Source: Aequorivita sp. (GTDB lineage: Bacteria > Bacteroidota > Bacteroidia > Flavobacteriales > Flavobacteriaceae). From it: 64,000 bases of DNA. A program made the translations under genes and the position numbers. Shown one piece after another: positions 1-64,000 of this stretch. The stretch's first letter is position 1; each line of letters begins with the position of its first letter. The notes below the pieces were generated by a model, which was given only the letters and a program-made list of their open reading frames with translations, did no database searches and was not told the DNA's origin. The stretch covers positions 62,001 to 126,000 of the forward strand of contig JAGXGE010000004.1 of NCBI GenBank assembly GCA_024637015.1, written 5' to 3'.

Positions 1-844
1 TGGCAATCGCTTCTTCTATGGTTGAAGCATATTGTAGAATTTCGCGGGTTACAATTGAAATCGGTGTTTTAGCAAGCAGTGGAATTTCAGATTTTCCGGC
101 GTTGATGGTTACCGTCATGCCTTGGTCGTTCATCCCTGAAACCACACCCATCATCCCACCCCAAGTGACAGACATAAATTTGTGTCCTTCGGAAGGATTT
201 ACAAAAGCTATTATTTTTTCCTTCGCAAAATCATCACCAGCATAAAAATCAAAATTCCGTCCTATAAGCAATTCGCCGTCAACTGTTTTATCGCCCCAAA
301 CAGCAAAGGCGGAACAGCCCACAAGCATCAAATCCTGCAGAGCGTGACCGATATCGTGCGCGCCATGAAGATAAAGCAAACGCAAATAAGGCTCTCCAAT
401 ATCACTGAAGTTTGAGGAAGAAAACTGTGAAAGTCCATAAATTTCTGTTTTGTATTCCTCGGGAATATGCAGGTACATTTTTCTGCTGTACCAAGCCAAA
501 AACTTTCTCAGCAAATATTGCTGCGTTTTTGATGGCACCAAATCTTCCACTTTGTTGAAAAATATGGCTTCCTGTTTTTGCATTAAATCTTGAGTGAGAC
601 TTCCTGTAATTTTGCCTATTTGCAATGGGTTTCCTTCCACATAAAGCTCCCATTGTCCTTGTTCATTTTTCAGAAAAAAATTGTTTCCGGCTACAAAAGT
701 GGAATCGTTTATTTTTACTTTTTCGGGAATTGTTGCATTATAGCTACTAACATCTGGGCGATTATGAAGGGATTTTGAAACGCCACATGAATTCAGAATA
801 ATTACAAGAAAAGTAAACACCAAAGACCGTCCCAAATGTTTCAT
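1..844 (-). CDS. C45-family (acyl-CoA:6-aminopenicillanate acyltransferase-like) hydrolase lipoprotein, 3' end cut by window
   Basis: The first 281 codons are present; the gene runs off the left edge. It starts at ATG 844, one base after the upstream stop. The N-terminus is a lipoprotein signal with lipobox LNSC (Cys20), so the protein should be membrane-anchored in the envelope. Around residue 177 the segment VGCSAFAVWG has the Cys nucleophile setting of Ntn-type C45 acyltransferases, followed by GRNFDF and by MNDQGMTV near residue 235, as in that family. C45 members cleave or transfer acyl groups on amides. It is the most distal visible gene of the pigment cluster, so a role in acyl transfer or release of the pigment in the envelope is an inference. 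In this family maturation often exposes the Cys by self-cleavage; whether that happens here is unknown. Confidence 0.75.
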   Translation of the reverse strand, partial: MKHLGRSLVFTFLVIILNSCGVSKSLHNRPDVSSYNATIPEKVKINDSTFVAGNNFFLKNEQGQWELYVEGNPLQIGKITGSLTQDLMQKQEAIFFNKVEDLVPSKTQQYLLRKFLAWYSRKMYLHIPEEYKTEIYGLSQFSSSNFSDIGEPYLRLLYLHGAHDIGHALQDLMLVGCSAFAVWGDKTVDGELLIGRNFDFYAGDDFAKEKIIAFVNPSEGHKFMSVTWGGMMGVVSGMNDQGMTVTINAGKSEIPLLAKTPISIVTREILQYASTIEEAIA

Positions 845-845
845 C

Positions 846-1733
846 TTAAATGCTTTGTCTATTCAGTTTTGCAGCACGCTTATTGGTTTTTGAGAGCGTA
901 TGATTTTCTTTGTAATCAATCCATTTCTGTCCGAGGGATTTACGCATTACATTTTCAAAATGACGCATAAAAAATACATTGTAGAGCATGTTTCCCAAAC
1001 GGCCTAGATGCCGTGGAAAAGCCCTAAGTGTCATCGAAAAACCGCCGTCCAAATATTTTATGTAATGCCAATAACCGCTGGGCATATATAGCGCATCGCC
1101 GTGTTTCATTGTGGCGTGCAGTCCTTCCAAATATTGTAACGCGGGATATTTTTCAAAATCTGGATTGTCCAAATCTATGCTTTCCAAATTGTGTACTGCG
1201 AAGGGTATTTTATAAAGATATTTAGTTTGCTTCGGTGAAAATAAAGTGACACTTTTTGTGCCGTGAAAGTGAAAATGCACCAAATCTGCCAAGTCCATAT
1301 CATAATGTGGCAAAACTTTGGAACCTTCTCCTCCGAAGAAAAGCACTGGAAGTCTTTTAAAAAATTTCAACCCAATGTCTGGGTATTCAAAATCCCTCAA
1401 AAGTTCGGGTAATTTCACTTTTAAATCATAAAAGAAGATGCGCAGATCCGTGGGTTTTGTTTTTATCAATTCAATATAATCTGCCATTTTCATTTCGGTT
1501 GCGGGCTCGGCAGAATTCTGTTTGCCTTTGGTGGGCTCATTGTTATAAAGCGGAACTGTTTGGTCGCCGGCATGTTTCTGAATATAATCCAAATTCCATT
1601 TCTGGAAAGCTTCCCAATTTTGTGTCAAACCTTCAATAAGAATTGGTTTTTGAGGTTTGTAATAATTTTCGATGAAATCCTTCTTTGAAATATTCCGAAC
1701 CCTTTCAACCGGTGTTGTTTTGATCTGTTCCAT
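846..1733 (-). CDS. Cupin-like (JmjC/Cupin_8) domain protein, probable Fe(II)/2-oxoglutarate oxygenase
   Basis: 295 residues, no signal peptide, so probably cytoplasmic. The Cupin_8/JmjC fold is shown by PILIEGLTQNW near residue 30, the iron-binding pair in LPHYDMD (His143, Asp145) and the distal His223 in SGYWHYIKY. These three residues form the usual 2-His-1-Asp iron site, so hydroxylase activity is plausible. The gene sits 12 bases after the FAD oxidoreductase gene and 1 base before the C45 gene, inside the same minus-strand run. Such cupins accompany flexirubin-type clusters; a role in ring or chain hydroxylation is only an inference. The substrate cannot be read from sequence. Confidence 0.75.
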   Translation of the reverse strand: MEQIKTTPVERVRNISKKDFIENYYKPQKPILIEGLTQNWEAFQKWNLDYIQKHAGDQTVPLYNNEPTKGKQNSAEPATEMKMADYIELIKTKPTDLRIFFYDLKVKLPELLRDFEYPDIGLKFFKRLPVLFFGGEGSKVLPHYDMDLADLVHFHFHGTKSVTLFSPKQTKYLYKIPFAVHNLESIDLDNPDFEKYPALQYLEGLHATMKHGDALYMPSGYWHYIKYLDGGFSMTLRAFPRHLGRLGNMLYNVFFMRHFENVMRKSLGQKWIDYKENHTLSKTNKRAAKLNRQSI

Positions 1734-1745
1734 CTTCCAAAAACA

Positions 1746-3284
1746 TTAAGTGATTTCTTCCTTTTTTGTGGCTTCCAATATTTTGTTCAGCAAATATTCG
1801 CTACCCAAAATTTCCGAACATGTAACCACACCACTTATGGTAACGCCCAGAATGCCGTGCATGTTTAAACTTTGCCCAGTAAAATACAGATTTTTGATTT
1901 TGGTGCGGGGCGAAACAAAAGATTTTAATGGATTGTTGGCGTCTTTCACATATCCATACATGGAACCTTTGTTACAACCAATATAGTCGCGATAAGACAA
2001 AGGGGTTGAAGAGTAAACAGCTTCAATACAATCACGAAGATTCGGGAATTTTTTCTCCAGTTCTTTAATTATTACTTCAGATTTATAGGCTTTGAATTCT
2101 TCATAGGTTTGTCCGCGATCATTTTTTTGGGCAGCTGTGTTAAAAGTGTTTGCCCAAGGCTCCACTTCGTCAAAGTGCATATAGGTCATCACCGTAATAT
2201 TATCGCCATATTCCTCCTTATCCTTTTTGATTCCCATAGAAATCATATAGGCTTCGGGCCAACTTTCCTGTGTATAATTATGGACGTCCCAAATGGAACG
2301 ATAATCTTTAAAATGGTAGTAATTATGGTTCAGATATTTAAAGCAGTTCGGTTTAAGAACCAAATAAAGACTAAAAGCCGCGACAGTGCTTTCAATATTT
2401 TCGATTCGGCTGGTATATGATTTTCTGAAATTATCCTGCCCAATCATCTCAAGTGTCATCTTTGGATCAACATTTGAAATAAAGATATCGCCGTATATGG
2501 TTTTTCCGTTTGCGGTTTGCACGGCAGTTACCACTCCGTTTTCCGTTTCAAATTTTGTTACCTCGTGCCGTTTATAGGCTTTCCCACCCTTTTCACGAAA
2601 TCGTGCCAATAGGGCTTTTGTTATTTGGCTTCCGCCGTTGATGCAGCGGTATGAACTTTCAATGTATGAGTTTACTGATAGTGCATGCATATAAAAGGGT
2701 GTCCGCTCACCTTCACCAGCATAAAGTAAATTGCTGCCGCCCAAAACGGCGCGAAGCTTTTCGTTTTCGGTTATAGAATCTATAAATTCCTTTGCCTTTA
2801 CTTCAAAAAGCGCGGTATTTTCATAATACGGTTTTCCAAGTTTCAGGCCATAAAGAGGGAAAAAACTGCAAGTATCCTGCATTTTTTGGCAATAAACCTC
2901 AATTGCTTTTTCCTCTTCTGGAAATTCTTCGAGTAGTGTTTTTTTGAAATTTTCATAACCTTGGGCGTGACAATACTCTTTGGGATCGTTATCAAAAGTA
3001 ATTCTGTCAAACCCATCCTCATCCATTTTTTTGAGGGTGATGTCGTCCAAAATATCCAAATATTTAAAATATCTGTACAGATTTTGACCTTCGGAAAGAC
3101 CGCCAATGTAATGAACACCAGTATCAAAAATAGTTTTGTCACGCACAAAAGTTTGCAGGTTACCACCAAATTGTTGGTTTTTTTCGAGCACACAAACGCT
3201 GTAGCCCTCCCTGGCGAGAATAATAGCCGAAACTAACCCGCCAAGACCGCTACCGATGATAACTACATCATATTTTTCACTCAT
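1746..3284 (-). CDS. Phytoene desaturase/carotenoid isomerase-like FAD-dependent oxidoreductase
   Basis: 512 residues. The N-terminus carries a dinucleotide-binding motif, GSGLGG at residues 11-16 followed by a Glu at the end of the second strand (VLEKN), typical of the CrtI/CrtH amine-oxidase superfamily. The C-terminal part has NLYFTGQSLNMHGILGV, the usual FAD-contacting end of these enzymes. Length fits CrtI-like proteins. ATGA overlap with the upstream MMPL fusion gene (4 bases) implies coupled translation. CrtI-type enzymes desaturate or isomerise polyenes. No carotenoid genes (crtB, crtY) are near, so here it more probably acts on the aryl polyene or another pigment intermediate; this is inference. 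Confidence 0.85.
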   Translation of the reverse strand: MSEKYDVVIIGSGLGGLVSAIILAREGYSVCVLEKNQQFGGNLQTFVRDKTIFDTGVHYIGGLSEGQNLYRYFKYLDILDDITLKKMDEDGFDRITFDNDPKEYCHAQGYENFKKTLLEEFPEEEKAIEVYCQKMQDTCSFFPLYGLKLGKPYYENTALFEVKAKEFIDSITENEKLRAVLGGSNLLYAGEGERTPFYMHALSVNSYIESSYRCINGGSQITKALLARFREKGGKAYKRHEVTKFETENGVVTAVQTANGKTIYGDIFISNVDPKMTLEMIGQDNFRKSYTSRIENIESTVAAFSLYLVLKPNCFKYLNHNYYHFKDYRSIWDVHNYTQESWPEAYMISMGIKKDKEEYGDNITVMTYMHFDEVEPWANTFNTAAQKNDRGQTYEEFKAYKSEVIIKELEKKFPNLRDCIEAVYSSTPLSYRDYIGCNKGSMYGYVKDANNPLKSFVSPRTKIKNLYFTGQSLNMHGILGVTISGVVTCSEILGSEYLLNKILEATKKEEIT

Positions 3285-6200
3285 TTTGTTGGGTTTCCCG
3301 ATTTTTTAAAGATACTAATATTAGTATTTCCATACACGTTTTGATAGCCTAAGGTACTAATATTTTCGCTTTGTCCTAAAATGGTTTCTTTTAATAAAAC
3401 AATGGTTTTTACAGAAAAATTAGGCAGTTGTTGTATCACTTCCGAAGCCATTCTTTCTGAACTGAGAATCAGAGTTTCTGCTGTTGGAAGTAATGTTCTT
3501 TCTAGAGAATCTGTAAAATGAAGCCTTCCATATTTTTGGGTGACGTAACTATTTTGAAGTATTGTTCGTGTTTCCGCATCCTCAATAAAACTATAAATTT
3601 TTCGATCCGGACCATCGAGCGCCAAAAGAAAATCGAGCTGTCCGGAATCTTCCGAAATGTGGGCAATAGTTCCACTTTTGTTAATTTGGCGAATAATTTC
3701 AAAGTAAGTTTCTGTATTTTCCTTTAAATCTTTTTTCACATTTCGATAAAGCGTATCGCCTTTATAGCGGTATTCTTCTAAAACAATTCTGTGAAAATAT
3801 TTCGATCCCTCCATCTTTTCACGAAGTTTCGAAAATTCACTTTTAAAATAAGCTCCTATTCTCTTCGCTTGCTGGGTACGGTTTTCGCCAAAAGAATTTT
3901 CGTCTGCTTTTATACGTGGTAAAATTTTAACCGTAATACTTCCGTCTTTTATAATCGGGCTGCCTTTTGGGTTTACTTCACTATTTCCGTGAATTAAAAC
4001 TGGCAGAATGTCCAGATTAAATTGATTCGCCAAATAAAAAGCGCCTTTGTGAAAACGTTTTATTTTATTGCTTTCGCTACGAGTTCCCTCTGGAAATGCC
4101 ATCAGAGAGTAGCCTTGTTTTATTTTTTTCTGAAGTGGTTCCAAACTGTTTTCTATACCGCTGGAAACCGGATAAAAATCTGCACGTTGTACGGCTTTTC
4201 CAAATACTGGAGAATTATAGACCCAATCATTCACCAAAAAACAAATTTTTGGATGTAACATCCCAACCGCCAAAATATCAAGAAATGATGTATGATTTGC
4301 AATAATTACAGCTGGTTTTGAGAAATCCTCTCCTGTTTCGTTAATCACATTTTTCTTCACGAACGGATTGGTGTACAACACCGATTTCATAAATTTTGCA
4401 ATCACTTTGTGGAACCAGCCCATTTTAATTTTTTTGCTGATGGGTAAAATCGGCATCAAAGAGATACTATAAATTGAGAGACAAATTCCTCCCAATCCGA
4501 AGTAGCCAAAAGAAAACAGAGAATGCACAAACATGCGTGGTGTTATAGGGCGTTTTGTCTTGCTACCAATAAATAGTTTAAAAAGCAAAGGTTGAACAGT
4601 AAACGAGGTAAACATTGCTGAAAAAATTCCAATAATTGAAACGATGGAGATGGAATACAATGCAGGATGTTTTGCAAAAACTAACACGCCAACACCTAAA
4701 ATGGTGGTCAAAACCGAAAGTATGATTGAAGTTTTATGGGTTGCCATTACTTTTTCGCCTGTGCGAAGTTCCTTCAACAAACCCTTGGTCATAAAAATAC
4801 TGTAATCGATGCCCAAACCAAAGATAAATGTGGAAATGATAATATTGAAAATGTTGAACTGAATGTGAAAAAGCCCCATAATTCCGAGTGTCAAAAACCA
4901 CGTAATAAATATGGGAACAGCAGTGACGAGTGTTAGAGCAAAACTACGGAAGAAGAGGAAAAGTATAAAGAGAACTGCAATCAAGCAATATCCAATCAGG
5001 CTATTGAAATCGTTTTTAAGATTGCCCAAAAAAGTCTCGTTCATTTCTTGACGGTCGATAACGAGTGTATTTGGAATGTTTTTAAATTCATTTTTTATTT
5101 GGGAAGCATTTTCACTATCGAGTTTAATAAGTGTTGTAATTGTCGTGAAATCAGCTTCCGATGTAATGTAGTCTTCTAAAAGCACGGAAGGAATTTGTTG
5201 GTAATCTTCCGGTTTCAAAGTTTTGAAATCTCTATCCAAAAAAACATAAAATTGTTTGAAAGTAGTAGATTTAAAACCTTTTTCGGCACCGCTTTCAATC
5301 AAATTCTCTTCGGTGCTATCCTTTCTGGCTTCAGTCCAAAACTGTTCCCATTGCGCGATTTTTTTTCGTTGGTCCCTTTGCGAATGCACCAGAGCGCCTA
5401 TTGAACTGAAACTACTTATTTTACCCTCCTCCTTCAGCAATTCCAAGGTTTTGTGGATGGAATCATTCAACTGTAACGTTCCCTCAACAGATTTTCCGTA
5501 AGTGGCTAAATAAACCGATTTGGAGGATATATCGGTCAGTTCATCCAAATGCTGCATTGCGGCCTTTATTTCCGAAGGTTCATAATTTAATTTCGAAATG
5601 TCTTTGTTGAATTCTACTTTGTTATACGTGAAAATGCTAACAATTAAGACCACTCCCAAACCAATCAGTAACCATTTATTTTTATGAAAAGGATAATCAG
5701 CGACTTTATCCAAAACGTTGATTTGCTGTTTCCGTGAAAGTGGATTTTTGTACACCAGCGGAATAAAGAAAAGTGCAAAAACCGAAGCTCCCAAAACGCT
5801 TACCGCAGCAAAAATCCCCAAATCCTGCAAAGCTTGCGAACCTAAAAACAGGAGGCATAAAAATGCTAAAGCCGTGGTTAGACTGCTCATCAAAATTGGC
5901 TCGGTTACATCTTTATATAGACTTTTGAGTGTTTCGTTATTGCGGATGTGTGTTAAAATGTGGAGTGAATAATCTAGCGTTACGCCCAGCAAAACAGAAC
6001 CAATTCCAAGGGAAATCGCAGAAATTTCTTCGCGAAGTAAATACAGCAAAGCCACTGCCAAAAGGCCACCAAAAAGTGTTGGAATAAAAAGAATTATCGG
6101 CACATAAAGTTTCCTATAAAAGAAAATGAAGACCAAAATAAGTAATGAGAAAGCGATGCCAACGGTAAACTGAATATCACTTTTAATTTGTTGTGCATTG

Positions 6201-6979
6201 GCAACTGCAATAAGCGCAGCACCAAAATATTCACCACTAACATTTCCAGAAAATTTCTGATTCAGTGTATTTTGAAGCTCATAAAGTTCTTCAGCGAACT
6301 TCGCGTTTTCAGCCGTTTCACTGCTTGAAAATTTTGGGGTAATAAAAAGAAGGATATTTTTTTCGTCTTTGCTTACCAAAAAACCATCCTTCAAAACAAA
6401 GTCATCCGTAACGCCAAGCTGGCGTAATTTCTTTAAAGCGATGAATGAAAGACCCAACGGATCTTTCAAAATAATATCTTTTGAAACAATGCCCGAAGGT
6501 GAAATGAGCGTTCTGTAATTGGATTCAGTAATAGCAGAAATACTGTCTTTTTGAAGTTTTTCCGAAATGGTTTTGTAATCCTGTTTATCTAAAAAAAGCG
6601 GAAGATTTTGGTAAACAAAATCCATGGTTCGCAGTAAATCGTCATCGTTTACTTTTCCACGAATGTTTTTTATATACTTTCCGGAATGAGCCTGCAGACT
6701 ATCCACAAATTCCGTGGCATATTGGGTAAGTTCGTCAAAAGCTGTTGAATCATTCCGGTGGATGGTTACAATGATTTTATCTGTAAAATTTACGGTTTTA
6801 AGAACTTTTTGAAGATCCTGATTTTCAGTGTTTAGGGGGATTAATTTAGAAATATCCTCCTCAAAACGAATTTTGGAAACCAACAACATAAGTCCAAAAA
6901 GCAGTAATAGCAAGGCAAAGGCGCTAGCTATTTTATTTTTCAATAAAAATTGATATGCTTTGAAAAACCAGTTACCCAT
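3281..6979 (-). CDS. Trifunctional MMPL/RND transporter - lysophospholipid acyltransferase - SAM methyltransferase-like fusion
   Basis: 1232 residues from ATG 6979. An upstream in-frame TTG at 7003 would add 8 residues but lies deeper in the previous gene, so ATG is preferred. Roughly residues 1-820 form an MMPL/RND-type transporter: one N-terminal helix, an exported domain, then two sets of hydrophobic helices. Residues near 890-1020 form a PlsC acyltransferase with NHTSFLD (HX4D) and FPEGTRS. The last ~200 residues look like a class I methyltransferase-type fold lacking a clear glycine-rich motif. This three-part architecture is known from flexirubin-type clusters. It probably moves and perhaps acylates the lipid-like pigment or its precursor at the inner membrane (inference). 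It overlaps the upstream GT2 gene by 8 bases and the downstream oxidoreductase gene by 4. Confidence 0.85.
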   Translation of the reverse strand: MGNWFFKAYQFLLKNKIASAFALLLLLFGLMLLVSKIRFEEDISKLIPLNTENQDLQKVLKTVNFTDKIIVTIHRNDSTAFDELTQYATEFVDSLQAHSGKYIKNIRGKVNDDDLLRTMDFVYQNLPLFLDKQDYKTISEKLQKDSISAITESNYRTLISPSGIVSKDIILKDPLGLSFIALKKLRQLGVTDDFVLKDGFLVSKDEKNILLFITPKFSSSETAENAKFAEELYELQNTLNQKFSGNVSGEYFGAALIAVANAQQIKSDIQFTVGIAFSLLILVFIFFYRKLYVPIILFIPTLFGGLLAVALLYLLREEISAISLGIGSVLLGVTLDYSLHILTHIRNNETLKSLYKDVTEPILMSSLTTALAFLCLLFLGSQALQDLGIFAAVSVLGASVFALFFIPLVYKNPLSRKQQINVLDKVADYPFHKNKWLLIGLGVVLIVSIFTYNKVEFNKDISKLNYEPSEIKAAMQHLDELTDISSKSVYLATYGKSVEGTLQLNDSIHKTLELLKEEGKISSFSSIGALVHSQRDQRKKIAQWEQFWTEARKDSTEENLIESGAEKGFKSTTFKQFYVFLDRDFKTLKPEDYQQIPSVLLEDYITSEADFTTITTLIKLDSENASQIKNEFKNIPNTLVIDRQEMNETFLGNLKNDFNSLIGYCLIAVLFILFLFFRSFALTLVTAVPIFITWFLTLGIMGLFHIQFNIFNIIISTFIFGLGIDYSIFMTKGLLKELRTGEKVMATHKTSIILSVLTTILGVGVLVFAKHPALYSISIVSIIGIFSAMFTSFTVQPLLFKLFIGSKTKRPITPRMFVHSLFSFGYFGLGGICLSIYSISLMPILPISKKIKMGWFHKVIAKFMKSVLYTNPFVKKNVINETGEDFSKPAVIIANHTSFLDILAVGMLHPKICFLVNDWVYNSPVFGKAVQRADFYPVSSGIENSLEPLQKKIKQGYSLMAFPEGTRSESNKIKRFHKGAFYLANQFNLDILPVLIHGNSEVNPKGSPIIKDGSITVKILPRIKADENSFGENRTQQAKRIGAYFKSEFSKLREKMEGSKYFHRIVLEEYRYKGDTLYRNVKKDLKENTETYFEIIRQINKSGTIAHISEDSGQLDFLLALDGPDRKIYSFIEDAETRTILQNSYVTQKYGRLHFTDSLERTLLPTAETLILSSERMASEVIQQLPNFSVKTIVLLKETILGQSENISTLGYQNVYGNTNISIFKKSGNPTK

Positions 6980-8165
6980 TATCGAGAATCTTTTTCCGTT
7001 CAAACAACGTTAAGAAAACATAGCCTATGATTCCGCAAGCGATAGCTGCTGTCACCGAAAGCGCCAAACTGCCGACAATATAGGATTTTAAATATTTCAT
7101 CAGCTCCAAACTTGGGTCAATTTCGCTCATGGATAGCACAAAATTTTCACCCAAAAGCCAGCTTCCCAATTTCAGACTGAAATAAAGTATCAATGGAATA
7201 AACGGAGGAAGACTCACGTTTGAAAAAGCAAAGGCAATCACTTTATTTAAATTTAATAGCAATGCTAAAAAAATAACCACTACGGTATGAAAGCCCCAAA
7301 ATGGTGAGAGTCCAATAAAAACACCAAGTGCGATGGAAAAAGCTTTCTTTTCGGCAGAATCGTTACTGCCCAAAAAGTCTTCCATTATAAACCGCTTGAG
7401 TCCTTTTTTTTTTAATTTTCTGAAAAGATTTCGTGGTTTTATGTAGAGAAATGTAACAAATACGAACCAAGTGTTTAAAATACTAATTCGCGTAAAATCT
7501 TTAAAAGGACGAAAATGTGAAACGCGATCTTCCAACTCGTAATGTACTTGAATTGGGATATTTTTTACTTCAATATCGTTCCACGCTGCTTTTACAATTG
7601 CTTCGATTTCAAACTCAAACTTTTTAGTGTAAAATTTCAGCTTTTTCATCGCAAAAAGTGGATATAGCCTAAAGCCAGATTGGGTATCCTGCAAACGTTT
7701 TCCTGTTTCTACCCAAAACCAAAAGTTGGAAAATTTGTTCCCAAAACTGCTCTTTTTTGGAACGCCGAGCTGGGTCATATTTCGTGAGCCGATAAGCAAG
7801 ACTTCTTTATTTGTTTCATTTTCCAAAGCTTCGATAAAAGCTGGAATGTCTTCGGGAAAATGTTGCCCGTCACTATCAATTGTAATTGTGTAGTTATAAC
7901 CCAAACTATCAGCATGCTTAAAACCCTTGCGCAGCGCATTGCCTTTTCCCTTGTTTTTTGAAATATGTATTTGCTGGATTTGTGGAAATTGAACCAGTAC
8001 TTCAGAAGTGGAATCTGTGGAGCCGTCATTGACAATAATAATATCTTCTGTATAAACCAAAACCTCTTCAATAACCTTCTGCAATGTTTTGTAATTATTG
8101 TAGGTGGGAATAATTACGCAACATTTCAGGGTTTTGAATTTTTCTGAAAGTAGTTTTCGGTTCAT
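6972..8165 (-). CDS. Family 2 glycosyltransferase fused to a DUF2062 membrane domain
   Basis: 397 residues. Residues ~15-240 are a GT-A glycosyltransferase like dolichyl-phosphate mannose synthases: VIIPTYNN, VNDGSTDST, and the metal-binding TIDSDGQHFPED. Residues ~265-390 are a DUF2062 domain with hydrophobic helices (ALGVFIGLSPFWGFHT). It is the first gene after a 124-base gap holding a TATATTTG promoter element, so it probably opens a second transcription unit running leftwards to the C45 gene. In flexirubin-type clusters this gene precedes the MMPL fusion. The acceptor is unknown; a lipid or pigment head group is possible. Confidence 0.85.
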   Translation of the reverse strand: MNRKLLSEKFKTLKCCVIIPTYNNYKTLQKVIEEVLVYTEDIIIVNDGSTDSTSEVLVQFPQIQQIHISKNKGKGNALRKGFKHADSLGYNYTITIDSDGQHFPEDIPAFIEALENETNKEVLLIGSRNMTQLGVPKKSSFGNKFSNFWFWVETGKRLQDTQSGFRLYPLFAMKKLKFYTKKFEFEIEAIVKAAWNDIEVKNIPIQVHYELEDRVSHFRPFKDFTRISILNTWFVFVTFLYIKPRNLFRKLKKKGLKRFIMEDFLGSNDSAEKKAFSIALGVFIGLSPFWGFHTVVVIFLALLLNLNKVIAFAFSNVSLPPFIPLILYFSLKLGSWLLGENFVLSMSEIDPSLELMKYLKSYIVGSLALSVTAAIACGIIGYVFLTLFERKKILDNG

Positions 8166-8179
8166 TTGGGAAATTCTTC

Positions 8180-8230
8180 GCTATGCTCTCGGTGATTAAC
8201 TTTGCACCACGGAGAGACAGAGGGTACAAA
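8180..8230. repeat. Possible intergenic repeat before the GT2 gene
   Basis: The stretch holding CACCACGGAGAGACAGAGG resembles the purine-rich intergenic repeats scattered in Bacteroidota genomes. Only one copy lies in this window, so the assignment rests on general resemblance. Confidence 0.25.
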
Positions 8231-8231
8231 G

Positions 8232-8239
8232 CAAATATA
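8232..8239 (-). promoter_or_regulatory. Bacteroidota -7 promoter element (TATATTTG) for the GT2-to-C45 unit
   Basis: On the minus strand the sequence reads TATATTTG, a full match to the Bacteroidota -7 consensus TAnnTTTG. A TTG 24 bases further upstream is a weak candidate -33 box (usual spacing is slightly less). It lies 67 bases before the GT2 start in one of the few real gaps of the cluster. Confidence 0.5.
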
Positions 8240-8289
8240 AGTTTTACGAATTAATATAGAATTCAAGAACTCGTTTTGTTTAATAAAAA

Positions 8290-8787
8290 TCAAGATATTT
8301 TAAAACTTGCTTTTTCATTTTCAGAAAAACTTTCAGATTTCAAAACAAAATTCTTAATCGTATCTTTCAATTCATTTGAAGTAACATTTGCATAATTCTT
8401 CAAAATAAACTGCTTGTCCTCCTCAATATTTTTATAGTAACCCAAAAACTTGGGCGAGTTTTCCTGCACACTCATACGGACATAACGAATTTCAATATTT
8501 GAAGGCTCAGCCTCTATGGCGCTTTCAATTAAGGAAACGCCTTCTTTGAAAAATTCTTTTTTATCATTTATCGATTTAGCAAATTTTGCCTTCAGCGTTG
8601 AAATCGCTCCTTTATAAGCCAATAAAACGGGCTTGCTTGAGGAACTTACTCCTGCAAGTTCTCCATCAAGTTTAGTAGCGATTTCAGAACTTTCCACTGC
8701 CTCTGTATATTCCGAACGGGTTTCGTTCAAGTCCTGGGCAGTCCCAGCAAAAGAGATGAAAAAAACTATAAATAATAAATATTTCAT
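8290..8787 (-). CDS. Secreted hypothetical protein of the pigment cluster
   Basis: 165 residues. A Sec signal peptide is clear: short basic start, hydrophobic core, and FAGTAQ cleavage region near residue 17, so the mature protein should be periplasmic. The rest is helical and charged with no motif I recognise. Its start overlaps the stop of the dehydratase-like gene by one base (TGATG), so it belongs to the same transcript. It is the last gene before the 124-base gap, so it probably ends the main pigment operon. The function is unknown; envelope assembly is possible from context only. Confidence 0.6.
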   Translation of the reverse strand: MKYLLFIVFFISFAGTAQDLNETRSEYTEAVESSEIATKLDGELAGVSSSSKPVLLAYKGAISTLKAKFAKSINDKKEFFKEGVSLIESAIEAEPSNIEIRYVRMSVQENSPKFLGYYKNIEEDKQFILKNYANVTSNELKDTIKNFVLKSESFSENEKASFKIS

Positions 8788-9155
8788 CAGTCAATAACTT
8801 TAAATGTAGCGCTAAGTTTCAAAGCTACAATATTTTCAAAAGAAGTTACGTTTTTCACTTTTACTTCGCCATTTTCTTGAGCTATATCAATAGCAATTTG
8901 CAAATCGGGATTTTTTTCAGGGTTAATAATCGCCATAAATTTTATGTTTGAAGAAACTGCCAAAAACAAATTTTTGCCCGTTGACTCCTCAGTCAGTTCC
9001 TTTATAATTTGAATCATACAAACACCAGGCATTACAGGATTACCAGGGAAATGACCTTTAAAAATTGCATGGTCTTTGTTTAAATGGACTTTTGAGAGAA
9101 TCCCTTCGGAAGTGTTTTCGGTTGAAGTAACTTTATATAATCCTTCGATAAGCAT
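8787..9155 (-). CDS. FabZ/FabA-like hotdog dehydratase homologue with His but without the catalytic Glu
   Basis: 122 residues, a single hotdog domain. GHFPGNPVMPGV at residues 34-45 is the FabZ signature with catalytic His35. Fourteen residues on, where FabZ carries its catalytic Glu, there is Gln49 (GVCMIQ). The half-site is thus incomplete. The two other hotdog genes of the cluster (20398-20856, 20856-21293) show the opposite pattern, so a mixed oligomer is likely (see findings). The expected role is dehydration of 3-hydroxyacyl-ACP during polyene growth. It lies one base after the downstream end of the lipoprotein gene and overlaps the next gene by one base. Confidence 0.75.
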   Translation of the reverse strand: MLIEGLYKVTSTENTSEGILSKVHLNKDHAIFKGHFPGNPVMPGVCMIQIIKELTEESTGKNLFLAVSSNIKFMAIINPEKNPDLQIAIDIAQENGEVKVKNVTSFENIVALKLSATFKVID

Positions 9156-9156
9156 A

Positions 9157-9783
9157 TTATTCCTTTTTAAATTTTTCCAAGTCTATGGTTAACTTGATAT
9201 TGTTGTGTTTGATGGCGATGATATCTGCAATATTATCTTCGGAAGAAATAAAATCAATCTCCAATTTCTCTTTTGTTTTTGTAGTGTTTATTATTTTTTT
9301 AAGCTTTTCAGACCTGTCTTCCAAAAAATAAAAATTGAATCTTTCATCAGATTGTGTTTTGTAAATTCTTTCATTTTTAGATTCATAAACTGCTAAAACC
9401 TCTGCGCTTTCGTTGACCAATAATTTGAAATCATCTTTTAAAATATTTACAATGAATTTTTTGTCTAAATCTTCTGCTATGAAATGTTTTGTGAAAGTAT
9501 CTCCTTCAAACTCAAAATCAAATAGCTTGCTGCCAAATTCGGTAGTAAAAACAACACGGTGATTTTCAGGACCAATTTTTTTTAAGATCAATATTCCTCC
9601 AAAATTTTTTCCGTAAACCTCAATCTTTGCTTTGTAAACATAATCTATTTCTGAATTCGAAAAATAAGGATTTTCAACCTCCACTTTGTTGAAATGCACT
9701 TGCCGCAATCCTTCCGTAGTCTTTAAGGAACACGAAGCCAATCCAAAAATTGACAGAAAACTAATTGCTAAAAATCGAATCAT
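9157..9783 (-). CDS. Lipoprotein of unknown function, possibly LolB-like
   Basis: 208 residues with a lipoprotein signal: hydrophobic core then GLASC, acylated Cys18. The mature part is rich in beta-strand patterns and lysine, with no catalytic motif. It overlaps the LolA-like gene by 23 bases (9761-9783), which suggests a paired role: LolA-like carrier in the periplasm and a lipid-receiving lipoprotein at the outer membrane. Aryl-polyene clusters commonly carry such a DUF3261/LolB-like lipoprotein; I cannot prove homology by eye. It probably helps insert the pigment into the outer membrane (inference). Confidence 0.6.
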   Translation of the reverse strand: MIRFLAISFLSIFGLASCSLKTTEGLRQVHFNKVEVENPYFSNSEIDYVYKAKIEVYGKNFGGILILKKIGPENHRVVFTTEFGSKLFDFEFEGDTFTKHFIAEDLDKKFIVNILKDDFKLLVNESAEVLAVYESKNERIYKTQSDERFNFYFLEDRSEKLKKIINTTKTKEKLEIDFISSEDNIADIIAIKHNNIKLTIDLEKFKKE

Positions 9784-10390
9784 TTACGGTGTTGTTTAAA
9801 ACGCGATCGCTAAAGATAATTTGTGTGAAGTCCTGCGATGGTTCTACCATTTTCACTTCATAAACCTGTGCATCATCTTTATTGAAAAGTAACTCAAACG
9901 ACGCTATGTAACCCGCTATTTTCTTGTCCTTCGGCACAAAAACCGCTTTGTTGTATTTTAAAGATTTGAAGAAATAAACGGTGAAATCGGCATCGTTGAA
10001 CATATTGCCTTTTACACTGTTTACTATAAGTTGGTTCAGTTTTTTGAAGAGTTTGCTGTTGCCGATATCCACTTTGCTTTTAGTTCCACCGTCATTAATC
10101 AGCAATTGATCTTCCTTAAAAATCACACTGTATTTGTACGGGTTTGTGTATTCCCATTTTACCAAATTAGGTGCTTTAAAAACCATTTTTCCGGAAGTTT
10201 TCACATCATCCGCCAAAAAAACGAGGTGCTTGTATTGCACAAAGTCTGTTTTGATAGTCTTGGTCGTTTTTGCCGTGGCAATTACCTTTTCTTTAAAAGA
10301 ATTAATTTCTGAAGCACTCATCGCAGTTTCCTGCGCCTGAATTGAGCTGCTAATAACAATTAAAAATAGCAATAGAAAATAATTACGCAT
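9761..10390 (-). CDS. LolA-type outer-membrane lipoprotein carrier protein
   Basis: 209 residues from ATG 10390. A longer frame exists upstream, but the signal peptide MRNYFLLLFLIV..IQA starts at this Met, and it overlaps the upstream deacetylase stop by only 8 bases. The mature protein has the LolA pattern: IKTDFVQYKHL, a GKMVFKAPNLVKWEY strand pair, and LLINDGG. LolA binds lipids in a hydrophobic cavity in the periplasm. As part of the pigment cluster it is probably specialised to carry the flexirubin-type lipid, or lipoproteins needed for it, to the outer membrane (inference). Confidence 0.85.
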   Translation of the reverse strand: MRNYFLLLFLIVISSSIQAQETAMSASEINSFKEKVIATAKTTKTIKTDFVQYKHLVFLADDVKTSGKMVFKAPNLVKWEYTNPYKYSVIFKEDQLLINDGGTKSKVDIGNSKLFKKLNQLIVNSVKGNMFNDADFTVYFFKSLKYNKAVFVPKDKKIAGYIASFELLFNKDDAQVYEVKMVEPSQDFTQIIFSDRVLNNTVNDSIFSN

Positions 10391-11159
10391 AGGCTTCAAT
10401 TTCAAGTAAGCGGTCCACTGGAACCGACTGCAATTTGTGCGGTTGCAAAAATAGCAATAACTGTTCCAATACGGCAACGGTTTTTGCACTGCTATCATGG
10501 AGCAAAATAATATCTCCCTTTTTCAAATTGGATGTAATCCGTTTCAAAATTTTTTCTTCGGAAAGGTTTGTCGTGTCCAGGCTGCGTTTGCTCCAGCCAA
10601 TTGAAAAATATCCCGTGTTTTTCAAAGCCTTTTTGATGTTTGGATTTGTCACTCCAAAAGGTGGACGGAAAAGTTTCAATTCCTTTCCAGTAATTTCTTT
10701 CAATATTGAATTTGTCTGTTTCAATTCAGCAGCAACTTTTTCCGTAGAAAAAAACCCGAAATTCTTGGAATGAGAAAACGAATGGCTGCCTATTGTGTGA
10801 CCTTCATTTATTATTTGCTGAACTAACTCAGGATACTTTTCAGCATTCTTTCCTATTAAAAAGAAAGTAGCTTTTGCGCCGTATTCTTTCAAAAGCGACA
10901 GAACTTTTGGTGTAAATTCTGGATTTGGCCCATCATCAAATGTGATTGAAATGTAATTTTCCGAAACTTTATAATTGTGATTCAAAGACTGAAGGTGATA
11001 GTTCCACCTAATCTGAAATGACCCAATTGCGGTAATCACAAACCAAATAAAAACAAAAAGAACATATAGCCAAGCTGGAACATCACCGAAGAAACCTGCG
11101 AGCAGTAGTCCAAAAAAAACTACTAACGCAAGGGCGTTTATGGTGTAAAACTTCAACAT
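10383..11159 (-). CDS. Membrane-anchored polysaccharide deacetylase (NodB-type)
   Basis: 258 residues from ATG 11159; the longer frame starts inside the previous gene. Two N-terminal hydrophobic segments (residues ~5-50) anchor it. The NodB domain follows: ITFDDGPNPEFT (metal Asp and catalytic Asp), HSFSH (two metal His) and LFRPPFG. These are the full catalytic motifs of carbohydrate esterase family 4. It overlaps the KS-like gene by 7 bases and LolA by 8. Why a deacetylase sits in a pigment cluster is unclear; such genes recur in flexirubin-type clusters. Substrate unknown. Confidence 0.85.
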   Translation of the reverse strand: MLKFYTINALALVVFFGLLLAGFFGDVPAWLYVLFVFIWFVITAIGSFQIRWNYHLQSLNHNYKVSENYISITFDDGPNPEFTPKVLSLLKEYGAKATFFLIGKNAEKYPELVQQIINEGHTIGSHSFSHSKNFGFFSTEKVAAELKQTNSILKEITGKELKLFRPPFGVTNPNIKKALKNTGYFSIGWSKRSLDTTNLSEEKILKRITSNLKKGDIILLHDSSAKTVAVLEQLLLFLQPHKLQSVPVDRLLEIEAYA

Positions 11160-12217
11160 TTTTTTAGTAAAACAAGGCTGTGATTTTGGCCACGGTATTG
11201 GTTGTAGCAAAGAGCCGTTTTAATTTCCGAAGTATTGATTTCGTTAAGTTTTACAATTTCCGGAATTGTTTGGGTTTTCAAAATTTTCGATGCCAACCAA
11301 ACACCAAAAGCGGAAACAGTATTGTTTTCACCAACCAAATGTTTGTAAAAAACCTGTTGGATTTTGTTAAAGATTCCTTCTGAAAGTTGCTGATAATAAT
11401 CGTCATAATCTACATCGCCATTGTTTCCAAAAACAACAACATCAATATCGCTTCTCATCAAGTTGTTTTCTTCCAAAAAGTTTTCAATGGTTTTGGAAAC
11501 CTTTTCTTTTATGAGGCTATTGAGTGTTTTCACAGCAACCAATTCAGCATAACAGCTTTGCTTTTTTTCGTTGGAAACAACAAAAAAATTGGCTCCTTCG
11601 CTGAAAACTGCACCTTCCGTTTTAGAGTTTAAAACTTCTGAAATACATACAGTATCAGGTTTTATGTGATTAATTACGCGGTGTACTTTTGTAGTATGTT
11701 CGCCTAATTCCTCTACGCCGCCCACCAAAATATGCTGGGCTTCATCAGTTTCGAGTTGCATTTTGGTGTCCAGCAAAGCAGATTCAAACGAAATAGCTGA
11801 ATGTACGTAGGTGAAATTATAAGCTTTGCACTCCATCCCCAATGCAATCTGTCCAGCAACTGTGTTATGTGTGCTTTGAATGAAAGATGTTGGCGTTAAA
11901 TATTGCTCGTTATTATCAATAATGGCGCTGACAAATTTTTCCGAATCAATCATACAGCCCATTCCAGTACCTGTGATGATGGCGTCAACTGTTTCAATTC
12001 CCGCTTCGTCCATTGCAATTTTGGAAGCAACCACGCCCATTTTTATTCCTTTTGCCATCCGGCGGGCGGCGGCGGGCGGAATGTATTGTTTGTAGTCTGG
12101 ATCTTGGGGAAAAATTACTGTGTCATTATAATCAGTAATTTCATCCAAAAACATACTATTATCATACGTTTTTTGAGGCGAAATGGAAGCGATGCTATTT
12201 ATGTATACCTTCTTCAT
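11153..12217 (-). CDS. Ketosynthase homologue lacking the active-site Cys (chain-length-factor-like)
   Basis: 354 residues from ATG 12217; the start overlaps the upstream KS stop by one base (TAATG). The overall pattern is a thiolase-fold KS, but the nucleophile region reads YVHSAISFES, with Ala141 where the paired KS has Cys161, and the usual HGTATG and GHT histidine motifs are not recognisable. It is directly coupled to an intact KS, the layout of a KSalpha/KSbeta (chain-length factor) pair in type II polyketide systems and in aryl-polyene synthases. It probably forms a heterodimer with the 12217-13419 product and sets polyene length (inference). Confidence 0.75.
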   Translation of the reverse strand: MKKVYINSIASISPQKTYDNSMFLDEITDYNDTVIFPQDPDYKQYIPPAAARRMAKGIKMGVVASKIAMDEAGIETVDAIITGTGMGCMIDSEKFVSAIIDNNEQYLTPTSFIQSTHNTVAGQIALGMECKAYNFTYVHSAISFESALLDTKMQLETDEAQHILVGGVEELGEHTTKVHRVINHIKPDTVCISEVLNSKTEGAVFSEGANFFVVSNEKKQSCYAELVAVKTLNSLIKEKVSKTIENFLEENNLMRSDIDVVVFGNNGDVDYDDYYQQLSEGIFNKIQQVFYKHLVGENNTVSAFGVWLASKILKTQTIPEIVKLNEINTSEIKTALCYNQYRGQNHSLVLLKKC

Positions 12218-13419
12218 TACGCTTCTTTTGAAAATATTACAGTAGAACAATTCCCTCCAAAACCAAGCGAATTTGAAAGCACTGTATTCAATTCTTTTTT
12301 CTTCAATTCCGTTTGCGGAATCATTGAAAACTCCTTCATCGGGGTTTTAAAATTCAGATTCGGGAAAATCACGTTGTGCTGCAATGCCAAAACAGAATAA
12401 ACTGCTTCAATGGCTCCAGCCGCGGCCAAAGTGTGCCCTGTGAATGCTTTTGTTGAGCTAAATTCCGGTAAATCTCCACCAAAAACGCGAAGTATCGCTC
12501 TGCCCTCCGAAAGGTCGTTATTGCCAGTGGCAGTCCCGTGCGCATTAATATAATCAATTTCCGAAGCTTTTAAATTAGCAGTTTTTAAGGCTTTTTCCAT
12601 TGCCAAAGTTGCTCCATCTCCATTATCTGAAGAAGCGGTTTGGTGAAAGGCATCGTTGGCATTGCCGTAGCCTTTTACGTATGCGAGAACTTTTTTGTTC
12701 TCAGCTTTAACAACTTCGTCACTTTCCAAAACCAAAAATGCAGCGGCTTCCCCCAAATTCAAACCTTTTCGGTTTTCGTCAAAAGGAGTGTTATAGGTAT
12801 CACTTAAAATCATCAATGTTTTGAACCCATTAATGGTGAATTTTGAAAGGCAATCAGCGCCGCCAACCAAAACGCGATCCAACTTTCCAGATTTTATTAA
12901 ACGCGCACCAAGCATAATTGCATTTGCTGCGGAAGAACAAGCGGTGCTAATTGTTGTTACCAAACTTTCTTCAATCCCCAATTGCTCAGCGATTTTCTGT
13001 GTGGAATCGCCCGCGTGGTGACTTTCAATATATTTTTGGTGTTCTTTTTCGGTAAGGTATTCGTAATAATATTTTTCGGTCATATCCATTCCGCCTACGC
13101 TGGTGCCAGAAACGATGCCGGTTTTGTATTTTTTTATATCGGTAATTCCTGCATCAGCAAATGCTTCTTTTGCGGCTATGGCGCCGAGCATTGCGGTACG
13201 GGAATAATTATTATCTGAAGGAAGGTTTAGTTGGGTAATCAATTCATCATTAGTGAATTTCACTTCACCCACCATAATTTCACTGCGCTGAACTGTTTCA
13301 ATATTGTCAACGCGGGTGATGCCTTTTTTTCCGTTTATAAGCGCCTCATAATTCTCCACTACATTGTTGCCAATGGCAGAAATAATACCCATTCCGGTTA
13401 TGGCTACGCCTTTACTCAT
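12217..13419 (-). CDS. Beta-ketoacyl-ACP synthase (FabF-type), active
   Basis: 400 residues. A full KASII active site is visible: Cys161 in STACSSA, His in INAHGTATG, and His in AFTGHTLAAAG. The glycine-rich C-terminus NSLGFGGN is present. It catalyses decarboxylative condensation of malonyl-ACP with the growing chain. It lies between an ACP gene (18 bases upstream) and the Cys-less KS, forming an ACP-KS-CLF block, so it is the best candidate for the main aryl-polyene elongating KS. Confidence 0.9.
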   Translation of the reverse strand: MSKGVAITGMGIISAIGNNVVENYEALINGKKGITRVDNIETVQRSEIMVGEVKFTNDELITQLNLPSDNNYSRTAMLGAIAAKEAFADAGITDIKKYKTGIVSGTSVGGMDMTEKYYYEYLTEKEHQKYIESHHAGDSTQKIAEQLGIEESLVTTISTACSSAANAIMLGARLIKSGKLDRVLVGGADCLSKFTINGFKTLMILSDTYNTPFDENRKGLNLGEAAAFLVLESDEVVKAENKKVLAYVKGYGNANDAFHQTASSDNGDGATLAMEKALKTANLKASEIDYINAHGTATGNNDLSEGRAILRVFGGDLPEFSSTKAFTGHTLAAAGAIEAVYSVLALQHNVIFPNLNFKTPMKEFSMIPQTELKKKELNTVLSNSLGFGGNCSTVIFSKEA

Positions 13420-13437
13420 AAAGTTTTATTTCGGAAA

Positions 13438-13695
13438 TTACTTCGTGCGGTGCTCTTCAATATAATCTGCCATTACCTGTACAGATTCAAAAATCTTACG
13501 TCCTTCTTTTGGGTCGCTCAAGCGGATGCCGTAATCTTTATCAAGCATCACGATAAGTTCCAATGCATCAATGGAATCCAAGCCTAGACCGTCGCCAAAA
13601 AGTGCATCGTCGTCTGCAATCTCGGCAACTGAAACATCTTCGAGATTTAATTGTTCAATGATTTTTTCTTTCAATTCTTGTTTTAAGTCGCTCAT
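13438..13695 (-). CDS. Acyl carrier protein (polyene-type)
   Basis: 85 residues, acidic, four-helix ACP pattern with the phosphopantetheine attachment serine in GLDSIDALEL (Ser41). It lacks a signal and is cytoplasmic. It starts with an ATGA overlap with the upstream KS-like gene and is followed by the KS/CLF pair, so it probably carries the aryl-polyene intermediates. It differs from the second ACP of the cluster (24247-24489), suggesting separate acyl chains are built on each (inference). Confidence 0.9.
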   Translation of the reverse strand: MSDLKQELKEKIIEQLNLEDVSVAEIADDDALFGDGLGLDSIDALELIVMLDKDYGIRLSDPKEGRKIFESVQVMADYIEEHRTK

Positions 13696-14309
13696 AATGT
13701 TTTGTATAATCTGGTTATTTCTTCAGTGTTGTGTACAATTTCACCTTCATTTTCAACTAAATAAAGAAAAGCCTCATAACTGTTTTTATCAAAATCTACC
13801 CAGCCACAGAGAACTTTTTCGGCCTTCCCCCTTCGCAACAAATTATTGGCATACAATTGCAAATGCTCTGCATTAAAGCGGTCAAAGATAAAAAAACTAT
13901 TTTCAGAATACAGTCTGTGTTTGATACTTATCTCGCCTAAACAAATATTTGGGAGTGTGTAAACAAAAACCGCCGGACTAGGGAAGTATTCAGCTTCATT
14001 CTCTATAGCCGCTTGATGTTTCCGGTCTGTGTCCAAACTGGAAGCTTTGTTTGAAAATATGAGTGCAATGTTGTTTTCTTCTTCGTTCAGGTTTTCATCT
14101 TTCAACAATACATCTGCCGCCAAAAAAGCGAGTTTGCTTAGGTTATCCATTTTGAAAAACTTGGGATATCCCGTTTTCAAAAACTTGTAAGCATTTTTGA
14201 TAAATATTGAAAAATCTTCAGATTCCTCTCTATAAATAGTTTGGCCGTTAACTGAAACAGTTTGGTTTTTAATGTGGCTATAACTCTTTATGTGAAAAAT
14301 TTCAGACAA
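13692..14309 (-). CDS. Short, Cys-less ketosynthase-like protein (N-terminal half only)
   Basis: About 205 residues if it starts at TTG 14309, just after the methyltransferase stop; no ATG is suitably placed and the frame continues upstream into the methyltransferase gene, so the start is uncertain. The sequence resembles the N-terminal half of a KS: a FSNKASSLDTD segment, then SPAVFVYTLPNICLGEIS. The nucleophile region reads ENSFFIFDRF with no Cys, and there is no HGTAT or GHT motif. It cannot condense on its own. It may be a structural partner of a KS or ACP. Such short 3-oxoacyl-ACP synthase-like genes are known in flexirubin-type clusters; function unknown. Confidence 0.6.
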   Translation of the reverse strand: MSEIFHIKSYSHIKNQTVSVNGQTIYREESEDFSIFIKNAYKFLKTGYPKFFKMDNLSKLAFLAADVLLKDENLNEEENNIALIFSNKASSLDTDRKHQAAIENEAEYFPSPAVFVYTLPNICLGEISIKHRLYSENSFFIFDRFNAEHLQLYANNLLRRGKAEKVLCGWVDFDKNSYEAFLYLVENEGEIVHNTEEITRLYKTL

Positions 14310-14313
14310 AATT

Positions 14314-15381
14314 TTACTTCTTTTTGCAGACCAACATCGTGTGATATTCACCCAATTGGATGTCCTTGTGTAATTGCAAACCTGCTTTATCAATCAATTT
14401 TAAAAAAACACTAGCTGGATACATTTTGCTATTTCCGTTTGCAAGCACAGTAAAATAAAGCGATGTTGCCTCCAAAATAAATTGTGTTGATTTAAAATGC
14501 TGTCTATCGGTGAAGGTTTCCACAATAATCAATTCAGCATTTCCACCCATAGAATCTGCACAAGTGCTTAACACTTTCACTATTTCATCTTCGGAAAAAC
14601 AATCCAAAAATTGGCACATCCAAATTACATCTGCTCCTTTTGGAATTTGCGGATTTTCAGAAAGCCAATCAATAGGATAACCAGAAATTCTGTGTTTAAA
14701 ACCATTGCTCTCTGCATTTTTCAATGCAATATTCAACTGGCCAGGCAAATCGATTATTTTCACATCCACATCCTCATTGAAACTACAGCATTTTACAGAA
14801 AATTTACCGGTGTTCCCTCCAATATCAAAAAGCGTCTTTGGTTTTCTTTCAAATATTTTTTCGAGTGCATCTTCAAAAATACCGTCAGAATAATGATGGT
14901 CAAAATCAAACCAGGATTTTTGTTCTGCGGGTTTTAACTGGGAAAGCCCTTCATAAATAGTTGACCAATGCCCTAGTTCTTTAAGTCCTTCAGGTTTACC
15001 GGTTTTGATAGAATCATTTAAATAGAACAAACCTTTGTAACAAACATCGTGCGTGAAGTTTAGGTTTACACTTGCGGTAGTATTGTAGTTGAGAAAATAG
15101 CCAACTTTGGTCAATTCAAATTTATTGTCAATATTTTTGCTTACAATATTTGATGTTTCAGCAATTTCTAACAAAACTCCAACTCCATAAGGACTTAGTG
15201 AAAGTTTTTTGGAAATCTCGTCAACTGTAGGGCCACCAGCGTCACGTTGGTCAAAAATATAATCGAGTATTCCAAGTTTCCGGAGCGATACCGAAGCTTG
15301 GAAAACAAAGGGCGCAAAAGCAATCCGATGCGCTTCTTCCAAAGCCTCAATAGCGTTCATTTTTTTAGTGGTTGTTTGCAT
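14314..15381 (-). CDS. SAM-dependent methyltransferase (O-methyltransferase family 2-like)
   Basis: 355 residues. An N-terminal winged-helix dimerisation region (residues ~10-110; FVFQASVSLRKLGILD, LSLSPYGVGVLLE) precedes a Rossmann methyltransferase with motif I LFDIGGNTGKFS near residue 190, a DLPGQL acidic strand and VIWMCQFLDCF. This layout is that of plant-type and hydroxyneurosporene O-methyltransferases. It lies one base after the KS gene at 15382. In flexirubin-type pigments the aryl ring or chain can be methylated, so ring methylation is plausible (inference). C- versus O-methylation cannot be decided from the sequence. Confidence 0.8.
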   Translation of the reverse strand: MQTTTKKMNAIEALEEAHRIAFAPFVFQASVSLRKLGILDYIFDQRDAGGPTVDEISKKLSLSPYGVGVLLEIAETSNIVSKNIDNKFELTKVGYFLNYNTTASVNLNFTHDVCYKGLFYLNDSIKTGKPEGLKELGHWSTIYEGLSQLKPAEQKSWFDFDHHYSDGIFEDALEKIFERKPKTLFDIGGNTGKFSVKCCSFNEDVDVKIIDLPGQLNIALKNAESNGFKHRISGYPIDWLSENPQIPKGADVIWMCQFLDCFSEDEIVKVLSTCADSMGGNAELIIVETFTDRQHFKSTQFILEATSLYFTVLANGNSKMYPASVFLKLIDKAGLQLHKDIQLGEYHTMLVCKKK

Positions 15382-16539
15382 TTATGGTTGGTTAGTTGTT
15401 CTTTTTTTTAAAATTACCGCAGTGTTGCAACCTCCAAAACCCGAGGCCGTTTTTAAAAATGTATGCAAGTTTGTCGGTATATTTCTTTTGATGATATTTA
15501 TATTTTTTGAAACGCCAAGTTCGGAAAATCCTTTGGATGAAAAAAGTATATTTTTTTCCATAGAATGCATCCCCACAATGGTTTCCAGCAAACCCGAAGC
15601 ACCCAAAGTATGGCCAAAAAATCCTTTTAAACTGTTTAATGGCACATGTTCCATTCCCAATCTGCTGAAAGCAATGGCCTCCATTTCATCATTAAAAGGA
15701 GTCGCGGTACCGTGTGCAGAAATATAATCGATTTCCCCAGAAGTAATATTTGCTTCATTCAGAGCAGCTTTCACACTGCGGAAAAGTCCTTCGCCTGTTC
15801 GTGATGGACCGGAAATATGGTTAGCATCATTTCGAGTTGCATCGCCTAAAATTTCCATAGCTTCCTTTGGAAAATTTTCTGTGGAAGAGGTAACCAAAAC
15901 ACTCGCCGCCACTTCCCCGAGGTTAATCCCAATCCTATTTTTATCATAAGGTTTACAGGGCTCTGCCGATAAAGCTTGAAATGAATTGAAGCCTGAAAGA
16001 ATAAATTTTGTAACCAAATCACCACTCGTTATAAAAACGTGATCATATTTTCCTTCAGAAATGAAGCGTTTTGCAACGGAAATAGCCATAACTCCAGAAA
16101 CACAAGCATTTGAAAGCACAATCGGTTCATTTTTAAAACCAAAGAAATTTTGAATTATTTTTCCCAATTCACTCAAATAAGCGCGACTTTCAGAGAAATT
16201 ACTGTCTTCTTCAAGTATGTCGATATTACCTTTTGTAGTTGAAATTACCAGACCTACTTTTTCATTCAAAGGAGTATTTGAAGCATCGACAACCTTTTTC
16301 AACGAAAGAATCATCATTTGCTCTAGCTTCGTAAACTTTGAAGCATCTCCAATTTTATTGAATTCATCCTCTATTTTTTTTGAAGAAATTAGGGAAGCGC
16401 AAAAAGGTTCGGGCAATAGCGAAGCGTCTTCATATCTATCAAGACCCGACACACCTTTCGAAATATTTTCGACAACCGATTCGCTGTCAAAGCCCAAACT
16501 GCTGAAAATATTGTTATATGAAAGATATGTTTTTGCCAT
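15382..16539 (-). CDS. Beta-ketoacyl-ACP synthase (second active FabF-type KS)
   Basis: 385 residues from ATG 16539, 4 bases after the thioesterase stop; the longer frame begins inside that gene. Active-site residues: Cys146 in SNACVSGV, His in SAHGTATPFND, His in GFFGHTLGASG. The glycine-rich end reads ASGFGGCN. It is shorter and more diverged than the KS at 12217, and no CLF follows it. It could perform the first condensation on the aryl starter or serve the resorcinol chains; the sequence alone cannot choose. Confidence 0.85.
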   Translation of the reverse strand: MAKTYLSYNNIFSSLGFDSESVVENISKGVSGLDRYEDASLLPEPFCASLISSKKIEDEFNKIGDASKFTKLEQMMILSLKKVVDASNTPLNEKVGLVISTTKGNIDILEEDSNFSESRAYLSELGKIIQNFFGFKNEPIVLSNACVSGVMAISVAKRFISEGKYDHVFITSGDLVTKFILSGFNSFQALSAEPCKPYDKNRIGINLGEVAASVLVTSSTENFPKEAMEILGDATRNDANHISGPSRTGEGLFRSVKAALNEANITSGEIDYISAHGTATPFNDEMEAIAFSRLGMEHVPLNSLKGFFGHTLGASGLLETIVGMHSMEKNILFSSKGFSELGVSKNINIIKRNIPTNLHTFLKTASGFGGCNTAVILKKRTTNQP

Positions 16540-16543
16540 TTTT

Positions 16544-16972
16544 TTAAAGCTCCATTTTATCTTTCCATTTTGCAAAAAACTCTGGTGGAGTCAATGAAAG
16601 ATCGCCTTCTTCGTTCAAAAAAACCTGGATGGTTTCACCCAAACAGGCAAGCCTTCCTTTTGGGTCAAAAATTCGATAACGAAAAATCATTTTCGCCGCG
16701 GGAGAATTTATAAAGTTAGTTTTAATAGTTGCCACATCGCCATAACGCAACGGTAGCTTATGTTCGCAGGAAGATTTCACAATTGGGGAAGTATATCCAT
16801 TCGCTTTCTGTTCCAAATATGAAATACCATGCTCACGACCGAAAGCCTCGCGGCCATCCTCAAAATATTGGATATAGTTGCCGTGCCACACAATTCCCAA
16901 GGGATCTGTCTCGGTGAAACGTACACGAATTTCAGAAGTAAAACTTATTTCTTTTTTGTTGTCAGACAGCAT
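16544..16972 (-). CDS. 4HBT-type acyl-CoA/acyl-ACP thioesterase
   Basis: 142 residues, single hotdog. FTETDPLGIVWHGNY near residue 20 is the 4-hydroxybenzoyl-CoA thioesterase signature, with the catalytic Asp in TDPLGIV. It overlaps the ABC permease gene by 11 bases. It should hydrolyse an acyl thioester, either to release a chain or as an editing enzyme for stalled ACPs. Aryl-polyene clusters regularly include one. Confidence 0.85.
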   Translation of the reverse strand: MLSDNKKEISFTSEIRVRFTETDPLGIVWHGNYIQYFEDGREAFGREHGISYLEQKANGYTSPIVKSSCEHKLPLRYGDVATIKTNFINSPAAKMIFRYRIFDPKGRLACLGETIQVFLNEEGDLSLTPPEFFAKWKDKMEL

Positions 16973-18230
16973 TTTCTCTTTTGTTATATATTATTGCTAT
17001 TATGATTGTTACAAGGAAAAACAACAATAATAACGAAATTTCGGGAAGGATTTTAGCAAAACCCACATTTCTTAAAAATACGTCGTAAAAAGCTTCCAAG
17101 CCCCAATTCATTGGGGATATTTTGGAAACTAATTGCATAAATTTCGGCATTACAAAAACGGGAACCCAAACCCCACCAAGTGCAGCCAAAATAACAACCG
17201 AAGTGGCTCCAAACGGAGCAGCCTGCTCTTGTGTCTTTGCGATGGTTCCCATAAGCAATCCCAAACCTATAGCAGCCAAACCAGAGAAAAGTGCGACAAT
17301 ATAAAGCATCGTCAATTTCCCTGAAACATCAACTCCCGGAAGGCCTATAGCCGGAAAAAGATAAATGCCAACAAGCAACATCAACGTAAATTGTATCAAG
17401 CAAACACCCAAATAAACAATGGTTTTTCCGCTCAAAACTGTTGCATAACTCACTGGATTAGTCCGCAGACGCACAAAAGTTCCCTGATTTTTTTCCTTCA
17501 CCAAATTGATGGAAAGAGGAACAATAATAAAGAAAATAGCAAACAGCGTCCATGCCGGAACGTTATGCTGTGCTGAATTTGGGATGATTTCTTCATTGTT
17601 TTTTGTGGGAAGAATTTCTTTGAAGGCAATAAAATTTTCTGTGTCGAAAATTGGTTTTTCATCTTCATCGCCCAATTCCGTTTGAAAAGCTTTGTAAATA
17701 CTTTGTGTTTCAATTTTTGAAATCATTTTCTCGATGCCGTTCTTCACCGAAGATTTGAAACTAACTTGCGTGGCGGGATCAAAATACAAACGGACTTCTT
17801 TTTGCGGAATAACTTCTTTTGCAACGTTCAATGAATCTTCTTCTAGTCCAAATTTTGATAAAATACCTTCAACGTTTTGGTCAACTTTCTTTTGAAGTGA
17901 AGTGGAAAGGTTTTCCGGAATTACAATGGCAAGCTGATATTTACCTGAGAAAACCGCTTCTTTTGCTTCTTCTTCCGAAGATTTCTGAAGAATTTCAAAC
18001 GAATTCGAGTCGGATAGATTTTCAATGATATTTTTTGAAACTTCGCCTTTGTCATTATCAACCAAAAGCACAGGAATTTTAATATCACTGATGGTTTTGA
18101 AGGTACTGTCCTGCACCAAAGTGATAACAATCAACAGTAAAATTGGCATTATAAAAAGAATAGCTATTCCGCCCAAATCTCTCAGCAGCAAAAGCATTTC
18201 TTTATATGTGGAGGCCCAGAGTTTATGCAT
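16962..18230 (-). CDS. ABC-2 type exporter permease
   Basis: 422 residues from ATG 18230 (8-base overlap with the ATPase gene stop; an earlier in-frame Met would overlap 23 bases). One N-terminal membrane helix (~residues 17-40) is followed by a large extracytoplasmic domain (~40-215) and about five helices in the C-terminal half, the ABC2_membrane_3 layout. It pairs with the ATPase just upstream. It probably exports the pigment or a precursor from the inner membrane (inference). Confidence 0.85.
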   Translation of the reverse strand: MHKLWASTYKEMLLLLRDLGGIAILFIMPILLLIVITLVQDSTFKTISDIKIPVLLVDNDKGEVSKNIIENLSDSNSFEILQKSSEEEAKEAVFSGKYQLAIVIPENLSTSLQKKVDQNVEGILSKFGLEEDSLNVAKEVIPQKEVRLYFDPATQVSFKSSVKNGIEKMISKIETQSIYKAFQTELGDEDEKPIFDTENFIAFKEILPTKNNEEIIPNSAQHNVPAWTLFAIFFIIVPLSINLVKEKNQGTFVRLRTNPVSYATVLSGKTIVYLGVCLIQFTLMLLVGIYLFPAIGLPGVDVSGKLTMLYIVALFSGLAAIGLGLLMGTIAKTQEQAAPFGATSVVILAALGGVWVPVFVMPKFMQLVSKISPMNWGLEAFYDVFLRNVGFAKILPEISLLLLFFLVTIIIAIIYNKRENAV

Positions 18231-18966
18231 AATCGCGAAGGGCATTTCCAGTTTGTGCTAAAAACACATCCTCAAGATTGTTGGCTCCAGTTTGGTTTTT
18301 TATCAATTCTGAAGGAATGCCTTTTATAATAATTTTACCACGATCGATTATCGCAACGTGTGTACAGAAAAATTCGGCTTCGTTCAAATGGTGTGAAGTA
18401 TAAACGATTGTAGTTCCTTGCTTATTGAGTAATTTTAAATAATCTATTATTACGTTTTTAGATTGTACGTCAACACCTACTGTTGGTTCGTCTAGAAATA
18501 AAACTTTTGGTTCATGAAGTATCCCAGCAATCAAGTTTACACGGCGCTTCATTCCGCCAGAAAAAGTGTCTGTTTTTTTATGGGCAAATTTTGAAAGCCC
18601 CATAACTTCGAGATGCTTGTTGATGGATTTTTTAAGAATTTCACCTTTAATTCCATACATACTTCCGAAGTATTGTAAATTTTCAAAAGCGGTGAGCGTT
18701 GGATACAATGCATATTCCTGCGGCACGATACCAATTAGTTGTTTTAATTGGTTTTTGTTTTCCTTAAAATTCAATCCGTTGATTGTGAAAGAGCCAGAAG
18801 TTGGTTTCAGTAAGGAAGTCAACATTGAAATCAGCGTGGTTTTTCCTGCACCGTTTGGACCGAGCAAGCCGTAAATTTCACCATCTTCAACTTTCAAATT
18901 AAGGTCTTTTACCGAAAAATCTTCGGCGCCTTTGTATTTTTTTGAAAGTTGGTTTATTTCTATCAT
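18223..18966 (-). CDS. ABC transporter ATP-binding protein
   Basis: 247 residues. Walker A GPNGAGKTTL (~res 37), Q-loop near IVPQEYAL, signature FSGGMKRR, Walker B VLFLDEPTVGVD and the H-loop (TSHHLNEAE) are all intact. It is directly coupled to the ABC-2 permease, forming a complete exporter. It lies 32 bases downstream of the BtrH-like gene. Confidence 0.92.
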   Translation of the reverse strand: MIEINQLSKKYKGAEDFSVKDLNLKVEDGEIYGLLGPNGAGKTTLISMLTSLLKPTSGSFTINGLNFKENKNQLKQLIGIVPQEYALYPTLTAFENLQYFGSMYGIKGEILKKSINKHLEVMGLSKFAHKKTDTFSGGMKRRVNLIAGILHEPKVLFLDEPTVGVDVQSKNVIIDYLKLLNKQGTTIVYTSHHLNEAEFFCTHVAIIDRGKIIIKGIPSELIKNQTGANNLEDVFLAQTGNALRDYA

Positions 18967-18998
18967 TGTCCTCCTAAATTCCCTGAAAGAGGAACTTT

Positions 18999-19994
18999 TT
19001 AAATTGCTTTTTTCAACTTCTTAAAAAACACCTTTTCCAAATTGGCAATATGGTCTAATTGATCCGCCACTTTGTTATAGCTATCTGTTTGTGCGCTACG
19101 GTTTTTATATATTCTTGATGCTTCAAGGGCAAAATCGCGCCATAAGTCACCTATTTCGGTCATTTCTTTTGAAAGTTCGATTAATTTATCATTACCAAGT
19201 AATTTTCCAGCTTCCTGTAAAAATGCCGCGTAAATATATCGAAAACCTCCACCACCAGTTCCTATTTCTTCTTGCATCCGTACCACTTGTCCCAAATAAT
19301 GGTTGGCAGTTTTAATGCCTTTTTTTTTCGGCCATTTACGGATAAGTTTTGCAATTTTATGAATACCCTTTACTCCAACAAATGAAACCGGCGCTAGCAT
19401 TGCCTTACAAGTATCTTTGATTCCTTTTACAATTGCTTTTTCAAGCTCCATTTTTTCTGGAAAAGCGATTGGATAATACATATGCCCTTTGGGAGCAAAA
19501 GCGCCTTTTGCAAAACGTACTTTTTCCAATTCTTTTTCAGAAAGAGAAGTAACGTTTTCCATCACCGGATCACTGATTAAATAACGATTGCCTTCTTTCC
19601 CATAAACCACCATATTGTGGGCATTGAAATGGAAACGATATTCATCAGGAAAATACACCAAGTTGTAAACTCCAACCTGTAACCCAACAGGATTATCTTT
19701 CTCAAGATTTTCATCCAATCTCGCTTTTGCATCTTTTGGATTTCTGAACTTTTCACGTTTCATTTTTACGCCTGTGCGCTTGGCGAATTTCTTAAAAATA
19801 TGTCCAGGTAATGCGCGATAGGTAATCACTGGCGCGTGATTTACTTTCAACAAAGGAATATAGCAAAACAACAAGCCACTACCTATACCAAAAACCATAG
19901 GCTCACTAACGCTGAAGCCGTTGTGTTTCATCAAATTTGAAACTACACCGTTTTCGCAATGTGCAGATTGGTGGTGGGTAAAGTCTATTTCCAT
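18999..19994 (-). CDS. BtrH-like (butirosin acyltransferase-type) cysteine protein, with DUF4872-like C-terminus
   Basis: 331 residues. The N-terminal half matches the BtrH_N pattern: Cys13 in SAHCENGV, His126 in FNAHNMVV and Asp142 in YLISDP, in papain-like Cys-His-Asp order. The C-terminal ~130 residues are helical (QEEIGTGGGGFRYIYAAFLQEAG), as in DUF4872. BtrH in butirosin synthesis moves an acyl group from an ACP to a small-molecule acceptor. In this cluster the matching reaction would be moving the aryl-polyene acid from ACP to the hydroxyl of the dialkylresorcinol. That assignment is my inference. The gene starts at the stop of the next upstream gene (one-base overlap). Confidence 0.75.
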   Translation of the reverse strand: MEIDFTHHQSAHCENGVVSNLMKHNGFSVSEPMVFGIGSGLLFCYIPLLKVNHAPVITYRALPGHIFKKFAKRTGVKMKREKFRNPKDAKARLDENLEKDNPVGLQVGVYNLVYFPDEYRFHFNAHNMVVYGKEGNRYLISDPVMENVTSLSEKELEKVRFAKGAFAPKGHMYYPIAFPEKMELEKAIVKGIKDTCKAMLAPVSFVGVKGIHKIAKLIRKWPKKKGIKTANHYLGQVVRMQEEIGTGGGGFRYIYAAFLQEAGKLLGNDKLIELSKEMTEIGDLWRDFALEASRIYKNRSAQTDSYNKVADQLDHIANLEKVFFKKLKKAI

Positions 19995-20395
19995 TATTTT
20001 GAAATGTTCTGAAGTTCTTCAACTGAAATCTCAAAAACCTCAGCGTATTTATTCAACGTTTTGTGGCTTAATTTTTTAAAAACTGAAGGTTTAAAGTGTC
20101 GTTTCACTTTCCATTGCCAAAAACTAACGTAGCTCGCCAAAATACCAACGTCCATTTTGTGGAGTTCCATATAATATTCAATAGGGCTTGTTTGGCCTGC
20201 AATTACACGGTTTTTTGCGCCTTCAATACGCTCGTTGATTTCTTCAATTGCGTTATTTAAAGCTACGGTTTTTGGTTCCCATCCACTGCTATTTTCAGTG
20301 ACATACTCACCATTTTCGTCAACGGCGTAACACAATTCACGAAAATTTGCGGATTCCAGATTGCTTTTGTCCTGTGGCACTTCTTTTTTCTTCAT
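19994..20395 (-). CDS. Conserved-looking small cytoplasmic protein of unknown function
   Basis: 133 residues with no signal peptide. It is helical and charged: ALNNAIEEINERIEG, then a more hydrophobic centre (VGILASYVSFWQWKVKRH) and a C-terminal HKTLNKYAEVFEISVEELQ segment resembling a small helix-turn-helix but not clearly DNA-binding. It is two bases after the hotdog gene and overlaps the BtrH-like gene by one base. Tight coupling to BtrH suggests a partner protein. No family recognised. Confidence 0.55.
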   Translation of the reverse strand: MKKKEVPQDKSNLESANFRELCYAVDENGEYVTENSSGWEPKTVALNNAIEEINERIEGAKNRVIAGQTSPIEYYMELHKMDVGILASYVSFWQWKVKRHFKPSVFKKLSHKTLNKYAEVFEISVEELQNISK

Positions 20396-20397
20396 AA

Positions 20398-20856
20398 TCA
20401 GACTTCATGGATTAAAAAATTCATGGTAGAAGATACAATTAATTTTTCAGCAAGGAATGTTTCAGTTTCGAGACTGCACATTGTCATTTCGCCGGTATCA
20501 AATCGTGAAAGAAGTTTTGCCTTTGTAACAATAGTTTCACCAACATTTGGAAGCTGAAAAATCTCCACTTTTTTGACAGCACTAATATAACCAACCAGTT
20601 TATTGCCAGTTCCCTCCAAATCATCCTTTTCAAAAAAACTTTGTCCCACAACACCAGAAGCGGCTTGTGCAGCATTCTCAATAAGTCCAGTTTCAGAAAG
20701 TTTTCCGGCTTTTAAAAACACACATTTTTCAGAAATATAAAATTGGGTTGAAACTGAATTTTCGTCAATTTCAAGTACCGAAGTAACCATCAACATCGGT
20801 TCACGGTGTGGCAAAAAGTTGGAAATATCGATATTTGAAATGTTAGGCGCTTTCAT
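20398..20856 (-). CDS. Hotdog dehydratase homologue (ApeP-like), Glu present, catalytic His absent
   Basis: 152 residues. FLPHREPMLMV near residue 14 matches the opening of FabA/FabZ-type dehydratases, and LIENAAQAASG holds a Glu (residue 60) at the FabZ catalytic Glu position. The GHFPG segment with the catalytic His is missing; CVFLKAGKLSETG stands in its place. It overlaps the next hotdog gene by one base, so the two are probably made in equal amounts. It probably works as a subunit of a mixed 3-hydroxyacyl-ACP dehydratase, as known for aryl-polyene ApeI/ApeP pairs. Confidence 0.7.
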   Translation of the reverse strand: MKAPNISNIDISNFLPHREPMLMVTSVLEIDENSVSTQFYISEKCVFLKAGKLSETGLIENAAQAASGVVGQSFFEKDDLEGTGNKLVGYISAVKKVEIFQLPNVGETIVTKAKLLSRFDTGEMTMCSLETETFLAEKLIVSSTMNFLIHEV

Positions 20857-21293
20857 TAAGTGGCCAATACAGTTTTCATTTCACTGACAGCGATTATTTT
20901 TCCATCACATTCGGTTTCAGCCGACACTAAGGTAACACCCATAATATCGTGCAGAATACTTACCGTTGTTTTAAGTTCTTTTCCTATGGAAGGAAGTTCA
21001 AAGATTTCTGCTTTTTTAATGGCGCCAATGTAGCCTGTTGGAGCATCTTCCTTTTTCAGAAAAAATTGGTAGCCCGTATAAAGTGCCACCGTTTGCGCCA
21101 TATGCTCAATCAAGCCGGGGCCAGTAAATTTATTGTTTTTGGTAAAAATATTTTCTTCGGAAATAGTCAGTCCTGCAACCACTCTTTTTTCCTCAAAATG
21201 AAGTAGTTTATCCACCATCACAAACGGTGCTTTCTGCGGAATCAATTTTCCGATGAAATCTTTGTCCGTTATTTTTTCGGTGAATACATCCAT
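20856..21293 (-). CDS. Hotdog dehydratase homologue, Glu present, catalytic His absent
   Basis: 145 residues. LIPQKAPFVMVDKLL (residues ~17-31) and GPGLIEHMAQT (Glu63) match the FabZ fold and catalytic Glu region; there is no GHFPG His. It is a diverged paralogue of the adjacent 20398-20856 product (both carry YIGAIKKAEIF / YISAVKKVEIF). It directly follows darB by sequence order with no gap. It probably takes part in the same mixed dehydratase, or in dehydration for the resorcinol alkyl chain (inference). Confidence 0.7.
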   Translation of the reverse strand: MDVFTEKITDKDFIGKLIPQKAPFVMVDKLLHFEEKRVVAGLTISEENIFTKNNKFTGPGLIEHMAQTVALYTGYQFFLKKEDAPTGYIGAIKKAEIFELPSIGKELKTTVSILHDIMGVTLVSAETECDGKIIAVSEMKTVLAT

Positions 21294-22427
21294 TTAAACT
21301 ACTGTCAAATATGCATACGAATATGCGAAACGAGCGCTTTCGGGCACCTGAAGAAATATTTTGTCGCCTTTTTTAAGTTTTCCAGAATGAGCTAATTCTT
21401 CTAACATAAGATAGATGGAACCCGCTCCAACATTCCCAACCTTTTGAAGGTTCAGAAACCATTTTTCCCATGGTAAGTGAAGGCCTTGGCGTTCAATTTC
21501 ATTGTAAAGATTTTCCTTGAAATAATAGGAAGAAATATGTGGCAAGTAGTAATCTATATCGTCCTCGGTAATGTTGTGTTTCTCCATTGCCAACTTCATA
21601 CTTGCAACACCTTTTTCGAGGATGTTTTCACCTAGCAATTTCACATCTTGTTTCATTGCAAAAAGTGATTTTTTCCCCCAAACATCAGCGGGATATTCAC
21701 TCCAAGGTTTTAAGCTACCGTCCTCAAGTTTATCACCACCGGCGTACATACAAGTTTCCAGTTCAAAAGCGTAACTGTAGCCTTCCATCCATTCAATTTT
21801 TAATGGTGTATTACCATTTGGCTCACTTTCCAAAAGCATTGCTCCTGCTCCGTCGGAAAGCATCCAACGTAAAAATTCTTTATTAAAAGCAAGAATGGGA
21901 TGTTCTTCAATTTCCCGCAAATGTGCTACTTCGTCTTCAAAAATATCAGACCTCATCCAAGAAGAAGTTCGCTCAGAACCTGTACAAACAGCGTTATTTA
22001 CTTGGTCAGATTTTATGGCCATATAGCCGTATTTCAGAGCATTCATTCCACTGCAACAAGCACCGGAAGGAGAATTTATTTCTAGATTTCCATTCTTTAA
22101 AAAGCCATGTACCATTGCGGCGTGGCTGGGCAATATCTGGTCTGGACTGGAAGTACCACAGGATAGCAATTCAATTTCGTTTTTATTGAAAGTTTCATCA
22201 CACAACCCTTCAACTGCTTTTGCAGCAAGTTGTGCGTTGTTGTGGGTTACATTTCCATCTTTATCAATGGCGTAATAACGAGTTTTTATTTGATTGTTTC
22301 GAAGGATAATGCGGCGGGCTTTTGAAGTTTTCCCGTTGATAACCCCAAGTTTTTCCTCCATCGCCTCATTGTCTACAGGCTCATTGGGCAAAAACTTCGC
22401 AATCCTTGTTATATATACATTCTTCAT
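21294..22427 (-). CDS. darB: DarB: KASIII-like ketosynthase/cyclase for dialkylresorcinol
   Basis: 377 residues. KASIII-type triad visible: Cys125 in GACCSGMN, His in YYLPHISS, Asn in KVGNVGAGS. It is longer than FabH and lies directly next to DarA, the paired arrangement that defines dialkylresorcinol clusters. DarB joins two beta-ketoacyl units and cyclises them to a cyclohexanedione, which DarA then aromatises. Its start overlaps the darA stop by one base. It is cytoplasmic. Confidence 0.9.
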   Translation of the reverse strand: MKNVYITRIAKFLPNEPVDNEAMEEKLGVINGKTSKARRIILRNNQIKTRYYAIDKDGNVTHNNAQLAAKAVEGLCDETFNKNEIELLSCGTSSPDQILPSHAAMVHGFLKNGNLEINSPSGACCSGMNALKYGYMAIKSDQVNNAVCTGSERTSSWMRSDIFEDEVAHLREIEEHPILAFNKEFLRWMLSDGAGAMLLESEPNGNTPLKIEWMEGYSYAFELETCMYAGGDKLEDGSLKPWSEYPADVWGKKSLFAMKQDVKLLGENILEKGVASMKLAMEKHNITEDDIDYYLPHISSYYFKENLYNEIERQGLHLPWEKWFLNLQKVGNVGAGSIYLMLEELAHSGKLKKGDKIFLQVPESARFAYSYAYLTVV

Positions 22428-23344
22428 TAATCTTGCTTTAATGCAACTGATGAATAATAGGCTTTATCCCGCTGTATTTTACGATACATTGGAAAATAAG
22501 TGAGCAAAAATACAACAAATACTATTGGCGCTATTAGCCATATTGCAAATAACAAATAATATTTAAAAAAAACGAGCCATTTGCTTCTTTCTTCGCCTTC
22601 TTTTTTAATTAAATGGTTGGCCCATTTTGTGAAAACAACATTACCCCGAATATCTGTGGCAATGAGTGAAGGATCTACTTTTACAGCACCAATATCCAAA
22701 AGATTTTGTTGCAGATTTGAATATTCATTTTGAAATAAAGCCTCTTTAATTGGAGCTCCAAAACGTGAAGACGCTTCAATATCATAATCCGAAACACCAG
22801 GTTTTGGAAAAATACCGAGCATTTTAGTTTTCTTTCCGCCCATCAACCAATGCACGATTGTTATTACACTGATGTGGTTCAGATTTCTGTCGACTAAAGC
22901 AATATTCCCAACCAATTTTGCATTGTTTGCAACCAGCAATTTTTTCATTTTTTCCTGCGCCATAATCCACATATTTCGGCTGGCTGATACTGTGACGACG
23001 GGTGTTTTGGCCAATAAAGTTTTTGCTTCCTCAGATTTTAAAAATGAATTGATTGGGATTGACGGGGTTAAGTACCAAGTGGTGTAGCCTAAAACTACTA
23101 AATCGTATTTTTTCTGAAGAATTTCAGCGGGAATTACTTCCAAAGGAGTTGGAATTTGAAGAAAGGTTTCCGGAAAAGCTCCATAAAATTCTTCCTGTTT
23201 CCAGGGAAAGGGAAATTTTTTCTTCGGAATAATTTCACAATAAGATATATTCACGTTTTCACCTGAAACCGTTGAAACAATATTTTTCAGAATATCAAAA
23301 AGTTGTCCTGTTTGTGAATAGTATATTACTAGTACTTCCTTCAT
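22427..23344 (-). CDS. darA: DarA: dialkylresorcinol aromatase, flavodoxin-like with C-terminal membrane segment
   Basis: 305 residues. The N-terminus is flavodoxin-like (VIYYSQTGQLFDIL, the phosphate-binding loop). Near residue 255 there is one strongly hydrophobic stretch (LLFAIWLIAPIVFVVFLL) followed by basic residues, so the enzyme is probably anchored to the inner membrane. DarA oxidises the cyclohexanedione made by DarB to a 2,5-dialkylresorcinol. It lies 3 bases after the acyltransferase gene. Confidence 0.88.
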   Translation of the reverse strand: MKEVLVIYYSQTGQLFDILKNIVSTVSGENVNISYCEIIPKKKFPFPWKQEEFYGAFPETFLQIPTPLEVIPAEILQKKYDLVVLGYTTWYLTPSIPINSFLKSEEAKTLLAKTPVVTVSASRNMWIMAQEKMKKLLVANNAKLVGNIALVDRNLNHISVITIVHWLMGGKKTKMLGIFPKPGVSDYDIEASSRFGAPIKEALFQNEYSNLQQNLLDIGAVKVDPSLIATDIRGNVVFTKWANHLIKKEGEERSKWLVFFKYYLLFAIWLIAPIVFVVFLLTYFPMYRKIQRDKAYYSSVALKQD

Positions 23345-23347
23345 TTC

Positions 23348-24229
23348 TTAATCGTTTGTGTCCCAAAAATCAAAATAATTGAACCATTGTATTGGATATT
23401 TTTTAAGCATCCATTCAACGCTTTCGGTGAATTTTTTCAACAGGTCTTGTGCATCTCGGTTCTTCACTTCGGCTTGGCGTGCATAAAGATGGTAGTGTTT
23501 GTTGGTTTCCTTCATTACGTACACAAACAAAACCGGAACATTTAGCCTACTGGCCAATAAAAAAGGACCAGCGGGAAAATTTGCTTCTTTTCCCATCAGC
23601 GATTCAGCCAATACTTTTTGGCCTTTCATATATCTATCTCCTGTAAAACAAACTAATTCACCATTGTTAAGGGCGTTGTTTATTTCAAAAATATGCGACA
23701 TATCATCCTTCACCAAAATAAATTTCACTTTGGAACGCACGGTTACTTTCTCCATGTACTCCTTTATGTTTTGATGCTCGGCGTCAGTTGTAACAAGGCT
23801 TATTTGGGAACGAGTATCAATTTCCTCGAAAAAAAACTCGGCTATCTCAAAATTGCCAACGTGGGCGCTGATCATAATTCCACCTTGTTTTTTATCGAGA
23901 AGTTCAATGATGTTCTCCACTCCGTCACATTCATAAGTGAACTGATTTTTAAGACCAGAAGAAATGGCGGCCTTATCTATAATAGTTTTTCCGAATGTGT
24001 AATAACTTTTATAAATGCTAAAAAGACTTTTTGAAGCGGAGTATTTCAGTCTTTTTTTAAAATAATAGTTTATGGAACGTGTGCTTTTTCCAGCAAAAAA
24101 AACATAATAGAGGGCGACAAAATAAAGTAGCCCATATGCAGCACGGACTCCCAGTTTTCGTATAAAGAATATAAAAATTTTATACCCTAAAACGGTTCCT
24201 TTGCTTTTGCCTTCCCACTCACCTGCCAT
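23348..24229 (-). CDS. LpxL/HtrB-family acyltransferase
   Basis: 293 residues. One N-terminal hydrophobic segment (~res 18-50) and the catalytic HX4E motif in SAHVGNFEIAE near residue 121, followed by the GDRYMKGQ and PAGPFLLASR segments of the lipid A late acyltransferase family. It lies between an ACP and darA rather than with lipid A genes, so it may acylate the pigment, for example forming the polyene-resorcinol ester, or another lipid acceptor (inference). Confidence 0.85.
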   Translation of the reverse strand: MAGEWEGKSKGTVLGYKIFIFFIRKLGVRAAYGLLYFVALYYVFFAGKSTRSINYYFKKRLKYSASKSLFSIYKSYYTFGKTIIDKAAISSGLKNQFTYECDGVENIIELLDKKQGGIMISAHVGNFEIAEFFFEEIDTRSQISLVTTDAEHQNIKEYMEKVTVRSKVKFILVKDDMSHIFEINNALNNGELVCFTGDRYMKGQKVLAESLMGKEANFPAGPFLLASRLNVPVLFVYVMKETNKHYHLYARQAEVKNRDAQDLLKKFTESVEWMLKKYPIQWFNYFDFWDTND

Positions 24230-24246
24230 AAATAGTTATTGCATTT

Positions 24247-24489
24247 TCAGGCGACTTTCTTTTCAATTAGATCGTAAAAATCTTGAAGTGTTATAACATT
24301 AATGAAATCTTCACCAGTCAATTTCACGCCAAAATTGGCCTCAATGGCAACAACCAAATCTACAAAGTCCAAGCTATCCAACTCTAAAGTTTCCTTTAAA
24401 TTGGCTCTTGGTTCAATGTCTTCGGTTTCTACCTCAAACTCATCTACCAAAAAGTAGTTTATCTTCTCAACTATAACTTCTTTATTCAT
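24247..24489 (-). CDS. Acyl carrier protein (second)
   Basis: 80 residues from ATG 24489; the frame also opens at GTG 24504, but that would overlap the KS gene by 13 bases. The attachment serine lies in ELDSLDFVDL (Ser39). Downstream come the LpxL-like and dar genes, so this ACP probably serves resorcinol alkyl-chain synthesis or final transfer. It ends 17 bases before the acyltransferase start. Confidence 0.9.
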   Translation of the reverse strand: MNKEVIVEKINYFLVDEFEVETEDIEPRANLKETLELDSLDFVDLVVAIEANFGVKLTGEDFINVITLQDFYDLIEKKVA

Positions 24490-24491
24490 TT

Positions 24492-25712
24492 TTAATGTGT
24501 GCACTTTTTAATAATTAATGCGGAATTAGTTCCCCCAAATCCGAAAGAATTGGACAAAAATACATCAATTTTTCTATTTAACGTTTTGTTAACAAGGTTT
24601 AATTTTGAAGCCGCTTCGTCGGGCGTTTCAAGATTTATATTTGGTGCTATGAAGGAATGTTCCATCATCAGCATGGAATAAATAACTTCGCTTGCCCCTG
24701 CCATCCAACATTCGTGTCCAGTCATAGATTTTGTGGAGCTTACATACGGACCATTTTCTCCGAAGACCTCTGTAATGGCAAGTGCTTCATTCGCATCACC
24801 AACAGGTGTTGAGGTTGCATGGGCATTTACGTAATCTATTTCAGAAGCTTTAATATTTGCTTGATCCAGTGCCATTTTCATAGCTCGGGCAGGTCCGTCA
24901 ACGTTTGGGGTTGAAATATGGTCCCCGTTTGAAGAAAAACCGTAGCCTATAATTTCACCCAGAATTGGCGCACCGCGTTTTACAGCACTTTCGTAGCTTT
25001 CAATAACCAAAGTTGCAGCGCCGCCACTTGGCACCAATCCATCTCGATCTTTGTCGAACGGACGGCAAGCTTTTGTTGGATCTGCTTGCGTTGAAAACAC
25101 GCCGAGACCATCAAAACTACCCATTGCAAGTTCATTTATTTCTTGGGCTCCGCCTGAAATGATACAATCCTGCAAGCCATTTTTTATTAAAAAATATGCC
25201 ATTCCAATGGAATGGGATCCACTTGCGCAAGCAGCACTAATTGTAAAATTTATTCCTCTCAATTTAAAAATAGTTGAAAGGTTCATCGTAACAGAAGAGT
25301 TCATAGCCTTAAAAATTGCGCCCGAACCTACCAAGGTTGTATCTTTCTTTTCACGAATTTTATCCACAGATTCGATAACCGATTTTGCAGTGCTATCATT
25401 TCCATAGAGTATGCCTACTTCGTTCTCGTCGAGAAATTGTTGGTCTATTTTAGCATTTTTTAATGCTTCAATGGTTGCAGTATAGGCAAATGCACCTTCT
25501 TCGCCCAAGCTTACACGCTCTCTTCGGGAAAGTAGTTCTCTCAAATTCGGTTCTTCCACCCAGCCTGTTAAACTGGAACGATAGCCGAATTCCTTTCTTT
25601 TTTCGTCAGAGACGATTCCAGATTTCCCATTATACAAAGACTCTTTCACTTCCTGCAGGTTTTTGCCAATGCAGGAATAAATGCCCATTCCGGTTATAAC
25701 TACTCTTCTCAC
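24492..25712 (-). CDS. Beta-ketoacyl-ACP synthase (third active FabF/FabB-type KS)
   Basis: 406 residues. Active-site Cys162 in SAACASGSHS, His in VNAHATSTPVGD (HATST rather than HGTAT), and His in SMTGHECWMAGA. The glycine-rich C-terminus NSFGFGGTN is intact. The HATST and GHECWMAG variants resemble FabB-type enzymes. It sits between fabG-like and ACP genes. Likely elongates one of the two acyl chains; which one is not shown by sequence. Confidence 0.88.
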   Translation of the reverse strand: MRRVVITGMGIYSCIGKNLQEVKESLYNGKSGIVSDEKRKEFGYRSSLTGWVEEPNLRELLSRRERVSLGEEGAFAYTATIEALKNAKIDQQFLDENEVGILYGNDSTAKSVIESVDKIREKKDTTLVGSGAIFKAMNSSVTMNLSTIFKLRGINFTISAACASGSHSIGMAYFLIKNGLQDCIISGGAQEINELAMGSFDGLGVFSTQADPTKACRPFDKDRDGLVPSGGAATLVIESYESAVKRGAPILGEIIGYGFSSNGDHISTPNVDGPARAMKMALDQANIKASEIDYVNAHATSTPVGDANEALAITEVFGENGPYVSSTKSMTGHECWMAGASEVIYSMLMMEHSFIAPNINLETPDEAASKLNLVNKTLNRKIDVFLSNSFGFGGTNSALIIKKCTH

Positions 25713-25724
25713 TTCTTTGTCAAT

Positions 25725-26477
25725 TTAGGAATAAATTCCTCCATTAATATTAATCACTTCTCCGGTAATATAAGAAGAATTTGATGAAGCCAAAAAGCTA
25801 ACTAAGTGCGCTACTTCCTCAGCCTCACCAAAACGGTTGGCTGGAATCATTTTTTTAAGTTCCTTTTCGTCAAGTTCTGCGGTCATATCACTTTTTATAA
25901 AACCAGGTGCTACTGCATTTACTGTTATATTCCGTTTTGCAACTTCCTGCGCCAATGCTTTTGTAGCACCAATAACGGCTCCTTTTGCAGCTGAATAGTT
26001 TACCTGTCCTGCAGTTCCTTTCAATCCAGAAACAGAAACCATATTGATGACCCTTCCGTATTTATTGACCAGCAATTTTTGAATCAACGCATTGGTAACG
26101 TTATAAAAACCATTTAAACTGGTGTTTATCACACTGTGCCAATCTTCGGGTTTCATCCACATAAACATCCCGTCTTTGGTAATTCCTGCATTGTTTATAA
26201 TCACTTCAATGATAGCGTCTTTATTAGCTTCGTGCCATACGTCAAATGCCTTATTAACAGCTTCGGCGTTTGTAACGTCAAACTGTATTATTTCGCCTTT
26301 ACCGCCGAGAGCTTCCACTTCTTTCAAAGTTTGTTGGGCCGCTTCTTTATTGCCGTTGTAATTTATAAGAAGGCTGTATTCCAAATCCTTCGCGAGTTGA
26401 ATACAAACCGCACGGCCAATACCGCGGGAACCTCCCGTTACTAATGCATATTTTTGTTTTGTCTTTTTCTCTTCCAT
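25725..26477 (-). CDS. 3-oxoacyl-ACP reductase (FabG-like SDR)
   Basis: 250 residues. Cofactor motif TGGSRGIGR near residue 15, NNAGIT near residue 92, and the catalytic Ser-Tyr-Lys in VSVSGL...YSAAKG. The C-terminus SYITGEVININGG is typical of FabG. It supplies the keto-reduction step needed for polyene double bonds. It lies 12 bases before the KS gene and 76 bases after the WG-repeat gene. Confidence 0.92.
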   Translation of the reverse strand: MEEKKTKQKYALVTGGSRGIGRAVCIQLAKDLEYSLLINYNGNKEAAQQTLKEVEALGGKGEIIQFDVTNAEAVNKAFDVWHEANKDAIIEVIINNAGITKDGMFMWMKPEDWHSVINTSLNGFYNVTNALIQKLLVNKYGRVINMVSVSGLKGTAGQVNYSAAKGAVIGATKALAQEVAKRNITVNAVAPGFIKSDMTAELDEKELKKMIPANRFGEAEEVAHLVSFLASSNSSYITGEVININGGIYS

Positions 26478-26502
26478 TTAATTTTTTCTCTCGCAAAGTA
26501 GA

Positions 26503-26557
26503 AACGACTTAAACTTGTCTTTTCTCTTTTTTCTATTTTCTTTATTCTTTTCTCTAC
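26503..26557. repeat. Polypyrimidine (plus strand) low-complexity tract
   Basis: The gap between the fabG-like and WG-repeat genes is almost only C and T on the plus strand and nearly pure purine on the coding strand. It holds no hairpin and no clear promoter. It may be a simple-sequence tract without function, or affect mRNA processing. Confidence 0.4.
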
Positions 26558-27687
26558 TTCGAAGTATCTACAAAAGCCTCAGCATTTTGGTGCCATTTGC
26601 CAACTACATGCCCTTTTTCATCTATAAAACCCCACTCCTTGTTTTTCTTTACACGGGCAAGACCATCAATAAAACCTTTATCTGATCCACTTTGTAGAAA
26701 TCCAAACATTCCTATTGAAATATCATATTCCATTGGGATTACCAATTTGCCAGTTTTATCAACAAACCCCCATAGTTTTTTCTCTTTCACAGGAGCCAGA
26801 CCATTATCCGAAAATATTTCGGCATCCCTATATTTTATATCGATTATCTTTTCTCCTTTTTCATTAATAAATCCCCATTCCTTTCCTTCGTTCACTGGCG
26901 CAAGACCTGCATTGAAAGCACGTACTTTATCATAAGTTGGCTGTATTACCCATTCACCTTTACCGTTGATAAAACCCATCTCTTTATTACTTCGGGCATA
27001 GGTTAGTGGAGAATCATTTGTAAAATCCCAAATTTTATCTACACCACTAATTGGGGTAAAAGTTCCATTAATCAGCACACCAAAGCTTTCGCCTTTTCTT
27101 GCCCAAATTCCATTTTTACTGAAATCACCAATTTCATTATAATCTGCTGGAACAACAACTTCACCTTTTGTATTTAACAAGCCCCAATTCTCACCATTCT
27201 TGAATTTCGCATGACCGTTGTTAAAACCTTTGATTTCATCATATTTTGGCTCCAATATGGTTTTCCCAGTGGTATTCATTAAACCAATTTTATCGCCATC
27301 GCGTATTATAGCTGCCCCGTTATCAAAATCGTAATATTTATCTCTTGCAGGCGTATCTAAAGTCTCGCCTTTGTAATTTATGTATTTCCATTGGTCGTTT
27401 TGAAGTACTAAAGCGTATCCGGAATTAAATTCTTTCACGCGGTCATATTCGGGTTGGATTGCCCATTCGCCGGAAGTATTTATAAAGCCCCATTTTTTAT
27501 CTTTCATTGCAGCAGCCATCTTGCCTGAAAAACTATCTGCCTTTTCAAATTGCGGTTGAATAGCGTACTCTCCAGATTTGTTAATATATCCAAAGAGGTC
27601 ATTGTCGCGGACCAAAGCTAGTTCCTGTGCAGAAACAGTGGTTATTCCTAATAAAAGAATTAACACGGAAGAAAAAATTGTTTTCAT
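26554..27687 (-). CDS. Secreted WG-repeat protein
   Basis: 377 residues with a signal peptide (hydrophobic core, cleavage near VSAQE). About eleven WG-type repeats of ~30 residues follow, for example WGFINTSGEWAIQPEYD, WGLLNTKGEVVVP, MGFINGKGEWVIQPTYD and WGFVDKTGKLVIP. WG repeats form beta-rich, probably surface or periplasmic binding modules. The gene lies between the ammonia-lyase and the ketoreductase, an unexpected place; I do not know of WG proteins as a defined part of pigment synthesis. It could hold or bind the pigment in the envelope (inference). Confidence 0.85.
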   Translation of the reverse strand: MKTIFSSVLILLLGITTVSAQELALVRDNDLFGYINKSGEYAIQPQFEKADSFSGKMAAAMKDKKWGFINTSGEWAIQPEYDRVKEFNSGYALVLQNDQWKYINYKGETLDTPARDKYYDFDNGAAIIRDGDKIGLMNTTGKTILEPKYDEIKGFNNGHAKFKNGENWGLLNTKGEVVVPADYNEIGDFSKNGIWARKGESFGVLINGTFTPISGVDKIWDFTNDSPLTYARSNKEMGFINGKGEWVIQPTYDKVRAFNAGLAPVNEGKEWGFINEKGEKIIDIKYRDAEIFSDNGLAPVKEKKLWGFVDKTGKLVIPMEYDISIGMFGFLQSGSDKGFIDGLARVKKNKEWGFIDEKGHVVGKWHQNAEAFVDTSK

Positions 27688-27747
27688 AATAATATCAATT
27701 TAAGTTAGTTGAAGTTAAAATAAACAATTTAATAATATATTCCGAAG

Positions 27748-29274
27748 TTATTTTGCAGAATCCATCAAAAAACCTTTAACCTTGTTTACATATGGATACA
27801 TGACCACATCTTCCTTGAAAACAGGCACAATTGCGCGAATTTCATCGTACATCTTTTTGGTTTCAGAAGAAACCTGATTCTGTACTTTTAAGTATTCTAT
27901 TGCCTGAACAATGGTTATGAGTTCTATTGCAACTACTTCAAAAGAATTTTCAATCACTTTTTTTGTAATCAATGCAGCATTGGTTCCCATACTTACAATA
28001 TCCTGATTGTCATTATTATTCGGGATACTGTGAACGTACATTGGGTTGCTTAGCATTTGGCTTTCAGCCGTAGTTGAAGTTGCGGTGAACTGTACACCCT
28101 GCATTCCAAAATTCAATCCTAGTTTGCCCAAATTTACAAACGGAGGCAATATGTCGTTTAATTTTGAATTAAGCAAATAATTCAGTTGGCGCTCGGAAAG
28201 CATCGTCATTTTCGCAACCACTATTTTCAGCTTGTCCATTTCCAAGGAAACATAATCGCCATGAAAGTTTCCACCGTGATAGACATTTCGTTTTTCAACA
28301 TCTACAATTGGGTTGTCGTTGGCTGAATTTACTTCTTCAATCAATATTTTTTCCACGGAATTGAGCGTGTCCAGCACAGGTCCCAAAATTTGAGGAACAC
28401 AACGCAACGAATAGTATTCCTGTACTTTTTCTACAAACACCTCATCGTTTAAATTCCCATTGTATAAATGATGCTCACGCTTACGGGTCAAGCTGCTGTC
28501 TTTTAAATGTTCACGCATCATTTCAGCAATTTGTCGCTGTCCTTTGTGTTTTTTGGTTTGGTTCAGTTCAAAGGAAAGGTGATCATCATAGGCTTTTACA
28601 ATTTCGTTTATGGCAGAAGATGCTTTAATCATCCAATCCAGAATTCGTTTTGTGTAAAGAACATTTACAACTCCAATCCCCGTCATTACTGAGGTTCCAT
28701 TCATCAAAGCCAAACCTTCGCGAAGCTCTACTTTTATAGGCTGAAGATTTTCCATTTTGAAAACTTCTCCAGTATTTTTTCGTTCACCTTTGAAAAAAAC
28801 TTCGCCTTCGCCAATCAATACCAAAGCCAAATGGGCAAGTTGCACCAAATCGCCACTGGCACCAACGCCACCGTGTTCATAAATGAGTGGAATAATATTT
28901 CTGTTAAGCAATTCACCCATCAATTTAATAACCGAAGGATGCACACCACTATTTCCAAGACTTAAGGTGTTCAATCGTGCAAGCATAGCAGCACGAACAT
29001 ATTGTGCAGGAATTGGGTTTCCGGTACCGGAAGAGTGGCTCCGAATAAGGTTATACTGCAACTGAATGCGCTCGTCATCTCTAATTTTGTACTGCGCCAT
29101 CGGACCAAAACCTGTGTTGACGCCGTAAATAATTTTATTTTCAGAAAATTCTTTCAGAAAATCAAAACTGTTTTGAACTCTATCTATTATATCTTTGTGA
29201 AGTTGGACAGTATCGTTTTTGAAAATTATTTTATCAAAATCGGCTATTTCCAGTTTTCCTTGTAATGTTGGCAT
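27748..29274 (-). CDS. Aromatic amino acid ammonia-lyase (HAL/PAL/TAL family), probable tyrosine ammonia-lyase
   Basis: 508 residues. The MIO cofactor triad Ala139-Ser140-Gly141 lies in GVGASGDLVQLAHLAL, and the catalytic Tyr50 in IYGVNTGFG. Length fits HAL/TAL. Tyrosine deamination gives p-coumarate, the expected starter for an aryl polyene of the flexirubin type; tyrosine ammonia-lyases from flavobacterial flexirubin clusters are known. Substrate choice is inferred from context, because the selectivity loop (LIRSHSSGTG) alone also fits histidine lyases. No hut genes are near. It is the first minus-strand gene after the divergent promoter region. Confidence 0.88.
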   Translation of the reverse strand: MPTLQGKLEIADFDKIIFKNDTVQLHKDIIDRVQNSFDFLKEFSENKIIYGVNTGFGPMAQYKIRDDERIQLQYNLIRSHSSGTGNPIPAQYVRAAMLARLNTLSLGNSGVHPSVIKLMGELLNRNIIPLIYEHGGVGASGDLVQLAHLALVLIGEGEVFFKGERKNTGEVFKMENLQPIKVELREGLALMNGTSVMTGIGVVNVLYTKRILDWMIKASSAINEIVKAYDDHLSFELNQTKKHKGQRQIAEMMREHLKDSSLTRKREHHLYNGNLNDEVFVEKVQEYYSLRCVPQILGPVLDTLNSVEKILIEEVNSANDNPIVDVEKRNVYHGGNFHGDYVSLEMDKLKIVVAKMTMLSERQLNYLLNSKLNDILPPFVNLGKLGLNFGMQGVQFTATSTTAESQMLSNPMYVHSIPNNNDNQDIVSMGTNAALITKKVIENSFEVVAIELITIVQAIEYLKVQNQVSSETKKMYDEIRAIVPVFKEDVVMYPYVNKVKGFLMDSAK

Positions 29275-29304
29275 TTATTGTTGAATCAATGGTTTGATTA
29301 AATT

Positions 29305-29335
29305 TTTGAGGGCTAATATAATTTAGTTACTTTAG
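29305..29335 (+). promoter_or_regulatory. Promoter of the halogenase-like gene
   Basis: TTTG at 29305-29308, a 19-base spacer, and TACTTTAG at 29328-29335 (one mismatch to TAnnTTTG). Transcription would start near 29342, about 35 bases before the ATG. It interleaves with the opposing promoter. Confidence 0.55.
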
Positions 29336-29343
29336 AATGCAAA
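29313..29343 (-). promoter_or_regulatory. Promoter of the pigment operon (ammonia-lyase and downstream genes)
   Basis: On the minus strand TTTG (29343-29340), a 19-base spacer, then TATATTAG (29320-29313), one mismatch to TAnnTTTG. Transcription would start near 29306, about 32 bases before the ATG. It overlaps the plus-strand promoter almost completely. Confidence 0.55.
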
Positions 29344-29377
29344 TTTAGAATTTTTTAACAATCTATATATTAATAAT

Positions 29378-30622
29378 ATGAATGATATTGATGTTGATGT
29401 GTTAATTATTGGCGCTGGACCTTCGGGCTGTGTAGCTTCTGCCTACTTAAAAAACAATGGAATAAGTTCAAAAGTAGTAGAAAAAAGTAAGTTTCCACGC
29501 TTTGTGATTGGAGAAAGTCTTTTACCTCGCTGTATGGACCATTTTGAGGAGACAGGTCTTTTGGATTGTTTGATGGAGCAAAAATTTGAAATCAAAGCTG
29601 GTGCTAGATTTTTGAAGGATAACATTGTTTGTAATTTTGATTTTGGGAAAAAACATACTCCAGGTTGGGACTATACATGGCAGGTTCCACGTGCAGATTT
29701 TGACAATACCCTCGCCAAAGAAATTGTAAAAAAAGGGGTGGACGTTTCCTTTGGGCACGAAGTGACAGATGTTCAGTTTGACGAAAATGGCCATTCAATC
29801 ACAACAATAAAAGACGAAGAAGACCAAGAATATAAAATCAACGCAAAATTCATCATCGATAGCAGTGGTTATGGAAGAGTTTTACCGCGTTTACTGGATT
29901 TGGAAAAATCCTCTACATTAAACCCGAACTCTGCAATTTATACACATATAAAAGAAACCGAACGCCCCGAAGGTGTTGAAGGCACCCTCATTACATTTGA
30001 TGTGGTGAAAGATGAAGTATGGCTTTGGGTAATTCCTTTTTCAAATGGAAATACAAGTATTGGTTTTGTTGGGCCAACTGAATTTATTGAATCTTTTGAA
30101 GGTACAAATGCTGAAAGACTTCGCAAAATGCTGAAAATTTCAGACTATTATTACGACAGGTTAAAAGATCAAGAATTTCTTTTTGAGCCGCACATCATAA
30201 AAAATTATTCAAAAGCGGTAAAGCAACTCTACGGAAAGGGTTATGCCCTTACAGGAAATAGCGCCGAATTTTTAGATCCTGTTTTTTCATCGGGTGTTAC
30301 TTTCGCGACTGAATCTGGTTTGAAAGCGGCTAAATTAATAACCAAAGAATTAAATGGTGAAAAGGTAGATTGGCAAGAGGATTATACGGGCTACATTATG
30401 AAAGGCGTAGATGTTTTTAGAACCTACGTGAGCGAGTGGTACACGGGCAATCTTCAGAAAATATTTTTCCATCGTCCCGAAAATCCTGTAATAAAAGAAC
30501 AGATTTGTGCAGTTCTTGCAGGTTATGTTTGGGATGAAACCAATCCTTTTGTGAAAAACCACAATCGCCTTATAAAGACGGTTGCAAAAGTTATTGATAT
30601 GGAAAATGAGATGGCTAATTAA
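29378..30622 (+). CDS. FAD-dependent oxidoreductase with flavin-halogenase motifs
   Basis: 414 residues. FAD motif GAGPSG (res 12-17), then FPRFVIGESLLPR as in tryptophan-halogenase/geranylgeranyl reductase-like enzymes. Two halogenase marks are visible: WLWVIP (~res 214), matching WxWxIP, and FLDPVFSSG (~res 297), matching the Fx.Px.Sx.G pattern. Lys73 in FEIKAGARF is a candidate for the chloramine-forming lysine. Some flexirubins are chlorinated, so ring halogenation is plausible; a hydroxylase remains possible. It is the only plus-strand gene of the cluster. Its TAA overlaps the TAA of the convergent next gene. Confidence 0.8.
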   Translation: MNDIDVDVLIIGAGPSGCVASAYLKNNGISSKVVEKSKFPRFVIGESLLPRCMDHFEETGLLDCLMEQKFEIKAGARFLKDNIVCNFDFGKKHTPGWDYTWQVPRADFDNTLAKEIVKKGVDVSFGHEVTDVQFDENGHSITTIKDEEDQEYKINAKFIIDSSGYGRVLPRLLDLEKSSTLNPNSAIYTHIKETERPEGVEGTLITFDVVKDEVWLWVIPFSNGNTSIGFVGPTEFIESFEGTNAERLRKMLKISDYYYDRLKDQEFLFEPHIIKNYSKAVKQLYGKGYALTGNSAEFLDPVFSSGVTFATESGLKAAKLITKELNGEKVDWQEDYTGYIMKGVDVFRTYVSEWYTGNLQKIFFHRPENPVIKEQICAVLAGYVWDETNPFVKNHNRLIKTVAKVIDMENEMAN

Positions 30623-31248
30623 TTATACTTAATACCTCTCCTCAATTTTTTTGCAAAAAATTTGGCAAGGTTCCTATAACCGTATGCTATTCTTTCTCCT
30701 TGGTGAAAATCGAATCCTTCCAATGTTGCTTTATCTCCAGAATACGTACATTCTACATCAGTTATATTTGCAGAAAACAGAATGTTTTCAGCGTTATCTG
30801 TTTCATAAATGGAAATGGTTATTTCAAGATTTCCACTTTTTCTTGTGAAACCATTGTTATATCCTGGGTAGATTTCTGTGGTATGGATTTTCATAGAATA
30901 GGGTAAATTTGGCCGGTTTTTTATTACTTTTACCTCTTCTTTTTTAAAATATTCATTGAAAGCTTTTATATATCTGGGTTCATATCTGTATGCTCTGTCA
31001 CCAAACCATTCCTCTCGAAAAACACGTGCGTTTCCAGGTTTTGCCAGCTCTTTTTCAAGCATTGTTTTTTGAAGATATGCTTCTTCGTTTTCAAAATCCT
31101 TTACAGCGAGATCTGAATAATCAAAGACCAGATTGTATTCCGAAATACCCTTCAAATTTTTGAAACTGCCTGAAACTATAGTAATTTCCTGGGCAAAAAG
31201 ACCAACTGACAAAAAAATAAATAGAATAAAAAAAACGACAAATTTCAT
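30619..31248 (-). CDS. Secreted protein of unknown function, tandem paralogue A
   Basis: 209 residues from ATG 31248 (the signal peptide begins there; the longer frame adds 11 non-signal residues). Signal peptide ends near LFAQE. The mature part starts with a GSFKNLKGISEYNLVFDYS segment shared with the neighbour at 31346-31948 (GDFKNLKGITAYNLEFDYS), and both contain a KxHTTxxYxGYN stretch. No enzyme motif recognised. It is convergent with and overlaps the halogenase-like gene by the stop codon. Function unknown; probably periplasmic or secreted. Confidence 0.7.
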   Translation of the reverse strand: MKFVVFFILFIFLSVGLFAQEITIVSGSFKNLKGISEYNLVFDYSDLAVKDFENEEAYLQKTMLEKELAKPGNARVFREEWFGDRAYRYEPRYIKAFNEYFKKEEVKVIKNRPNLPYSMKIHTTEIYPGYNNGFTRKSGNLEITISIYETDNAENILFSANITDVECTYSGDKATLEGFDFHQGERIAYGYRNLAKFFAKKLRRGIKYN

Positions 31249-31288
31249 TTTGATACAATTTAAATATGAACAAAAAAACAATTAAAGC

Positions 31289-31317
31289 AAACAGCCGCCT
31301 AAACTTGGCGGCTGTTT
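31289..31317 (-). terminator. Hairpin between the two paralogues
   Basis: AAACAGCCGCC and GGCGGCTGTTT pair as an 11-bp perfect stem with a 7-base loop. It lies just after the stop of the 31346 gene (minus strand), and AT-rich flanks follow, so it probably ends that transcript or reduces read-through into paralogue A. Confidence 0.7.
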
Positions 31318-31345
31318 AATAATTAAAGTATTGCTAAAGCTAAAA

Positions 31346-31948
31346 TTATTTAGCTTTTTTCCGAATGTTTGCTGCAAGTTCTTTTGCCAATTTTGCATAG
31401 GCTTCAGAAATTCTGTAGCCAGAATCATAATCCATTCCGAAGGCTCCATTACCTTCAACTTTCGTATAGTCTCCTGAAAAAATAACATGGCTTGGGTCGC
31501 CAGTTTTGTAAATTGAAATAGTTGCTTCAATTTTTGAATTTTGGCGAACTATCCCTACGTTATAACCAGCATACATCATTGTAGTGTGCACTTTCATTGT
31601 ATATTCTGCGCCAATGTCTTTTCCCACCTTCACTTCACCATTATCAAAACGCTTGTTAAATGATTCAATAAATTTAGGCTCATAACGATTTGGACGGTCA
31701 GCAAACCAAGATTCTTTGAATTTTTCACCAGATTCTGGATTCTTTTCATCTCTCTTAGCCATTTTGTCCTCCAGAAACTCCTCTTCAGATTTGTATTTTG
31801 GGATGGAAAGGTTTGAGTAATCGAACTCAAGATTGTATGCGGTGATTCCCTTTAAATTTTTAAAATCACCTTGGGTAACTTTCTCTTTTTGTGAAAACAT
31901 AAAAGTAGTGCAAAACAGCACGGCAATCAGCGTTAATTGTTTCTTCAT
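31346..31948 (-). CDS. Secreted protein of unknown function, tandem paralogue B
   Basis: 200 residues from ATG 31948, where the signal peptide (KKQLTLIAVLFCTTFMFSQ) begins; the longer frame adds 14 residues upstream. It is homologous along its length to the protein at 30619-31248: matching FKNLKGI, EEFL, WFADRPNRYEPKFIESFN, MKVHTTMMYAGYN. This is a tandem duplication with clear divergence. No known domain seen. A TATGTTTG element 31 bases upstream is a likely promoter. Confidence 0.7.
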   Translation of the reverse strand: MKKQLTLIAVLFCTTFMFSQKEKVTQGDFKNLKGITAYNLEFDYSNLSIPKYKSEEEFLEDKMAKRDEKNPESGEKFKESWFADRPNRYEPKFIESFNKRFDNGEVKVGKDIGAEYTMKVHTTMMYAGYNVGIVRQNSKIEATISIYKTGDPSHVIFSGDYTKVEGNGAFGMDYDSGYRISEAYAKLAKELAANIRKKAK

Positions 31949-31978
31949 AATTGTTTTAATTAAGGTTTTTACGTATTG

Positions 31979-31986
31979 CAAACATA
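31979..31986 (-). promoter_or_regulatory. -7 element TATGTTTG before paralogue B
   Basis: On the minus strand TATGTTTG matches TAnnTTTG fully and lies 31 bases upstream of the ATG. No good TTTG box is visible at the expected distance. Confidence 0.4.
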
Positions 31987-32190
31987 TCAAAATATTTTTT
32001 TAATTGCTTAAATAAAAAATCCTACCCTCTAAAAAGTTTGGAATAAACGGAACAGGAACGCTGGGAATTGCAAAGTTTCTACAATCCGATTAAACCCACC
32101 CACGCTCAAGCAGACCAATAAATTCAATTAAATTTGTCGAAAAAAGAAAAACCCCAACCCCTTTCAAGATTGGGATACTTAATGAGAAAC

Positions 32191-32229
32191 GGTATAAGTG
32201 CAAAAGCTTCCAACTTTTGCACTTATACC
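32191..32229. repeat. Perfect 16-bp inverted repeat with 7-base loop
   Basis: GGTATAAGTGCAAAAG (32191-32206) pairs with CTTTTGCACTTATACC (32214-32229). There is no T-run on either side in a transcribed direction, so it is not a typical terminator. It may be a mobile repeat, an RNA hairpin or a protein site. Confidence 0.7.
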
Positions 32230-32288
32230 ACCCACAGTCACTTGGGCCAACAAGCAATTAATTTCTGCAAAAACAGTGGAAATAAAAA

Positions 32289-32315
32289 AGTCTCAACCTA
32301 AAATAGATTGAGACT
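32289..32315 (-). terminator. Terminator of tRNA-Gln
   Basis: AGTCTCAA and TTGAGACT form a stem; on the minus strand the hairpin is followed by a run of T. It lies a few bases after the tRNA 3' end. Confidence 0.75.
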
Positions 32316-32319
32316 TTTG

Positions 32320-32392
32320 TTGGCCCACTAGGGCTCGAACCTAGACTCTTCTGTACCAAAAACAGACGTGTTGCCAGTTACACCATGGGCCA
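32320..32392 (-). tRNA. tRNA-Gln (anticodon TTG)
   Basis: A 73-base cloverleaf folds fully: acceptor TGGCCCA/TGGGCCA, D stem GTGT/ACAC, anticodon stem TCTGT/ACAGA with loop TTTTGGT giving anticodon TTG, and T stem CTAGG/CCTAG with TTCGAGC loop. Discriminator base A; CCA is not encoded. It reads CAA codons (Gln). Confidence 0.95.
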
Positions 32393-32575
32393 ATTCCAAA
32401 AAAACTTGAGCTTTCGCCCACCTAGTCAAAAATATTTTTTTGCCTAGAAGGTGCAAATTTAATACAAAGTTTGGCTTGTACAAATATTTTAATACAAAAA
32501 AATACAGTTTGTATTTTCAAACCTTTCTCCAGATAAAAATATCACATCATATTGCACGTTACATCAATTAGATAA

Positions 32576-32605
32576 TTGGGGCTATCTATATTATTAGTAA
32601 ATTCG
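32576..32605 (+). promoter_or_regulatory. Promoter of the DUF2723 gene
   Basis: TTG at 32576-32578, a 19-base spacer and TAAATTCG at 32598-32605 (one mismatch to TAnnTTTG), about 24 bases before the ATG at 32629. The rest of 32393-32628 shows no gene. Confidence 0.45.
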
Positions 32606-32628
32606 TCCCATTAAAATTTTACATTCTT

Positions 32629-35600
32629 ATGGGTTCTTTCAACTTTACAAAATGGAACAAAATCACCGGCTGGATTGTTTTTGCAATTGCGCTCACAACT
32701 TATTGGCTTACAGTAGAACCTACTGCCAGTTTTTGGGATGCCGGAGAGTATATAACCACCGCTAGTAATCTAGAAGTTGGCCACCCACCGGGAGCTCCAC
32801 TTTACCAATTGCTCGGTGCATTTTTCTCTATTTTTGCTCCAGATGCCTCCCAAATCGCATTAACAATTAACTTGATGTCGGTTTTCTCAAGTGCTTTTAC
32901 CGTTTTATTCCTTTTTTGGTCACTTTCCATTTTATTGACGAATATTGTTTCAAAACACCAAGAGATTGAAAAGACCAATTCCATAGCGATTATTGCTAGC
33001 GCAGCTATTGGAGCGCTTGCTTTTGGGTTTACAGATAGTTTTTGGTTCAACGCAGTCGAAGCTGAAGTATACGCAAGTGCTGCATTTTTAATGTCTGTGC
33101 TATTCTATACGGCGCTTCGCTGGGAGCGTGAAATGCTAGAGCCCCGTGGCAACCGATGGGCTATACTTATTGCCTTTATTATTGGGCTTTCTTTTGGGGT
33201 TCACTTTATGGCTTTGCTTACCATTCCTGCTATCGGATTTCTTTATTTCTTCAAACATTACAAAACCATTACGGTTAAAAATTTCATAATTGCGAATATT
33301 GTAACCGTTGCAATTCTTCTTTTCATCTTCAAGCTTTTGTTGCCGATGACAATGAAGTTTTTCAGTGCTTCGGAATTGTTTTTTGTGAATAGCATGGGGC
33401 TTCCCTTCAACTCGGGGACCATTTTTGCCGCATTATTATTTATTATCCTTTTTGTTTACGGACTGCGTTTCACCCACCACAAAGGTTATAAGCAATTAAA
33501 CACCTTGCTTCTTTGCGTCCTTTTTATATTTATGGGGTTTTCTAGTTGGTTGATGCTTCCAATTCGGGCAAATGCCGGAACGGTTATCAATGAGAACAAC
33601 CCTAACAATGCCCGTGAACTTTTGGCCTACTACAACCGAGAGCAGTACCCGGAAACACATCTATTTTACGGCCCTCTTTTCACCGAAACCTATGTAGGGC
33701 TTGATGAAGACAATCCATATAAGGATGACAAACCAAAATATGAAAAAGACGAAACCACCGGCAAATACATTATTGTAAACAACTACAAAAATGCTAGCCA
33801 AAATACCGATGATTCACAGAAAGCTTTTTTACCAAGAATGTGGAGCACAGAACATAACGCCAATTATATGGAGTTTACTGGCGGACTTGATTTTTCCATT
33901 AAAAGTGAATATTTAAGTGAACCCCGACTTGTTGAGGAAGTAAATAAGTTTAAACAAGCCTATAACCAAAACCTGGTTGACAAAAGTGATTACGATAAAT
34001 TTCTAAAGAATTTCGGAGAGTATCTTGACATAAAAAAGCCTTCCTTTTTTCAGAATATGAAATTTATGTTCGAGTTCCAGTTTGGTTATATGTACTGGCG
34101 CTATTTTATGTGGAATTTCACAGGAAGACAGGATGATGTGCAAGGTCAATACACAGACCTCCACGGAAACTGGATTAGTGGCGTCAAATTTATAGATCAG
34201 CTCCGTTTGGGAAATCAAGATGTGCTCTCAAGTGATATGGCAAATAATAAAGCGCGGAACACCTACTTTTTCCTTCCTTTGATTTTAGGAGTTATCGGAT
34301 TGGTTTTTCACTTTAAGAACGATCAAAAAAGTTTTTGGGTATTATTGGTGTTCTTTCTATTTACTGGGCTTGCATTAAAAATATACCTCAACGAGAGACC
34401 CTTTGAACCTCGTGAACGTGACTATGCATTAGTTGGAAGTTTTTATGTTTTCGCAATGTGGATAGGTTACGGAGTTTACGCCCTTTTTGATCTTTTGAAA
34501 AATTATTTAAAACCAAAAATCGCACTTCCCATTGTTATAATTGCCACAACTTTGGCGGCACCTGTTTTGTTGGCAACACAAAACTGGGACGACCACGACC
34601 GTAGTAACCGCTATACCGCACAGTCCATGGGAAAAATGTATTTGGATTCGTGTGATAAAAATGCAATCCTTTTCACCATTGGAGATAATGACACTTTTGC
34701 GCTGTGGTATGCTCAGAATATTGAAGGCTACCGCCAGGACGTTCGTATTGTAAACACCAGTCTGTTCCAAACAGATTGGTATATTGACGATATGAAAAAG
34801 AAAGCATTTACCAGCGATCCAATCCCTTCACAATTAACACACGACAAATACCGATGGGGTACACGCGACTTTTTGATATACCAAAAAACCACTCAGGACA
34901 CAATAGATATTAAAACGTGGATGAATTTTGTTGCAAACGACAGTCCGGCCACACAGATGGAGTTGCCTAGCGGACAACAAGTAAACACCTTCCCTTCAAA
35001 AGTTATTCGTGTTCCAGTAGATAAAGAAGCGGTGCTTCGCAACGGAATAGTGGACCAGAAAGATGCTGATAAAATTGTTCCATACATAGACATCAATCTT
35101 AAAGGAGATGTTATATACAAAAACCGAATGCTGATGCTAGATATCATTGCCAATAATAATTGGGAACGTCCAATATATTTTAGCGGCGGTAGCTTTGGCG
35201 ATGACGATTATTTGTGGATGAAAGATTATCTGCAATTAGATGGTGTGGTTTATAAACTAGTTCCCATAAGAACACCTATCAACAAAAGGAGTCCTTTTGA
35301 CATGGGTCGAATTGATGCAAACAAAATGTATGATATTGTTATGGATTGGGACTGGGGAAACAGCGGTAGTCCAGACATATATCACGACACTGAAACACGC
35401 AGAAATGGAATAACTTACCGTAGCAACCTTGCTCGCCTTGCAGAGACATTAATTAATGAAGGGGAAAAAGGCAAAGCTGAAAAAGTGCTGGATTTGGCAA
35501 TGGAGAAAATGCCAGTTGATTATTTTGAATACTACTCTTTGTTGGAGCCATACGTTATTGGCTATTATGAATTGGATAAAAAAGAAAAAGCACGAAAAGT

Positions 35601-35952
35601 TTACGAAGACGTTTCCAAAAAATATCAAGAACATCTTTCGTATTACAACAGTCTTAAATTCAACAAACAGCGCGTTATTGCAGAGGAAATAATTAGCGAT
35701 ATGGAACGCTACCGAAGTTTGGTGCAACTTGTAGTTATGTATGACGATGAAGCGTATGGCCGCGCAGAAGCAAAAGAGTTCAATGATTACTTAAAACTTT
35801 TCCGCCATTTCTATTCTCCAGATGAAGCGATGGATTTGGACAAAGACGTTCAAAAAGATTCAACCATTGAAATTCCTTTAGATCCAAATCTTTTGAAAGA
35901 AATGGAGCGCGAGCCAACCCAAAAAATTGATGAAGAAGCACCTGTAAATTAA
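32629..35952 (+). CDS. DUF2723 family (GT117-like) membrane glycosyltransferase
   Basis: 1107 residues. The N-terminal half has about a dozen membrane helices and opens with the DUF2723 hallmark SFWDAGEYITTASNLEVGHPPGAPL, where the acidic residues suggest a GT-C type active-site loop. The middle part has QNWDDHDRSNRYTA and FTIGDNDTFALWYAQ, and the C-terminus (~900-1107) is helical and repeat-like, resembling TPRs. These proteins are common in Bacteroidota and are related to O-mannosyltransferases; they probably glycosylate exported proteins or lipids at the periplasmic face (inference). The next gene follows after 6 bases. Confidence 0.85.
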   Translation: MGSFNFTKWNKITGWIVFAIALTTYWLTVEPTASFWDAGEYITTASNLEVGHPPGAPLYQLLGAFFSIFAPDASQIALTINLMSVFSSAFTVLFLFWSLSILLTNIVSKHQEIEKTNSIAIIASAAIGALAFGFTDSFWFNAVEAEVYASAAFLMSVLFYTALRWEREMLEPRGNRWAILIAFIIGLSFGVHFMALLTIPAIGFLYFFKHYKTITVKNFIIANIVTVAILLFIFKLLLPMTMKFFSASELFFVNSMGLPFNSGTIFAALLFIILFVYGLRFTHHKGYKQLNTLLLCVLFIFMGFSSWLMLPIRANAGTVINENNPNNARELLAYYNREQYPETHLFYGPLFTETYVGLDEDNPYKDDKPKYEKDETTGKYIIVNNYKNASQNTDDSQKAFLPRMWSTEHNANYMEFTGGLDFSIKSEYLSEPRLVEEVNKFKQAYNQNLVDKSDYDKFLKNFGEYLDIKKPSFFQNMKFMFEFQFGYMYWRYFMWNFTGRQDDVQGQYTDLHGNWISGVKFIDQLRLGNQDVLSSDMANNKARNTYFFLPLILGVIGLVFHFKNDQKSFWVLLVFFLFTGLALKIYLNERPFEPRERDYALVGSFYVFAMWIGYGVYALFDLLKNYLKPKIALPIVIIATTLAAPVLLATQNWDDHDRSNRYTAQSMGKMYLDSCDKNAILFTIGDNDTFALWYAQNIEGYRQDVRIVNTSLFQTDWYIDDMKKKAFTSDPIPSQLTHDKYRWGTRDFLIYQKTTQDTIDIKTWMNFVANDSPATQMELPSGQQVNTFPSKVIRVPVDKEAVLRNGIVDQKDADKIVPYIDINLKGDVIYKNRMLMLDIIANNNWERPIYFSGGSFGDDDYLWMKDYLQLDGVVYKLVPIRTPINKRSPFDMGRIDANKMYDIVMDWDWGNSGSPDIYHDTETRRNGITYRSNLARLAETLINEGEKGKAEKVLDLAMEKMPVDYFEYYSLLEPYVIGYYELDKKEKARKVYEDVSKKYQEHLSYYNSLKFNKQRVIAEEIISDMERYRSLVQLVVMYDDEAYGRAEAKEFNDYLKLFRHFYSPDEAMDLDKDVQKDSTIEIPLDPNLLKEMEREPTQKIDEEAPVN

Positions 35953-35958
35953 TAGAAA

Positions 35959-36636
35959 GTGCAACTACGTCTAGTAAAAATGCCCAGATTCATTCAGTGG
36001 TTATACCCTGAGCGGATTTGGGCATTTTCACGTAAATCAAACGCTATATATCTCACTTTTGATGATGGCCCAATTCCAGAAGTTACGCCTTGGGTTTTAG
36101 ACATACTTAAAAGTCATAATGCTAAAGCCACATTTTTCTGCATTGGCGATAACGTTAAAAAAAATCCTGAAATTTTCAGAAGAATAATTGCAGAAGGCCA
36201 TTCCGTGGGCAACCACACATTTAACCATTTGAACGGCTGGAAAACCGAAACCTCTGCATATGTTGAGAATGTTTTGAAATGTGAGGACATTATTTCGACC
36301 ATTCAAAAAAACTCCCCCTTTGAAGGGGGCCGGGGGGATGTTTCCAATTCAGAATTATTGTTCCGGCCACCCTATGGCAAAGCCACTTCAAAGCAAGCCA
36401 AAATACTTCAGAAAAAAGGATTTAAAATTGTGATGTGGGATATAATTAGTTATGATTATGAAACTACTATTTCCGAAGAAAAGTGCCTTCAAAATATTTT
36501 GAAAAATATCAAACCTGGAAGCGTGGTTGTTTTTCACGATAGCTTAAAAGCAGAAAAAAACCTTCGTTACGTTCTGCCGAAGGTTTTGGAATTTATATCA
36601 GAAAAAGGGTGGAAATATTTGCCCATTCAGAAATAA
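35959..36636 (+). CDS. Polysaccharide deacetylase (NodB-type) with an internal repeat-derived insertion
   Basis: 225 residues. GTG 35959 is chosen because RLVKMPRFIQ looks like the conserved N-terminus of this subfamily; ATG 35980 is the alternative. No signal peptide. NodB motifs are complete: LTFDDGPIPEVT, HTFNH, LFRPPYG and VVFHDS. Between the helix ending TIQKN and LFRPPYG there is an extra SPFEGGRGD segment encoded by a palindromic repeat (36312-36340), absent from the homologue at 10383. It follows the DUF2723 gene by 6 bases. Substrate unknown; likely cell-envelope or peptidoglycan sugar. Confidence 0.85.
   Translation: MQLRLVKMPRFIQWLYPERIWAFSRKSNAIYLTFDDGPIPEVTPWVLDILKSHNAKATFFCIGDNVKKNPEIFRRIIAEGHSVGNHTFNHLNGWKTETSAYVENVLKCEDIISTIQKNSPFEGGRGDVSNSELLFRPPYGKATSKQAKILQKKGFKIVMWDIISYDYETTISEEKCLQNILKNIKPGSVVVFHDSLKAEKNLRYVLPKVLEFISEKGWKYLPIQK
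36312..36340. repeat. Palindromic interspersed repeat inside a coding region
   Basis: CCCCCTTTGAAGGGGG followed by CCGGGGGGATG. The CCCCCTTTGAAGGGGG core is a palindrome commonly seen between genes in flavobacteria. Here it is read in frame as part of the deacetylase. Confidence 0.65.
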
Positions 36637-36637
36637 G

Positions 36638-36934
36638 TTACACGTATTCATTAACAAGCCCAATAAGCGTATTGGCATCTTGTTCTCCGCTTTGGCGCCA
36701 TTTCATTTCGCCATTTTTGTAGATCATTAAAGTAGGAAGACCCTTTACTCGAAGTGCTTCGGCAAGTTCTTTATTTTTATCCACATCTATTTTTATTACG
36801 CGAGCTTTATCGCCCAATGCGGCAGCTACGTCTCTCAATACAGGGTGCATTCCTTTACAAGACTCATCCCATTCAGCATAAAAGTCCAACAGAACTGGGA
36901 TACGGGTTTCAATTAATTCTCCAAATTTTGACAT
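36638..36934 (-). CDS. Thioredoxin-fold protein with a single active-site Cys
   Basis: 98 residues, cytoplasmic. Thioredoxin pattern: VLLDFYAEW, then DESCKGM, a KIDVDKN strand, and cis-Pro in VKGLPTLMIYKNGE. The usual CGPC is DESC, so the first (attacking) Cys is Asp23 and only Cys26 remains. It cannot do ordinary dithiol exchange. It could bind partners, act with glutathione-like thiols, or serve as a chaperone. Convergent with the deacetylase; stops are one base apart. Confidence 0.85.
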   Translation of the reverse strand: MSKFGELIETRIPVLLDFYAEWDESCKGMHPVLRDVAAALGDKARVIKIDVDKNKELAEALRVKGLPTLMIYKNGEMKWRQSGEQDANTLIGLVNEYV

Positions 36935-36988
36935 TCGCCTAATGTGTTAGTTGAACAATTGTATTACAAATATAACATTTCCCGATTA

Positions 36989-38215
36989 TTATACGGTATT
37001 CTGTCTTTTTTTAAGTTGGATAACGGAAATTTCTGGCCAAATACCCACGCGCCCCGGATAGCCCAAAAAGCCGAAACCGCGATTCACGTTTATATACCTT
37101 CCAAATTCCTCATATATTCCGGCCCAATTTTTATACCTATATTTTATGGGGCTCCATTTTATTATTCCCGGAATTTCAATGCCAAATTGCATTCCGTGCG
37201 TATGGCCACTCAACGTTAAATGAAAATGTCGTGGATCGTCCTTTACCTTTGCTTGCCAATGTGACGGATCGTGGCTCATCAATATTTTAAAATCGCTATC
37301 TGAAACTCCCTCACAAGCTTTATCTAAATCGCCAGTTTGTTTAAAACCGTTTTCACCCCAATTTTCAACACCCACCAAAGCAATTTTCTGCCCGTTTTTT
37401 TTGAAATATCTATTTTCGTTCAGCAACAGATCCCAACCCATTTCTTTTTGAAGTGATTTCAATTTCTCAAGGTTTTCAGCTTTTTCAGTCGCACTTTCCC
37501 AATTTACATAATCACCATAATCGTGGTTCCCCAAAATAGCGTAAACACCTCGCGGAGCCTTCAAAGTTGAAAAAAGTATTTTCCAATCGTTCATTTCATC
37601 TGCGACATTGTTAACCAAATCACCAGTAAAAAGAATCACATCGCTTTGCTGTTCATTTATAAGATTAACGGCATATTCCACTTTGTGACGGTTGTCAAAA
37701 CTACCGCTGTGCACATCGCTAATCTGCGTTAAAGTAAAACCGTCAAATTCATCTGGAAGATCATCAAATTCCAATGCATATTTAAGGACTTTGTAATTGT
37801 ACTTCCCTTGAACCATTCCGTAAATAAGCGATGCAAAAGGGATTGCTGCAATCCCTAAAACAATTACACTCACAAATTTTCTGCGGGAAGCCATAAAATT
37901 TACCTCGTTACTTCCAGCAGCTTTCATAAAGATGCCAACAAAAAAACGGGCGATATCTTCACCAAACATAAAAACTATTATGATCAATTTCGGAAGAAAA
38001 ACAGCAAGAAAAATTCCGAAGAAATACATTTTCGGCGGCTCCATCATTTTTGCGGAACCAAAAAAAGAGAGTTGATATATCAATCCTGCTAAAACAGCCA
38101 GTGAAATAAAAACATAAAATCCGTGTAGCCATGGACTTTTTGTAATCATTTTTACAGCCTGAAAGGCATAAATATCAACAAGAATGTAAATGATAATAAA
38201 AATGAGCCAACGCAT
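36989..38215 (-). CDS. Membrane metallophosphoesterase
   Basis: 408 residues from ATG 38215; the longer frame lacks support and runs into the upstream gap. Four N-terminal membrane helices (~res 1-140) precede a calcineurin-like domain with all metal motifs: ISDVHSG, TGDLVNN, GNHDYGDYV, MSHDPSHW and SGHTHGMQFG. Members of this family include UDP-diacylglucosamine hydrolase-like and other envelope phosphoesterases. Substrate unknown. It is divergent from the GH92 gene. Confidence 0.88.
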   Translation of the reverse strand: MRWLIFIIIYILVDIYAFQAVKMITKSPWLHGFYVFISLAVLAGLIYQLSFFGSAKMMEPPKMYFFGIFLAVFLPKLIIIVFMFGEDIARFFVGIFMKAAGSNEVNFMASRRKFVSVIVLGIAAIPFASLIYGMVQGKYNYKVLKYALEFDDLPDEFDGFTLTQISDVHSGSFDNRHKVEYAVNLINEQQSDVILFTGDLVNNVADEMNDWKILFSTLKAPRGVYAILGNHDYGDYVNWESATEKAENLEKLKSLQKEMGWDLLLNENRYFKKNGQKIALVGVENWGENGFKQTGDLDKACEGVSDSDFKILMSHDPSHWQAKVKDDPRHFHLTLSGHTHGMQFGIEIPGIIKWSPIKYRYKNWAGIYEEFGRYINVNRGFGFLGYPGRVGIWPEISVIQLKKRQNTV

Positions 38216-38317
38216 AGAATAGAAAGAATTTTTAAAGATAGTATGTTTCAAAAAACTGAAATGCTACTTCACTTTATTTTAACTGTTTTAGTATCTTTTC
38301 AAAATATTTTTTTTGAA

Positions 38318-41239
38318 ATGCGAAAAACCTTATCCCTATTATTTTGTTTCTTCTCATTTTTCTGTTTTTCACAGGAAAAAGTTTCACCCGAAAAACTTAT
38401 ATCATACGTCAACCCATTTATTGGCACTGGCGGTCATGGACATACCTATCCAGGTGCTACTATGCCGTTCGGAATGATACAATTGAGCCCAGATACACGT
38501 TTAGAGGGCTGGGACGGCTGCAGCGGTTATCATTATAGTGATGAATACATTTACGGATTTTCACACACCCACCTCAGTGGAACGGGTGTTAGCGATTATG
38601 GCGATGTACTTTTGATGCCTACAAATACTGTAAATTTCAATAACGGCGCAGATGGAAACTTGGGCTACCGCGCCCATTTTTCACATGAAAATGAAACTGC
38701 TTCTCCGGGTTTTTACAAAGTACTTTTAGATGAAACAAATATTGAAGTGGAACTAACAGTTTCAAAAAGAAGCGGAATTCACCATTATACTTTTCCAAAT
38801 AATTCAAAGCAGGTTGTCATACTAGATTTGGAACACCGCGACAAAGTGTTGAGTTCTGAAATCAATGTGATTTCAAAAAACGAAATTTCTGGCCATCGCC
38901 ATTCAGAAGGTTGGGCAAAAGACCAGCGACTTTTTTTCAATATTGAATTTTCCAGACCCTATAAAAATATAGTTTTTTTGAATGAAAAAACTGAAGGTAA
39001 AAAAGTGAAAGTGGCTTTTGAATTTGACCCTTCCGAAGGAAAAGAACTTGAAGTTAAAGCAGCAATTTCAGCAGTTGACGAAGCTGGCGCGAAGAAAAAC
39101 CTGGAAGCAGAAATTGGTGATAAATCATTTCAGCAAGTAAAAACCGAAGCCGAAAATACTTGGGAAAAACAGCTTAAAAAAATCGAAATCCATCCCGAAT
39201 CATCGGGAGAAAACGAAAACCAAAAAACAATTTTCTATACTGCCCTTTATCACACGATGATTGCGCCAAACTTGTATCAAGACATTGACTACCGTTACCG
39301 TGGAATAGATTTAAAGATTCATCAGTCCAAAGATTTTCAGAACTACACCGTTTTTTCACTTTGGGACACCTATCGCGCTGCGCATCCGCTTTATACAATT
39401 ATTGAAAAAGAACGAACTTCTGATTTTATTAATTCACTTTTAGGAAAATATGATGACGGCGGAATCCTTCCCATTTGGCCATTGGCAGGCAATTACACTT
39501 GGTGTATGGTCGGTTATCACGCCGTTCCGGTTATTGCCGATGCATACTTAAAAGGGATCAATGATTTTGACGCTGAAAAAGCATTCGAAGCGATGAAGCA
39601 CAGCGCAATGCAAGATAAATTAGGATTGAAAAGTTATAAGAAATTCGGTTTTATTCCTGTAGAAGAAGAAAGCGAGTCGGTGTCAAAAACCTTGGAATAT
39701 GCATATGATGATTGGACGATTGCAGAAATGGCGAAAGCCATGGGCAAAACAGAAGATTACAGACTTTTCTCTGAAAGGGCTCAGGGTTATAAAAACGTTT
39801 TCGACCCCGAAACCAAATTTATGCGTGGTCGTTTTCGAAATACTTGGTTCGGGCCTTTTGACCCGTATGAAGTGAATTTCAACTATACCGAAGCAAATTC
39901 GTGGCAATACAGTTTTTATGTGCCCCAAGATATTTCGGGATTGATAGATTTAATGGGAGGAAAAACCGAATTTGAAAAACAGCTCGACAAACTTTTCACT
40001 GCAAAAAATGAAACCTCTGGCCGCGAACAGGCTGATATTACAGGCTTAATTGGTCAATATGCACACGGGAACGAACCGAGTCACCATATGGCCTATCTCT
40101 ATAATTTTGTAAACAAACCAGCAAAAACTCAAGAAAAAGTTCGCCAAATATTAAATGAAATGTACCAAAACACACCCGACGGAATTTCCGGCAACGAGGA
40201 TTGCGGGCAAATGAGCGCCTGGTATGTTTTCAGTGCGATGGGGTTTTATCCCGTAACACCAGTTAGCAATCAATATATTATCGGAACGCCTTTATTTGAA
40301 ATGGTTACGATTAATTTAGAAGATGGAAAGACCTTTGAAATTGAAGCTGAAAACATTTCCGGTGAAAACAAATATATCGCTTCGGCAAAACTGAATGGAA
40401 AGTCTTTAAAGAGAAGTTTTATACAGCATTCCGAAATTATGAATGGCGGAAAACTGGTTTTTAAAATGACCGAAAAACCTACAACTTGGGCCACAAAAGA
40501 TGATGAAATTCCAAAGACGGAAATCACTGAAAATCTAATTGTTCCAGCACCATTCATTGCAAAAGGGGATGTGGCTTTTAAGAACGAAACTGAAATTTCG
40601 TTGGATATGCCTATTTCTGAAACCGAAATTCTATACAGCTTAAATAATTCTGACTTTAAAATATATACTGAACCATTTACAATTTCGGAAGAAACAGAAT
40701 TAAAAACATATGCTTCTAACGGCTTTGGAAAAGAAAGTAAAATTCTTTCAACCCATTTTTACAAGATTGATCCCAACCTCAGCATAAAACTTGATGCCGA
40801 ATACGCCAACCAATATAACGGCGGCGGTGGCAATGCTTTGATTGACGGCGTTCATGGCACAATCGATTTTCGAACTGGGGCTTGGCAGGGCTATCACAAC
40901 AAAGATTTAAAAGCGACCGTGGATCTAGGTTCAAAAAAAGAAGTTAAAAACATTTCGGTGAATTTTCTTCAAGATCAACGCAGCTGGATTTTTTATCCCA
41001 CGGAAGTTTTCTGCACAGTTTCAGAAAATGGAAAGGATTTTACTGAGTTGCCAATTCAAACAATAAATGCAGAAAAACCTTCGGAAGAAGCTGGAATCAC
41101 TACGATTCAATTTGAAATAAATAAAAATATCCAATACCTGAAAATCACTGCAAAAAACTTTGGCGATCTTCCGAAAGGTCATTTGGGGTATGGCGGAAAA
41201 GCTTGGCTTTTTGTGGATGAAATAGAAATTGAAAATTGA
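38318..41239 (+). CDS. GH92 family alpha-mannosidase with C-terminal F5/8 (discoidin-like) domain
   Basis: 973 residues from ATG 38318, where a signal peptide (LLFCFFSFFCFSQE) starts; the longer frame upstream has no signal. GH92 hallmark near residue 30: YVNPFIGTGGHGHTYPGA, then GWDGCSGYHY and GFSHTHLSGTG. The GNEDCGQMSAWYVFSAMG segment (~res 630) carries the conserved acid region. After it come a chitobiase/Fn3-like domain (~760-810) and an F5/8-type carbohydrate-binding domain (~830-970). GH92 enzymes are Ca-dependent exo-mannosidases acting on N-glycan or fungal mannans. Exported, probably periplasmic or surface. It leads a four-gene operon with a glycosylasparaginase and a sugar permease. 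Confidence 0.9.
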   Translation: MRKTLSLLFCFFSFFCFSQEKVSPEKLISYVNPFIGTGGHGHTYPGATMPFGMIQLSPDTRLEGWDGCSGYHYSDEYIYGFSHTHLSGTGVSDYGDVLLMPTNTVNFNNGADGNLGYRAHFSHENETASPGFYKVLLDETNIEVELTVSKRSGIHHYTFPNNSKQVVILDLEHRDKVLSSEINVISKNEISGHRHSEGWAKDQRLFFNIEFSRPYKNIVFLNEKTEGKKVKVAFEFDPSEGKELEVKAAISAVDEAGAKKNLEAEIGDKSFQQVKTEAENTWEKQLKKIEIHPESSGENENQKTIFYTALYHTMIAPNLYQDIDYRYRGIDLKIHQSKDFQNYTVFSLWDTYRAAHPLYTIIEKERTSDFINSLLGKYDDGGILPIWPLAGNYTWCMVGYHAVPVIADAYLKGINDFDAEKAFEAMKHSAMQDKLGLKSYKKFGFIPVEEESESVSKTLEYAYDDWTIAEMAKAMGKTEDYRLFSERAQGYKNVFDPETKFMRGRFRNTWFGPFDPYEVNFNYTEANSWQYSFYVPQDISGLIDLMGGKTEFEKQLDKLFTAKNETSGREQADITGLIGQYAHGNEPSHHMAYLYNFVNKPAKTQEKVRQILNEMYQNTPDGISGNEDCGQMSAWYVFSAMGFYPVTPVSNQYIIGTPLFEMVTINLEDGKTFEIEAENISGENKYIASAKLNGKSLKRSFIQHSEIMNGGKLVFKMTEKPTTWATKDDEIPKTEITENLIVPAPFIAKGDVAFKNETEISLDMPISETEILYSLNNSDFKIYTEPFTISEETELKTYASNGFGKESKILSTHFYKIDPNLSIKLDAEYANQYNGGGGNALIDGVHGTIDFRTGAWQGYHNKDLKATVDLGSKKEVKNISVNFLQDQRSWIFYPTEVFCTVSENGKDFTELPIQTINAEKPSEEAGITTIQFEINKNIQYLKITAKNFGDLPKGHLGYGGKAWLFVDEIEIEN

Positions 41240-41295
41240 ATCACGACTGAAGGGAAACACGAACCACGACTAAACTAATGTTTTGACTTTAAAAT

Positions 41296-41853
41296 ATGAT
41301 TAATTTTAAAACAAAAGTCAACCCTAATCAATTTGAAAAAGAATTAGGTAAGCTCCTGAAAATCTACACCACCACTATTTCTGGCTTTACGTTTGTTTTA
41401 CTAATTTATTCGATTTTGATTTTAATAATTGGTATTGTTAAATCTATAGAATTGATTAATACTTTTAATAGTGAATTCTTTATCTGGATTGCTATAACAT
41501 TTTCAATGCTTTTTATTATAATTTACTTACCACTCGCTATAAGATATTGTTATGTCGCAACATTCGAAAATGGAATAGTCGTTAAGAAAAGATACAAAGC
41601 TATAGTTGTAAAAAATAAAGAGATTACAAAAATTGAGTTACGTAATCTATCAATCTTTTATAATTATTTTAGATCCGACAATTTTAAAAGATTAGCTATT
41701 GATATATTCCTAAATGATCGCAGTATTTCAATTGGAGAAAGTTACCGTATTTTTGAATTAATCCCTTATCCAAGAATTCCTAGTTCCACTAAAATTTGGG
41801 ATATTAAAGTATTATATATAGAGCTTGAATGTACTTTAAATAAAAATTTATAG
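41296..41853 (+). CDS. Small membrane protein of unknown function
   Basis: 185 residues. Two hydrophobic helices at about residues 28-50 and 62-84, then a soluble C-terminal part rich in beta pattern (PH-like organisation is possible but unproven). No motif recognised. It is AT-richer than its neighbours and sits between GH92 and glycosylasparaginase genes with short gaps (56 and 29 bases), so it is probably in the same transcript. Confidence 0.6.
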   Translation: MINFKTKVNPNQFEKELGKLLKIYTTTISGFTFVLLIYSILILIIGIVKSIELINTFNSEFFIWIAITFSMLFIIIYLPLAIRYCYVATFENGIVVKKRYKAIVVKNKEITKIELRNLSIFYNYFRSDNFKRLAIDIFLNDRSISIGESYRIFELIPYPRIPSSTKIWDIKVLYIELECTLNKNL

Positions 41854-41882
41854 CTTTCACTCTGAAACCTGAAACAATACTT

Positions 41883-42881
41883 ATGAAACGCAGAAAATTT
41901 ATTCAAAATGCTTCCCTTTCCACTTTTGGAATTGCAGTTGGATCCTCAGTTTTTGCTTCAGAAATTAAAAAATCAATTTCTGAAGTAAATGAAATTCTGC
42001 CTAAAAATGCTGGATATCCAATGGTAATTGCCACTTGGAACGTAAATGATAGCACTGCTGAAGCGTGGCGCGTTTTGCAGGAAGGGAAATCTGCACTTGA
42101 TGCTGTAGAAAAGGGCTGTATGATTGAAGAGGCCAATGCTGAAGGACAATCCGTTGGAATTGGAGGTCTGCCTGATCGTGATGGAAATGTAACGTTGGAC
42201 GCTTGTATTATGAACAAAGAGGGTGATTATGGTGCCGTGGTCTATCTTCAGAATATTATGCACCCAATTTCCGTAGCAAGAAAAGTAATGGAAGATACGA
42301 CGCATGTTATTTTAGCTGGAAAAGGCGCAGAACAATTTGCAATTTCCGAAGGTTTTGAAAAAACGAATTTGTTGACAGAGGCCTCCAAAAAAGCTTGGGA
42401 AGAATGGAAAAAGACGTCAAAATACAAACCAATAATAAATATTGAAAACCACGACACCATAGGTATGCTGGCAATTGATAAAAACGGCGATATTTCTGGA
42501 GGTTGTACTACAAGCGGACTTGCATACAAAATGGCTGGACGCGTAGGCGATTCGCCTATAATTGGTTCGGGATTGTTTATTGATAATCAAGTGGGTGGCG
42601 CAACTGCAACAGGTTTGGGCGAGGAAGTTTTAAAAACCGTTGGAAGTTTTCTAATTGTGGAATTGATGCGTCAAGGCAAAACTCCGCAAGAAGCCTGCGA
42701 AGAAGCTATTGGCAGAATTATTAAAAAGAACCCTGATTTTAAGGATTTTCAGGTTGGTTACATTGCAGTGAACAAAAAGGGTGAAACAGGTTATTATTCT
42801 ATTCACGATGGGTTTTGGATAACGAAATATCAAAACGAAAAGAATGAAAATATTCCTTCGAGTTTTTATGACAAAAAATAA
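41883..42881 (+). CDS. N4-(beta-N-acetylglucosaminyl)-L-asparaginase (glycosylasparaginase), exported
   Basis: 332 residues. A twin-arginine-like start (KRRKFIQNASLSTFGIAVGSSVFA) suggests Tat or Sec export. Ntn-hydrolase maturation site in NHDTIGMLAID with nucleophile Thr192, then RVGDSPIIGSGLF and GGATATGLGEE substrate motifs. It cleaves the GlcNAc-Asn bond of N-glycopeptides. With GH92 and a sugar permease this points to breakdown of N-linked glycans. 27 bases before the permease start. Confidence 0.9.
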   Translation: MKRRKFIQNASLSTFGIAVGSSVFASEIKKSISEVNEILPKNAGYPMVIATWNVNDSTAEAWRVLQEGKSALDAVEKGCMIEEANAEGQSVGIGGLPDRDGNVTLDACIMNKEGDYGAVVYLQNIMHPISVARKVMEDTTHVILAGKGAEQFAISEGFEKTNLLTEASKKAWEEWKKTSKYKPIINIENHDTIGMLAIDKNGDISGGCTTSGLAYKMAGRVGDSPIIGSGLFIDNQVGGATATGLGEEVLKTVGSFLIVELMRQGKTPQEACEEAIGRIIKKNPDFKDFQVGYIAVNKKGETGYYSIHDGFWITKYQNEKNENIPSSFYDKK

Positions 42882-42908
42882 TATTGCTAGACTCAACAAC
42901 AAATAACA

Positions 42909-44213
42909 ATGACCGAAAAAAAACCCTTCCGCTCCGCTTTTATAACCGTTACCGTACTTTTTTTCCTTTGGGGATTTATTACTGTTTTGGTCGATAGTTT
43001 AATTCCGCGTTTAAAAGATGTTTTTGAGCTCACTTATTTTCAAGCGGGACTTGTTCAGTTTGCTTTTTTTTTGGCTTATTTGGTGATTTCTGTTCCCGCA
43101 GGGGCTTTGCTTTCACGCATAGGTTATCAAAAAGGGATAATTGTAGGCTTGGTAACTATGGCAATTGGCTGCTTGCTCTTTTATCCAGCAGCTGCGGATA
43201 GGGAATTTTGGATTTTTTTAGTTGCGTATTTCACACTTGCGGGTGGAATAACCGTATTGCAAGTAGCTGCAAATCCGTACGTCTCGGTTTTGGGAAGTGA
43301 AGATGGCGCTTCAAGCAGATTGAATCTTTCACAAGCTTTCAACTCTTTGGGAACAGCGATTGCACCTTTAATCGGCGCTTCCTTTTTGTTGAGTGATACC
43401 ATTAAATCTTCGGAAGAAATTTCAGTTTTAGCGGATGTTGACCGCAGTACTTATTACATTTCGGAAGCTTCAGCTGTTCAAACGCCTTTCCTATTTATTG
43501 CAGCATTTATAGGGTTTTTGGCATTGTTATTTGTTTTTATAAAACTTCCGAAGATTTTGGAAAAAAGTCCCGTGGGTGGCTACGGAAAACTTCTGAAAAA
43601 TAAAATCGTGATGCTCGGCGCTTTGGGTATTTTCCTATACGTAGGTGCGGAAGTTGCTATTGGCAGTTATTTGGTGAATTATTTTATGAGTATGAATATT
43701 GCAGAAATAATCCAGCAAAACGAAACCATGAAATACATTGCAGAACGTCTTTTAAACACAGATATAAATATGATAGATAACAAGGCAATTGTGGGCGCAT
43801 TTGTTGTTTTTTACTGGAGTGGTGCCATGGTTGGTCGATTTGTAGGAGCGTATCTCACAAAAATAATTAAGCCTTCAAAAGTGCTTTCTGTATTTGCTGT
43901 TTTGGCCGTAACAATGTTATTGATTTCAATGAATACAAGTGGTTTAACAGCTATGTGGTCTATTCTTGCTGTTGGACTTTTCAATTCTATAATGTTTCCA
44001 ACAATCTTTGCTTTGACTATTGATGGTTTGGGAGATTTGAAACCTCAGGCTTCTGGTTTGCTTTGTATGGCAATTGTGGGAGGCGCCGTTATTCCGCCAG
44101 CGTATGGTTTTTTAACTGACAATGTCGGTTTTAAAATTGCACTTCTACTCGTGATTGCCTGTTATGGTTACATCTTTATTTTTGGGAGAATGAAAAGTCG
44201 TTCGCGCATATAG
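42909..44213 (+). CDS. FucP-type sugar/proton symporter (MFS)
   Basis: 434 residues with about twelve hydrophobic helices. It matches the fucose/glucose-galactose permease family: FLWGFITVLVDSLIPRLK, AANPYVSVLG, SRLNLSQAFNSLGTAIAP. It should import a monosaccharide (released mannose, GlcNAc or fucose). Last gene of the glycan operon; a terminator lies about 150 bases downstream. Confidence 0.9.
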   Translation: MTEKKPFRSAFITVTVLFFLWGFITVLVDSLIPRLKDVFELTYFQAGLVQFAFFLAYLVISVPAGALLSRIGYQKGIIVGLVTMAIGCLLFYPAAADREFWIFLVAYFTLAGGITVLQVAANPYVSVLGSEDGASSRLNLSQAFNSLGTAIAPLIGASFLLSDTIKSSEEISVLADVDRSTYYISEASAVQTPFLFIAAFIGFLALLFVFIKLPKILEKSPVGGYGKLLKNKIVMLGALGIFLYVGAEVAIGSYLVNYFMSMNIAEIIQQNETMKYIAERLLNTDINMIDNKAIVGAFVVFYWSGAMVGRFVGAYLTKIIKPSKVLSVFAVLAVTMLLISMNTSGLTAMWSILAVGLFNSIMFPTIFALTIDGLGDLKPQASGLLCMAIVGGAVIPPAYGFLTDNVGFKIALLLVIACYGYIFIFGRMKSRSRI

Positions 44214-44360
44214 TCAACATTTTAGCTTTCATTCACTAAAAAAACCATAACATTCACTAAAAATTTATTTATATAATCGGGTTAAGTTTTTAGTTTACAG
44301 CTTTACGTTTAAAAAATTGTTGTGAACTAAGTTATGTTCTTGATTTCTGATTTGATTAAA

Positions 44361-44386
44361 GAAAGCCACTGTGGGGTGTGGCTTTC
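44361..44386 (+). terminator. Rho-independent terminator of the glycan operon
   Basis: GAAAGCCAC and GTGGCTTTC form a 9-bp stem around an 8-base loop, followed by a T-run on the plus strand. Confidence 0.8.
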
Positions 44387-44499
44387 TTTTAATAGTTTTT
44401 TAATAATACTGAATTAAGGATAAGGTAATAGTAAGTTATTAGTTTTGACCTGAAATCAATCGTGATCAAATTGTTTTCAATTTTCAGTGTTAAAGAGTA

Positions 44500-44525
44500 A
44501 AGTCGCTTTTGAGGAGGAGCGACTT
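44500..44525. terminator. Hairpin near the cphA 3' end
   Basis: AAGTCGCT and AGCGACTT form an 8-bp stem, followed by TTGCTTTTTT on the plus strand. It lies 9 bases beyond the cphA stop and may serve both directions. Confidence 0.5.
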
Positions 44526-44533
44526 TTGCTTTT

Positions 44534-47179
44534 TTATTGCGCAAAGATCATTTCGCCTTTGCTTTCAAGTTCCTTAAATTTCATTACAAGTTCCAATGCG
44601 TCTGGGATAACATCGCTGCAGCAAATAATCAAAGAACCCTTTTTGGCATTTTTAACCGCATATGTAATGGCTTCTTTTTCTGAAGGAATGATGGTAGTTT
44701 TTTTGTTTGGATCTCTCATTTTTATACCGTCATTCAGCATTTTTATTAAATCTTCCTCAGATTTTCCGCGAAGATTTTTATCCTGTCTAATAATTATTTC
44801 GTCAAACATTTCTGCAGCTATACTTCCCAATTCGTTGGTGTCTTCTTCCCTTCTATCTCCCACTCCCGCAATAATTCCTATTTTTTCAGTTGCGTCAAAA
44901 GTATCTGTAAATTTTTGTAGCGCCCGCATTCCTGCTGGATTATGCGCATAATCAAGCAATATGCTGAAATTTTCAAATTTGAAAAGATTCAACCTTCCTG
45001 GTGTTTGGGAAGCCGAAGGAATAAAGGTTTCCAAAGCCACTTTCATATCTTCAATGCTAATGCCGCGAACATTTGCAGCAATCACAGCCGGAAGAACATT
45101 TTGAATCATGAAAGTTGCCTTCCCTCCATAAGTCAATGGAATATCTTCAGCTTTCATAATCCGCATTTTCCAAGTACCACGGCAAAGCGTAACGTATCCA
45201 TTTTCATAAATAGCGGTAATTCCACCAAGTTTTTGAAGCGCTTTTATCCGCGGATTTTCTTCATCCATCGAGAAAAGTGCGAGGTTGCAATTAATGGTTC
45301 TTCGCATTTCGTATACCAAATCGTCATCGGCGTTTAAAATAGCGTAACCATCGGGCAAAACAGTTTCAGGAATTACGCCTTTCACTTTTGCTAGTTGTTC
45401 TACAGTATGAATTCCTTTCAGTCCCAAATGATCTGCGGCAACATTGGTTACAATACCAACATCACATTTTTTGAAACCGAGCCCAGCACGTAAAAGTCCG
45501 CCCCGTGCACATTCCAAAACTGCGAAATTTACTGTTGGATCTTTCAGTACAAATTCTGCACTTGCAGGACCTGTACAATCGCCTTTCATCAACAATCTGT
45601 TCTGAATGTAAACACCATCACTGGTGGTGTAGCCCACTCTGTAGCCTTTCATTTTTGCCATATGTGCAATAAGGCGTGTTGTTGTGGTTTTTCCGTTGGT
45701 TCCGGTAATTGCTATAATTGGAATTCTTCCTGTACCACCTTGCTGCCCTTGCTGCGGAAATAGTTTGTCAACAACTGGTGCTGCAACGTTTCTGGGTAAA
45801 CCTGTGGTTGGTGCCAAATGCATTCTAAATCCAGGTCCAGCGTTAACTTCTAAAATAGCACCGCCAGTTTCACTCAACGGCTGGCTAATGTCTGTAGTCA
45901 TTATATCAATTCCACAAATATCGAGATCTATTATTTTTGAAATTCGTTCAGCCATTGATACATTAGATGGATGTACAATATCGGTAATATCTTCCGCAGT
46001 TCCACCCGTACTAAGGTTGGCAGTGTCTTTTAAAATAACTATTTCATCCTTTGCTGGCACGGAATCTTCCGTATATCCGTTTGCTGCAATGATTGTTTTG
46101 GTCAAATCATTTATGGTGATTTTTGTAAGCACATTTTCGTGCCCATAACCACGACGGGGATCTTTATTCACCTCATCAACCAATTCTTTTATGGTTGATT
46201 TTCCGTCACCAATAATGTGTGCTGGACTTCGTTTTGCCGCGGCAACCAATACATTATTTATAACGAGTAACCTGTAATCTTCGCCTGTAACAAATTTTTC
46301 AATAATTACTTTTGGAGAAACAATTTTTGCAGCGTGAAATGCCACTAAAGCATCTTCATAGTTTTTAATATTTACCGTAATTCCGCGGCCGTGATTTCCC
46401 CCCACAGGCTTTACAACCAAAGGAAAGCCTACATATCTGCAAGCTTCTTTCAAACTGCTTTCGCGACTGATTATATCGCCACGTGGCACTTCAACCTCAG
46501 CTTGCTCCAAAAGATATTTAGTATCTTCTTTGTCGCAGGCTATTTCTACACCAATGCTACTTGTTTCGGAGGTTACGGTTGCCTGAATTCTTTTTTGGTT
46601 GGCTCCATAACCCAATTGAACCAATGAATATTTATTCAAACGAATCCATGGGATACCACGTGCTTCGGCCTCTTCAACAATAGAACCCGTACTTGGCCCC
46701 AAACGTTCATCTTCACGAATTTCGCGCATTCGCTGAATGTCGGCTTCCAAATTATAATTATCGCCAGCAATAATCGCATTGCAAATATCAACCGCAGCAT
46801 TTGCAGCATAACGTCCAACGTTTTCTTCAATATAACTGAAAACTACATTATAAACACCTTTTTCTCCATAGCCCCTTGTTCTTCCGAATCCCGTGTCCAT
46901 ATCTGCCAAAGTTTGTATTTCAAGGGCAATATGTTCTATAACATGTCCCATCCACGTTCCTTCTTCAACTCTTTGAAAAAAACCGCCCGGCTCGCCCACG
47001 CTGCAACGATGGCTATACATACTCGGGAACATCATTTTAAGTCGGTCGCTGAAGCCTTCAATCTTGTTAGAAGGGAGCTCTTCCATTTCTTCAAGATCCA
47101 GAACCATAACTATTAATTTATGCCGACGAATGGACCAGTAATTTGGTCCTCGCATGGCGTTGATTTCCCTAATTCGCAT
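44534..47179 (-). CDS. cphA: Cyanophycin synthetase CphA
   Basis: 881 residues, the usual CphA length. An N-terminal CphA-specific region (~1-160) is followed by an ATP-grasp domain (~200-480; FPLVVKPVGGNHGRGI, ILEVNAGPGFRMH) and a Mur-ligase-like domain with P-loop GTNGKTTTTR (~res 491), LECARGGLLR and LDYAHNPAGM. It makes multi-L-arginyl-poly-L-aspartate, a nitrogen store, from Asp, Arg and ATP. It is divergent from the cyanophycinase gene across a 96-base gap. Confidence 0.95.
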   Translation of the reverse strand: MRIREINAMRGPNYWSIRRHKLIVMVLDLEEMEELPSNKIEGFSDRLKMMFPSMYSHRCSVGEPGGFFQRVEEGTWMGHVIEHIALEIQTLADMDTGFGRTRGYGEKGVYNVVFSYIEENVGRYAANAAVDICNAIIAGDNYNLEADIQRMREIREDERLGPSTGSIVEEAEARGIPWIRLNKYSLVQLGYGANQKRIQATVTSETSSIGVEIACDKEDTKYLLEQAEVEVPRGDIISRESSLKEACRYVGFPLVVKPVGGNHGRGITVNIKNYEDALVAFHAAKIVSPKVIIEKFVTGEDYRLLVINNVLVAAAKRSPAHIIGDGKSTIKELVDEVNKDPRRGYGHENVLTKITINDLTKTIIAANGYTEDSVPAKDEIVILKDTANLSTGGTAEDITDIVHPSNVSMAERISKIIDLDICGIDIMTTDISQPLSETGGAILEVNAGPGFRMHLAPTTGLPRNVAAPVVDKLFPQQGQQGGTGRIPIIAITGTNGKTTTTRLIAHMAKMKGYRVGYTTSDGVYIQNRLLMKGDCTGPASAEFVLKDPTVNFAVLECARGGLLRAGLGFKKCDVGIVTNVAADHLGLKGIHTVEQLAKVKGVIPETVLPDGYAILNADDDLVYEMRRTINCNLALFSMDEENPRIKALQKLGGITAIYENGYVTLCRGTWKMRIMKAEDIPLTYGGKATFMIQNVLPAVIAANVRGISIEDMKVALETFIPSASQTPGRLNLFKFENFSILLDYAHNPAGMRALQKFTDTFDATEKIGIIAGVGDRREEDTNELGSIAAEMFDEIIIRQDKNLRGKSEEDLIKMLNDGIKMRDPNKKTTIIPSEKEAITYAVKNAKKGSLIICCSDVIPDALELVMKFKELESKGEMIFAQ

Positions 47180-47247
47180 ACGTTTACAGATTTATTAGTT
47201 TATTTCGAATTTGATAAATATATGATTAATTTTTATAACAATTAACG

Positions 47248-47255
47248 TATTTTTG
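47248..47255 (+). promoter_or_regulatory. -7 element TATTTTTG before cphB
   Basis: TATTTTTG matches TAnnTTTG and lies 21 bases before the cphB ATG. No convincing -33 box at normal spacing. Confidence 0.4.
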
Positions 47256-47275
47256 CCCGCAAATCAAATAAATTC

Positions 47276-48148
47276 ATGAGCGTAAAAGGCACACTGATCC
47301 CCATAGGTGGAAATGAAGACAAGGGCATTGAACAAAGTGAAATATATACTTTAGAATATATTCAGGAAGGGATTCTTTCCCGCGTGGTGCGAGAGAGTGG
47401 TGGTAAAGACGCACTAATTGTCGTGATTCCAACCGCATCCAGTATTCCAAATGAAGTGAGTGAAAATTACCTAAACGCTTTTGGAAAATTGGGCTGCAAA
47501 AATGTTCGTATCATGGACATCCGCAATCGTGAAGAAGCTGAGGATCCGCTACATCTTGATTTAATGCAAAAAGCAGACTGTGTGATGTTTTCCGGCGGAG
47601 ACCAGTCTAAAATTGTCCAGTATATCGGTGGAACTAAACTCCACAAAATAATTCAAAACCGATACGAAAAAGACAATTTTGTAATTGCTGGAACCAGCGC
47701 AGGTGCTATGTGCATGAGCCAAGAAATGATTAAAGGTGGTGGTATTAAAGAGGCATTTACAAAAGGAGCTGTTATGATGGGAGAAGGCATGGGATTTATT
47801 CCAAACTTGATTATAGATTCACACTTTATTCGTCGCGGACGTTTTGGAAGGCTTGCCGAAGCTGTTGCACGTTTCCCAAAACTTATTGGTATTGGTTTAG
47901 CTGAAGATACCGGACTCGTAATCAAAAAGTGCAATATAGTTGAAGTGATTGGCTCAGGAATGGTCATCCTTTTTGATCCAAGAAAATTGAAGCACAACAA
48001 TCAAGCAATGGTTGAAAATGGTACCCCAATGTCTCTCAATAATTTAAAAACCCATATTTTGGCGAATGGCGACCGTTTTGATATTAAGAAAAACAAGCTT
48101 AAAATTTCGCCATATCACCTTAGGGTCATTGAATCTCAAACTTTATAG
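47276..48148 (+). CDS. cphB: Cyanophycinase CphB
   Basis: 290 residues. The peptidase S51 nucleophile Ser141 lies in IAGTSAGAMCMS; GGDQSKIVQ, IDSHFIRRGRFGRL and IGLAEDTG are cyanophycinase-specific. No signal peptide, so it is an intracellular enzyme. It cuts cyanophycin to beta-Asp-Arg dipeptides, which isoaspartyl peptidase then splits. The gene's end overlaps the stop of the iaaA-like remnant by 13 bases, in convergent orientation. Confidence 0.95.
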   Translation: MSVKGTLIPIGGNEDKGIEQSEIYTLEYIQEGILSRVVRESGGKDALIVVIPTASSIPNEVSENYLNAFGKLGCKNVRIMDIRNREEAEDPLHLDLMQKADCVMFSGGDQSKIVQYIGGTKLHKIIQNRYEKDNFVIAGTSAGAMCMSQEMIKGGGIKEAFTKGAVMMGEGMGFIPNLIIDSHFIRRGRFGRLAEAVARFPKLIGIGLAEDTGLVIKKCNIVEVIGSGMVILFDPRKLKHNNQAMVENGTPMSLNNLKTHILANGDRFDIKKNKLKISPYHLRVIESQTL

Positions 48149-48430
48149 ATCCCAATCTCCTTTTTTCCTTCGGAATTTTTAAAGGCCCGATACATTCCTT
48201 CGGTATTGAACGGCATTGCAATATTTCCGTTGGCATCAACTGCAATTAAACCTCCGTCTCCACCGATTTCTAAAACACGCTTGTTTATTACTTCTTGAGC
48301 GGCTTCTTCCAAAGTCATTCCTTTGTGTTCTATTGATTAAAGAAACCCCTCCCGCATCCAAAAACTTGCCGTCCATAATGGTAACTTGCACTTCGTGGAT
48401 GCCGTCATTGGTGAAAACGCTTCCTATAAG
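48136..48430 (-). pseudogene. Deleted remnant of an isoaspartyl peptidase/asparaginase gene
   Basis: The last 60 codons from 48318 (VINKRVLEIGGDGGLIAVDA) match the C-terminus of the intact gene at 53397-54332. Upstream, 48424-48340 match an earlier part in another frame (SVFTNDGIHEV, TIMDGKFLDAGGVSL). The region between, including the nucleophile Thr, is missing: about 150 codons are gone. The joint falls at a TTTAAT sequence that occurs at both ends of the missing part in the intact copy. No functional product is expected. Confidence 0.85.
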
Positions 48431-48566
48431 GAAATTACTTATATTTAAACAGAACTAAAAACCAGTTAAATTACAAAAAGAATAAAATTGTAAAGAGATT
48501 GTAAAAACACGATGCATTTACTTCAAGAAAAGTAGAAATTAAAAAGGCAAAAAAATAGTATCAATC

Positions 48567-51500
48567 ATGAAAAAAAATATTCTCAGAAAACAGAGATTTA
48601 GTATCGTATTGTTACTATTTATTTCTACGCTATCAATTTTTGCTATAGCTACGCTATCGGATAAAAACAACAAACTTTTAGCTTTTAAAAATATCGCTAT
48701 TAACAATGCAAAATTAATGGGAGTTTCATATAATACAAATTATAGTGTTGGTAGTATTTGCGACTCTTTTCCTATTACAGATAACGGATTCACTCCTCCA
48801 CCTAGTTTTACAGGTTTTACTGTAGCCATTACAACTAGTGGCTTAGACACTAATAGAAGCTGTACAATCAATATAACTAAAGGAGTAATCGGAGGCATTA
48901 GAAATATTTCTGAACACTATCTTCGGGTCACCAATATGACACCAAATATTGCGATAGATGGTTCTGGAAATCTAGTTTATACTGATTCAAATGGGGTTGA
49001 CGATGTTATAACTATTGTAGTTGATGGAACTAACTATCGTATTGGTAATCCCAATGGTAATTTAACTGCTGGTAAAGGAACCACACAAGATGGAACAGAA
49101 ATAATGGCTACTATTGCTTTAGTAACTGGAGAAATACAAATCAACACCCAAGATGGTGATGATTTATTAAATGTAGATTTTTCTGGAGGAAACTTCACGA
49201 ATGCTATATACTATAACGGGGGATCCCAAAGTGCTGCTCCGGGAGATTTACTATCTTTTAATGGTGGAGCAAGTTTTGCTCAAGTAACCCACAATTTTAC
49301 CAATGAAAATGATGGTACGGTAAATATTACAGGAAACAGCACTATTTTTTATAAAGGATTAGAACCAATTATTGATAATTTAAACGTTACCGATAGAGTT
49401 TTTAATTTTAATGGAGGCGCCGAAACCATTACACTAAATGCAGGAGGAACTCTTAACGATCAAATAGATTCTTCTCTTGGGGAATCGGTAGACTTCAATA
49501 ATCCTTCCAACTCACTTACGATAAATGCCGGCACTGGTGACGATATTATTAATATTAAAGGGGTAGATGCAGGATTCGATGCCGATTTAACAATTAATGG
49601 AGACGATGATAATGACACCATCAACTTCCAGATTAATGCAACAAATATAGGAAGTGGAGCACTTACTACTTTTTCAGAAATATTATTAATCTCAGCCGAT
49701 GTCAGTACCACAGGTACAATTACTACTACTTCCACAGACAACACAATTGTAAACAATAATGCTACGGTTCAATCTACAGACGGGAACATCAATATGACGG
49801 CAGGTACAGCACTCTCAGCTGGATTAAGCATTAATAATGCTACGCTACAGACTACTGGAGCTGGAAGTATTTCTCTCTCTGGAGATGATACCGGAAATTT
49901 TGCTGGAGTGTATTTACACGATAATGCTTTAGTAAGATCTAATGGTGGTGGAATAACTGTAATTGGTAATGGAGTTAATAGTAAAGGAGTCTATCTCTTA
50001 TCGGGTGCAACAATTGAGGATCTTGCATCTGGGAATGTACAACTGCATGGTACTGGAGGCCTTGGCGGAGGGAATGGATCTGGAGTTGAAATAGTTGCTG
50101 AAAGTGTTGTTAGAGCGCATAACGGAGCTATAAATATTAATGGTTCTGGCGGCAACGGAACAGACCCATTTAATATCGGAGTTTTCTTGGATCGTGGGTT
50201 AGTAGAAGCTACAGGCTCTGCGTCTATCACAATTTTAGGCACAGGAGGTGCTGGCAGTCAGAATATTGAAGGGATAAATCTTTATGGTGGTGATAGTATT
50301 ATTTCTAACGGTGGAGGAATAAATTTAACGGGGCTTGGGGGTATTTCAACTCCAGGAAGTGATGGTAGTAGTGGTGATAATGCTTCTGGAATCTCAATGG
50401 ATGCCACAGTTATATCAGACTCTGGCAACGGGAATATAGTTTTAAATGGAACAGGAGGGGCTGCTACAAGAGAGGCAATGGGGATATATATTCAAGATGT
50501 TAATATGTTAGCTACTAACGGAGATATTATATGTACTGGAATTGCTACCGATATTACAGGTGTTCGGAATTATGGTTTATGTTTAGTAGATAACAAAATT
50601 GAATCTATTAACGGAAATATAATATTTAGTGGCACTTCAGGTGCTGCAAATTATTCAGCTATAAATTTTCAAGAATATCAATACCTTTTGATAGCAGGGG
50701 GTGTTTTTACTGCTACTGCCATTACCGGTGGACTAAACACACCTACTGGCTTTTCGACTCCTGGGGGTGAATTATATCGACTCTTTGATGCTACTTCCAC
50801 TGAAGTGAATGGATTAATATCGCCTGGACAAGAACAGTCAATAGGAAATATGTATGTGAATGGTGACTTTTCAATTAATTTGGGCAGTACCTATCTATGG
50901 GAAATAACACGTGATGACAATGTCTCGGAATATGACCAAATACTTATTACTAACGGTACGGTAGATGTAACCGATGCAACTTTGAGCCTCTTTGATTATT
51001 CGGCTAGTGATAATTATCCTGAAGCTGATGAATATGTAATTATCGACAATGATGGTACAGATACTATTATTGGTAATTTTAATGGGCTTCCAAATAATAC
51101 ACCTATATTTTTAAATGAAGAGTTCTTCTATATATTCTATGATGGTGGAGATGGTAATGATATTGTATTAGTTGTCAATTCAATACCTACAGCTAACTGT
51201 CAGGATATAACTGTACAGCTAGATACAACAGGAAATGTTACAATTTTACCTTCGGATATAGATAATGGATCTTCCGACCCTAATGGTCCGGTAACTTTAT
51301 CACTGGATATTGATTCCTTTACTTGTGAGGATTTAGGTTCAAATACAGTTACTCTAACGGTTACGGATAGTACAGGATATGAAGCTATTTGTACAGCTAT
51401 AGTTACCGTAGAAGATGGCGTACCTCCAACAATTACTTGTCCTGCAAATATAACAGTTAGTAATGATCTAGGTCAATGTGGTGCAATAGTTGATTACGAT

Positions 51501-53381
51501 CTTACTCTTTTTGATAATTGTTCAATTAGTAATCTTACAACAACGCTTACTGAAGGATTACCATCTGGAGCAATTTTCCCACTAGGAACGACTACTAATA
51601 CTATTGTAGTTACAGATCTAGCAGGCTTAACAGATACTTGTAGTTTTAACGTTACTGTTATTGATGATGAAGCCCCAGAAGTTGTTTGTCAAGACATTAC
51701 GGTAGCATTAGATGTAACTGGAAATATAAGTATATTAGACTCAGACTTAGATGGTGGAAGTACGGATAATTGTACCAGTAATAGTATTCCTGTATTGATA
51801 GCTGCTCATCGTTTTGATCATTTTTTAAGCTACATTGATACTGACACATATACTTCTGTGAGTCCAGATATTCAAATTACATTTGCAGGTAATCCAATTC
51901 ATGGAATACTTGGGTTGGATTTAAACCCTATTGATGGTTTATATTATACAGTAGCTTATATTATTGATCAAAATGATCCTTACTTAGCTACTTTAGATCC
52001 ACAAACTGGTTTAGTGACAATTATTGGAAGTAATCTTTTAGAAAATATTTATAGCATTACCTTTACATCTGATGGAATACTATACGGTATTTCAGCTTTT
52101 GGATTATTTACTATCGATACAATTACTGGAACTTTATCTCAGTTATTAACTATAGATTTAAGTGAAAATTCAATTGCATATAATCCAGATGATGGATTAA
52201 TTTATCGTTGGTCACTAGATAATGGGGCTAACAGTATTTCATTTAAAAGCATCAATCCCAATACTTTAGTTGTAACTACTATTCCTATATCTGGATATCC
52301 ACCCTATACTGTGAGTGGTACTCAGTATATAGGTGGAGGTGAGTTTATACTTGTTGATAATTATAATATGGAAATGATAACAATGGACACCACAGGTTTC
52401 TCAACACTTATTGGGCCTTCTGTTTCTTATTTTAGTGGTTTAGAGTTTTATACTATTCCTGCAGGACCTTCAACTTTATCCTTTAGCGCAAGTCAAACCG
52501 ATTTTACTTGTGATGATATAGGGCCAAATACAGTTACACTAACAGTTACTGATGGAAGCGGAAACGCTTCTACATGTTCCGCTATTGTCACCGTTGAAGA
52601 TCTAATAGCTCCTGATCTTGTATGCATGGACATTACCCTTGAATTAGAATCGAATGGTACGGCAACGATTACTCCAGCAGATGTTATTGATTCATCAGTT
52701 GATAATTGTGGTATTTTAACCTCAGCAGTAAATATAGTAGACTTCGATTGTAGTGATATTGGAACCCCAGTGACTGTAACTGTATTTGTAGTAGATAACA
52801 ATGGTAACTCTTCCACTTGTACGTCGGTAGTAACTGTAGTAGATCTATTCGCGCCTGTAGTTATATGTCCACCAGACATTACAGTAGATCCAGGTAGTGG
52901 TAATTTGTTCTATCAAGTGCCAGATTACTTCGCCCTAGGGGAAGCAACAGCTGTCGATAATTGTACATATCCATTAACAATTCTTACTCAAGATCCTGAG
53001 CCAGGCAGTTTATTACCTGATGGAGTATATACTGTCACTATGATGGCGGAAGATGAATACAGAAATTTAGGAACTTGTACCTTCGAGTTGACTGTAGAGA
53101 GTGTACTTGGAATCTATGATAATAATTCTGAAGATTTTGCTTCGATAGTAATATATCCTAATCCTACTGATAATGAAGTGTACATAAGCAATCCTAAACA
53201 TATAAACCTTAGTGATGTAACTCTTTATGACCTAATGGGTAGAATCGTTAGTAAAGTAGATTTAACGAATATGGGAACAGAGTTTACCTTTGATGTTTCT
53301 TCTTTAACCAATGCTCCTTATTTTTTAGTAATTAAAGGGAGTCAAGGTATTTTTATCAAAGAAGTAATTATAAATCATTAA
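48567..53381 (+). CDS. Large type IX-secreted adhesin-like protein with beta-helix, HYR-like repeats and an inserted propeller-like domain
   Basis: 1604 residues. Signal peptide at the start (IVLLLFISTLSIFAIA). Residues ~60-760 are Gly/Asn/Asp-rich and repetitive (DGDD, GTGG, INGDGG-like strands), as in right-handed beta-helix or filamentous-adhesin folds. From ~870 there are HYR-like repeats: CQDITVQLD, PPTITCPANITVS, APEVVCQDITVALD, APDLVCMDITLELE, APVVICPPDITVD. Between ~1074 and ~1299 a segment of another type interrupts a repeat (see findings). The C-terminal ~80 residues (VIYPNPTDNEVYIS ... LMGRIVSKVD ... IKEVIINH) are a type A type IX sorting domain, so the protein should be exposed on the cell surface. 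It lies between the two iaaA copies. Function: surface adhesion is likely but unproven. Confidence 0.85.
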   Translation: MKKNILRKQRFSIVLLLFISTLSIFAIATLSDKNNKLLAFKNIAINNAKLMGVSYNTNYSVGSICDSFPITDNGFTPPPSFTGFTVAITTSGLDTNRSCTINITKGVIGGIRNISEHYLRVTNMTPNIAIDGSGNLVYTDSNGVDDVITIVVDGTNYRIGNPNGNLTAGKGTTQDGTEIMATIALVTGEIQINTQDGDDLLNVDFSGGNFTNAIYYNGGSQSAAPGDLLSFNGGASFAQVTHNFTNENDGTVNITGNSTIFYKGLEPIIDNLNVTDRVFNFNGGAETITLNAGGTLNDQIDSSLGESVDFNNPSNSLTINAGTGDDIINIKGVDAGFDADLTINGDDDNDTINFQINATNIGSGALTTFSEILLISADVSTTGTITTTSTDNTIVNNNATVQSTDGNINMTAGTALSAGLSINNATLQTTGAGSISLSGDDTGNFAGVYLHDNALVRSNGGGITVIGNGVNSKGVYLLSGATIEDLASGNVQLHGTGGLGGGNGSGVEIVAESVVRAHNGAININGSGGNGTDPFNIGVFLDRGLVEATGSASITILGTGGAGSQNIEGINLYGGDSIISNGGGINLTGLGGISTPGSDGSSGDNASGISMDATVISDSGNGNIVLNGTGGAATREAMGIYIQDVNMLATNGDIICTGIATDITGVRNYGLCLVDNKIESINGNIIFSGTSGAANYSAINFQEYQYLLIAGGVFTATAITGGLNTPTGFSTPGGELYRLFDATSTEVNGLISPGQEQSIGNMYVNGDFSINLGSTYLWEITRDDNVSEYDQILITNGTVDVTDATLSLFDYSASDNYPEADEYVIIDNDGTDTIIGNFNGLPNNTPIFLNEEFFYIFYDGGDGNDIVLVVNSIPTANCQDITVQLDTTGNVTILPSDIDNGSSDPNGPVTLSLDIDSFTCEDLGSNTVTLTVTDSTGYEAICTAIVTVEDGVPPTITCPANITVSNDLGQCGAIVDYDLTLFDNCSISNLTTTLTEGLPSGAIFPLGTTTNTIVVTDLAGLTDTCSFNVTVIDDEAPEVVCQDITVALDVTGNISILDSDLDGGSTDNCTSNSIPVLIAAHRFDHFLSYIDTDTYTSVSPDIQITFAGNPIHGILGLDLNPIDGLYYTVAYIIDQNDPYLATLDPQTGLVTIIGSNLLENIYSITFTSDGILYGISAFGLFTIDTITGTLSQLLTIDLSENSIAYNPDDGLIYRWSLDNGANSISFKSINPNTLVVTTIPISGYPPYTVSGTQYIGGGEFILVDNYNMEMITMDTTGFSTLIGPSVSYFSGLEFYTIPAGPSTLSFSASQTDFTCDDIGPNTVTLTVTDGSGNASTCSAIVTVEDLIAPDLVCMDITLELESNGTATITPADVIDSSVDNCGILTSAVNIVDFDCSDIGTPVTVTVFVVDNNGNSSTCTSVVTVVDLFAPVVICPPDITVDPGSGNLFYQVPDYFALGEATAVDNCTYPLTILTQDPEPGSLLPDGVYTVTMMAEDEYRNLGTCTFELTVESVLGIYDNNSEDFASIVIYPNPTDNEVYISNPKHINLSDVTLYDLMGRIVSKVDLTNMGTEFTFDVSSLTNAPYFLVIKGSQGIFIKEVIINH

Positions 53382-53396
53382 AAATCTTAATCAAGA

Positions 53397-54332
53397 CTAG
53401 TTTCTGTAAATTAAGACTTTATTTAATCCATTTGAATTTTTACACCCTCGATACATCCCTTCAGTATTAAAAGGCATTGCAATATTTCCATCGGCATCAA
53501 CGGCAATCAGTCCGCCGTCACCACCAATTTCCAAAACCCTTTTATTTATTACTTCGGAAGCAGCTTCTTGCAGAGACATTCCTTTGTATTCCATTAAACA
53601 GGAAACATCATAAGCCACCACGCCACGTATGAAATATTCGCCGCTACCCGTACAACTTACTGCGCAGGTTTTATTGTTGGCATAGGTTCCTGACCCAATC
53701 ATTGGACTATCGCCTACACGGCCCCATCGCTTGTTGGTCATGCCGCCTGTTGAGGTTGCAGCCGCAATATTCCCATTTTTATCACAAGCCACAGCGCCTA
53801 CAGTGCCAAACTTGCCTTCCTTTTTCATGCTGTGATCCAGCTGGAACTTATCGCTATCTTTTATATTTTGCCATTGTTGGTAGCGGTGTTCATCATAAAA
53901 ATAATCTGGAGTTTCTATATTGTATCCCAAGCTATTTGCAAAACGCATTGCACCTTCACCTGCCAGAAAAACGTGGTCTGTTTTTTCCATTATATCTCGC
54001 GCCAATGAAATTGGATTTTTAATCCCAGTAATTAAAGAAACAGCTCCAGCATCCAAAGTCTTCCCGTCCATAATAGCGGCGTCCATTTCGTGGGTGCCAT
54101 CATTGGTGAAAACGCTTCCTTTGCCAGCGTTGAAAAGTGGGGAATCTTCCAAATAATTTACTGCAGATTCTATAGCTTCCATAGCAGAACCATTGTTTTC
54201 CAAAATAGCATATCCTTTTTCAAGCGCTGCGCTTAAGGCAGTTTTATACTCTTCTTCCTTTTCGGGGGTCATTAATCCTTTTACAAGAGTTCCTGCGCCG
54301 CCGTGGATTACTATTGAATATTTATTCATCAA
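53397..54332 (-). CDS. iaaA: Isoaspartyl peptidase / plant-type L-asparaginase
   Basis: 311 residues, no signal peptide. Ntn-hydrolase cleavage site in GKFGTVGAVACD with nucleophile Thr177, then RVGDSPMIGSGTYA, CTGSGEYFIR and GGDGGLIAVD. N-terminal HGGAGTL is typical. It should hydrolyse beta-aspartyl dipeptides, completing cyanophycin breakdown to Asp and Arg after CphB; asparaginase activity is also possible. Two adjacent Mets (54332 and 54329) could start it. The remnant at 48136-48430 is a second, broken copy. Confidence 0.92.
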   Translation of the reverse strand: MMNKYSIVIHGGAGTLVKGLMTPEKEEEYKTALSAALEKGYAILENNGSAMEAIESAVNYLEDSPLFNAGKGSVFTNDGTHEMDAAIMDGKTLDAGAVSLITGIKNPISLARDIMEKTDHVFLAGEGAMRFANSLGYNIETPDYFYDEHRYQQWQNIKDSDKFQLDHSMKKEGKFGTVGAVACDKNGNIAAATSTGGMTNKRWGRVGDSPMIGSGTYANNKTCAVSCTGSGEYFIRGVVAYDVSCLMEYKGMSLQEAASEVINKRVLEIGGDGGLIAVDADGNIAMPFNTEGMYRGCKNSNGLNKVLIYRN

Positions 54333-54409
54333 TCATTAATTTAAAGGCGAAAAATACGAATTGCCTTTCACAATAAACTCTTTCATTTATAATTTTCTTT
54401 TTCACAGAA

Positions 54410-54431
54410 AACACTTCATTTGTGAAGTGTT
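54410..54431 (+). terminator. Terminator-like hairpin upstream of polA
   Basis: AACACTTCA and TGAAGTGTT form a 9-bp stem with a 4-base loop followed by CTTTTTATTTTT. No plus-strand gene ends nearby, so it may end a short leader or RNA, or be a relic. Confidence 0.5.
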
Positions 54432-54468
54432 CTTTTTATTTTTGAAAACCTTGTAAAGCTAACGATTT

Positions 54469-54546
54469 GTCCGCTCGAGCGCAGTCGGGAAATCTTTAAC
54501 GAATTCTTGCTTTAAAAGAGACCCCTCGACTGCGCTCGGGGAGACA
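54469..54546. repeat. Paired REP-like palindromes upstream of polA
   Basis: GCTCGAGCGCAGTCGGG (54473-54489) and CCCCTCGACTGCGCTCGGGG (from 54522) are near-perfect inverse copies separated by ~33 bases. The CTCGACTGCGCTCGGG core is a well-known type of flavobacterial intergenic repeat. Confidence 0.7.
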
Positions 54547-54567
54547 TTTAGAATAAAACAAAAAACT

Positions 54568-57426
54568 ATGTCTGCCAAAAAACGACTCTTCCTTGTTGAT
54601 GCCTACGCCCTAATTTTTAGAGGGTATTTCGCTTTAATAAAAAACCCACAAATAAACAGCAAAGGCCAAAACACTTCAGCCATTATGGGGTTTATGAATT
54701 CACTTATAGACGTGGTAAAAAGAGAACGCCCAGACCATCTGGCCGTTTGTTTCGACAAAGGCGGCAGTGAAGCCCGCAACGAAATGTTTCCAGACTACAA
54801 AGCTAATAGAGACGAAACGCCAGATGCCATAAGGCTTGCCATTCCTTACATTTATAGTATTCTCGAAGCTATGAAAATTCCAATTATGGTGAAGGATGGT
54901 TTTGAAGCAGATGACGTAATTGGCACCTTAGCAAAAAAAGCCGAAAAGGAAGGCTATACTACATTTATGGTTACGCCAGACAAGGATTTTGCGCAATTGG
55001 TTTCAGAAAATATATTTATGTATCGCCCCGTTTTTGGAGGTGGTTATGAAACTTGGGGTATTCCCGAAGTTCAGAAAAAATTTGAAGTGAATGATCCGCT
55101 ACAAGTAATTGACTTTTTAGGAATGATGGGAGATAGCAGTGACAACATTCCCGGACTTCCAGGCGTAGGCGAAAAAACTGCCAAGAAATTTTTGAAGGAA
55201 TTTGGCTCTATGGAAGGCCTGCTTGCAAACACCGCACAGCTAAAAGGTAAAATGAAAGAAAAGGTTGAAGAAAACGTTGAACTTGGTTTACTCAGCAAAA
55301 AACTGGCAACCATTATGCTGGATGTGCCCGTTGAATTCAACGAAGCTGATTTTGAAATGTGCCCTCCTGATACCGAAAAAGTCTTGGAAATTTTTGATGA
55401 TTTGGAGTTCAGAAGACTAAAAGACAATTTCCTCAACGCTTTTTCTATTGAAGGCATGGCTTCTATGGGCACCAGCCGTGTAACCCAAGAAAATAACAAC
55501 GCTTCAGATACAAAACCGAATCCTGCTAAAAACAATCCTGCTGGCGAAGGTCAATTCTCGCTCTTCGGCAACGGTGGCGATGCTTCCGAAGAAATAAAAA
55601 CTTACAACTCTCGCGCTACCATTGAAAACACTGAACATTTCTACCAAACCGTGCAGCCCGGAATGGGCACCAAATTGTTTCTTCAAAATTTAATGAAGAA
55701 GAAAAGCGTTTGTTTTGATACTGAAACTACAGGTTTGAATCCGTTGGAAGCTGAATTGGTCGGCATTGCTTTTTCTTGGGAAAAAGGAAAAGGGTTCTAT
55801 ATTCCCTTCCCAGAAAACCGTGAAGAAGCACAACAACTTTTGGAAGAACTACGTCCCTTTTTTGAAGACGAAACTATTCAGAAAATTGGTCAAAACTTGA
55901 AATACGACATTAAAGTATTAGCCAAGTACAATATTTCAGTAAAAGGAAAATTGTTTGATACCATGCTTGCGCACTATCTCATAAATCCAGATATGCGCCA
56001 CAACATGGACGTTTTGAGCGAAACCTACCTCAACTATACCCCCGTTTCTATCACAGAATTGATTGGTAAAAAAGGTAAAAATCAATTGAATATGCGCGAA
56101 GTTTCTGTTGAAAAACAGACTGAATACGCCGTTGAAGATGCCGATGTTACCTATCAATTAAAGGAACATTTCGAAAAAGAACTTGGCGAAGCAAACACCC
56201 AAAAACTTTTTGATGAAATTGAAGTACCGCTCCTGCGGGTTTTAGCAGCTATGGAACTAGAAGGCATTAATCTAGACGAGGGTTTTCTGAAAAAGCTTTC
56301 CAAAGAACTGGATATAGATATTCTTCAACTTGAAAAACGCATTTACGAAGAAGCTGGCGAAACCTTCAACATCGCATCTCCAAAGCAGTTAGGCGATATT
56401 CTCTTCGGAAAAATGAAATTGATAGACAAACCGAAAAAAACCAAAACAGGCCAATATTCTACGGCGGAAGATGTGCTTTCCTATTTGGCAAAAGACCATA
56501 AGATTATCTGCGATGTTTTGGAATACCGTGGTTTGGCAAAGCTGAAAAGCACCTATGTTGACGCCTTGCCCGAGCAAGTTGAAAAATCCACAGGTCGTGT
56601 GCATACAGATTATATGCAAACTGTTGCAGCTACGGGCCGCTTGAGCAGCAACAACCCAAACCTTCAGAACATTCCTATCCGCACCGAGCGTGGGCGTGAA
56701 GTGCGTAAAGCATTCATTCCAAGAAACGAAGACTACGTTTTGATGGCGGCGGATTATTCACAAATAGAATTGCGTATTATAGCAGCTTTGAGCGAAGAAG
56801 ATACAATGATTGAAGCCTTTAAACATGGGGAAGATATTCACGCTTCCACCGCTTCAAAAGTGTTTAATGTTCCTTTGGGTGAAGTGACGCGTGAGCAACG
56901 AAGCAATGCAAAAACGGTGAATTTCGGAATAATCTACGGCGTTTCCGCTTTTGGCTTAAGCAACCAAACCGATCTTTCCAGAGGCGAAGCCAAAGATTTG
57001 ATAGACACCTATTACAAAACCTATCCAAAACTTCGCAATTACATAAGCGAGCAAATCGATTTTGCACGTGAAAACGGTTATGTACAAACGGTTTTGGGCA
57101 GAAGACGTTATCTAAAGGACATCAACGGAAGCAACCAAGTAGTGCGTGGTGCCGCAGAGCGAAACGCCGTGAACGCTCCAATACAGGGAAGCGCGGCAGA
57201 CATCATTAAAATAGCAATGATAAACATCTACAAAAAACTTGAAGAAGAAAACTACAAAAGCAAAATGCTTCTCCAAGTGCATGATGAACTTGTTTTTGAT
57301 GCTTACAAACCCGAACTGGAAAAACTAAAAACCATGGTGAAGCTTGAAATGGAGAACGCCTACAAACTTACCGTGCCGTTGGATGTAGATATGGGTGTTG
57401 GGGATAATTGGTTGGAGGCGCATTAA
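54568..57426 (+). CDS. polA: DNA polymerase I
   Basis: 952 residues with all three domains. The 5'-3' nuclease (~1-300; LFLVDAYALIFRGYFA, DDVIGTLA, GLPGVGEKTA), a 3'-5' exonuclease with an intact DTETTG site at ~384 and DADVTYQL, and the polymerase domain (VLMAADYSQIELRI, RSNAKTVNFGIIYG, QVHDELVFDA). The exonuclease acids are present, so it should proofread, unlike some relatives. Functions in repair and Okazaki fragment processing. It is a single-gene unit closed by a terminator. Confidence 0.97.
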   Translation: MSAKKRLFLVDAYALIFRGYFALIKNPQINSKGQNTSAIMGFMNSLIDVVKRERPDHLAVCFDKGGSEARNEMFPDYKANRDETPDAIRLAIPYIYSILEAMKIPIMVKDGFEADDVIGTLAKKAEKEGYTTFMVTPDKDFAQLVSENIFMYRPVFGGGYETWGIPEVQKKFEVNDPLQVIDFLGMMGDSSDNIPGLPGVGEKTAKKFLKEFGSMEGLLANTAQLKGKMKEKVEENVELGLLSKKLATIMLDVPVEFNEADFEMCPPDTEKVLEIFDDLEFRRLKDNFLNAFSIEGMASMGTSRVTQENNNASDTKPNPAKNNPAGEGQFSLFGNGGDASEEIKTYNSRATIENTEHFYQTVQPGMGTKLFLQNLMKKKSVCFDTETTGLNPLEAELVGIAFSWEKGKGFYIPFPENREEAQQLLEELRPFFEDETIQKIGQNLKYDIKVLAKYNISVKGKLFDTMLAHYLINPDMRHNMDVLSETYLNYTPVSITELIGKKGKNQLNMREVSVEKQTEYAVEDADVTYQLKEHFEKELGEANTQKLFDEIEVPLLRVLAAMELEGINLDEGFLKKLSKELDIDILQLEKRIYEEAGETFNIASPKQLGDILFGKMKLIDKPKKTKTGQYSTAEDVLSYLAKDHKIICDVLEYRGLAKLKSTYVDALPEQVEKSTGRVHTDYMQTVAATGRLSSNNPNLQNIPIRTERGREVRKAFIPRNEDYVLMAADYSQIELRIIAALSEEDTMIEAFKHGEDIHASTASKVFNVPLGEVTREQRSNAKTVNFGIIYGVSAFGLSNQTDLSRGEAKDLIDTYYKTYPKLRNYISEQIDFARENGYVQTVLGRRRYLKDINGSNQVVRGAAERNAVNAPIQGSAADIIKIAMINIYKKLEEENYKSKMLLQVHDELVFDAYKPELEKLKTMVKLEMENAYKLTVPLDVDMGVGDNWLEAH

Positions 57427-57455
57427 ATTATTTAGATAAGATTATAAAAATAAAA

Positions 57456-57484
57456 AAGCCGAAAGAACATCTTTCGGCTTTTTT
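57456..57484. terminator. Bidirectional terminator between polA and the lipocalin-like gene
   Basis: AAGCCGAAAG and CTTTCGGCTT make a 10-bp stem with a 5-base loop, preceded by A-run and followed by T-run, so it can end both converging transcripts. Confidence 0.9.
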
Positions 57485-57502
57485 GCTTATAAAAGTATTC
57501 GC

Positions 57503-58027
57503 TTATTGCTTTGTATACACAAAAGTAATATCCTCGGTAACAGTAGTGGTAGTGCCGTTGTCGTCCACTTCAATAAATAAACCTTCCTGGATAACATAGG
57601 TAAGTGTGTTGCCAGAAATAGTAGCATTGGCATTGCCAAAACCACCAACTACTAACGACACATCATTACCTTCCTTGGTGTAAACAAAAGGAGTTACCTC
57701 AGTTTCAGAAACACAATCAATAGTGTACTCATACTCATCTGTTGTTCCGACAACCAATGTAAGTTGTATGTCGGCATATGAAGTAGAAGTAGCCTCTCCG
57801 GTACCATTACCATCAAAGCTAAGAGTCTCGTTTTGGTAACAATCAGTCTCATCCATTACACTTTTTGAGGCCGTTCCATCATTATTTAAGTCGTAAGCAT
57901 TCTCAGTTTCAAAAGCGGTCAGTTTCCAGTTCCCTTCCACAGAAGTACTGTTGTTGCTGTTGTCATCATCTTTAGAGCAAGCTGTAAAAGCTGCAGCCAC
58001 AAGAAGTAATCCAAATAATTTTTTCAT
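57503..58027 (-). CDS. Lipocalin-like lipoprotein
   Basis: 174 residues. Lipoprotein signal with FTACS, acylated Cys17, followed by an acidic SKDDDNSNN linker typical of surface-exposed lipoproteins in Bacteroidota. The mature domain opens with VEGNWKLTAFE, the pattern of lipocalin-like proteins of this phylum, and continues with beta-strand repeats ending in TFVYTKQ. The ligand is unknown. A TAGTTTTG element lies about 22 bases upstream. Confidence 0.75.
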   Translation of the reverse strand: MKKLFGLLLVAAAFTACSKDDDNSNNSTSVEGNWKLTAFETENAYDLNNDGTASKSVMDETDCYQNETLSFDGNGTGEATSTSYADIQLTLVVGTTDEYEYTIDCVSETEVTPFVYTKEGNDVSLVVGGFGNANATISGNTLTYVIQEGLFIEVDDNGTTTTVTEDITFVYTKQ

Positions 58028-58048
58028 AGTTTTGTTTTTTTATGGGCG

Positions 58049-58056
58049 CAAAACTA
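58049..58056 (-). promoter_or_regulatory. -7 element TAGTTTTG before the lipocalin-like gene
   Basis: Full match to TAnnTTTG on the minus strand, 22 bases upstream of the ATG. The nearest TTTG upstream is 27 bases away, a little too far for a normal -33 box. Confidence 0.4.
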
Positions 58057-58234
58057 AATGAAATTAAACCTAACGAGCTCTTTCAAACGTTAAATAAACA
58101 CATATATTTTTAATCGAAACGTTCAGTGCCATTCTGTGAAAACTTGGGGGTTGGGGAGAATTGAGAGTAAGAATATTAAACAAGTTGGCTGTCTTTGCAT
58201 TTCAATCTTTTTATCGAAACAACATTAATAAGAG

Positions 58235-58285
58235 TTTTTCAGTCTTACGTCTTAAATCTTAAAGCGAAGCGGACTTACATCTTTA
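58235..58285. repeat. Dispersed repeat, copy 1 (GTCTTA...AGCGAAGCGGACTT)
   Basis: TCTTACGTCTTAAATCTTA then AGCGAAGCGGACTTACATC resembles the stretch at 63069-63110 (TCTTATGTCTTTC, AGCGCAGCGGTCTT). The two copies flank the 58323 gene and pyc. Confidence 0.45.
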
Positions 58286-58322
58286 ATGAAATCTATATCT
58301 TTAAGAACAATTATCAAAGGAT

Positions 58323-59381
58323 ATGAGCAAACTGATTTCAAAAAAGAAACCCGCCTACCCAATTACCGAAGCGCTTTCAAAATATCTTACCCGCCATGGA
58401 CGTAATATAAAAATCCCCATTTATTATGACGACCTTATGCGTTTTCATGGCTCGGTGAACATTTATGACAAAAATGGGAATGATACCCTGTGGGTAAGTG
58501 TCTATTATTCTGAATTTGAAACCGAAGAAATAAATCTCAGCCTAAAAAGAATGTATTCCATATTGCATTCTGACGGAAGCGATATCCTGCTACCCTACTT
58601 AAACATTGACCAGATAGACTTTTGCACGTTTGGAAATTCAAAACCTTTCCGAGTAAAGGTCCGAAACATATTAAACGATAACTATCTTTTTCTTTACATA
58701 AAAAAGGCAGACGCTTCGCGTATTTATGGTTTGGAGTTGGAACACCTTCTTTCACCCAACCACATTAACTTTCTAGTGCATGGAAATACATTGATAGAAG
58801 AACATATTTCAGGCATTCCTGGAGACGATTTTATTAAAAACAATCTTAATACATGTTCTGAAAGAGATAAAAAAGAGATAGCAAAAGAGTTCGTAAAATT
58901 CAACGAACGCTGCTTTGTTAGGCTCTTGGGCGATATGCGATCCTATAATTATGTAATGGTGCTGACCCACGATTTTGATCGTATTCAATATAGAATCCGC
59001 GCCATAGATTTTGACCAGCAAAGTTATGAAGGCAATGCAAAGGTTTATCTTCCCCAATTTCTAAAAGAAAATAACAAACTTGTAAAAATGACTTCCGAAT
59101 TACTACAGGAAGCATCAATAGAACAATACAAAAACGAAGAACGTTCCTTATTGGCAAAAAGAGCCACTAGTGAAAAAAATCGTCTTAAAGAACTTATGGA
59201 TTGTATGCTGAACGACCATATTTCAACCCCTCAAAAAATTAAGGAATTAAAAATGGATTTATTCAGTCTGACGGGCGACATAAATTTTAAAAAATCCAAG
59301 AATATGGGCGAAATTTTAAAAAGCGCGTTGGATTTTATTATACGGAATTATAAAAGTGAAAACCCGTTCATAATTTCTTAG
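58323..59381 (+). CDS. Uncharacterised protein with kinase-like catalytic motif pair
   Basis: 352 residues, no signal or membrane segment. No family recognised with certainty. Residues ~195-230 read VRLLGDMRSYNYVMV followed ~20 residues later by YRIRAIDFDQQSYEGN. This spacing and pattern is like the catalytic loop (HGDxxxxN) and metal-binding DFD of aminoglycoside-phosphotransferase-like kinases, though the leading His is replaced by Leu/Gly. The N-terminal part (KIPIYYDDLMRFHGSVN) has no clear nucleotide-binding loop. Start ATG 58323 follows a good AAAGGA ribosome site. It lies 112 bases before pyc, perhaps linked in function. Confidence 0.6.
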   Translation: MSKLISKKKPAYPITEALSKYLTRHGRNIKIPIYYDDLMRFHGSVNIYDKNGNDTLWVSVYYSEFETEEINLSLKRMYSILHSDGSDILLPYLNIDQIDFCTFGNSKPFRVKVRNILNDNYLFLYIKKADASRIYGLELEHLLSPNHINFLVHGNTLIEEHISGIPGDDFIKNNLNTCSERDKKEIAKEFVKFNERCFVRLLGDMRSYNYVMVLTHDFDRIQYRIRAIDFDQQSYEGNAKVYLPQFLKENNKLVKMTSELLQEASIEQYKNEERSLLAKRATSEKNRLKELMDCMLNDHISTPQKIKELKMDLFSLTGDINFKKSKNMGEILKSALDFIIRNYKSENPFIIS

Positions 59382-59493
59382 ATATAAAATGTTGATAAGT
59401 AACATACGTCTATTTGTTATGCGCGCATAGTATTTTTTATCTTTATCCGGACGGGTTATATTTTGTATATTCTAAAAATTAAAAGTCTTTTCC

Positions 59494-62400
59494 ATGGAAA
59501 TTAAAAAAGTGTTAGTCGCCAATCGCAGTGAAATTGCAATCAGGGTTTTACGTGCCTGTACAGAAATTAATTTGAAGACGGTCGCCATTTTTACTTATGA
59601 AGACCGCTATTCACAGCATCGCTATAAAGCAGATGAATCTTACCAAATAGGCGAAAACGACCAACCTTTAAAGCCGTATCTCGATGGCGATGCTATCATT
59701 GCATTGGCCAAATCCAAAAACGTGGATGCCATCCACCCCGGATACGGATTTTTATCTGAAAATTCTGAATTTGCCCGTAAATGTGCCAAAAACGGAATCA
59801 TTTTTATTGGCCCAGACCCAAAAGTTATGGATGCTCTCGGCGATAAAATAACCGCAAAAAAAATCGCCGAAAAATGCAAGGTTCCCATTATAAAAAGTAA
59901 CACTAAAAAGCTATCTTCTTTAAAAATTGCCCTTTCCGAAGCCGATGCCATTGGCTATCCATTAATGCTCAAAGCAGCATCTGGCGGTGGCGGAAGAGGA
60001 ATGCGTATAATTAGAACCGATGAAGATTTAAAAAATAATTTTGAGTCTGCAAAAAGCGAATCCTTAAATGCTTTTGGGGATGATACGATGTTTCTTGAAA
60101 AATATATTGAGAATCCAAAACACTTGGAGGTTCAGATTGTTGCAGATAACCACGGAAACATCCGTCATCTTTTTGAGCGCGACTGCTCTGTACAGCGAAG
60201 ACACCAAAAAGTAGTAGAAATTGCTCCTTCCCATAATGTATCGGAAAATGTTAAACAAGCACTTTACAAATACGCCATCAGTATTGCCGAAGAAGTAAAT
60301 TATAATAATGTTGGGACTGTGGAATTTCTGGTTGATCAGAAAGACGATGTTTATTTTATTGAAGTAAACCCTCGAATTCAGGTGGAACACACCGTAACCG
60401 AAATGGTAACGGGCATAGACCTAATAAAGACTCAAATTTTTGTTGCTGGCGGCTATAAACTTTCAGACCAACAAATAAAAATTTATGGCCAGGAATCACT
60501 GGCCACCTATGGTTTTGCACTTCAGTGCCGATTGACCACTGAAGATCCCGCAAATAACTTTACGCCAGATTACGGCACAATCACTACCTACAGAAGTGCT
60601 GCGGGCATGGGCATACGTCTGGATGCTGGGAGTATTTACCAGTCCTACAGCGTAAGTCCGTTTTTCGATTCGATGCTTGTAAAAGTATCCGCTCATGGAA
60701 GAACTTTGGACGGAGCCGTTCGCAAGATGGTTCGCGCTTTAAAAGAATTCCGCATACGCGGGGTAAAGACCAATATCCATTTTCTTCAAAATGTAATTCA
60801 ACACGAAACATTTAAAGAAGGGAAAGCTACCGTCAACTTTATTGGCAATACGCCTGCATTGTTTGAAATTAAACTTTCGCAAGACCGAACTTCAAAAATT
60901 GTGAATTACTTAGGCGAAGTAATTGTAAACGGAAACCCCGATGTAAAGACATTTGATAAGAATAGAATTTTCAGAACCCCAAAAATTCCAAGGGTGGAGC
61001 CAATGGAAAATTTTCCTAAAGGAACCAAAGATATGCTCACAGAAATGGGGCCGGAAAAATTCTGTGCCTGGTTAAAAGCTGAAAAAAAGATACATTATAC
61101 AGACACCACGATCCGCGATGCCCATCAATCTTTACTGGCAACTAGGATGCGAACCCACGATATGCTTAACGTGGCAGAAAGCTTCGCCAAAAACCATCCC
61201 AACACTTTTAGTATTGAAATGTGGGGCGGTGCTACTTTTGATGTTTGTCTTCGTTTTTTAAATGAGAGCCCATGGACACGTTTACGCGAACTTCGAAAAT
61301 TGATGCCAAATATCCTCTTCCAAATGTTGCTTCGCGGTTCCAATGGCGTTGGCTATAAAGCATATCCTGATAATCTTATTGAAAAATTCATCGAAACTTC
61401 CTGGGAAAATGGAATAGATATTTTTAGGATATTCGATTCATTGAACTGGGTAAAAGCCATGGAACCGAGTATTAATTTCGTTCGCAACAAAACTGGAGGA
61501 ATTGCCGAAGCAGCCATAAGTTACACCGGTGATATTTTAGACCCAAAGGAAACCAAATACACTTTAAAATATTATACCCAGCTAGCAAAAGACCTTGAAA
61601 ACGCAGGTGCCCATATGATTGCCATTAAAGATATGGCCGGATTGTTAAAGCCTTACGCGGCAACGGAGTTGGTTTTAGCTTTAAAAGACACTGTGAATAT
61701 TCCGTTGCATTTACATACCCATGATACTTCCTCCATTCAATCTGCCACTTACTTAAAGGCAATTGAGGCGGGCGTAGATGTTGTTGATGTAGCTTTGGGC
61801 GGGTTGTCGGGCTTAACCTCACAACCCAACTTCAATTCAATTGTTGAAATGATGCGAAACCAGGATCGTGAAAACAAGTTCGACATCAATAAACTGAATG
61901 AATTTTCTAATTATTGGGAAGATGTTCGCGAAATGTACTATCCTTTTGAATCTGGCTTAAAAGCTGGAACAGCTGAAGTGTATCAACACGAAATTCCGGG
62001 TGGACAGTATTCAAATTTACGTCCTCAAGCTGAAGCCCTAGGGTTGGGAGACCGTTTTGATGAAGTGAAAAAAATGTACACTCGGGTAAACGAAATGTTT
62101 GGAAATTTAGTGAAAGTTACCCCCAGTTCCAAAGTGGTGGGCGATATGGCCATTTTTATGGTAACGAATAATTTGTATCCCGAGGATGTTATGGAGCGCG
62201 GACAAGATATTTCCTTTCCAGAATCTGTTATCAATTTCTTTAAGGGTGACTTGGGACAACCCTTGGGTGGTTTTCCGAAAGAGCTTCAAAAAATAATCCT
62301 AAAAAACAATAAAGCATATACCGATAGGCCAAATGCACATTTGGAACCCATAGATTTTGATGCGGAATTCAAAGTTTTTAGTAAAAAATTCCAGGAAGGT

Positions 62401-62946
62401 TTTACTCGTCCCATTGAGTTTGAAGATTTTCTTTCTTATAGTTTATATCCACGGGTTTTTGAAGATGCACACGAAAAATATAAGTTATATGGAAATGTCG
62501 CCATTCTTGATACCCAAAATTTCTTCTATGGAATGAAGCCTCAGGAAGAGGCCATTATTGAACTTGAGCCAGGAAAATCAATTATTGTAAAGCTTCTTTC
62601 TATAGGAATCCCAAATGAGGATGGTGTGCGTATCGTTTTCTTTTCGGTAAATGGTGAAAATCGTTTTATAGAAATAAAAGACAAGTCTATTAAGGTAGAA
62701 AAAGAGATTCACGCAAAGATAGATCCTCAGGACACCGCTCAATACGGAGCACCATTACAAGGAAGTTTGTATAAAATTTTGGTGAAAAAAGGGCAGGAAA
62801 TAAAAAAGAACGATCACCTCTTTATTATTGAAGCCATGAAAATGGAAACTACAATAACTGCAAATAAAGCTGGGAAAGTTAAATCCATCTCCCTAAAACC
62901 AGGAACAATGGTAATGAAAGATGATTTGATTTTGACTTTGGAATAG
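59494..62946 (+). CDS. pyc: Pyruvate carboxylase
   Basis: 1150 residues, the full length of a single-chain enzyme. Biotin carboxylase (~1-460; VLVANRSEIAIRVLRA, KAASGGGGRGMR, EVNPRIQVEHTVTE), carboxyltransferase (~540-830; TTIRDAHQSLLATRMR, IKDMAGLLKPYAA) and a C-terminal biotinyl domain with Lys1116 in EAMKMET. It carboxylates pyruvate to oxaloacetate using ATP and bicarbonate, an anaplerotic step. A strong terminator follows. Confidence 0.97.
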   Translation: MEIKKVLVANRSEIAIRVLRACTEINLKTVAIFTYEDRYSQHRYKADESYQIGENDQPLKPYLDGDAIIALAKSKNVDAIHPGYGFLSENSEFARKCAKNGIIFIGPDPKVMDALGDKITAKKIAEKCKVPIIKSNTKKLSSLKIALSEADAIGYPLMLKAASGGGGRGMRIIRTDEDLKNNFESAKSESLNAFGDDTMFLEKYIENPKHLEVQIVADNHGNIRHLFERDCSVQRRHQKVVEIAPSHNVSENVKQALYKYAISIAEEVNYNNVGTVEFLVDQKDDVYFIEVNPRIQVEHTVTEMVTGIDLIKTQIFVAGGYKLSDQQIKIYGQESLATYGFALQCRLTTEDPANNFTPDYGTITTYRSAAGMGIRLDAGSIYQSYSVSPFFDSMLVKVSAHGRTLDGAVRKMVRALKEFRIRGVKTNIHFLQNVIQHETFKEGKATVNFIGNTPALFEIKLSQDRTSKIVNYLGEVIVNGNPDVKTFDKNRIFRTPKIPRVEPMENFPKGTKDMLTEMGPEKFCAWLKAEKKIHYTDTTIRDAHQSLLATRMRTHDMLNVAESFAKNHPNTFSIEMWGGATFDVCLRFLNESPWTRLRELRKLMPNILFQMLLRGSNGVGYKAYPDNLIEKFIETSWENGIDIFRIFDSLNWVKAMEPSINFVRNKTGGIAEAAISYTGDILDPKETKYTLKYYTQLAKDLENAGAHMIAIKDMAGLLKPYAATELVLALKDTVNIPLHLHTHDTSSIQSATYLKAIEAGVDVVDVALGGLSGLTSQPNFNSIVEMMRNQDRENKFDINKLNEFSNYWEDVREMYYPFESGLKAGTAEVYQHEIPGGQYSNLRPQAEALGLGDRFDEVKKMYTRVNEMFGNLVKVTPSSKVVGDMAIFMVTNNLYPEDVMERGQDISFPESVINFFKGDLGQPLGGFPKELQKIILKNNKAYTDRPNAHLEPIDFDAEFKVFSKKFQEGFTRPIEFEDFLSYSLYPRVFEDAHEKYKLYGNVAILDTQNFFYGMKPQEEAIIELEPGKSIIVKLLSIGIPNEDGVRIVFFSVNGENRFIEIKDKSIKVEKEIHAKIDPQDTAQYGAPLQGSLYKILVKKGQEIKKNDHLFIIEAMKMETTITANKAGKVKSISLKPGTMVMKDDLILTLE

Positions 62947-62960
62947 CTCTGAAATCAATA

Positions 62961-62985
62961 CTCTGGCTTCGCTCAGCAACCAGAA
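62961..62985. repeat. Short palindromic repeat after pyc
   Basis: TCTGG, then CTTCGCTCAGCAA, then CCAGA; the core resembles the TTGCTGAGCGAAG-type flavobacterial repeats. Confidence 0.4.
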
Positions 62986-63004
62986 TTTTGAAACTAAATT
63001 GAAT

Positions 63005-63050
63005 GCTTTGCGCTTTTGTGAGAGAAAAATTGCAAACAAAAGCGCAAAGC
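63005..63050 (+). terminator. Terminator of pyc
   Basis: GCTTTGCGCTTTTGT and ACAAAAGCGCAAAGC form a perfect 15-bp stem with a 16-base loop, followed by TTTTTAATT. Confidence 0.85.
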
Positions 63051-63068
63051 TTTTTAATTAACAAAAAA

Positions 63069-63110
63069 GTCTTTATTCTTATGTCTTTCAGCGCAGCGGT
63101 CTTTTGTCTT
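63069..63110. repeat. Dispersed repeat, copy 2
   Basis: TCTTATGTCTTTC and AGCGCAGCGGTCTT; matches the copy at 58235-58285 in layout and core. Confidence 0.45.
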
Positions 63111-63128
63111 AAATTTTATTCCCACCCC

Positions 63129-63158
63129 TTGCTTTTCAAATAAATAACACTACATTTG
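63129..63158 (+). promoter_or_regulatory. Promoter of the rplM-rpsI operon
   Basis: TTG at 63129-63131, a 19-base spacer and TACATTTG at 63151-63158, a full match to TAnnTTTG. It implies a ~70-base leader before the rplM ATG. Confidence 0.7.
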
Positions 63159-63232
63159 CACCCCTCTTAGGCAAAATTCGTTTTGATTTAGGGTGAGAAA
63201 ACAATGAATTATTAACAATTGACAAAGACTAA

Positions 63233-63688
63233 ATGGATACATTAAGTTACAAAACAGTATCTGCCAACAAAGGAACCGTTGTAAAAGAATGGTTATTGGT
63301 AGATGCGGACGGGCAAACATTGGGTCGTCTTGCAAGCGAAGTTGCTAAATTACTTCGCGGTAAGCACAAACCTAGTTTCACCCCTCACGTAGATTGCGGT
63401 GATAACGTAATTATTATTAATTCCAGTAAAATAAACCTTACTGGTAACAAATGGAACGACAAAACGTACATTCGCCACACAGGATATCCTGGTGGACAAC
63501 GTAGCCTTACCGCTACAGAAATGTACAAAAAAGATCCTGCAAGGCTTGTTGAAAAAGCTGTGAAAGGAATGCTTCCTAAAAACAAATTGGGCGCGGAAAT
63601 CTTCAGAAACTTAAAAGTTTATGTAGATGCAAACCACGGTCAAGAAGCACAAAAACCTAGAGCTATTAACTTTAACGACAACAAGTAA
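63233..63688 (+). CDS. rplM: 50S ribosomal protein L13
   Basis: 151 residues. [28 protein letters not shown] near residue 21 and [18 protein letters not shown] are L13 hallmarks. ATG 63233 follows the promoter leader. It is the first gene of the conserved rplM-rpsI operon and overlaps rpsI by one base (TAATG). Confidence 0.98.
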
Positions 63689-64000
63689 TGGAGACAATTC
63701 ACAAAATAGGCAGAAGAAAAACTGCTGTTGCACGTGTGTACCTTAAAGAAGGTAAAGGAAACATTACCATCAACAAGCGTGAGTTTGAAAACTACTTTCC
63801 AACTGGAACCCTTCAGTATAAAGTAAAACAACCTTTAGTACTTACAGAAAACGAAACTACTTTCGACATTACAGTAAACGTATTTGGTGGTGGTATTACA
63901 GGACAGGCAGAAGCCATTCGTCTTGCAATCTCCCGCGCTATGTGTACACTTAATGACGAAAATCGTGGAATCTTGAAACCAGAAGGTTTGCTTACAAGAG
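63688..64000 (+). CDS. rpsI: 30S ribosomal protein S9, 3' end cut by window
   Basis: The first ~104 codons are present. IGRRKTAVARVYLKEGKG at the start and GGGITGQAEAIRLAISRA later are S9 signatures. It follows rplM with a one-base overlap, as in most bacteria, and runs off the right edge. Confidence 0.97.
   Translation, partial: METIHKIGRRKTAVARVYLKEGKGNITINKREFENYFPTGTLQYKVKQPLVLTENETTFDITVNVFGGGITGQAEAIRLAISRAMCTLNDENRGILKPEGLLTR

Follow-up and report, generated by a model that had tools for sequence, protein, structure and literature searches.

Dehydratase residues on separate small proteins of a predicted flexirubin-type cluster: a probably obligate pair with a conserved extra partner

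ApeI/ApeP has been described as a dehydratase heterodimer that possesses only one active site (PMC8041823), and PDB entry 6QSR is the ApeI:P dehydratase heterocomplex, whose original paper may already describe the shared dyad. In an extract of PMC8253772, the E. coli dehydratases are given as ApeI and/or ApeP, and a heterodimer is not assumed. According to an extract of PMC2698920, both subunits of dimeric hotdog enzymes contribute active-site residues. In the mycobacterial HadAB and HadBC enzymes, as presented in extracts of PMC11321319, one hotdog chain has two alternative partners, the partner alters chain-length preference, and the catalytic residues lie in HadB, with none in HadA or HadC. 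The Chitinophaga pinensis flx genes include two dehydratases, FlxF and FlxS, within a flexirubin cluster (extract of PMC3992019). An extract of the same paper states that Flavobacterium johnsoniae UW101 no longer makes flexirubin once darB is lost. A partial literature search found no paper that links flexirubin to a dehydratase of split or heterodimeric type.

We examined eight proteobacterial pairs, one from E. coli CFT073 and the others from 7 of 24 proteobacterial records in a plasmid collection. In all eight, the GHF His occurred only in the ApeI-type chain, and the ApeP-type chain had the Glu and no GHF. Seven of the eight ApeI chains had Asp at the acid position, and the Acinetobacter ApeH-I fusion had Gly.

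The window, a stretch of 64,000 nucleotides from Aequorivita sp. (GCA_024637015.1), encodes three small hotdog proteins, here called A, B, and C, among the following features.

8787-9155, minus strand: A, ApeI-like hotdog protein, 122 aa; PF07977 above cut-off, PF22818 below; model pLDDT 94
11153-12250, minus strand: KS-like/CLF-like protein, polyene elongation
12217-13419, minus strand: KS, polyene elongation
13438-13695, minus strand: ACP, polyene elongation, by sequence reading
13692-14393, minus strand: short KS-like protein, polyene elongation, weak match
14314-15381, minus strand: methyltransferase among the polyene elongation genes, by sequence reading
15382-16575, minus strand: KS, polyene elongation (these genes span 11153-16575)
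16544-16972, minus strand: 4HBT/YbgC-type thioesterase, a fourth hotdog protein, not a FabZ-type dehydratase
within 16962-20395 (part of the dialkylresorcinol island), minus strand: ABC transporter pair, by sequence reading
18999-19994, minus strand: BtrH-like protein (BtrH_N and DUF4872 matches), dialkylresorcinol island
19994-20395, minus strand: 133-aa protein, dialkylresorcinol island
20398-20856, minus strand: B, second Glu-bearing hotdog protein, 152 aa
20856-21293, minus strand: C, Glu-bearing hotdog protein, 145 aa
21294-22427, minus strand: DarB, dialkylresorcinol-forming ketosynthase (NCBIfam NF053539, 670 bits; cut-off 550)
22427-23344, minus strand: DarA-like protein, weak flavodoxin match below cut-off, named by its place beside DarB
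24247-24504, minus strand: ACP, by sequence reading
24492-25712, minus strand: KS
25725-26477, minus strand: ketoreductase
27748-29274, minus strand: aromatic amino-acid lyase (PF00221, 551 bits)

DarB, the lyase, ketosynthases, a ketoreductase, LolA, and an MMPL exporter were all present, and the predicted product is a pigment of flexirubin type, composed of an aryl polyene and a dialkylresorcinol. The aromatic amino-acid lyase is the enzyme expected to form the starter of flexirubin. The gene order of the part of the island at 16962-20395 resembles that of the Azoarcus dar genes (PMC3949708), and it was from the gene order in a table of that paper that the frame adjoining DarB was named DarA-like.

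The three frames were found at the coordinates given in the original prediction, and all of them lie on the minus strand. A has a GHFPG motif with His35, and in its PGVCMIQ motif Gln49 replaces the catalytic acid, with Glu53 lying one helical turn beyond. C has Glu63 within GLIEHMAQ together with Gln67, and B has Glu60 within GLIENAAQ together with Gln64, both without GHFPG. Each chain, as predicted, is without half of the FabZ dyad, and the halves proved complementary and conserved. For the residue counts, ORFs over 300 aa (LpxC-FabZ fusions) were excluded and same-genome duplicates were merged, and contig-end fragments of A (G258, G042), fragments of C (G127, G293), and the C of G316 were removed. 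His35 was found in 81 of 81 A homologues, and the Glu at the catalytic position in all 78 C proteins and all 36 B-type proteins, followed four residues later by Gln in every one; a GHF motif occurred in none of the 78 C or 36 B-type proteins. Only five columns are invariant across the 81 A rows (H35, F36, P37, P43, and P79) and only four across the 78 C rows (P23, E63, A66, and Q67). The catalytic His and the catalytic Glu thus both belong to the handful of positions that never change in their families, and the pattern goes beyond chance.

Position 49 of A is Gln in 71 homologues, Glu in 4, Arg in 3, Lys in 2, and His in 1, such that the acid is absent from 77 of the 81. Two features of this column count against an A:C enzyme: Gln at 71 of 81 is higher than a fully idle position requires, and the four proteins that keep Glu49 could in principle form homodimers.

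Position 53, in turn, is acidic (Glu or Asp) in 77 of the 81 homologues. Taken with the invariant His35, this is compatible with A being a self-sufficient homodimeric dehydratase whose acid has shifted one helical turn, from 49 to Glu53, leaving B and C to other roles. PDB 3ESI consists of four chains of one ApeI-like sequence, though with Asp at the acid position, indicating that an ApeI-type chain can crystallise with itself. We consider the homodimer very improbable: the A proteins of G315, G086, G130, and G246 have no acid at either 49 or 53, each of these genomes has a C that carries its Glu, and a homodimer of A would leave the invariant Glu of C unexplained.

The genome has other candidates for the dehydration. 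When it was searched with PF07977 (FabA-like), three places were found: A, a 149-aa protein, and an LpxC-FabZ fusion. The search missed B and C, which are too diverged. The fusion and the 149-aa protein (contig C21) each have His and Glu in one chain. With two such FabA/FabZ-type proteins of complete dyad at hand, and no His in B or C, the latter might be non-catalytic scaffolds or substrate-binding chains, with A assisting a housekeeping FabZ. Across 114 B and C proteins, however, neither this Glu nor the Gln four positions beyond it ever changes, whereas the corresponding position of A does vary. Many genomes that lack A have FabZ-type frames of about 470 aa, which shows FabZ to be independent of the cluster. 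We judge this explanation to be about as improbable as the homodimer.

The AlphaFold model of A had 6qsr_A at the top of its PDB list (Z 15.9, rmsd 1.9 Å, 111 residues), tied within 1 Z with 8ayd (FabZ, Z 15.5) and 3esi (Z 15.4). When the A profile was compared to the PDB, 6qsr_A (E 4.9e-5) came slightly behind 3esi (5.6e-6) and a FabZ of an anammox bacterium (5.7e-6). A is a short hotdog chain of ApeI fold carrying the His, and it is not classed in the Pfam ApeI-like family PF22818, since its score of 23.6 bits is under the cut-off of 28.5. The model of C was poor (pLDDT 62.7, 2 rows) and matched FabZ chains at Z 17, above 6qsr_B at Z 14.3; its profile matched 6qsr_B weakly (E 0.0036), with FabZ chains again better. 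Pfam gave no match for B or C at E 0.001, and none for B at 0.1. With the dyad split, A, B, and C scored 33.7, 22.5, and 36.8 bits against FabZ TIGR01750, under its cut-off of 155.15. Both C and B are Glu chains without the GHF His that belong to the same pathway, as would befit a partner of A. In a tree of 88 rows, with 18 genomes of the genus left out for B and C, C and proteobacterial ApeP were not grouped apart from FabZ, whose branch is very long, and this topology is compatible with loss of the His in C and ApeP either once or twice.

Given the match of the A model to 6QSR chain A and the precedent of PMC8041823, A:C is most likely a Bacteroidota counterpart of ApeI:ApeP. The original prediction had thus chosen the right comparison, short of one detail, as proteobacterial ApeI usually keeps its Asp.

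Among 247 genomes, A and C were found together in 48, A only in 3, C only in 3, and neither in 193 (Fisher p about 1e-43, without correction for shared ancestry). For this table, we let the C fragments of G127 and G293 stand as C and disregarded six rows with a weak likeness to FabZ (G116, G149, G188, G233, G259, and G304). Five of the six discordant genomes are at most 78% complete; G131, which is 98% complete, has C and no A, and counts against an A:C enzyme. Co-occurrence is insufficient by itself to show pairing, because the genes of any one pathway co-occur. Seven genomes had A and a single Glu subunit without DarB at E 1e-40, which places the pair with the polyene part of the pathway. 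The gap of about 11 kb between A and the B and C genes, remarked upon in the original prediction, is real and quite ordinary: A and C are adjacent in G184, yet they co-occur even where a single contig has them separated by 668 kb (in G223) or 478 kb (in G164). On this distribution, A and C would be a class-wide pair, with C the class-wide candidate partner of A.

B is set apart from C. The suggestion of three equal candidate subunits was not borne out, and B and C as equal candidates were rejected, with B a paralogue of C confined to the order of the window (Flavobacteriales). Those Flavobacteriales in which DarB adjoins the pair have B as a second Glu subunit that is strongly conserved. The exceptions to the confinement are single-copy proteins of G089 and G234, which score slightly better with the B profile yet fall outside the B clade in the tree. 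Across 22 genomes of the genus, dN/dS was 0.093 for B, 0.072 for A, and 0.068 for C (197 to 215 of 231 pairs used, those with saturated or very low dS being skipped). These values suggest that B is an old paralogue of C still under selection, and the dN/dS of 0.093 led us to reject B as a decaying copy. That A, B, and C are chance reading frames was likewise rejected, as they are conserved in many genera with dN/dS of 0.07 to 0.09.

We consider it likely that the cluster is of flexirubin type, that its polyene dehydratase is a split-site A:C enzyme, and that B most likely replaces C, on the observed complementarity of residues, their conservation, the co-occurrence, and the fold and best match of A. 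From these we infer that A and C dimerise, that they share a site, which reaction they carry out, and the partner and substrate of B. The polyene dehydratase would be an A:C heterodimer in which the hotdog dimer interface brings His35 of A together with Glu63 of C, forming one complete FabZ-type site that would dehydrate the 3-hydroxyacyl-ACP in every cycle of polyene elongation. The mirror-image pocket, made of Gln49 of A and the His-less loop of C, would be dead. Where the dialkylresorcinol genes are present, B would most likely take the place of C on A, giving A:B as a second dehydratase.

B may serve A as an alternative partner. An enoyl thioester may be required by DarB-type enzymes, and A:B could supply it. 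We tentatively propose that A is common to interchangeable B and C, that A:C and A:B are thereby two split-site dehydratases differing in substrate or in chain length, and that A:B evolved with the dialkylresorcinol island in Flavobacteriales. It is possible, if a little less probable to us, that A:C acts as described and that B does not pair with A: B would pair only with C and tune or stabilise A:C, or would serve the dialkylresorcinol enzymes. In the window, the start of B overlaps the stop of C (TAATG); all 34 B genes adjoin DarB, and the two A+C genomes of Flavobacteriales that lack DarB also lack B. Against this reading, a dimer of B and C would contain two Glu but lack the GHFPG His, and yet all 36 B-type proteins retain Glu60.

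If true, the A:C reading explains the defective-looking dehydratases of flexirubin clusters and gives an annotation rule at the residue level, which is to seek a partner chain and not a complete dyad. It would also suggest how a FabZ-type enzyme with two symmetric sites drifts towards a single shared site that is obligate: most of the proteobacterial ApeI examined still have Asp as the acid of their His chain, and most Bacteroidota A have lost it. The extra Glu subunit would make partner swapping in a type II polyketide dehydratase testable through the colony colour of a harmless laboratory strain.

The proposed A:C enzyme is like the FabZ and FabA homodimers in its hotdog fold, GHFPG His loop, and ExxxQ helix, and differs in that a FabZ chain has both dyad residues, whereas A, B, and C have one each. 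With ApeI:ApeP it shares two distinct hotdog chains, His and Glu on separate chains, and a type II polyene cluster. It is unlike ApeI:ApeP in the absence of the acid from A, in the standing of A under the PF22818 cut-off, in the only remote likeness of C to ApeP, and in the extra Glu subunit B; the flexirubin version is the stricter split, as most proteobacterial ApeI retain an Asp beside the His. The C. pinensis cluster, as far as the extract goes, is similar in having two named dehydratases, though the extract says nothing of their catalytic residues or pairing. HadAB/HadBC, in which one chain has alternative partners, is the model for a pairing of A with either B or C. The sharing of A would parallel that of HadB by HadA and HadC, but the Had chains are MaoC-type, and here the catalytic dyad is divided between A and its B or C partner.

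The source genome is 3.2 Mb in size, and its contig C15 contains the window; Aequorivita species (Flavobacteriaceae) provided the closest named matches to protein A. Approximately 1-30 kb is taken up by a flexirubin-type cluster, most of whose genes are on the minus strand. Three hotdog ORFs had been predicted within it, and each was found with exactly the predicted boundaries, on the minus strand. The genes and products considered here, the last two lines resting on family profile matches, are:

8787-9155, minus strand: A, 122 aa, ApeI-like hotdog protein
16544-16972: fourth hotdog protein, 4HBT/YbgC thioesterase (profile matches)
20398-20856, minus strand: B, 152 aa, hotdog protein
20856-21293, minus strand: C, 145 aa, hotdog protein
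21294-22427, minus strand: DarB, dialkylresorcinol-forming ketosynthase (NCBIfam NF053539, 670 bits versus a cut-off of 550)
22427-23344, minus strand: DarA-like protein
elsewhere in the cluster: aromatic amino-acid lyase, ketosynthases, ketoreductase, LolA, MMPL-acyltransferase fusion and BtrH-like protein
elsewhere in the cluster, plus strand: Trp_halogenase-like flavoprotein

The fourth hotdog protein, a 4HBT/YbgC thioesterase, does not belong to the dehydratase. Reading of the sequence by eye revealed two adjacent KS/CLF-like couples at 11153-16575, where two KS-like proteins of 365 and 233 aa lack the usual catalytic Cys motif and each has a complete ketosynthase nearby. Counting the KS at 24492-25712, complete KS number three and CLF-like chains two. 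The genes for an ABC pair, BtrH-like protein, 133-aa protein, DarB and DarA form an apparent dialkylresorcinol island (16962-23344) lying between those of the thioesterase and acyltransferase, and their order is similar to that of the Azoarcus dar genes (PMC3949708).

The original prediction had each hotdog protein holding one half of the catalytic His and Glu dyad of FabZ, and its observation is right and general. Protein A has the GHFPG His35 and carries Gln49 at the position of the FabZ Glu, whereas B and C lack GHFPG and carry Glu60 and Glu63, respectively; in both, the Gln of the FabZ-helix ExxxQ stands four positions further on. Homologues were then drawn from 79 relatives and 247 genomes of the class; missing regions were fetched, ORFs were assigned by profile, and residues were counted. 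His35 was present in all 81 A homologues, Glu63 and Gln67 in all 78 C homologues, and Glu60 and Gln64 in all 36 B-type homologues. Position 49 of A was Gln in 71, Glu in four, Arg in three, Lys in two, and His in one. Searching the whole proteins, GHF was found in none of the 36 B or 78 C sequences, and any His within 20 residues before the Glu (14/36 B, 19/78 C) fell at scattered positions. There are five invariant columns in A and four in C, each set including the family's own catalytic residue. These counts and columns indicate that in each family one half of the dyad is fixed and the other has mostly been given up.

The helix residues seem to be swapped in A, with Gln49-x-x-x-Glu53 against Glu63-x-x-x-Gln67 in C; positions 49/53 are Gln/Glu in 57 and Gln/Asp in 11 of the 81 A proteins. 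The acid of A could on this pattern have merely shifted from position 49 to position 53, which is Glu or Asp in 77/81, but this explanation fails with the A proteins of four genomes (G315, G086, G130, and G246), which have an acid at neither position.

AlphaFold2 with 43 alignment rows gave a confident hotdog fold for A (pLDDT 94.0). The central helix of this model (44-59) bears residue 49, and the loop leading into it bears His35. The first solved-structure match was 6qsr_A (Z 15.9, rmsd 1.9 Å over 111 residues), from the dehydratase heterocomplex ApeI:P of Xenorhabdus doucetiae, although the model ties it with 8ayd (anammox FabZ, Z 15.5) and 3esi (Z 15.4), and by sequence profile 3esi and an anammox FabZ are slightly ahead. 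The model of C, built from two rows, was poor (pLDDT 62.7) and supports only the fold, with FabZ chains as its best matches (Z 17.1), ahead of 6qsr_B (Z 14.3).

Across the 247 genomes, A and C occurred together in 48, A alone in three, C alone in three, and neither in 193, with six weak FabZ-like rows set aside and two contig-end C fragments counted as C. Five of the six discordant genomes were at most 78% complete; the sixth (G131), with C but not A, is 98% complete. The association is strong (Fisher p ~1e-43, shared ancestry ignored); however, co-occurrence is expected of any two genes that share a pathway, and the result therefore shows a common pathway rather than pairing. Joint presence is independent of linkage: A adjoins C in G184, yet on single contigs they lie at 188.7 and 857.1 kb (G223) and at 841.9 and 1320.1 kb (G164). 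C adjoins DarB in G223 and in six genomes with A on another contig (G253, G302, G215, G246, G119, and G201). Seven genomes (G026, G040, G184, G216, G234, G303, and G247) have A and a single Glu subunit with no DarB at E 1e-40, the subunit of G234 being assigned B-type by a small profile-score margin. These genomes place A, together with one Glu subunit, in the polyene half of the pathway. In the 1.8-Mb genome G072, A is accompanied by LolA, GT, and MMPL-like genes; neither C nor B nor DarB was found there, the contig stopping shortly past these genes. The source genome itself has a second fatty-acid or polyketide-like locus on contig C21 (~20.8-21.1 kb), where ketosynthase-like and reductase-like ORFs adjoin the gene of a FabZ-like protein of 149 aa that combines His and Glu in a single chain.

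Of the three subunits originally proposed, A and C are the likely core pair across the class, while B in the strict sense was found in 34 genomes, all of the window's taxonomic order (Flavobacteriales) and all with B adjoining DarB. Two Flavobacteriaceae (G026 and G040) have A and C and lack both B and DarB, C being flanked directly by the thioesterase and acyltransferase. The B proteins form one clade (100/99) and the C proteins of the window's order another (95/95), so B is old and was inherited alongside C. In the window, the C stop overlaps the B start. When 22 genomes of the genus were compared pairwise, dN/dS had medians of 0.072 (A), 0.093 (B), and 0.068 (C), rough values given high dS (about 1.0-1.2), and that of B led us to reject a decaying copy. 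Since A has not kept an acid at the corresponding helix position, the Glu fixed in B is most plausibly catalytic, and such a role would require a His donor. GHFPG occurs in no chain of the cluster other than A, which may serve as the His partner of B. Outside the window's order, two tandem C-type Glu subunits adjoin DarB in G101, possibly an independent duplication, the tree place of the second copy being unsure.

Dimeric hotdog enzymes draw active-site residues from both subunits, and FabZ employs a Glu-His dyad (PMC2698920). The principle is already in print for ApeI/ApeP, described as a heterodimeric dehydratase with a single active site (PMC8041823); PMC8253772 writes of dehydratases "ApeI and/or ApeP", without assuming a heterodimer. 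A Chitinophaga flexirubin cluster has two named dehydratases, FlxF and FlxS (PMC3992019). Mycobacterial-type sharing of one chain by two partners is described for HadB with HadA or HadC, a precedent for a shared chain, but there the catalytic residues are all on HadB (PMC11321319). The predicted likeness to ApeI/ApeP was supported by eight proteobacterial pairs and by 6qsr_A heading, in a tie, the matches of the A model: ApeP, like B and C, keeps Glu and lacks GHF in 8/8, and ApeI, like A, keeps His in 8/8. Unlike A, ApeI has Asp at the acid position in seven (E. coli, Klebsiella, Moellerella, Pseudoalteromonas, Cupriavidus, Caballeronia, and Burkholderia), as do 6qsr_A and 3esi; the Acinetobacter ApeH-I fusion has Gly, and the Bacteroidota relative Aureispira has Gln. 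A would be predicted to work like ApeI, though it falls below the cut-off of the Pfam ApeI-like family and is not filed there. Most of the proteobacterial ApeI examined still have the acid of the His chain, whereas 77/81 of the Bacteroidota family have lost it, and this acid looks like a remnant of the second, dead site. Our confidence is good rather than high that A and C form a dehydratase like ApeI:ApeP, its active site divided more strictly between the two chains, alongside a conserved second Glu subunit, B.
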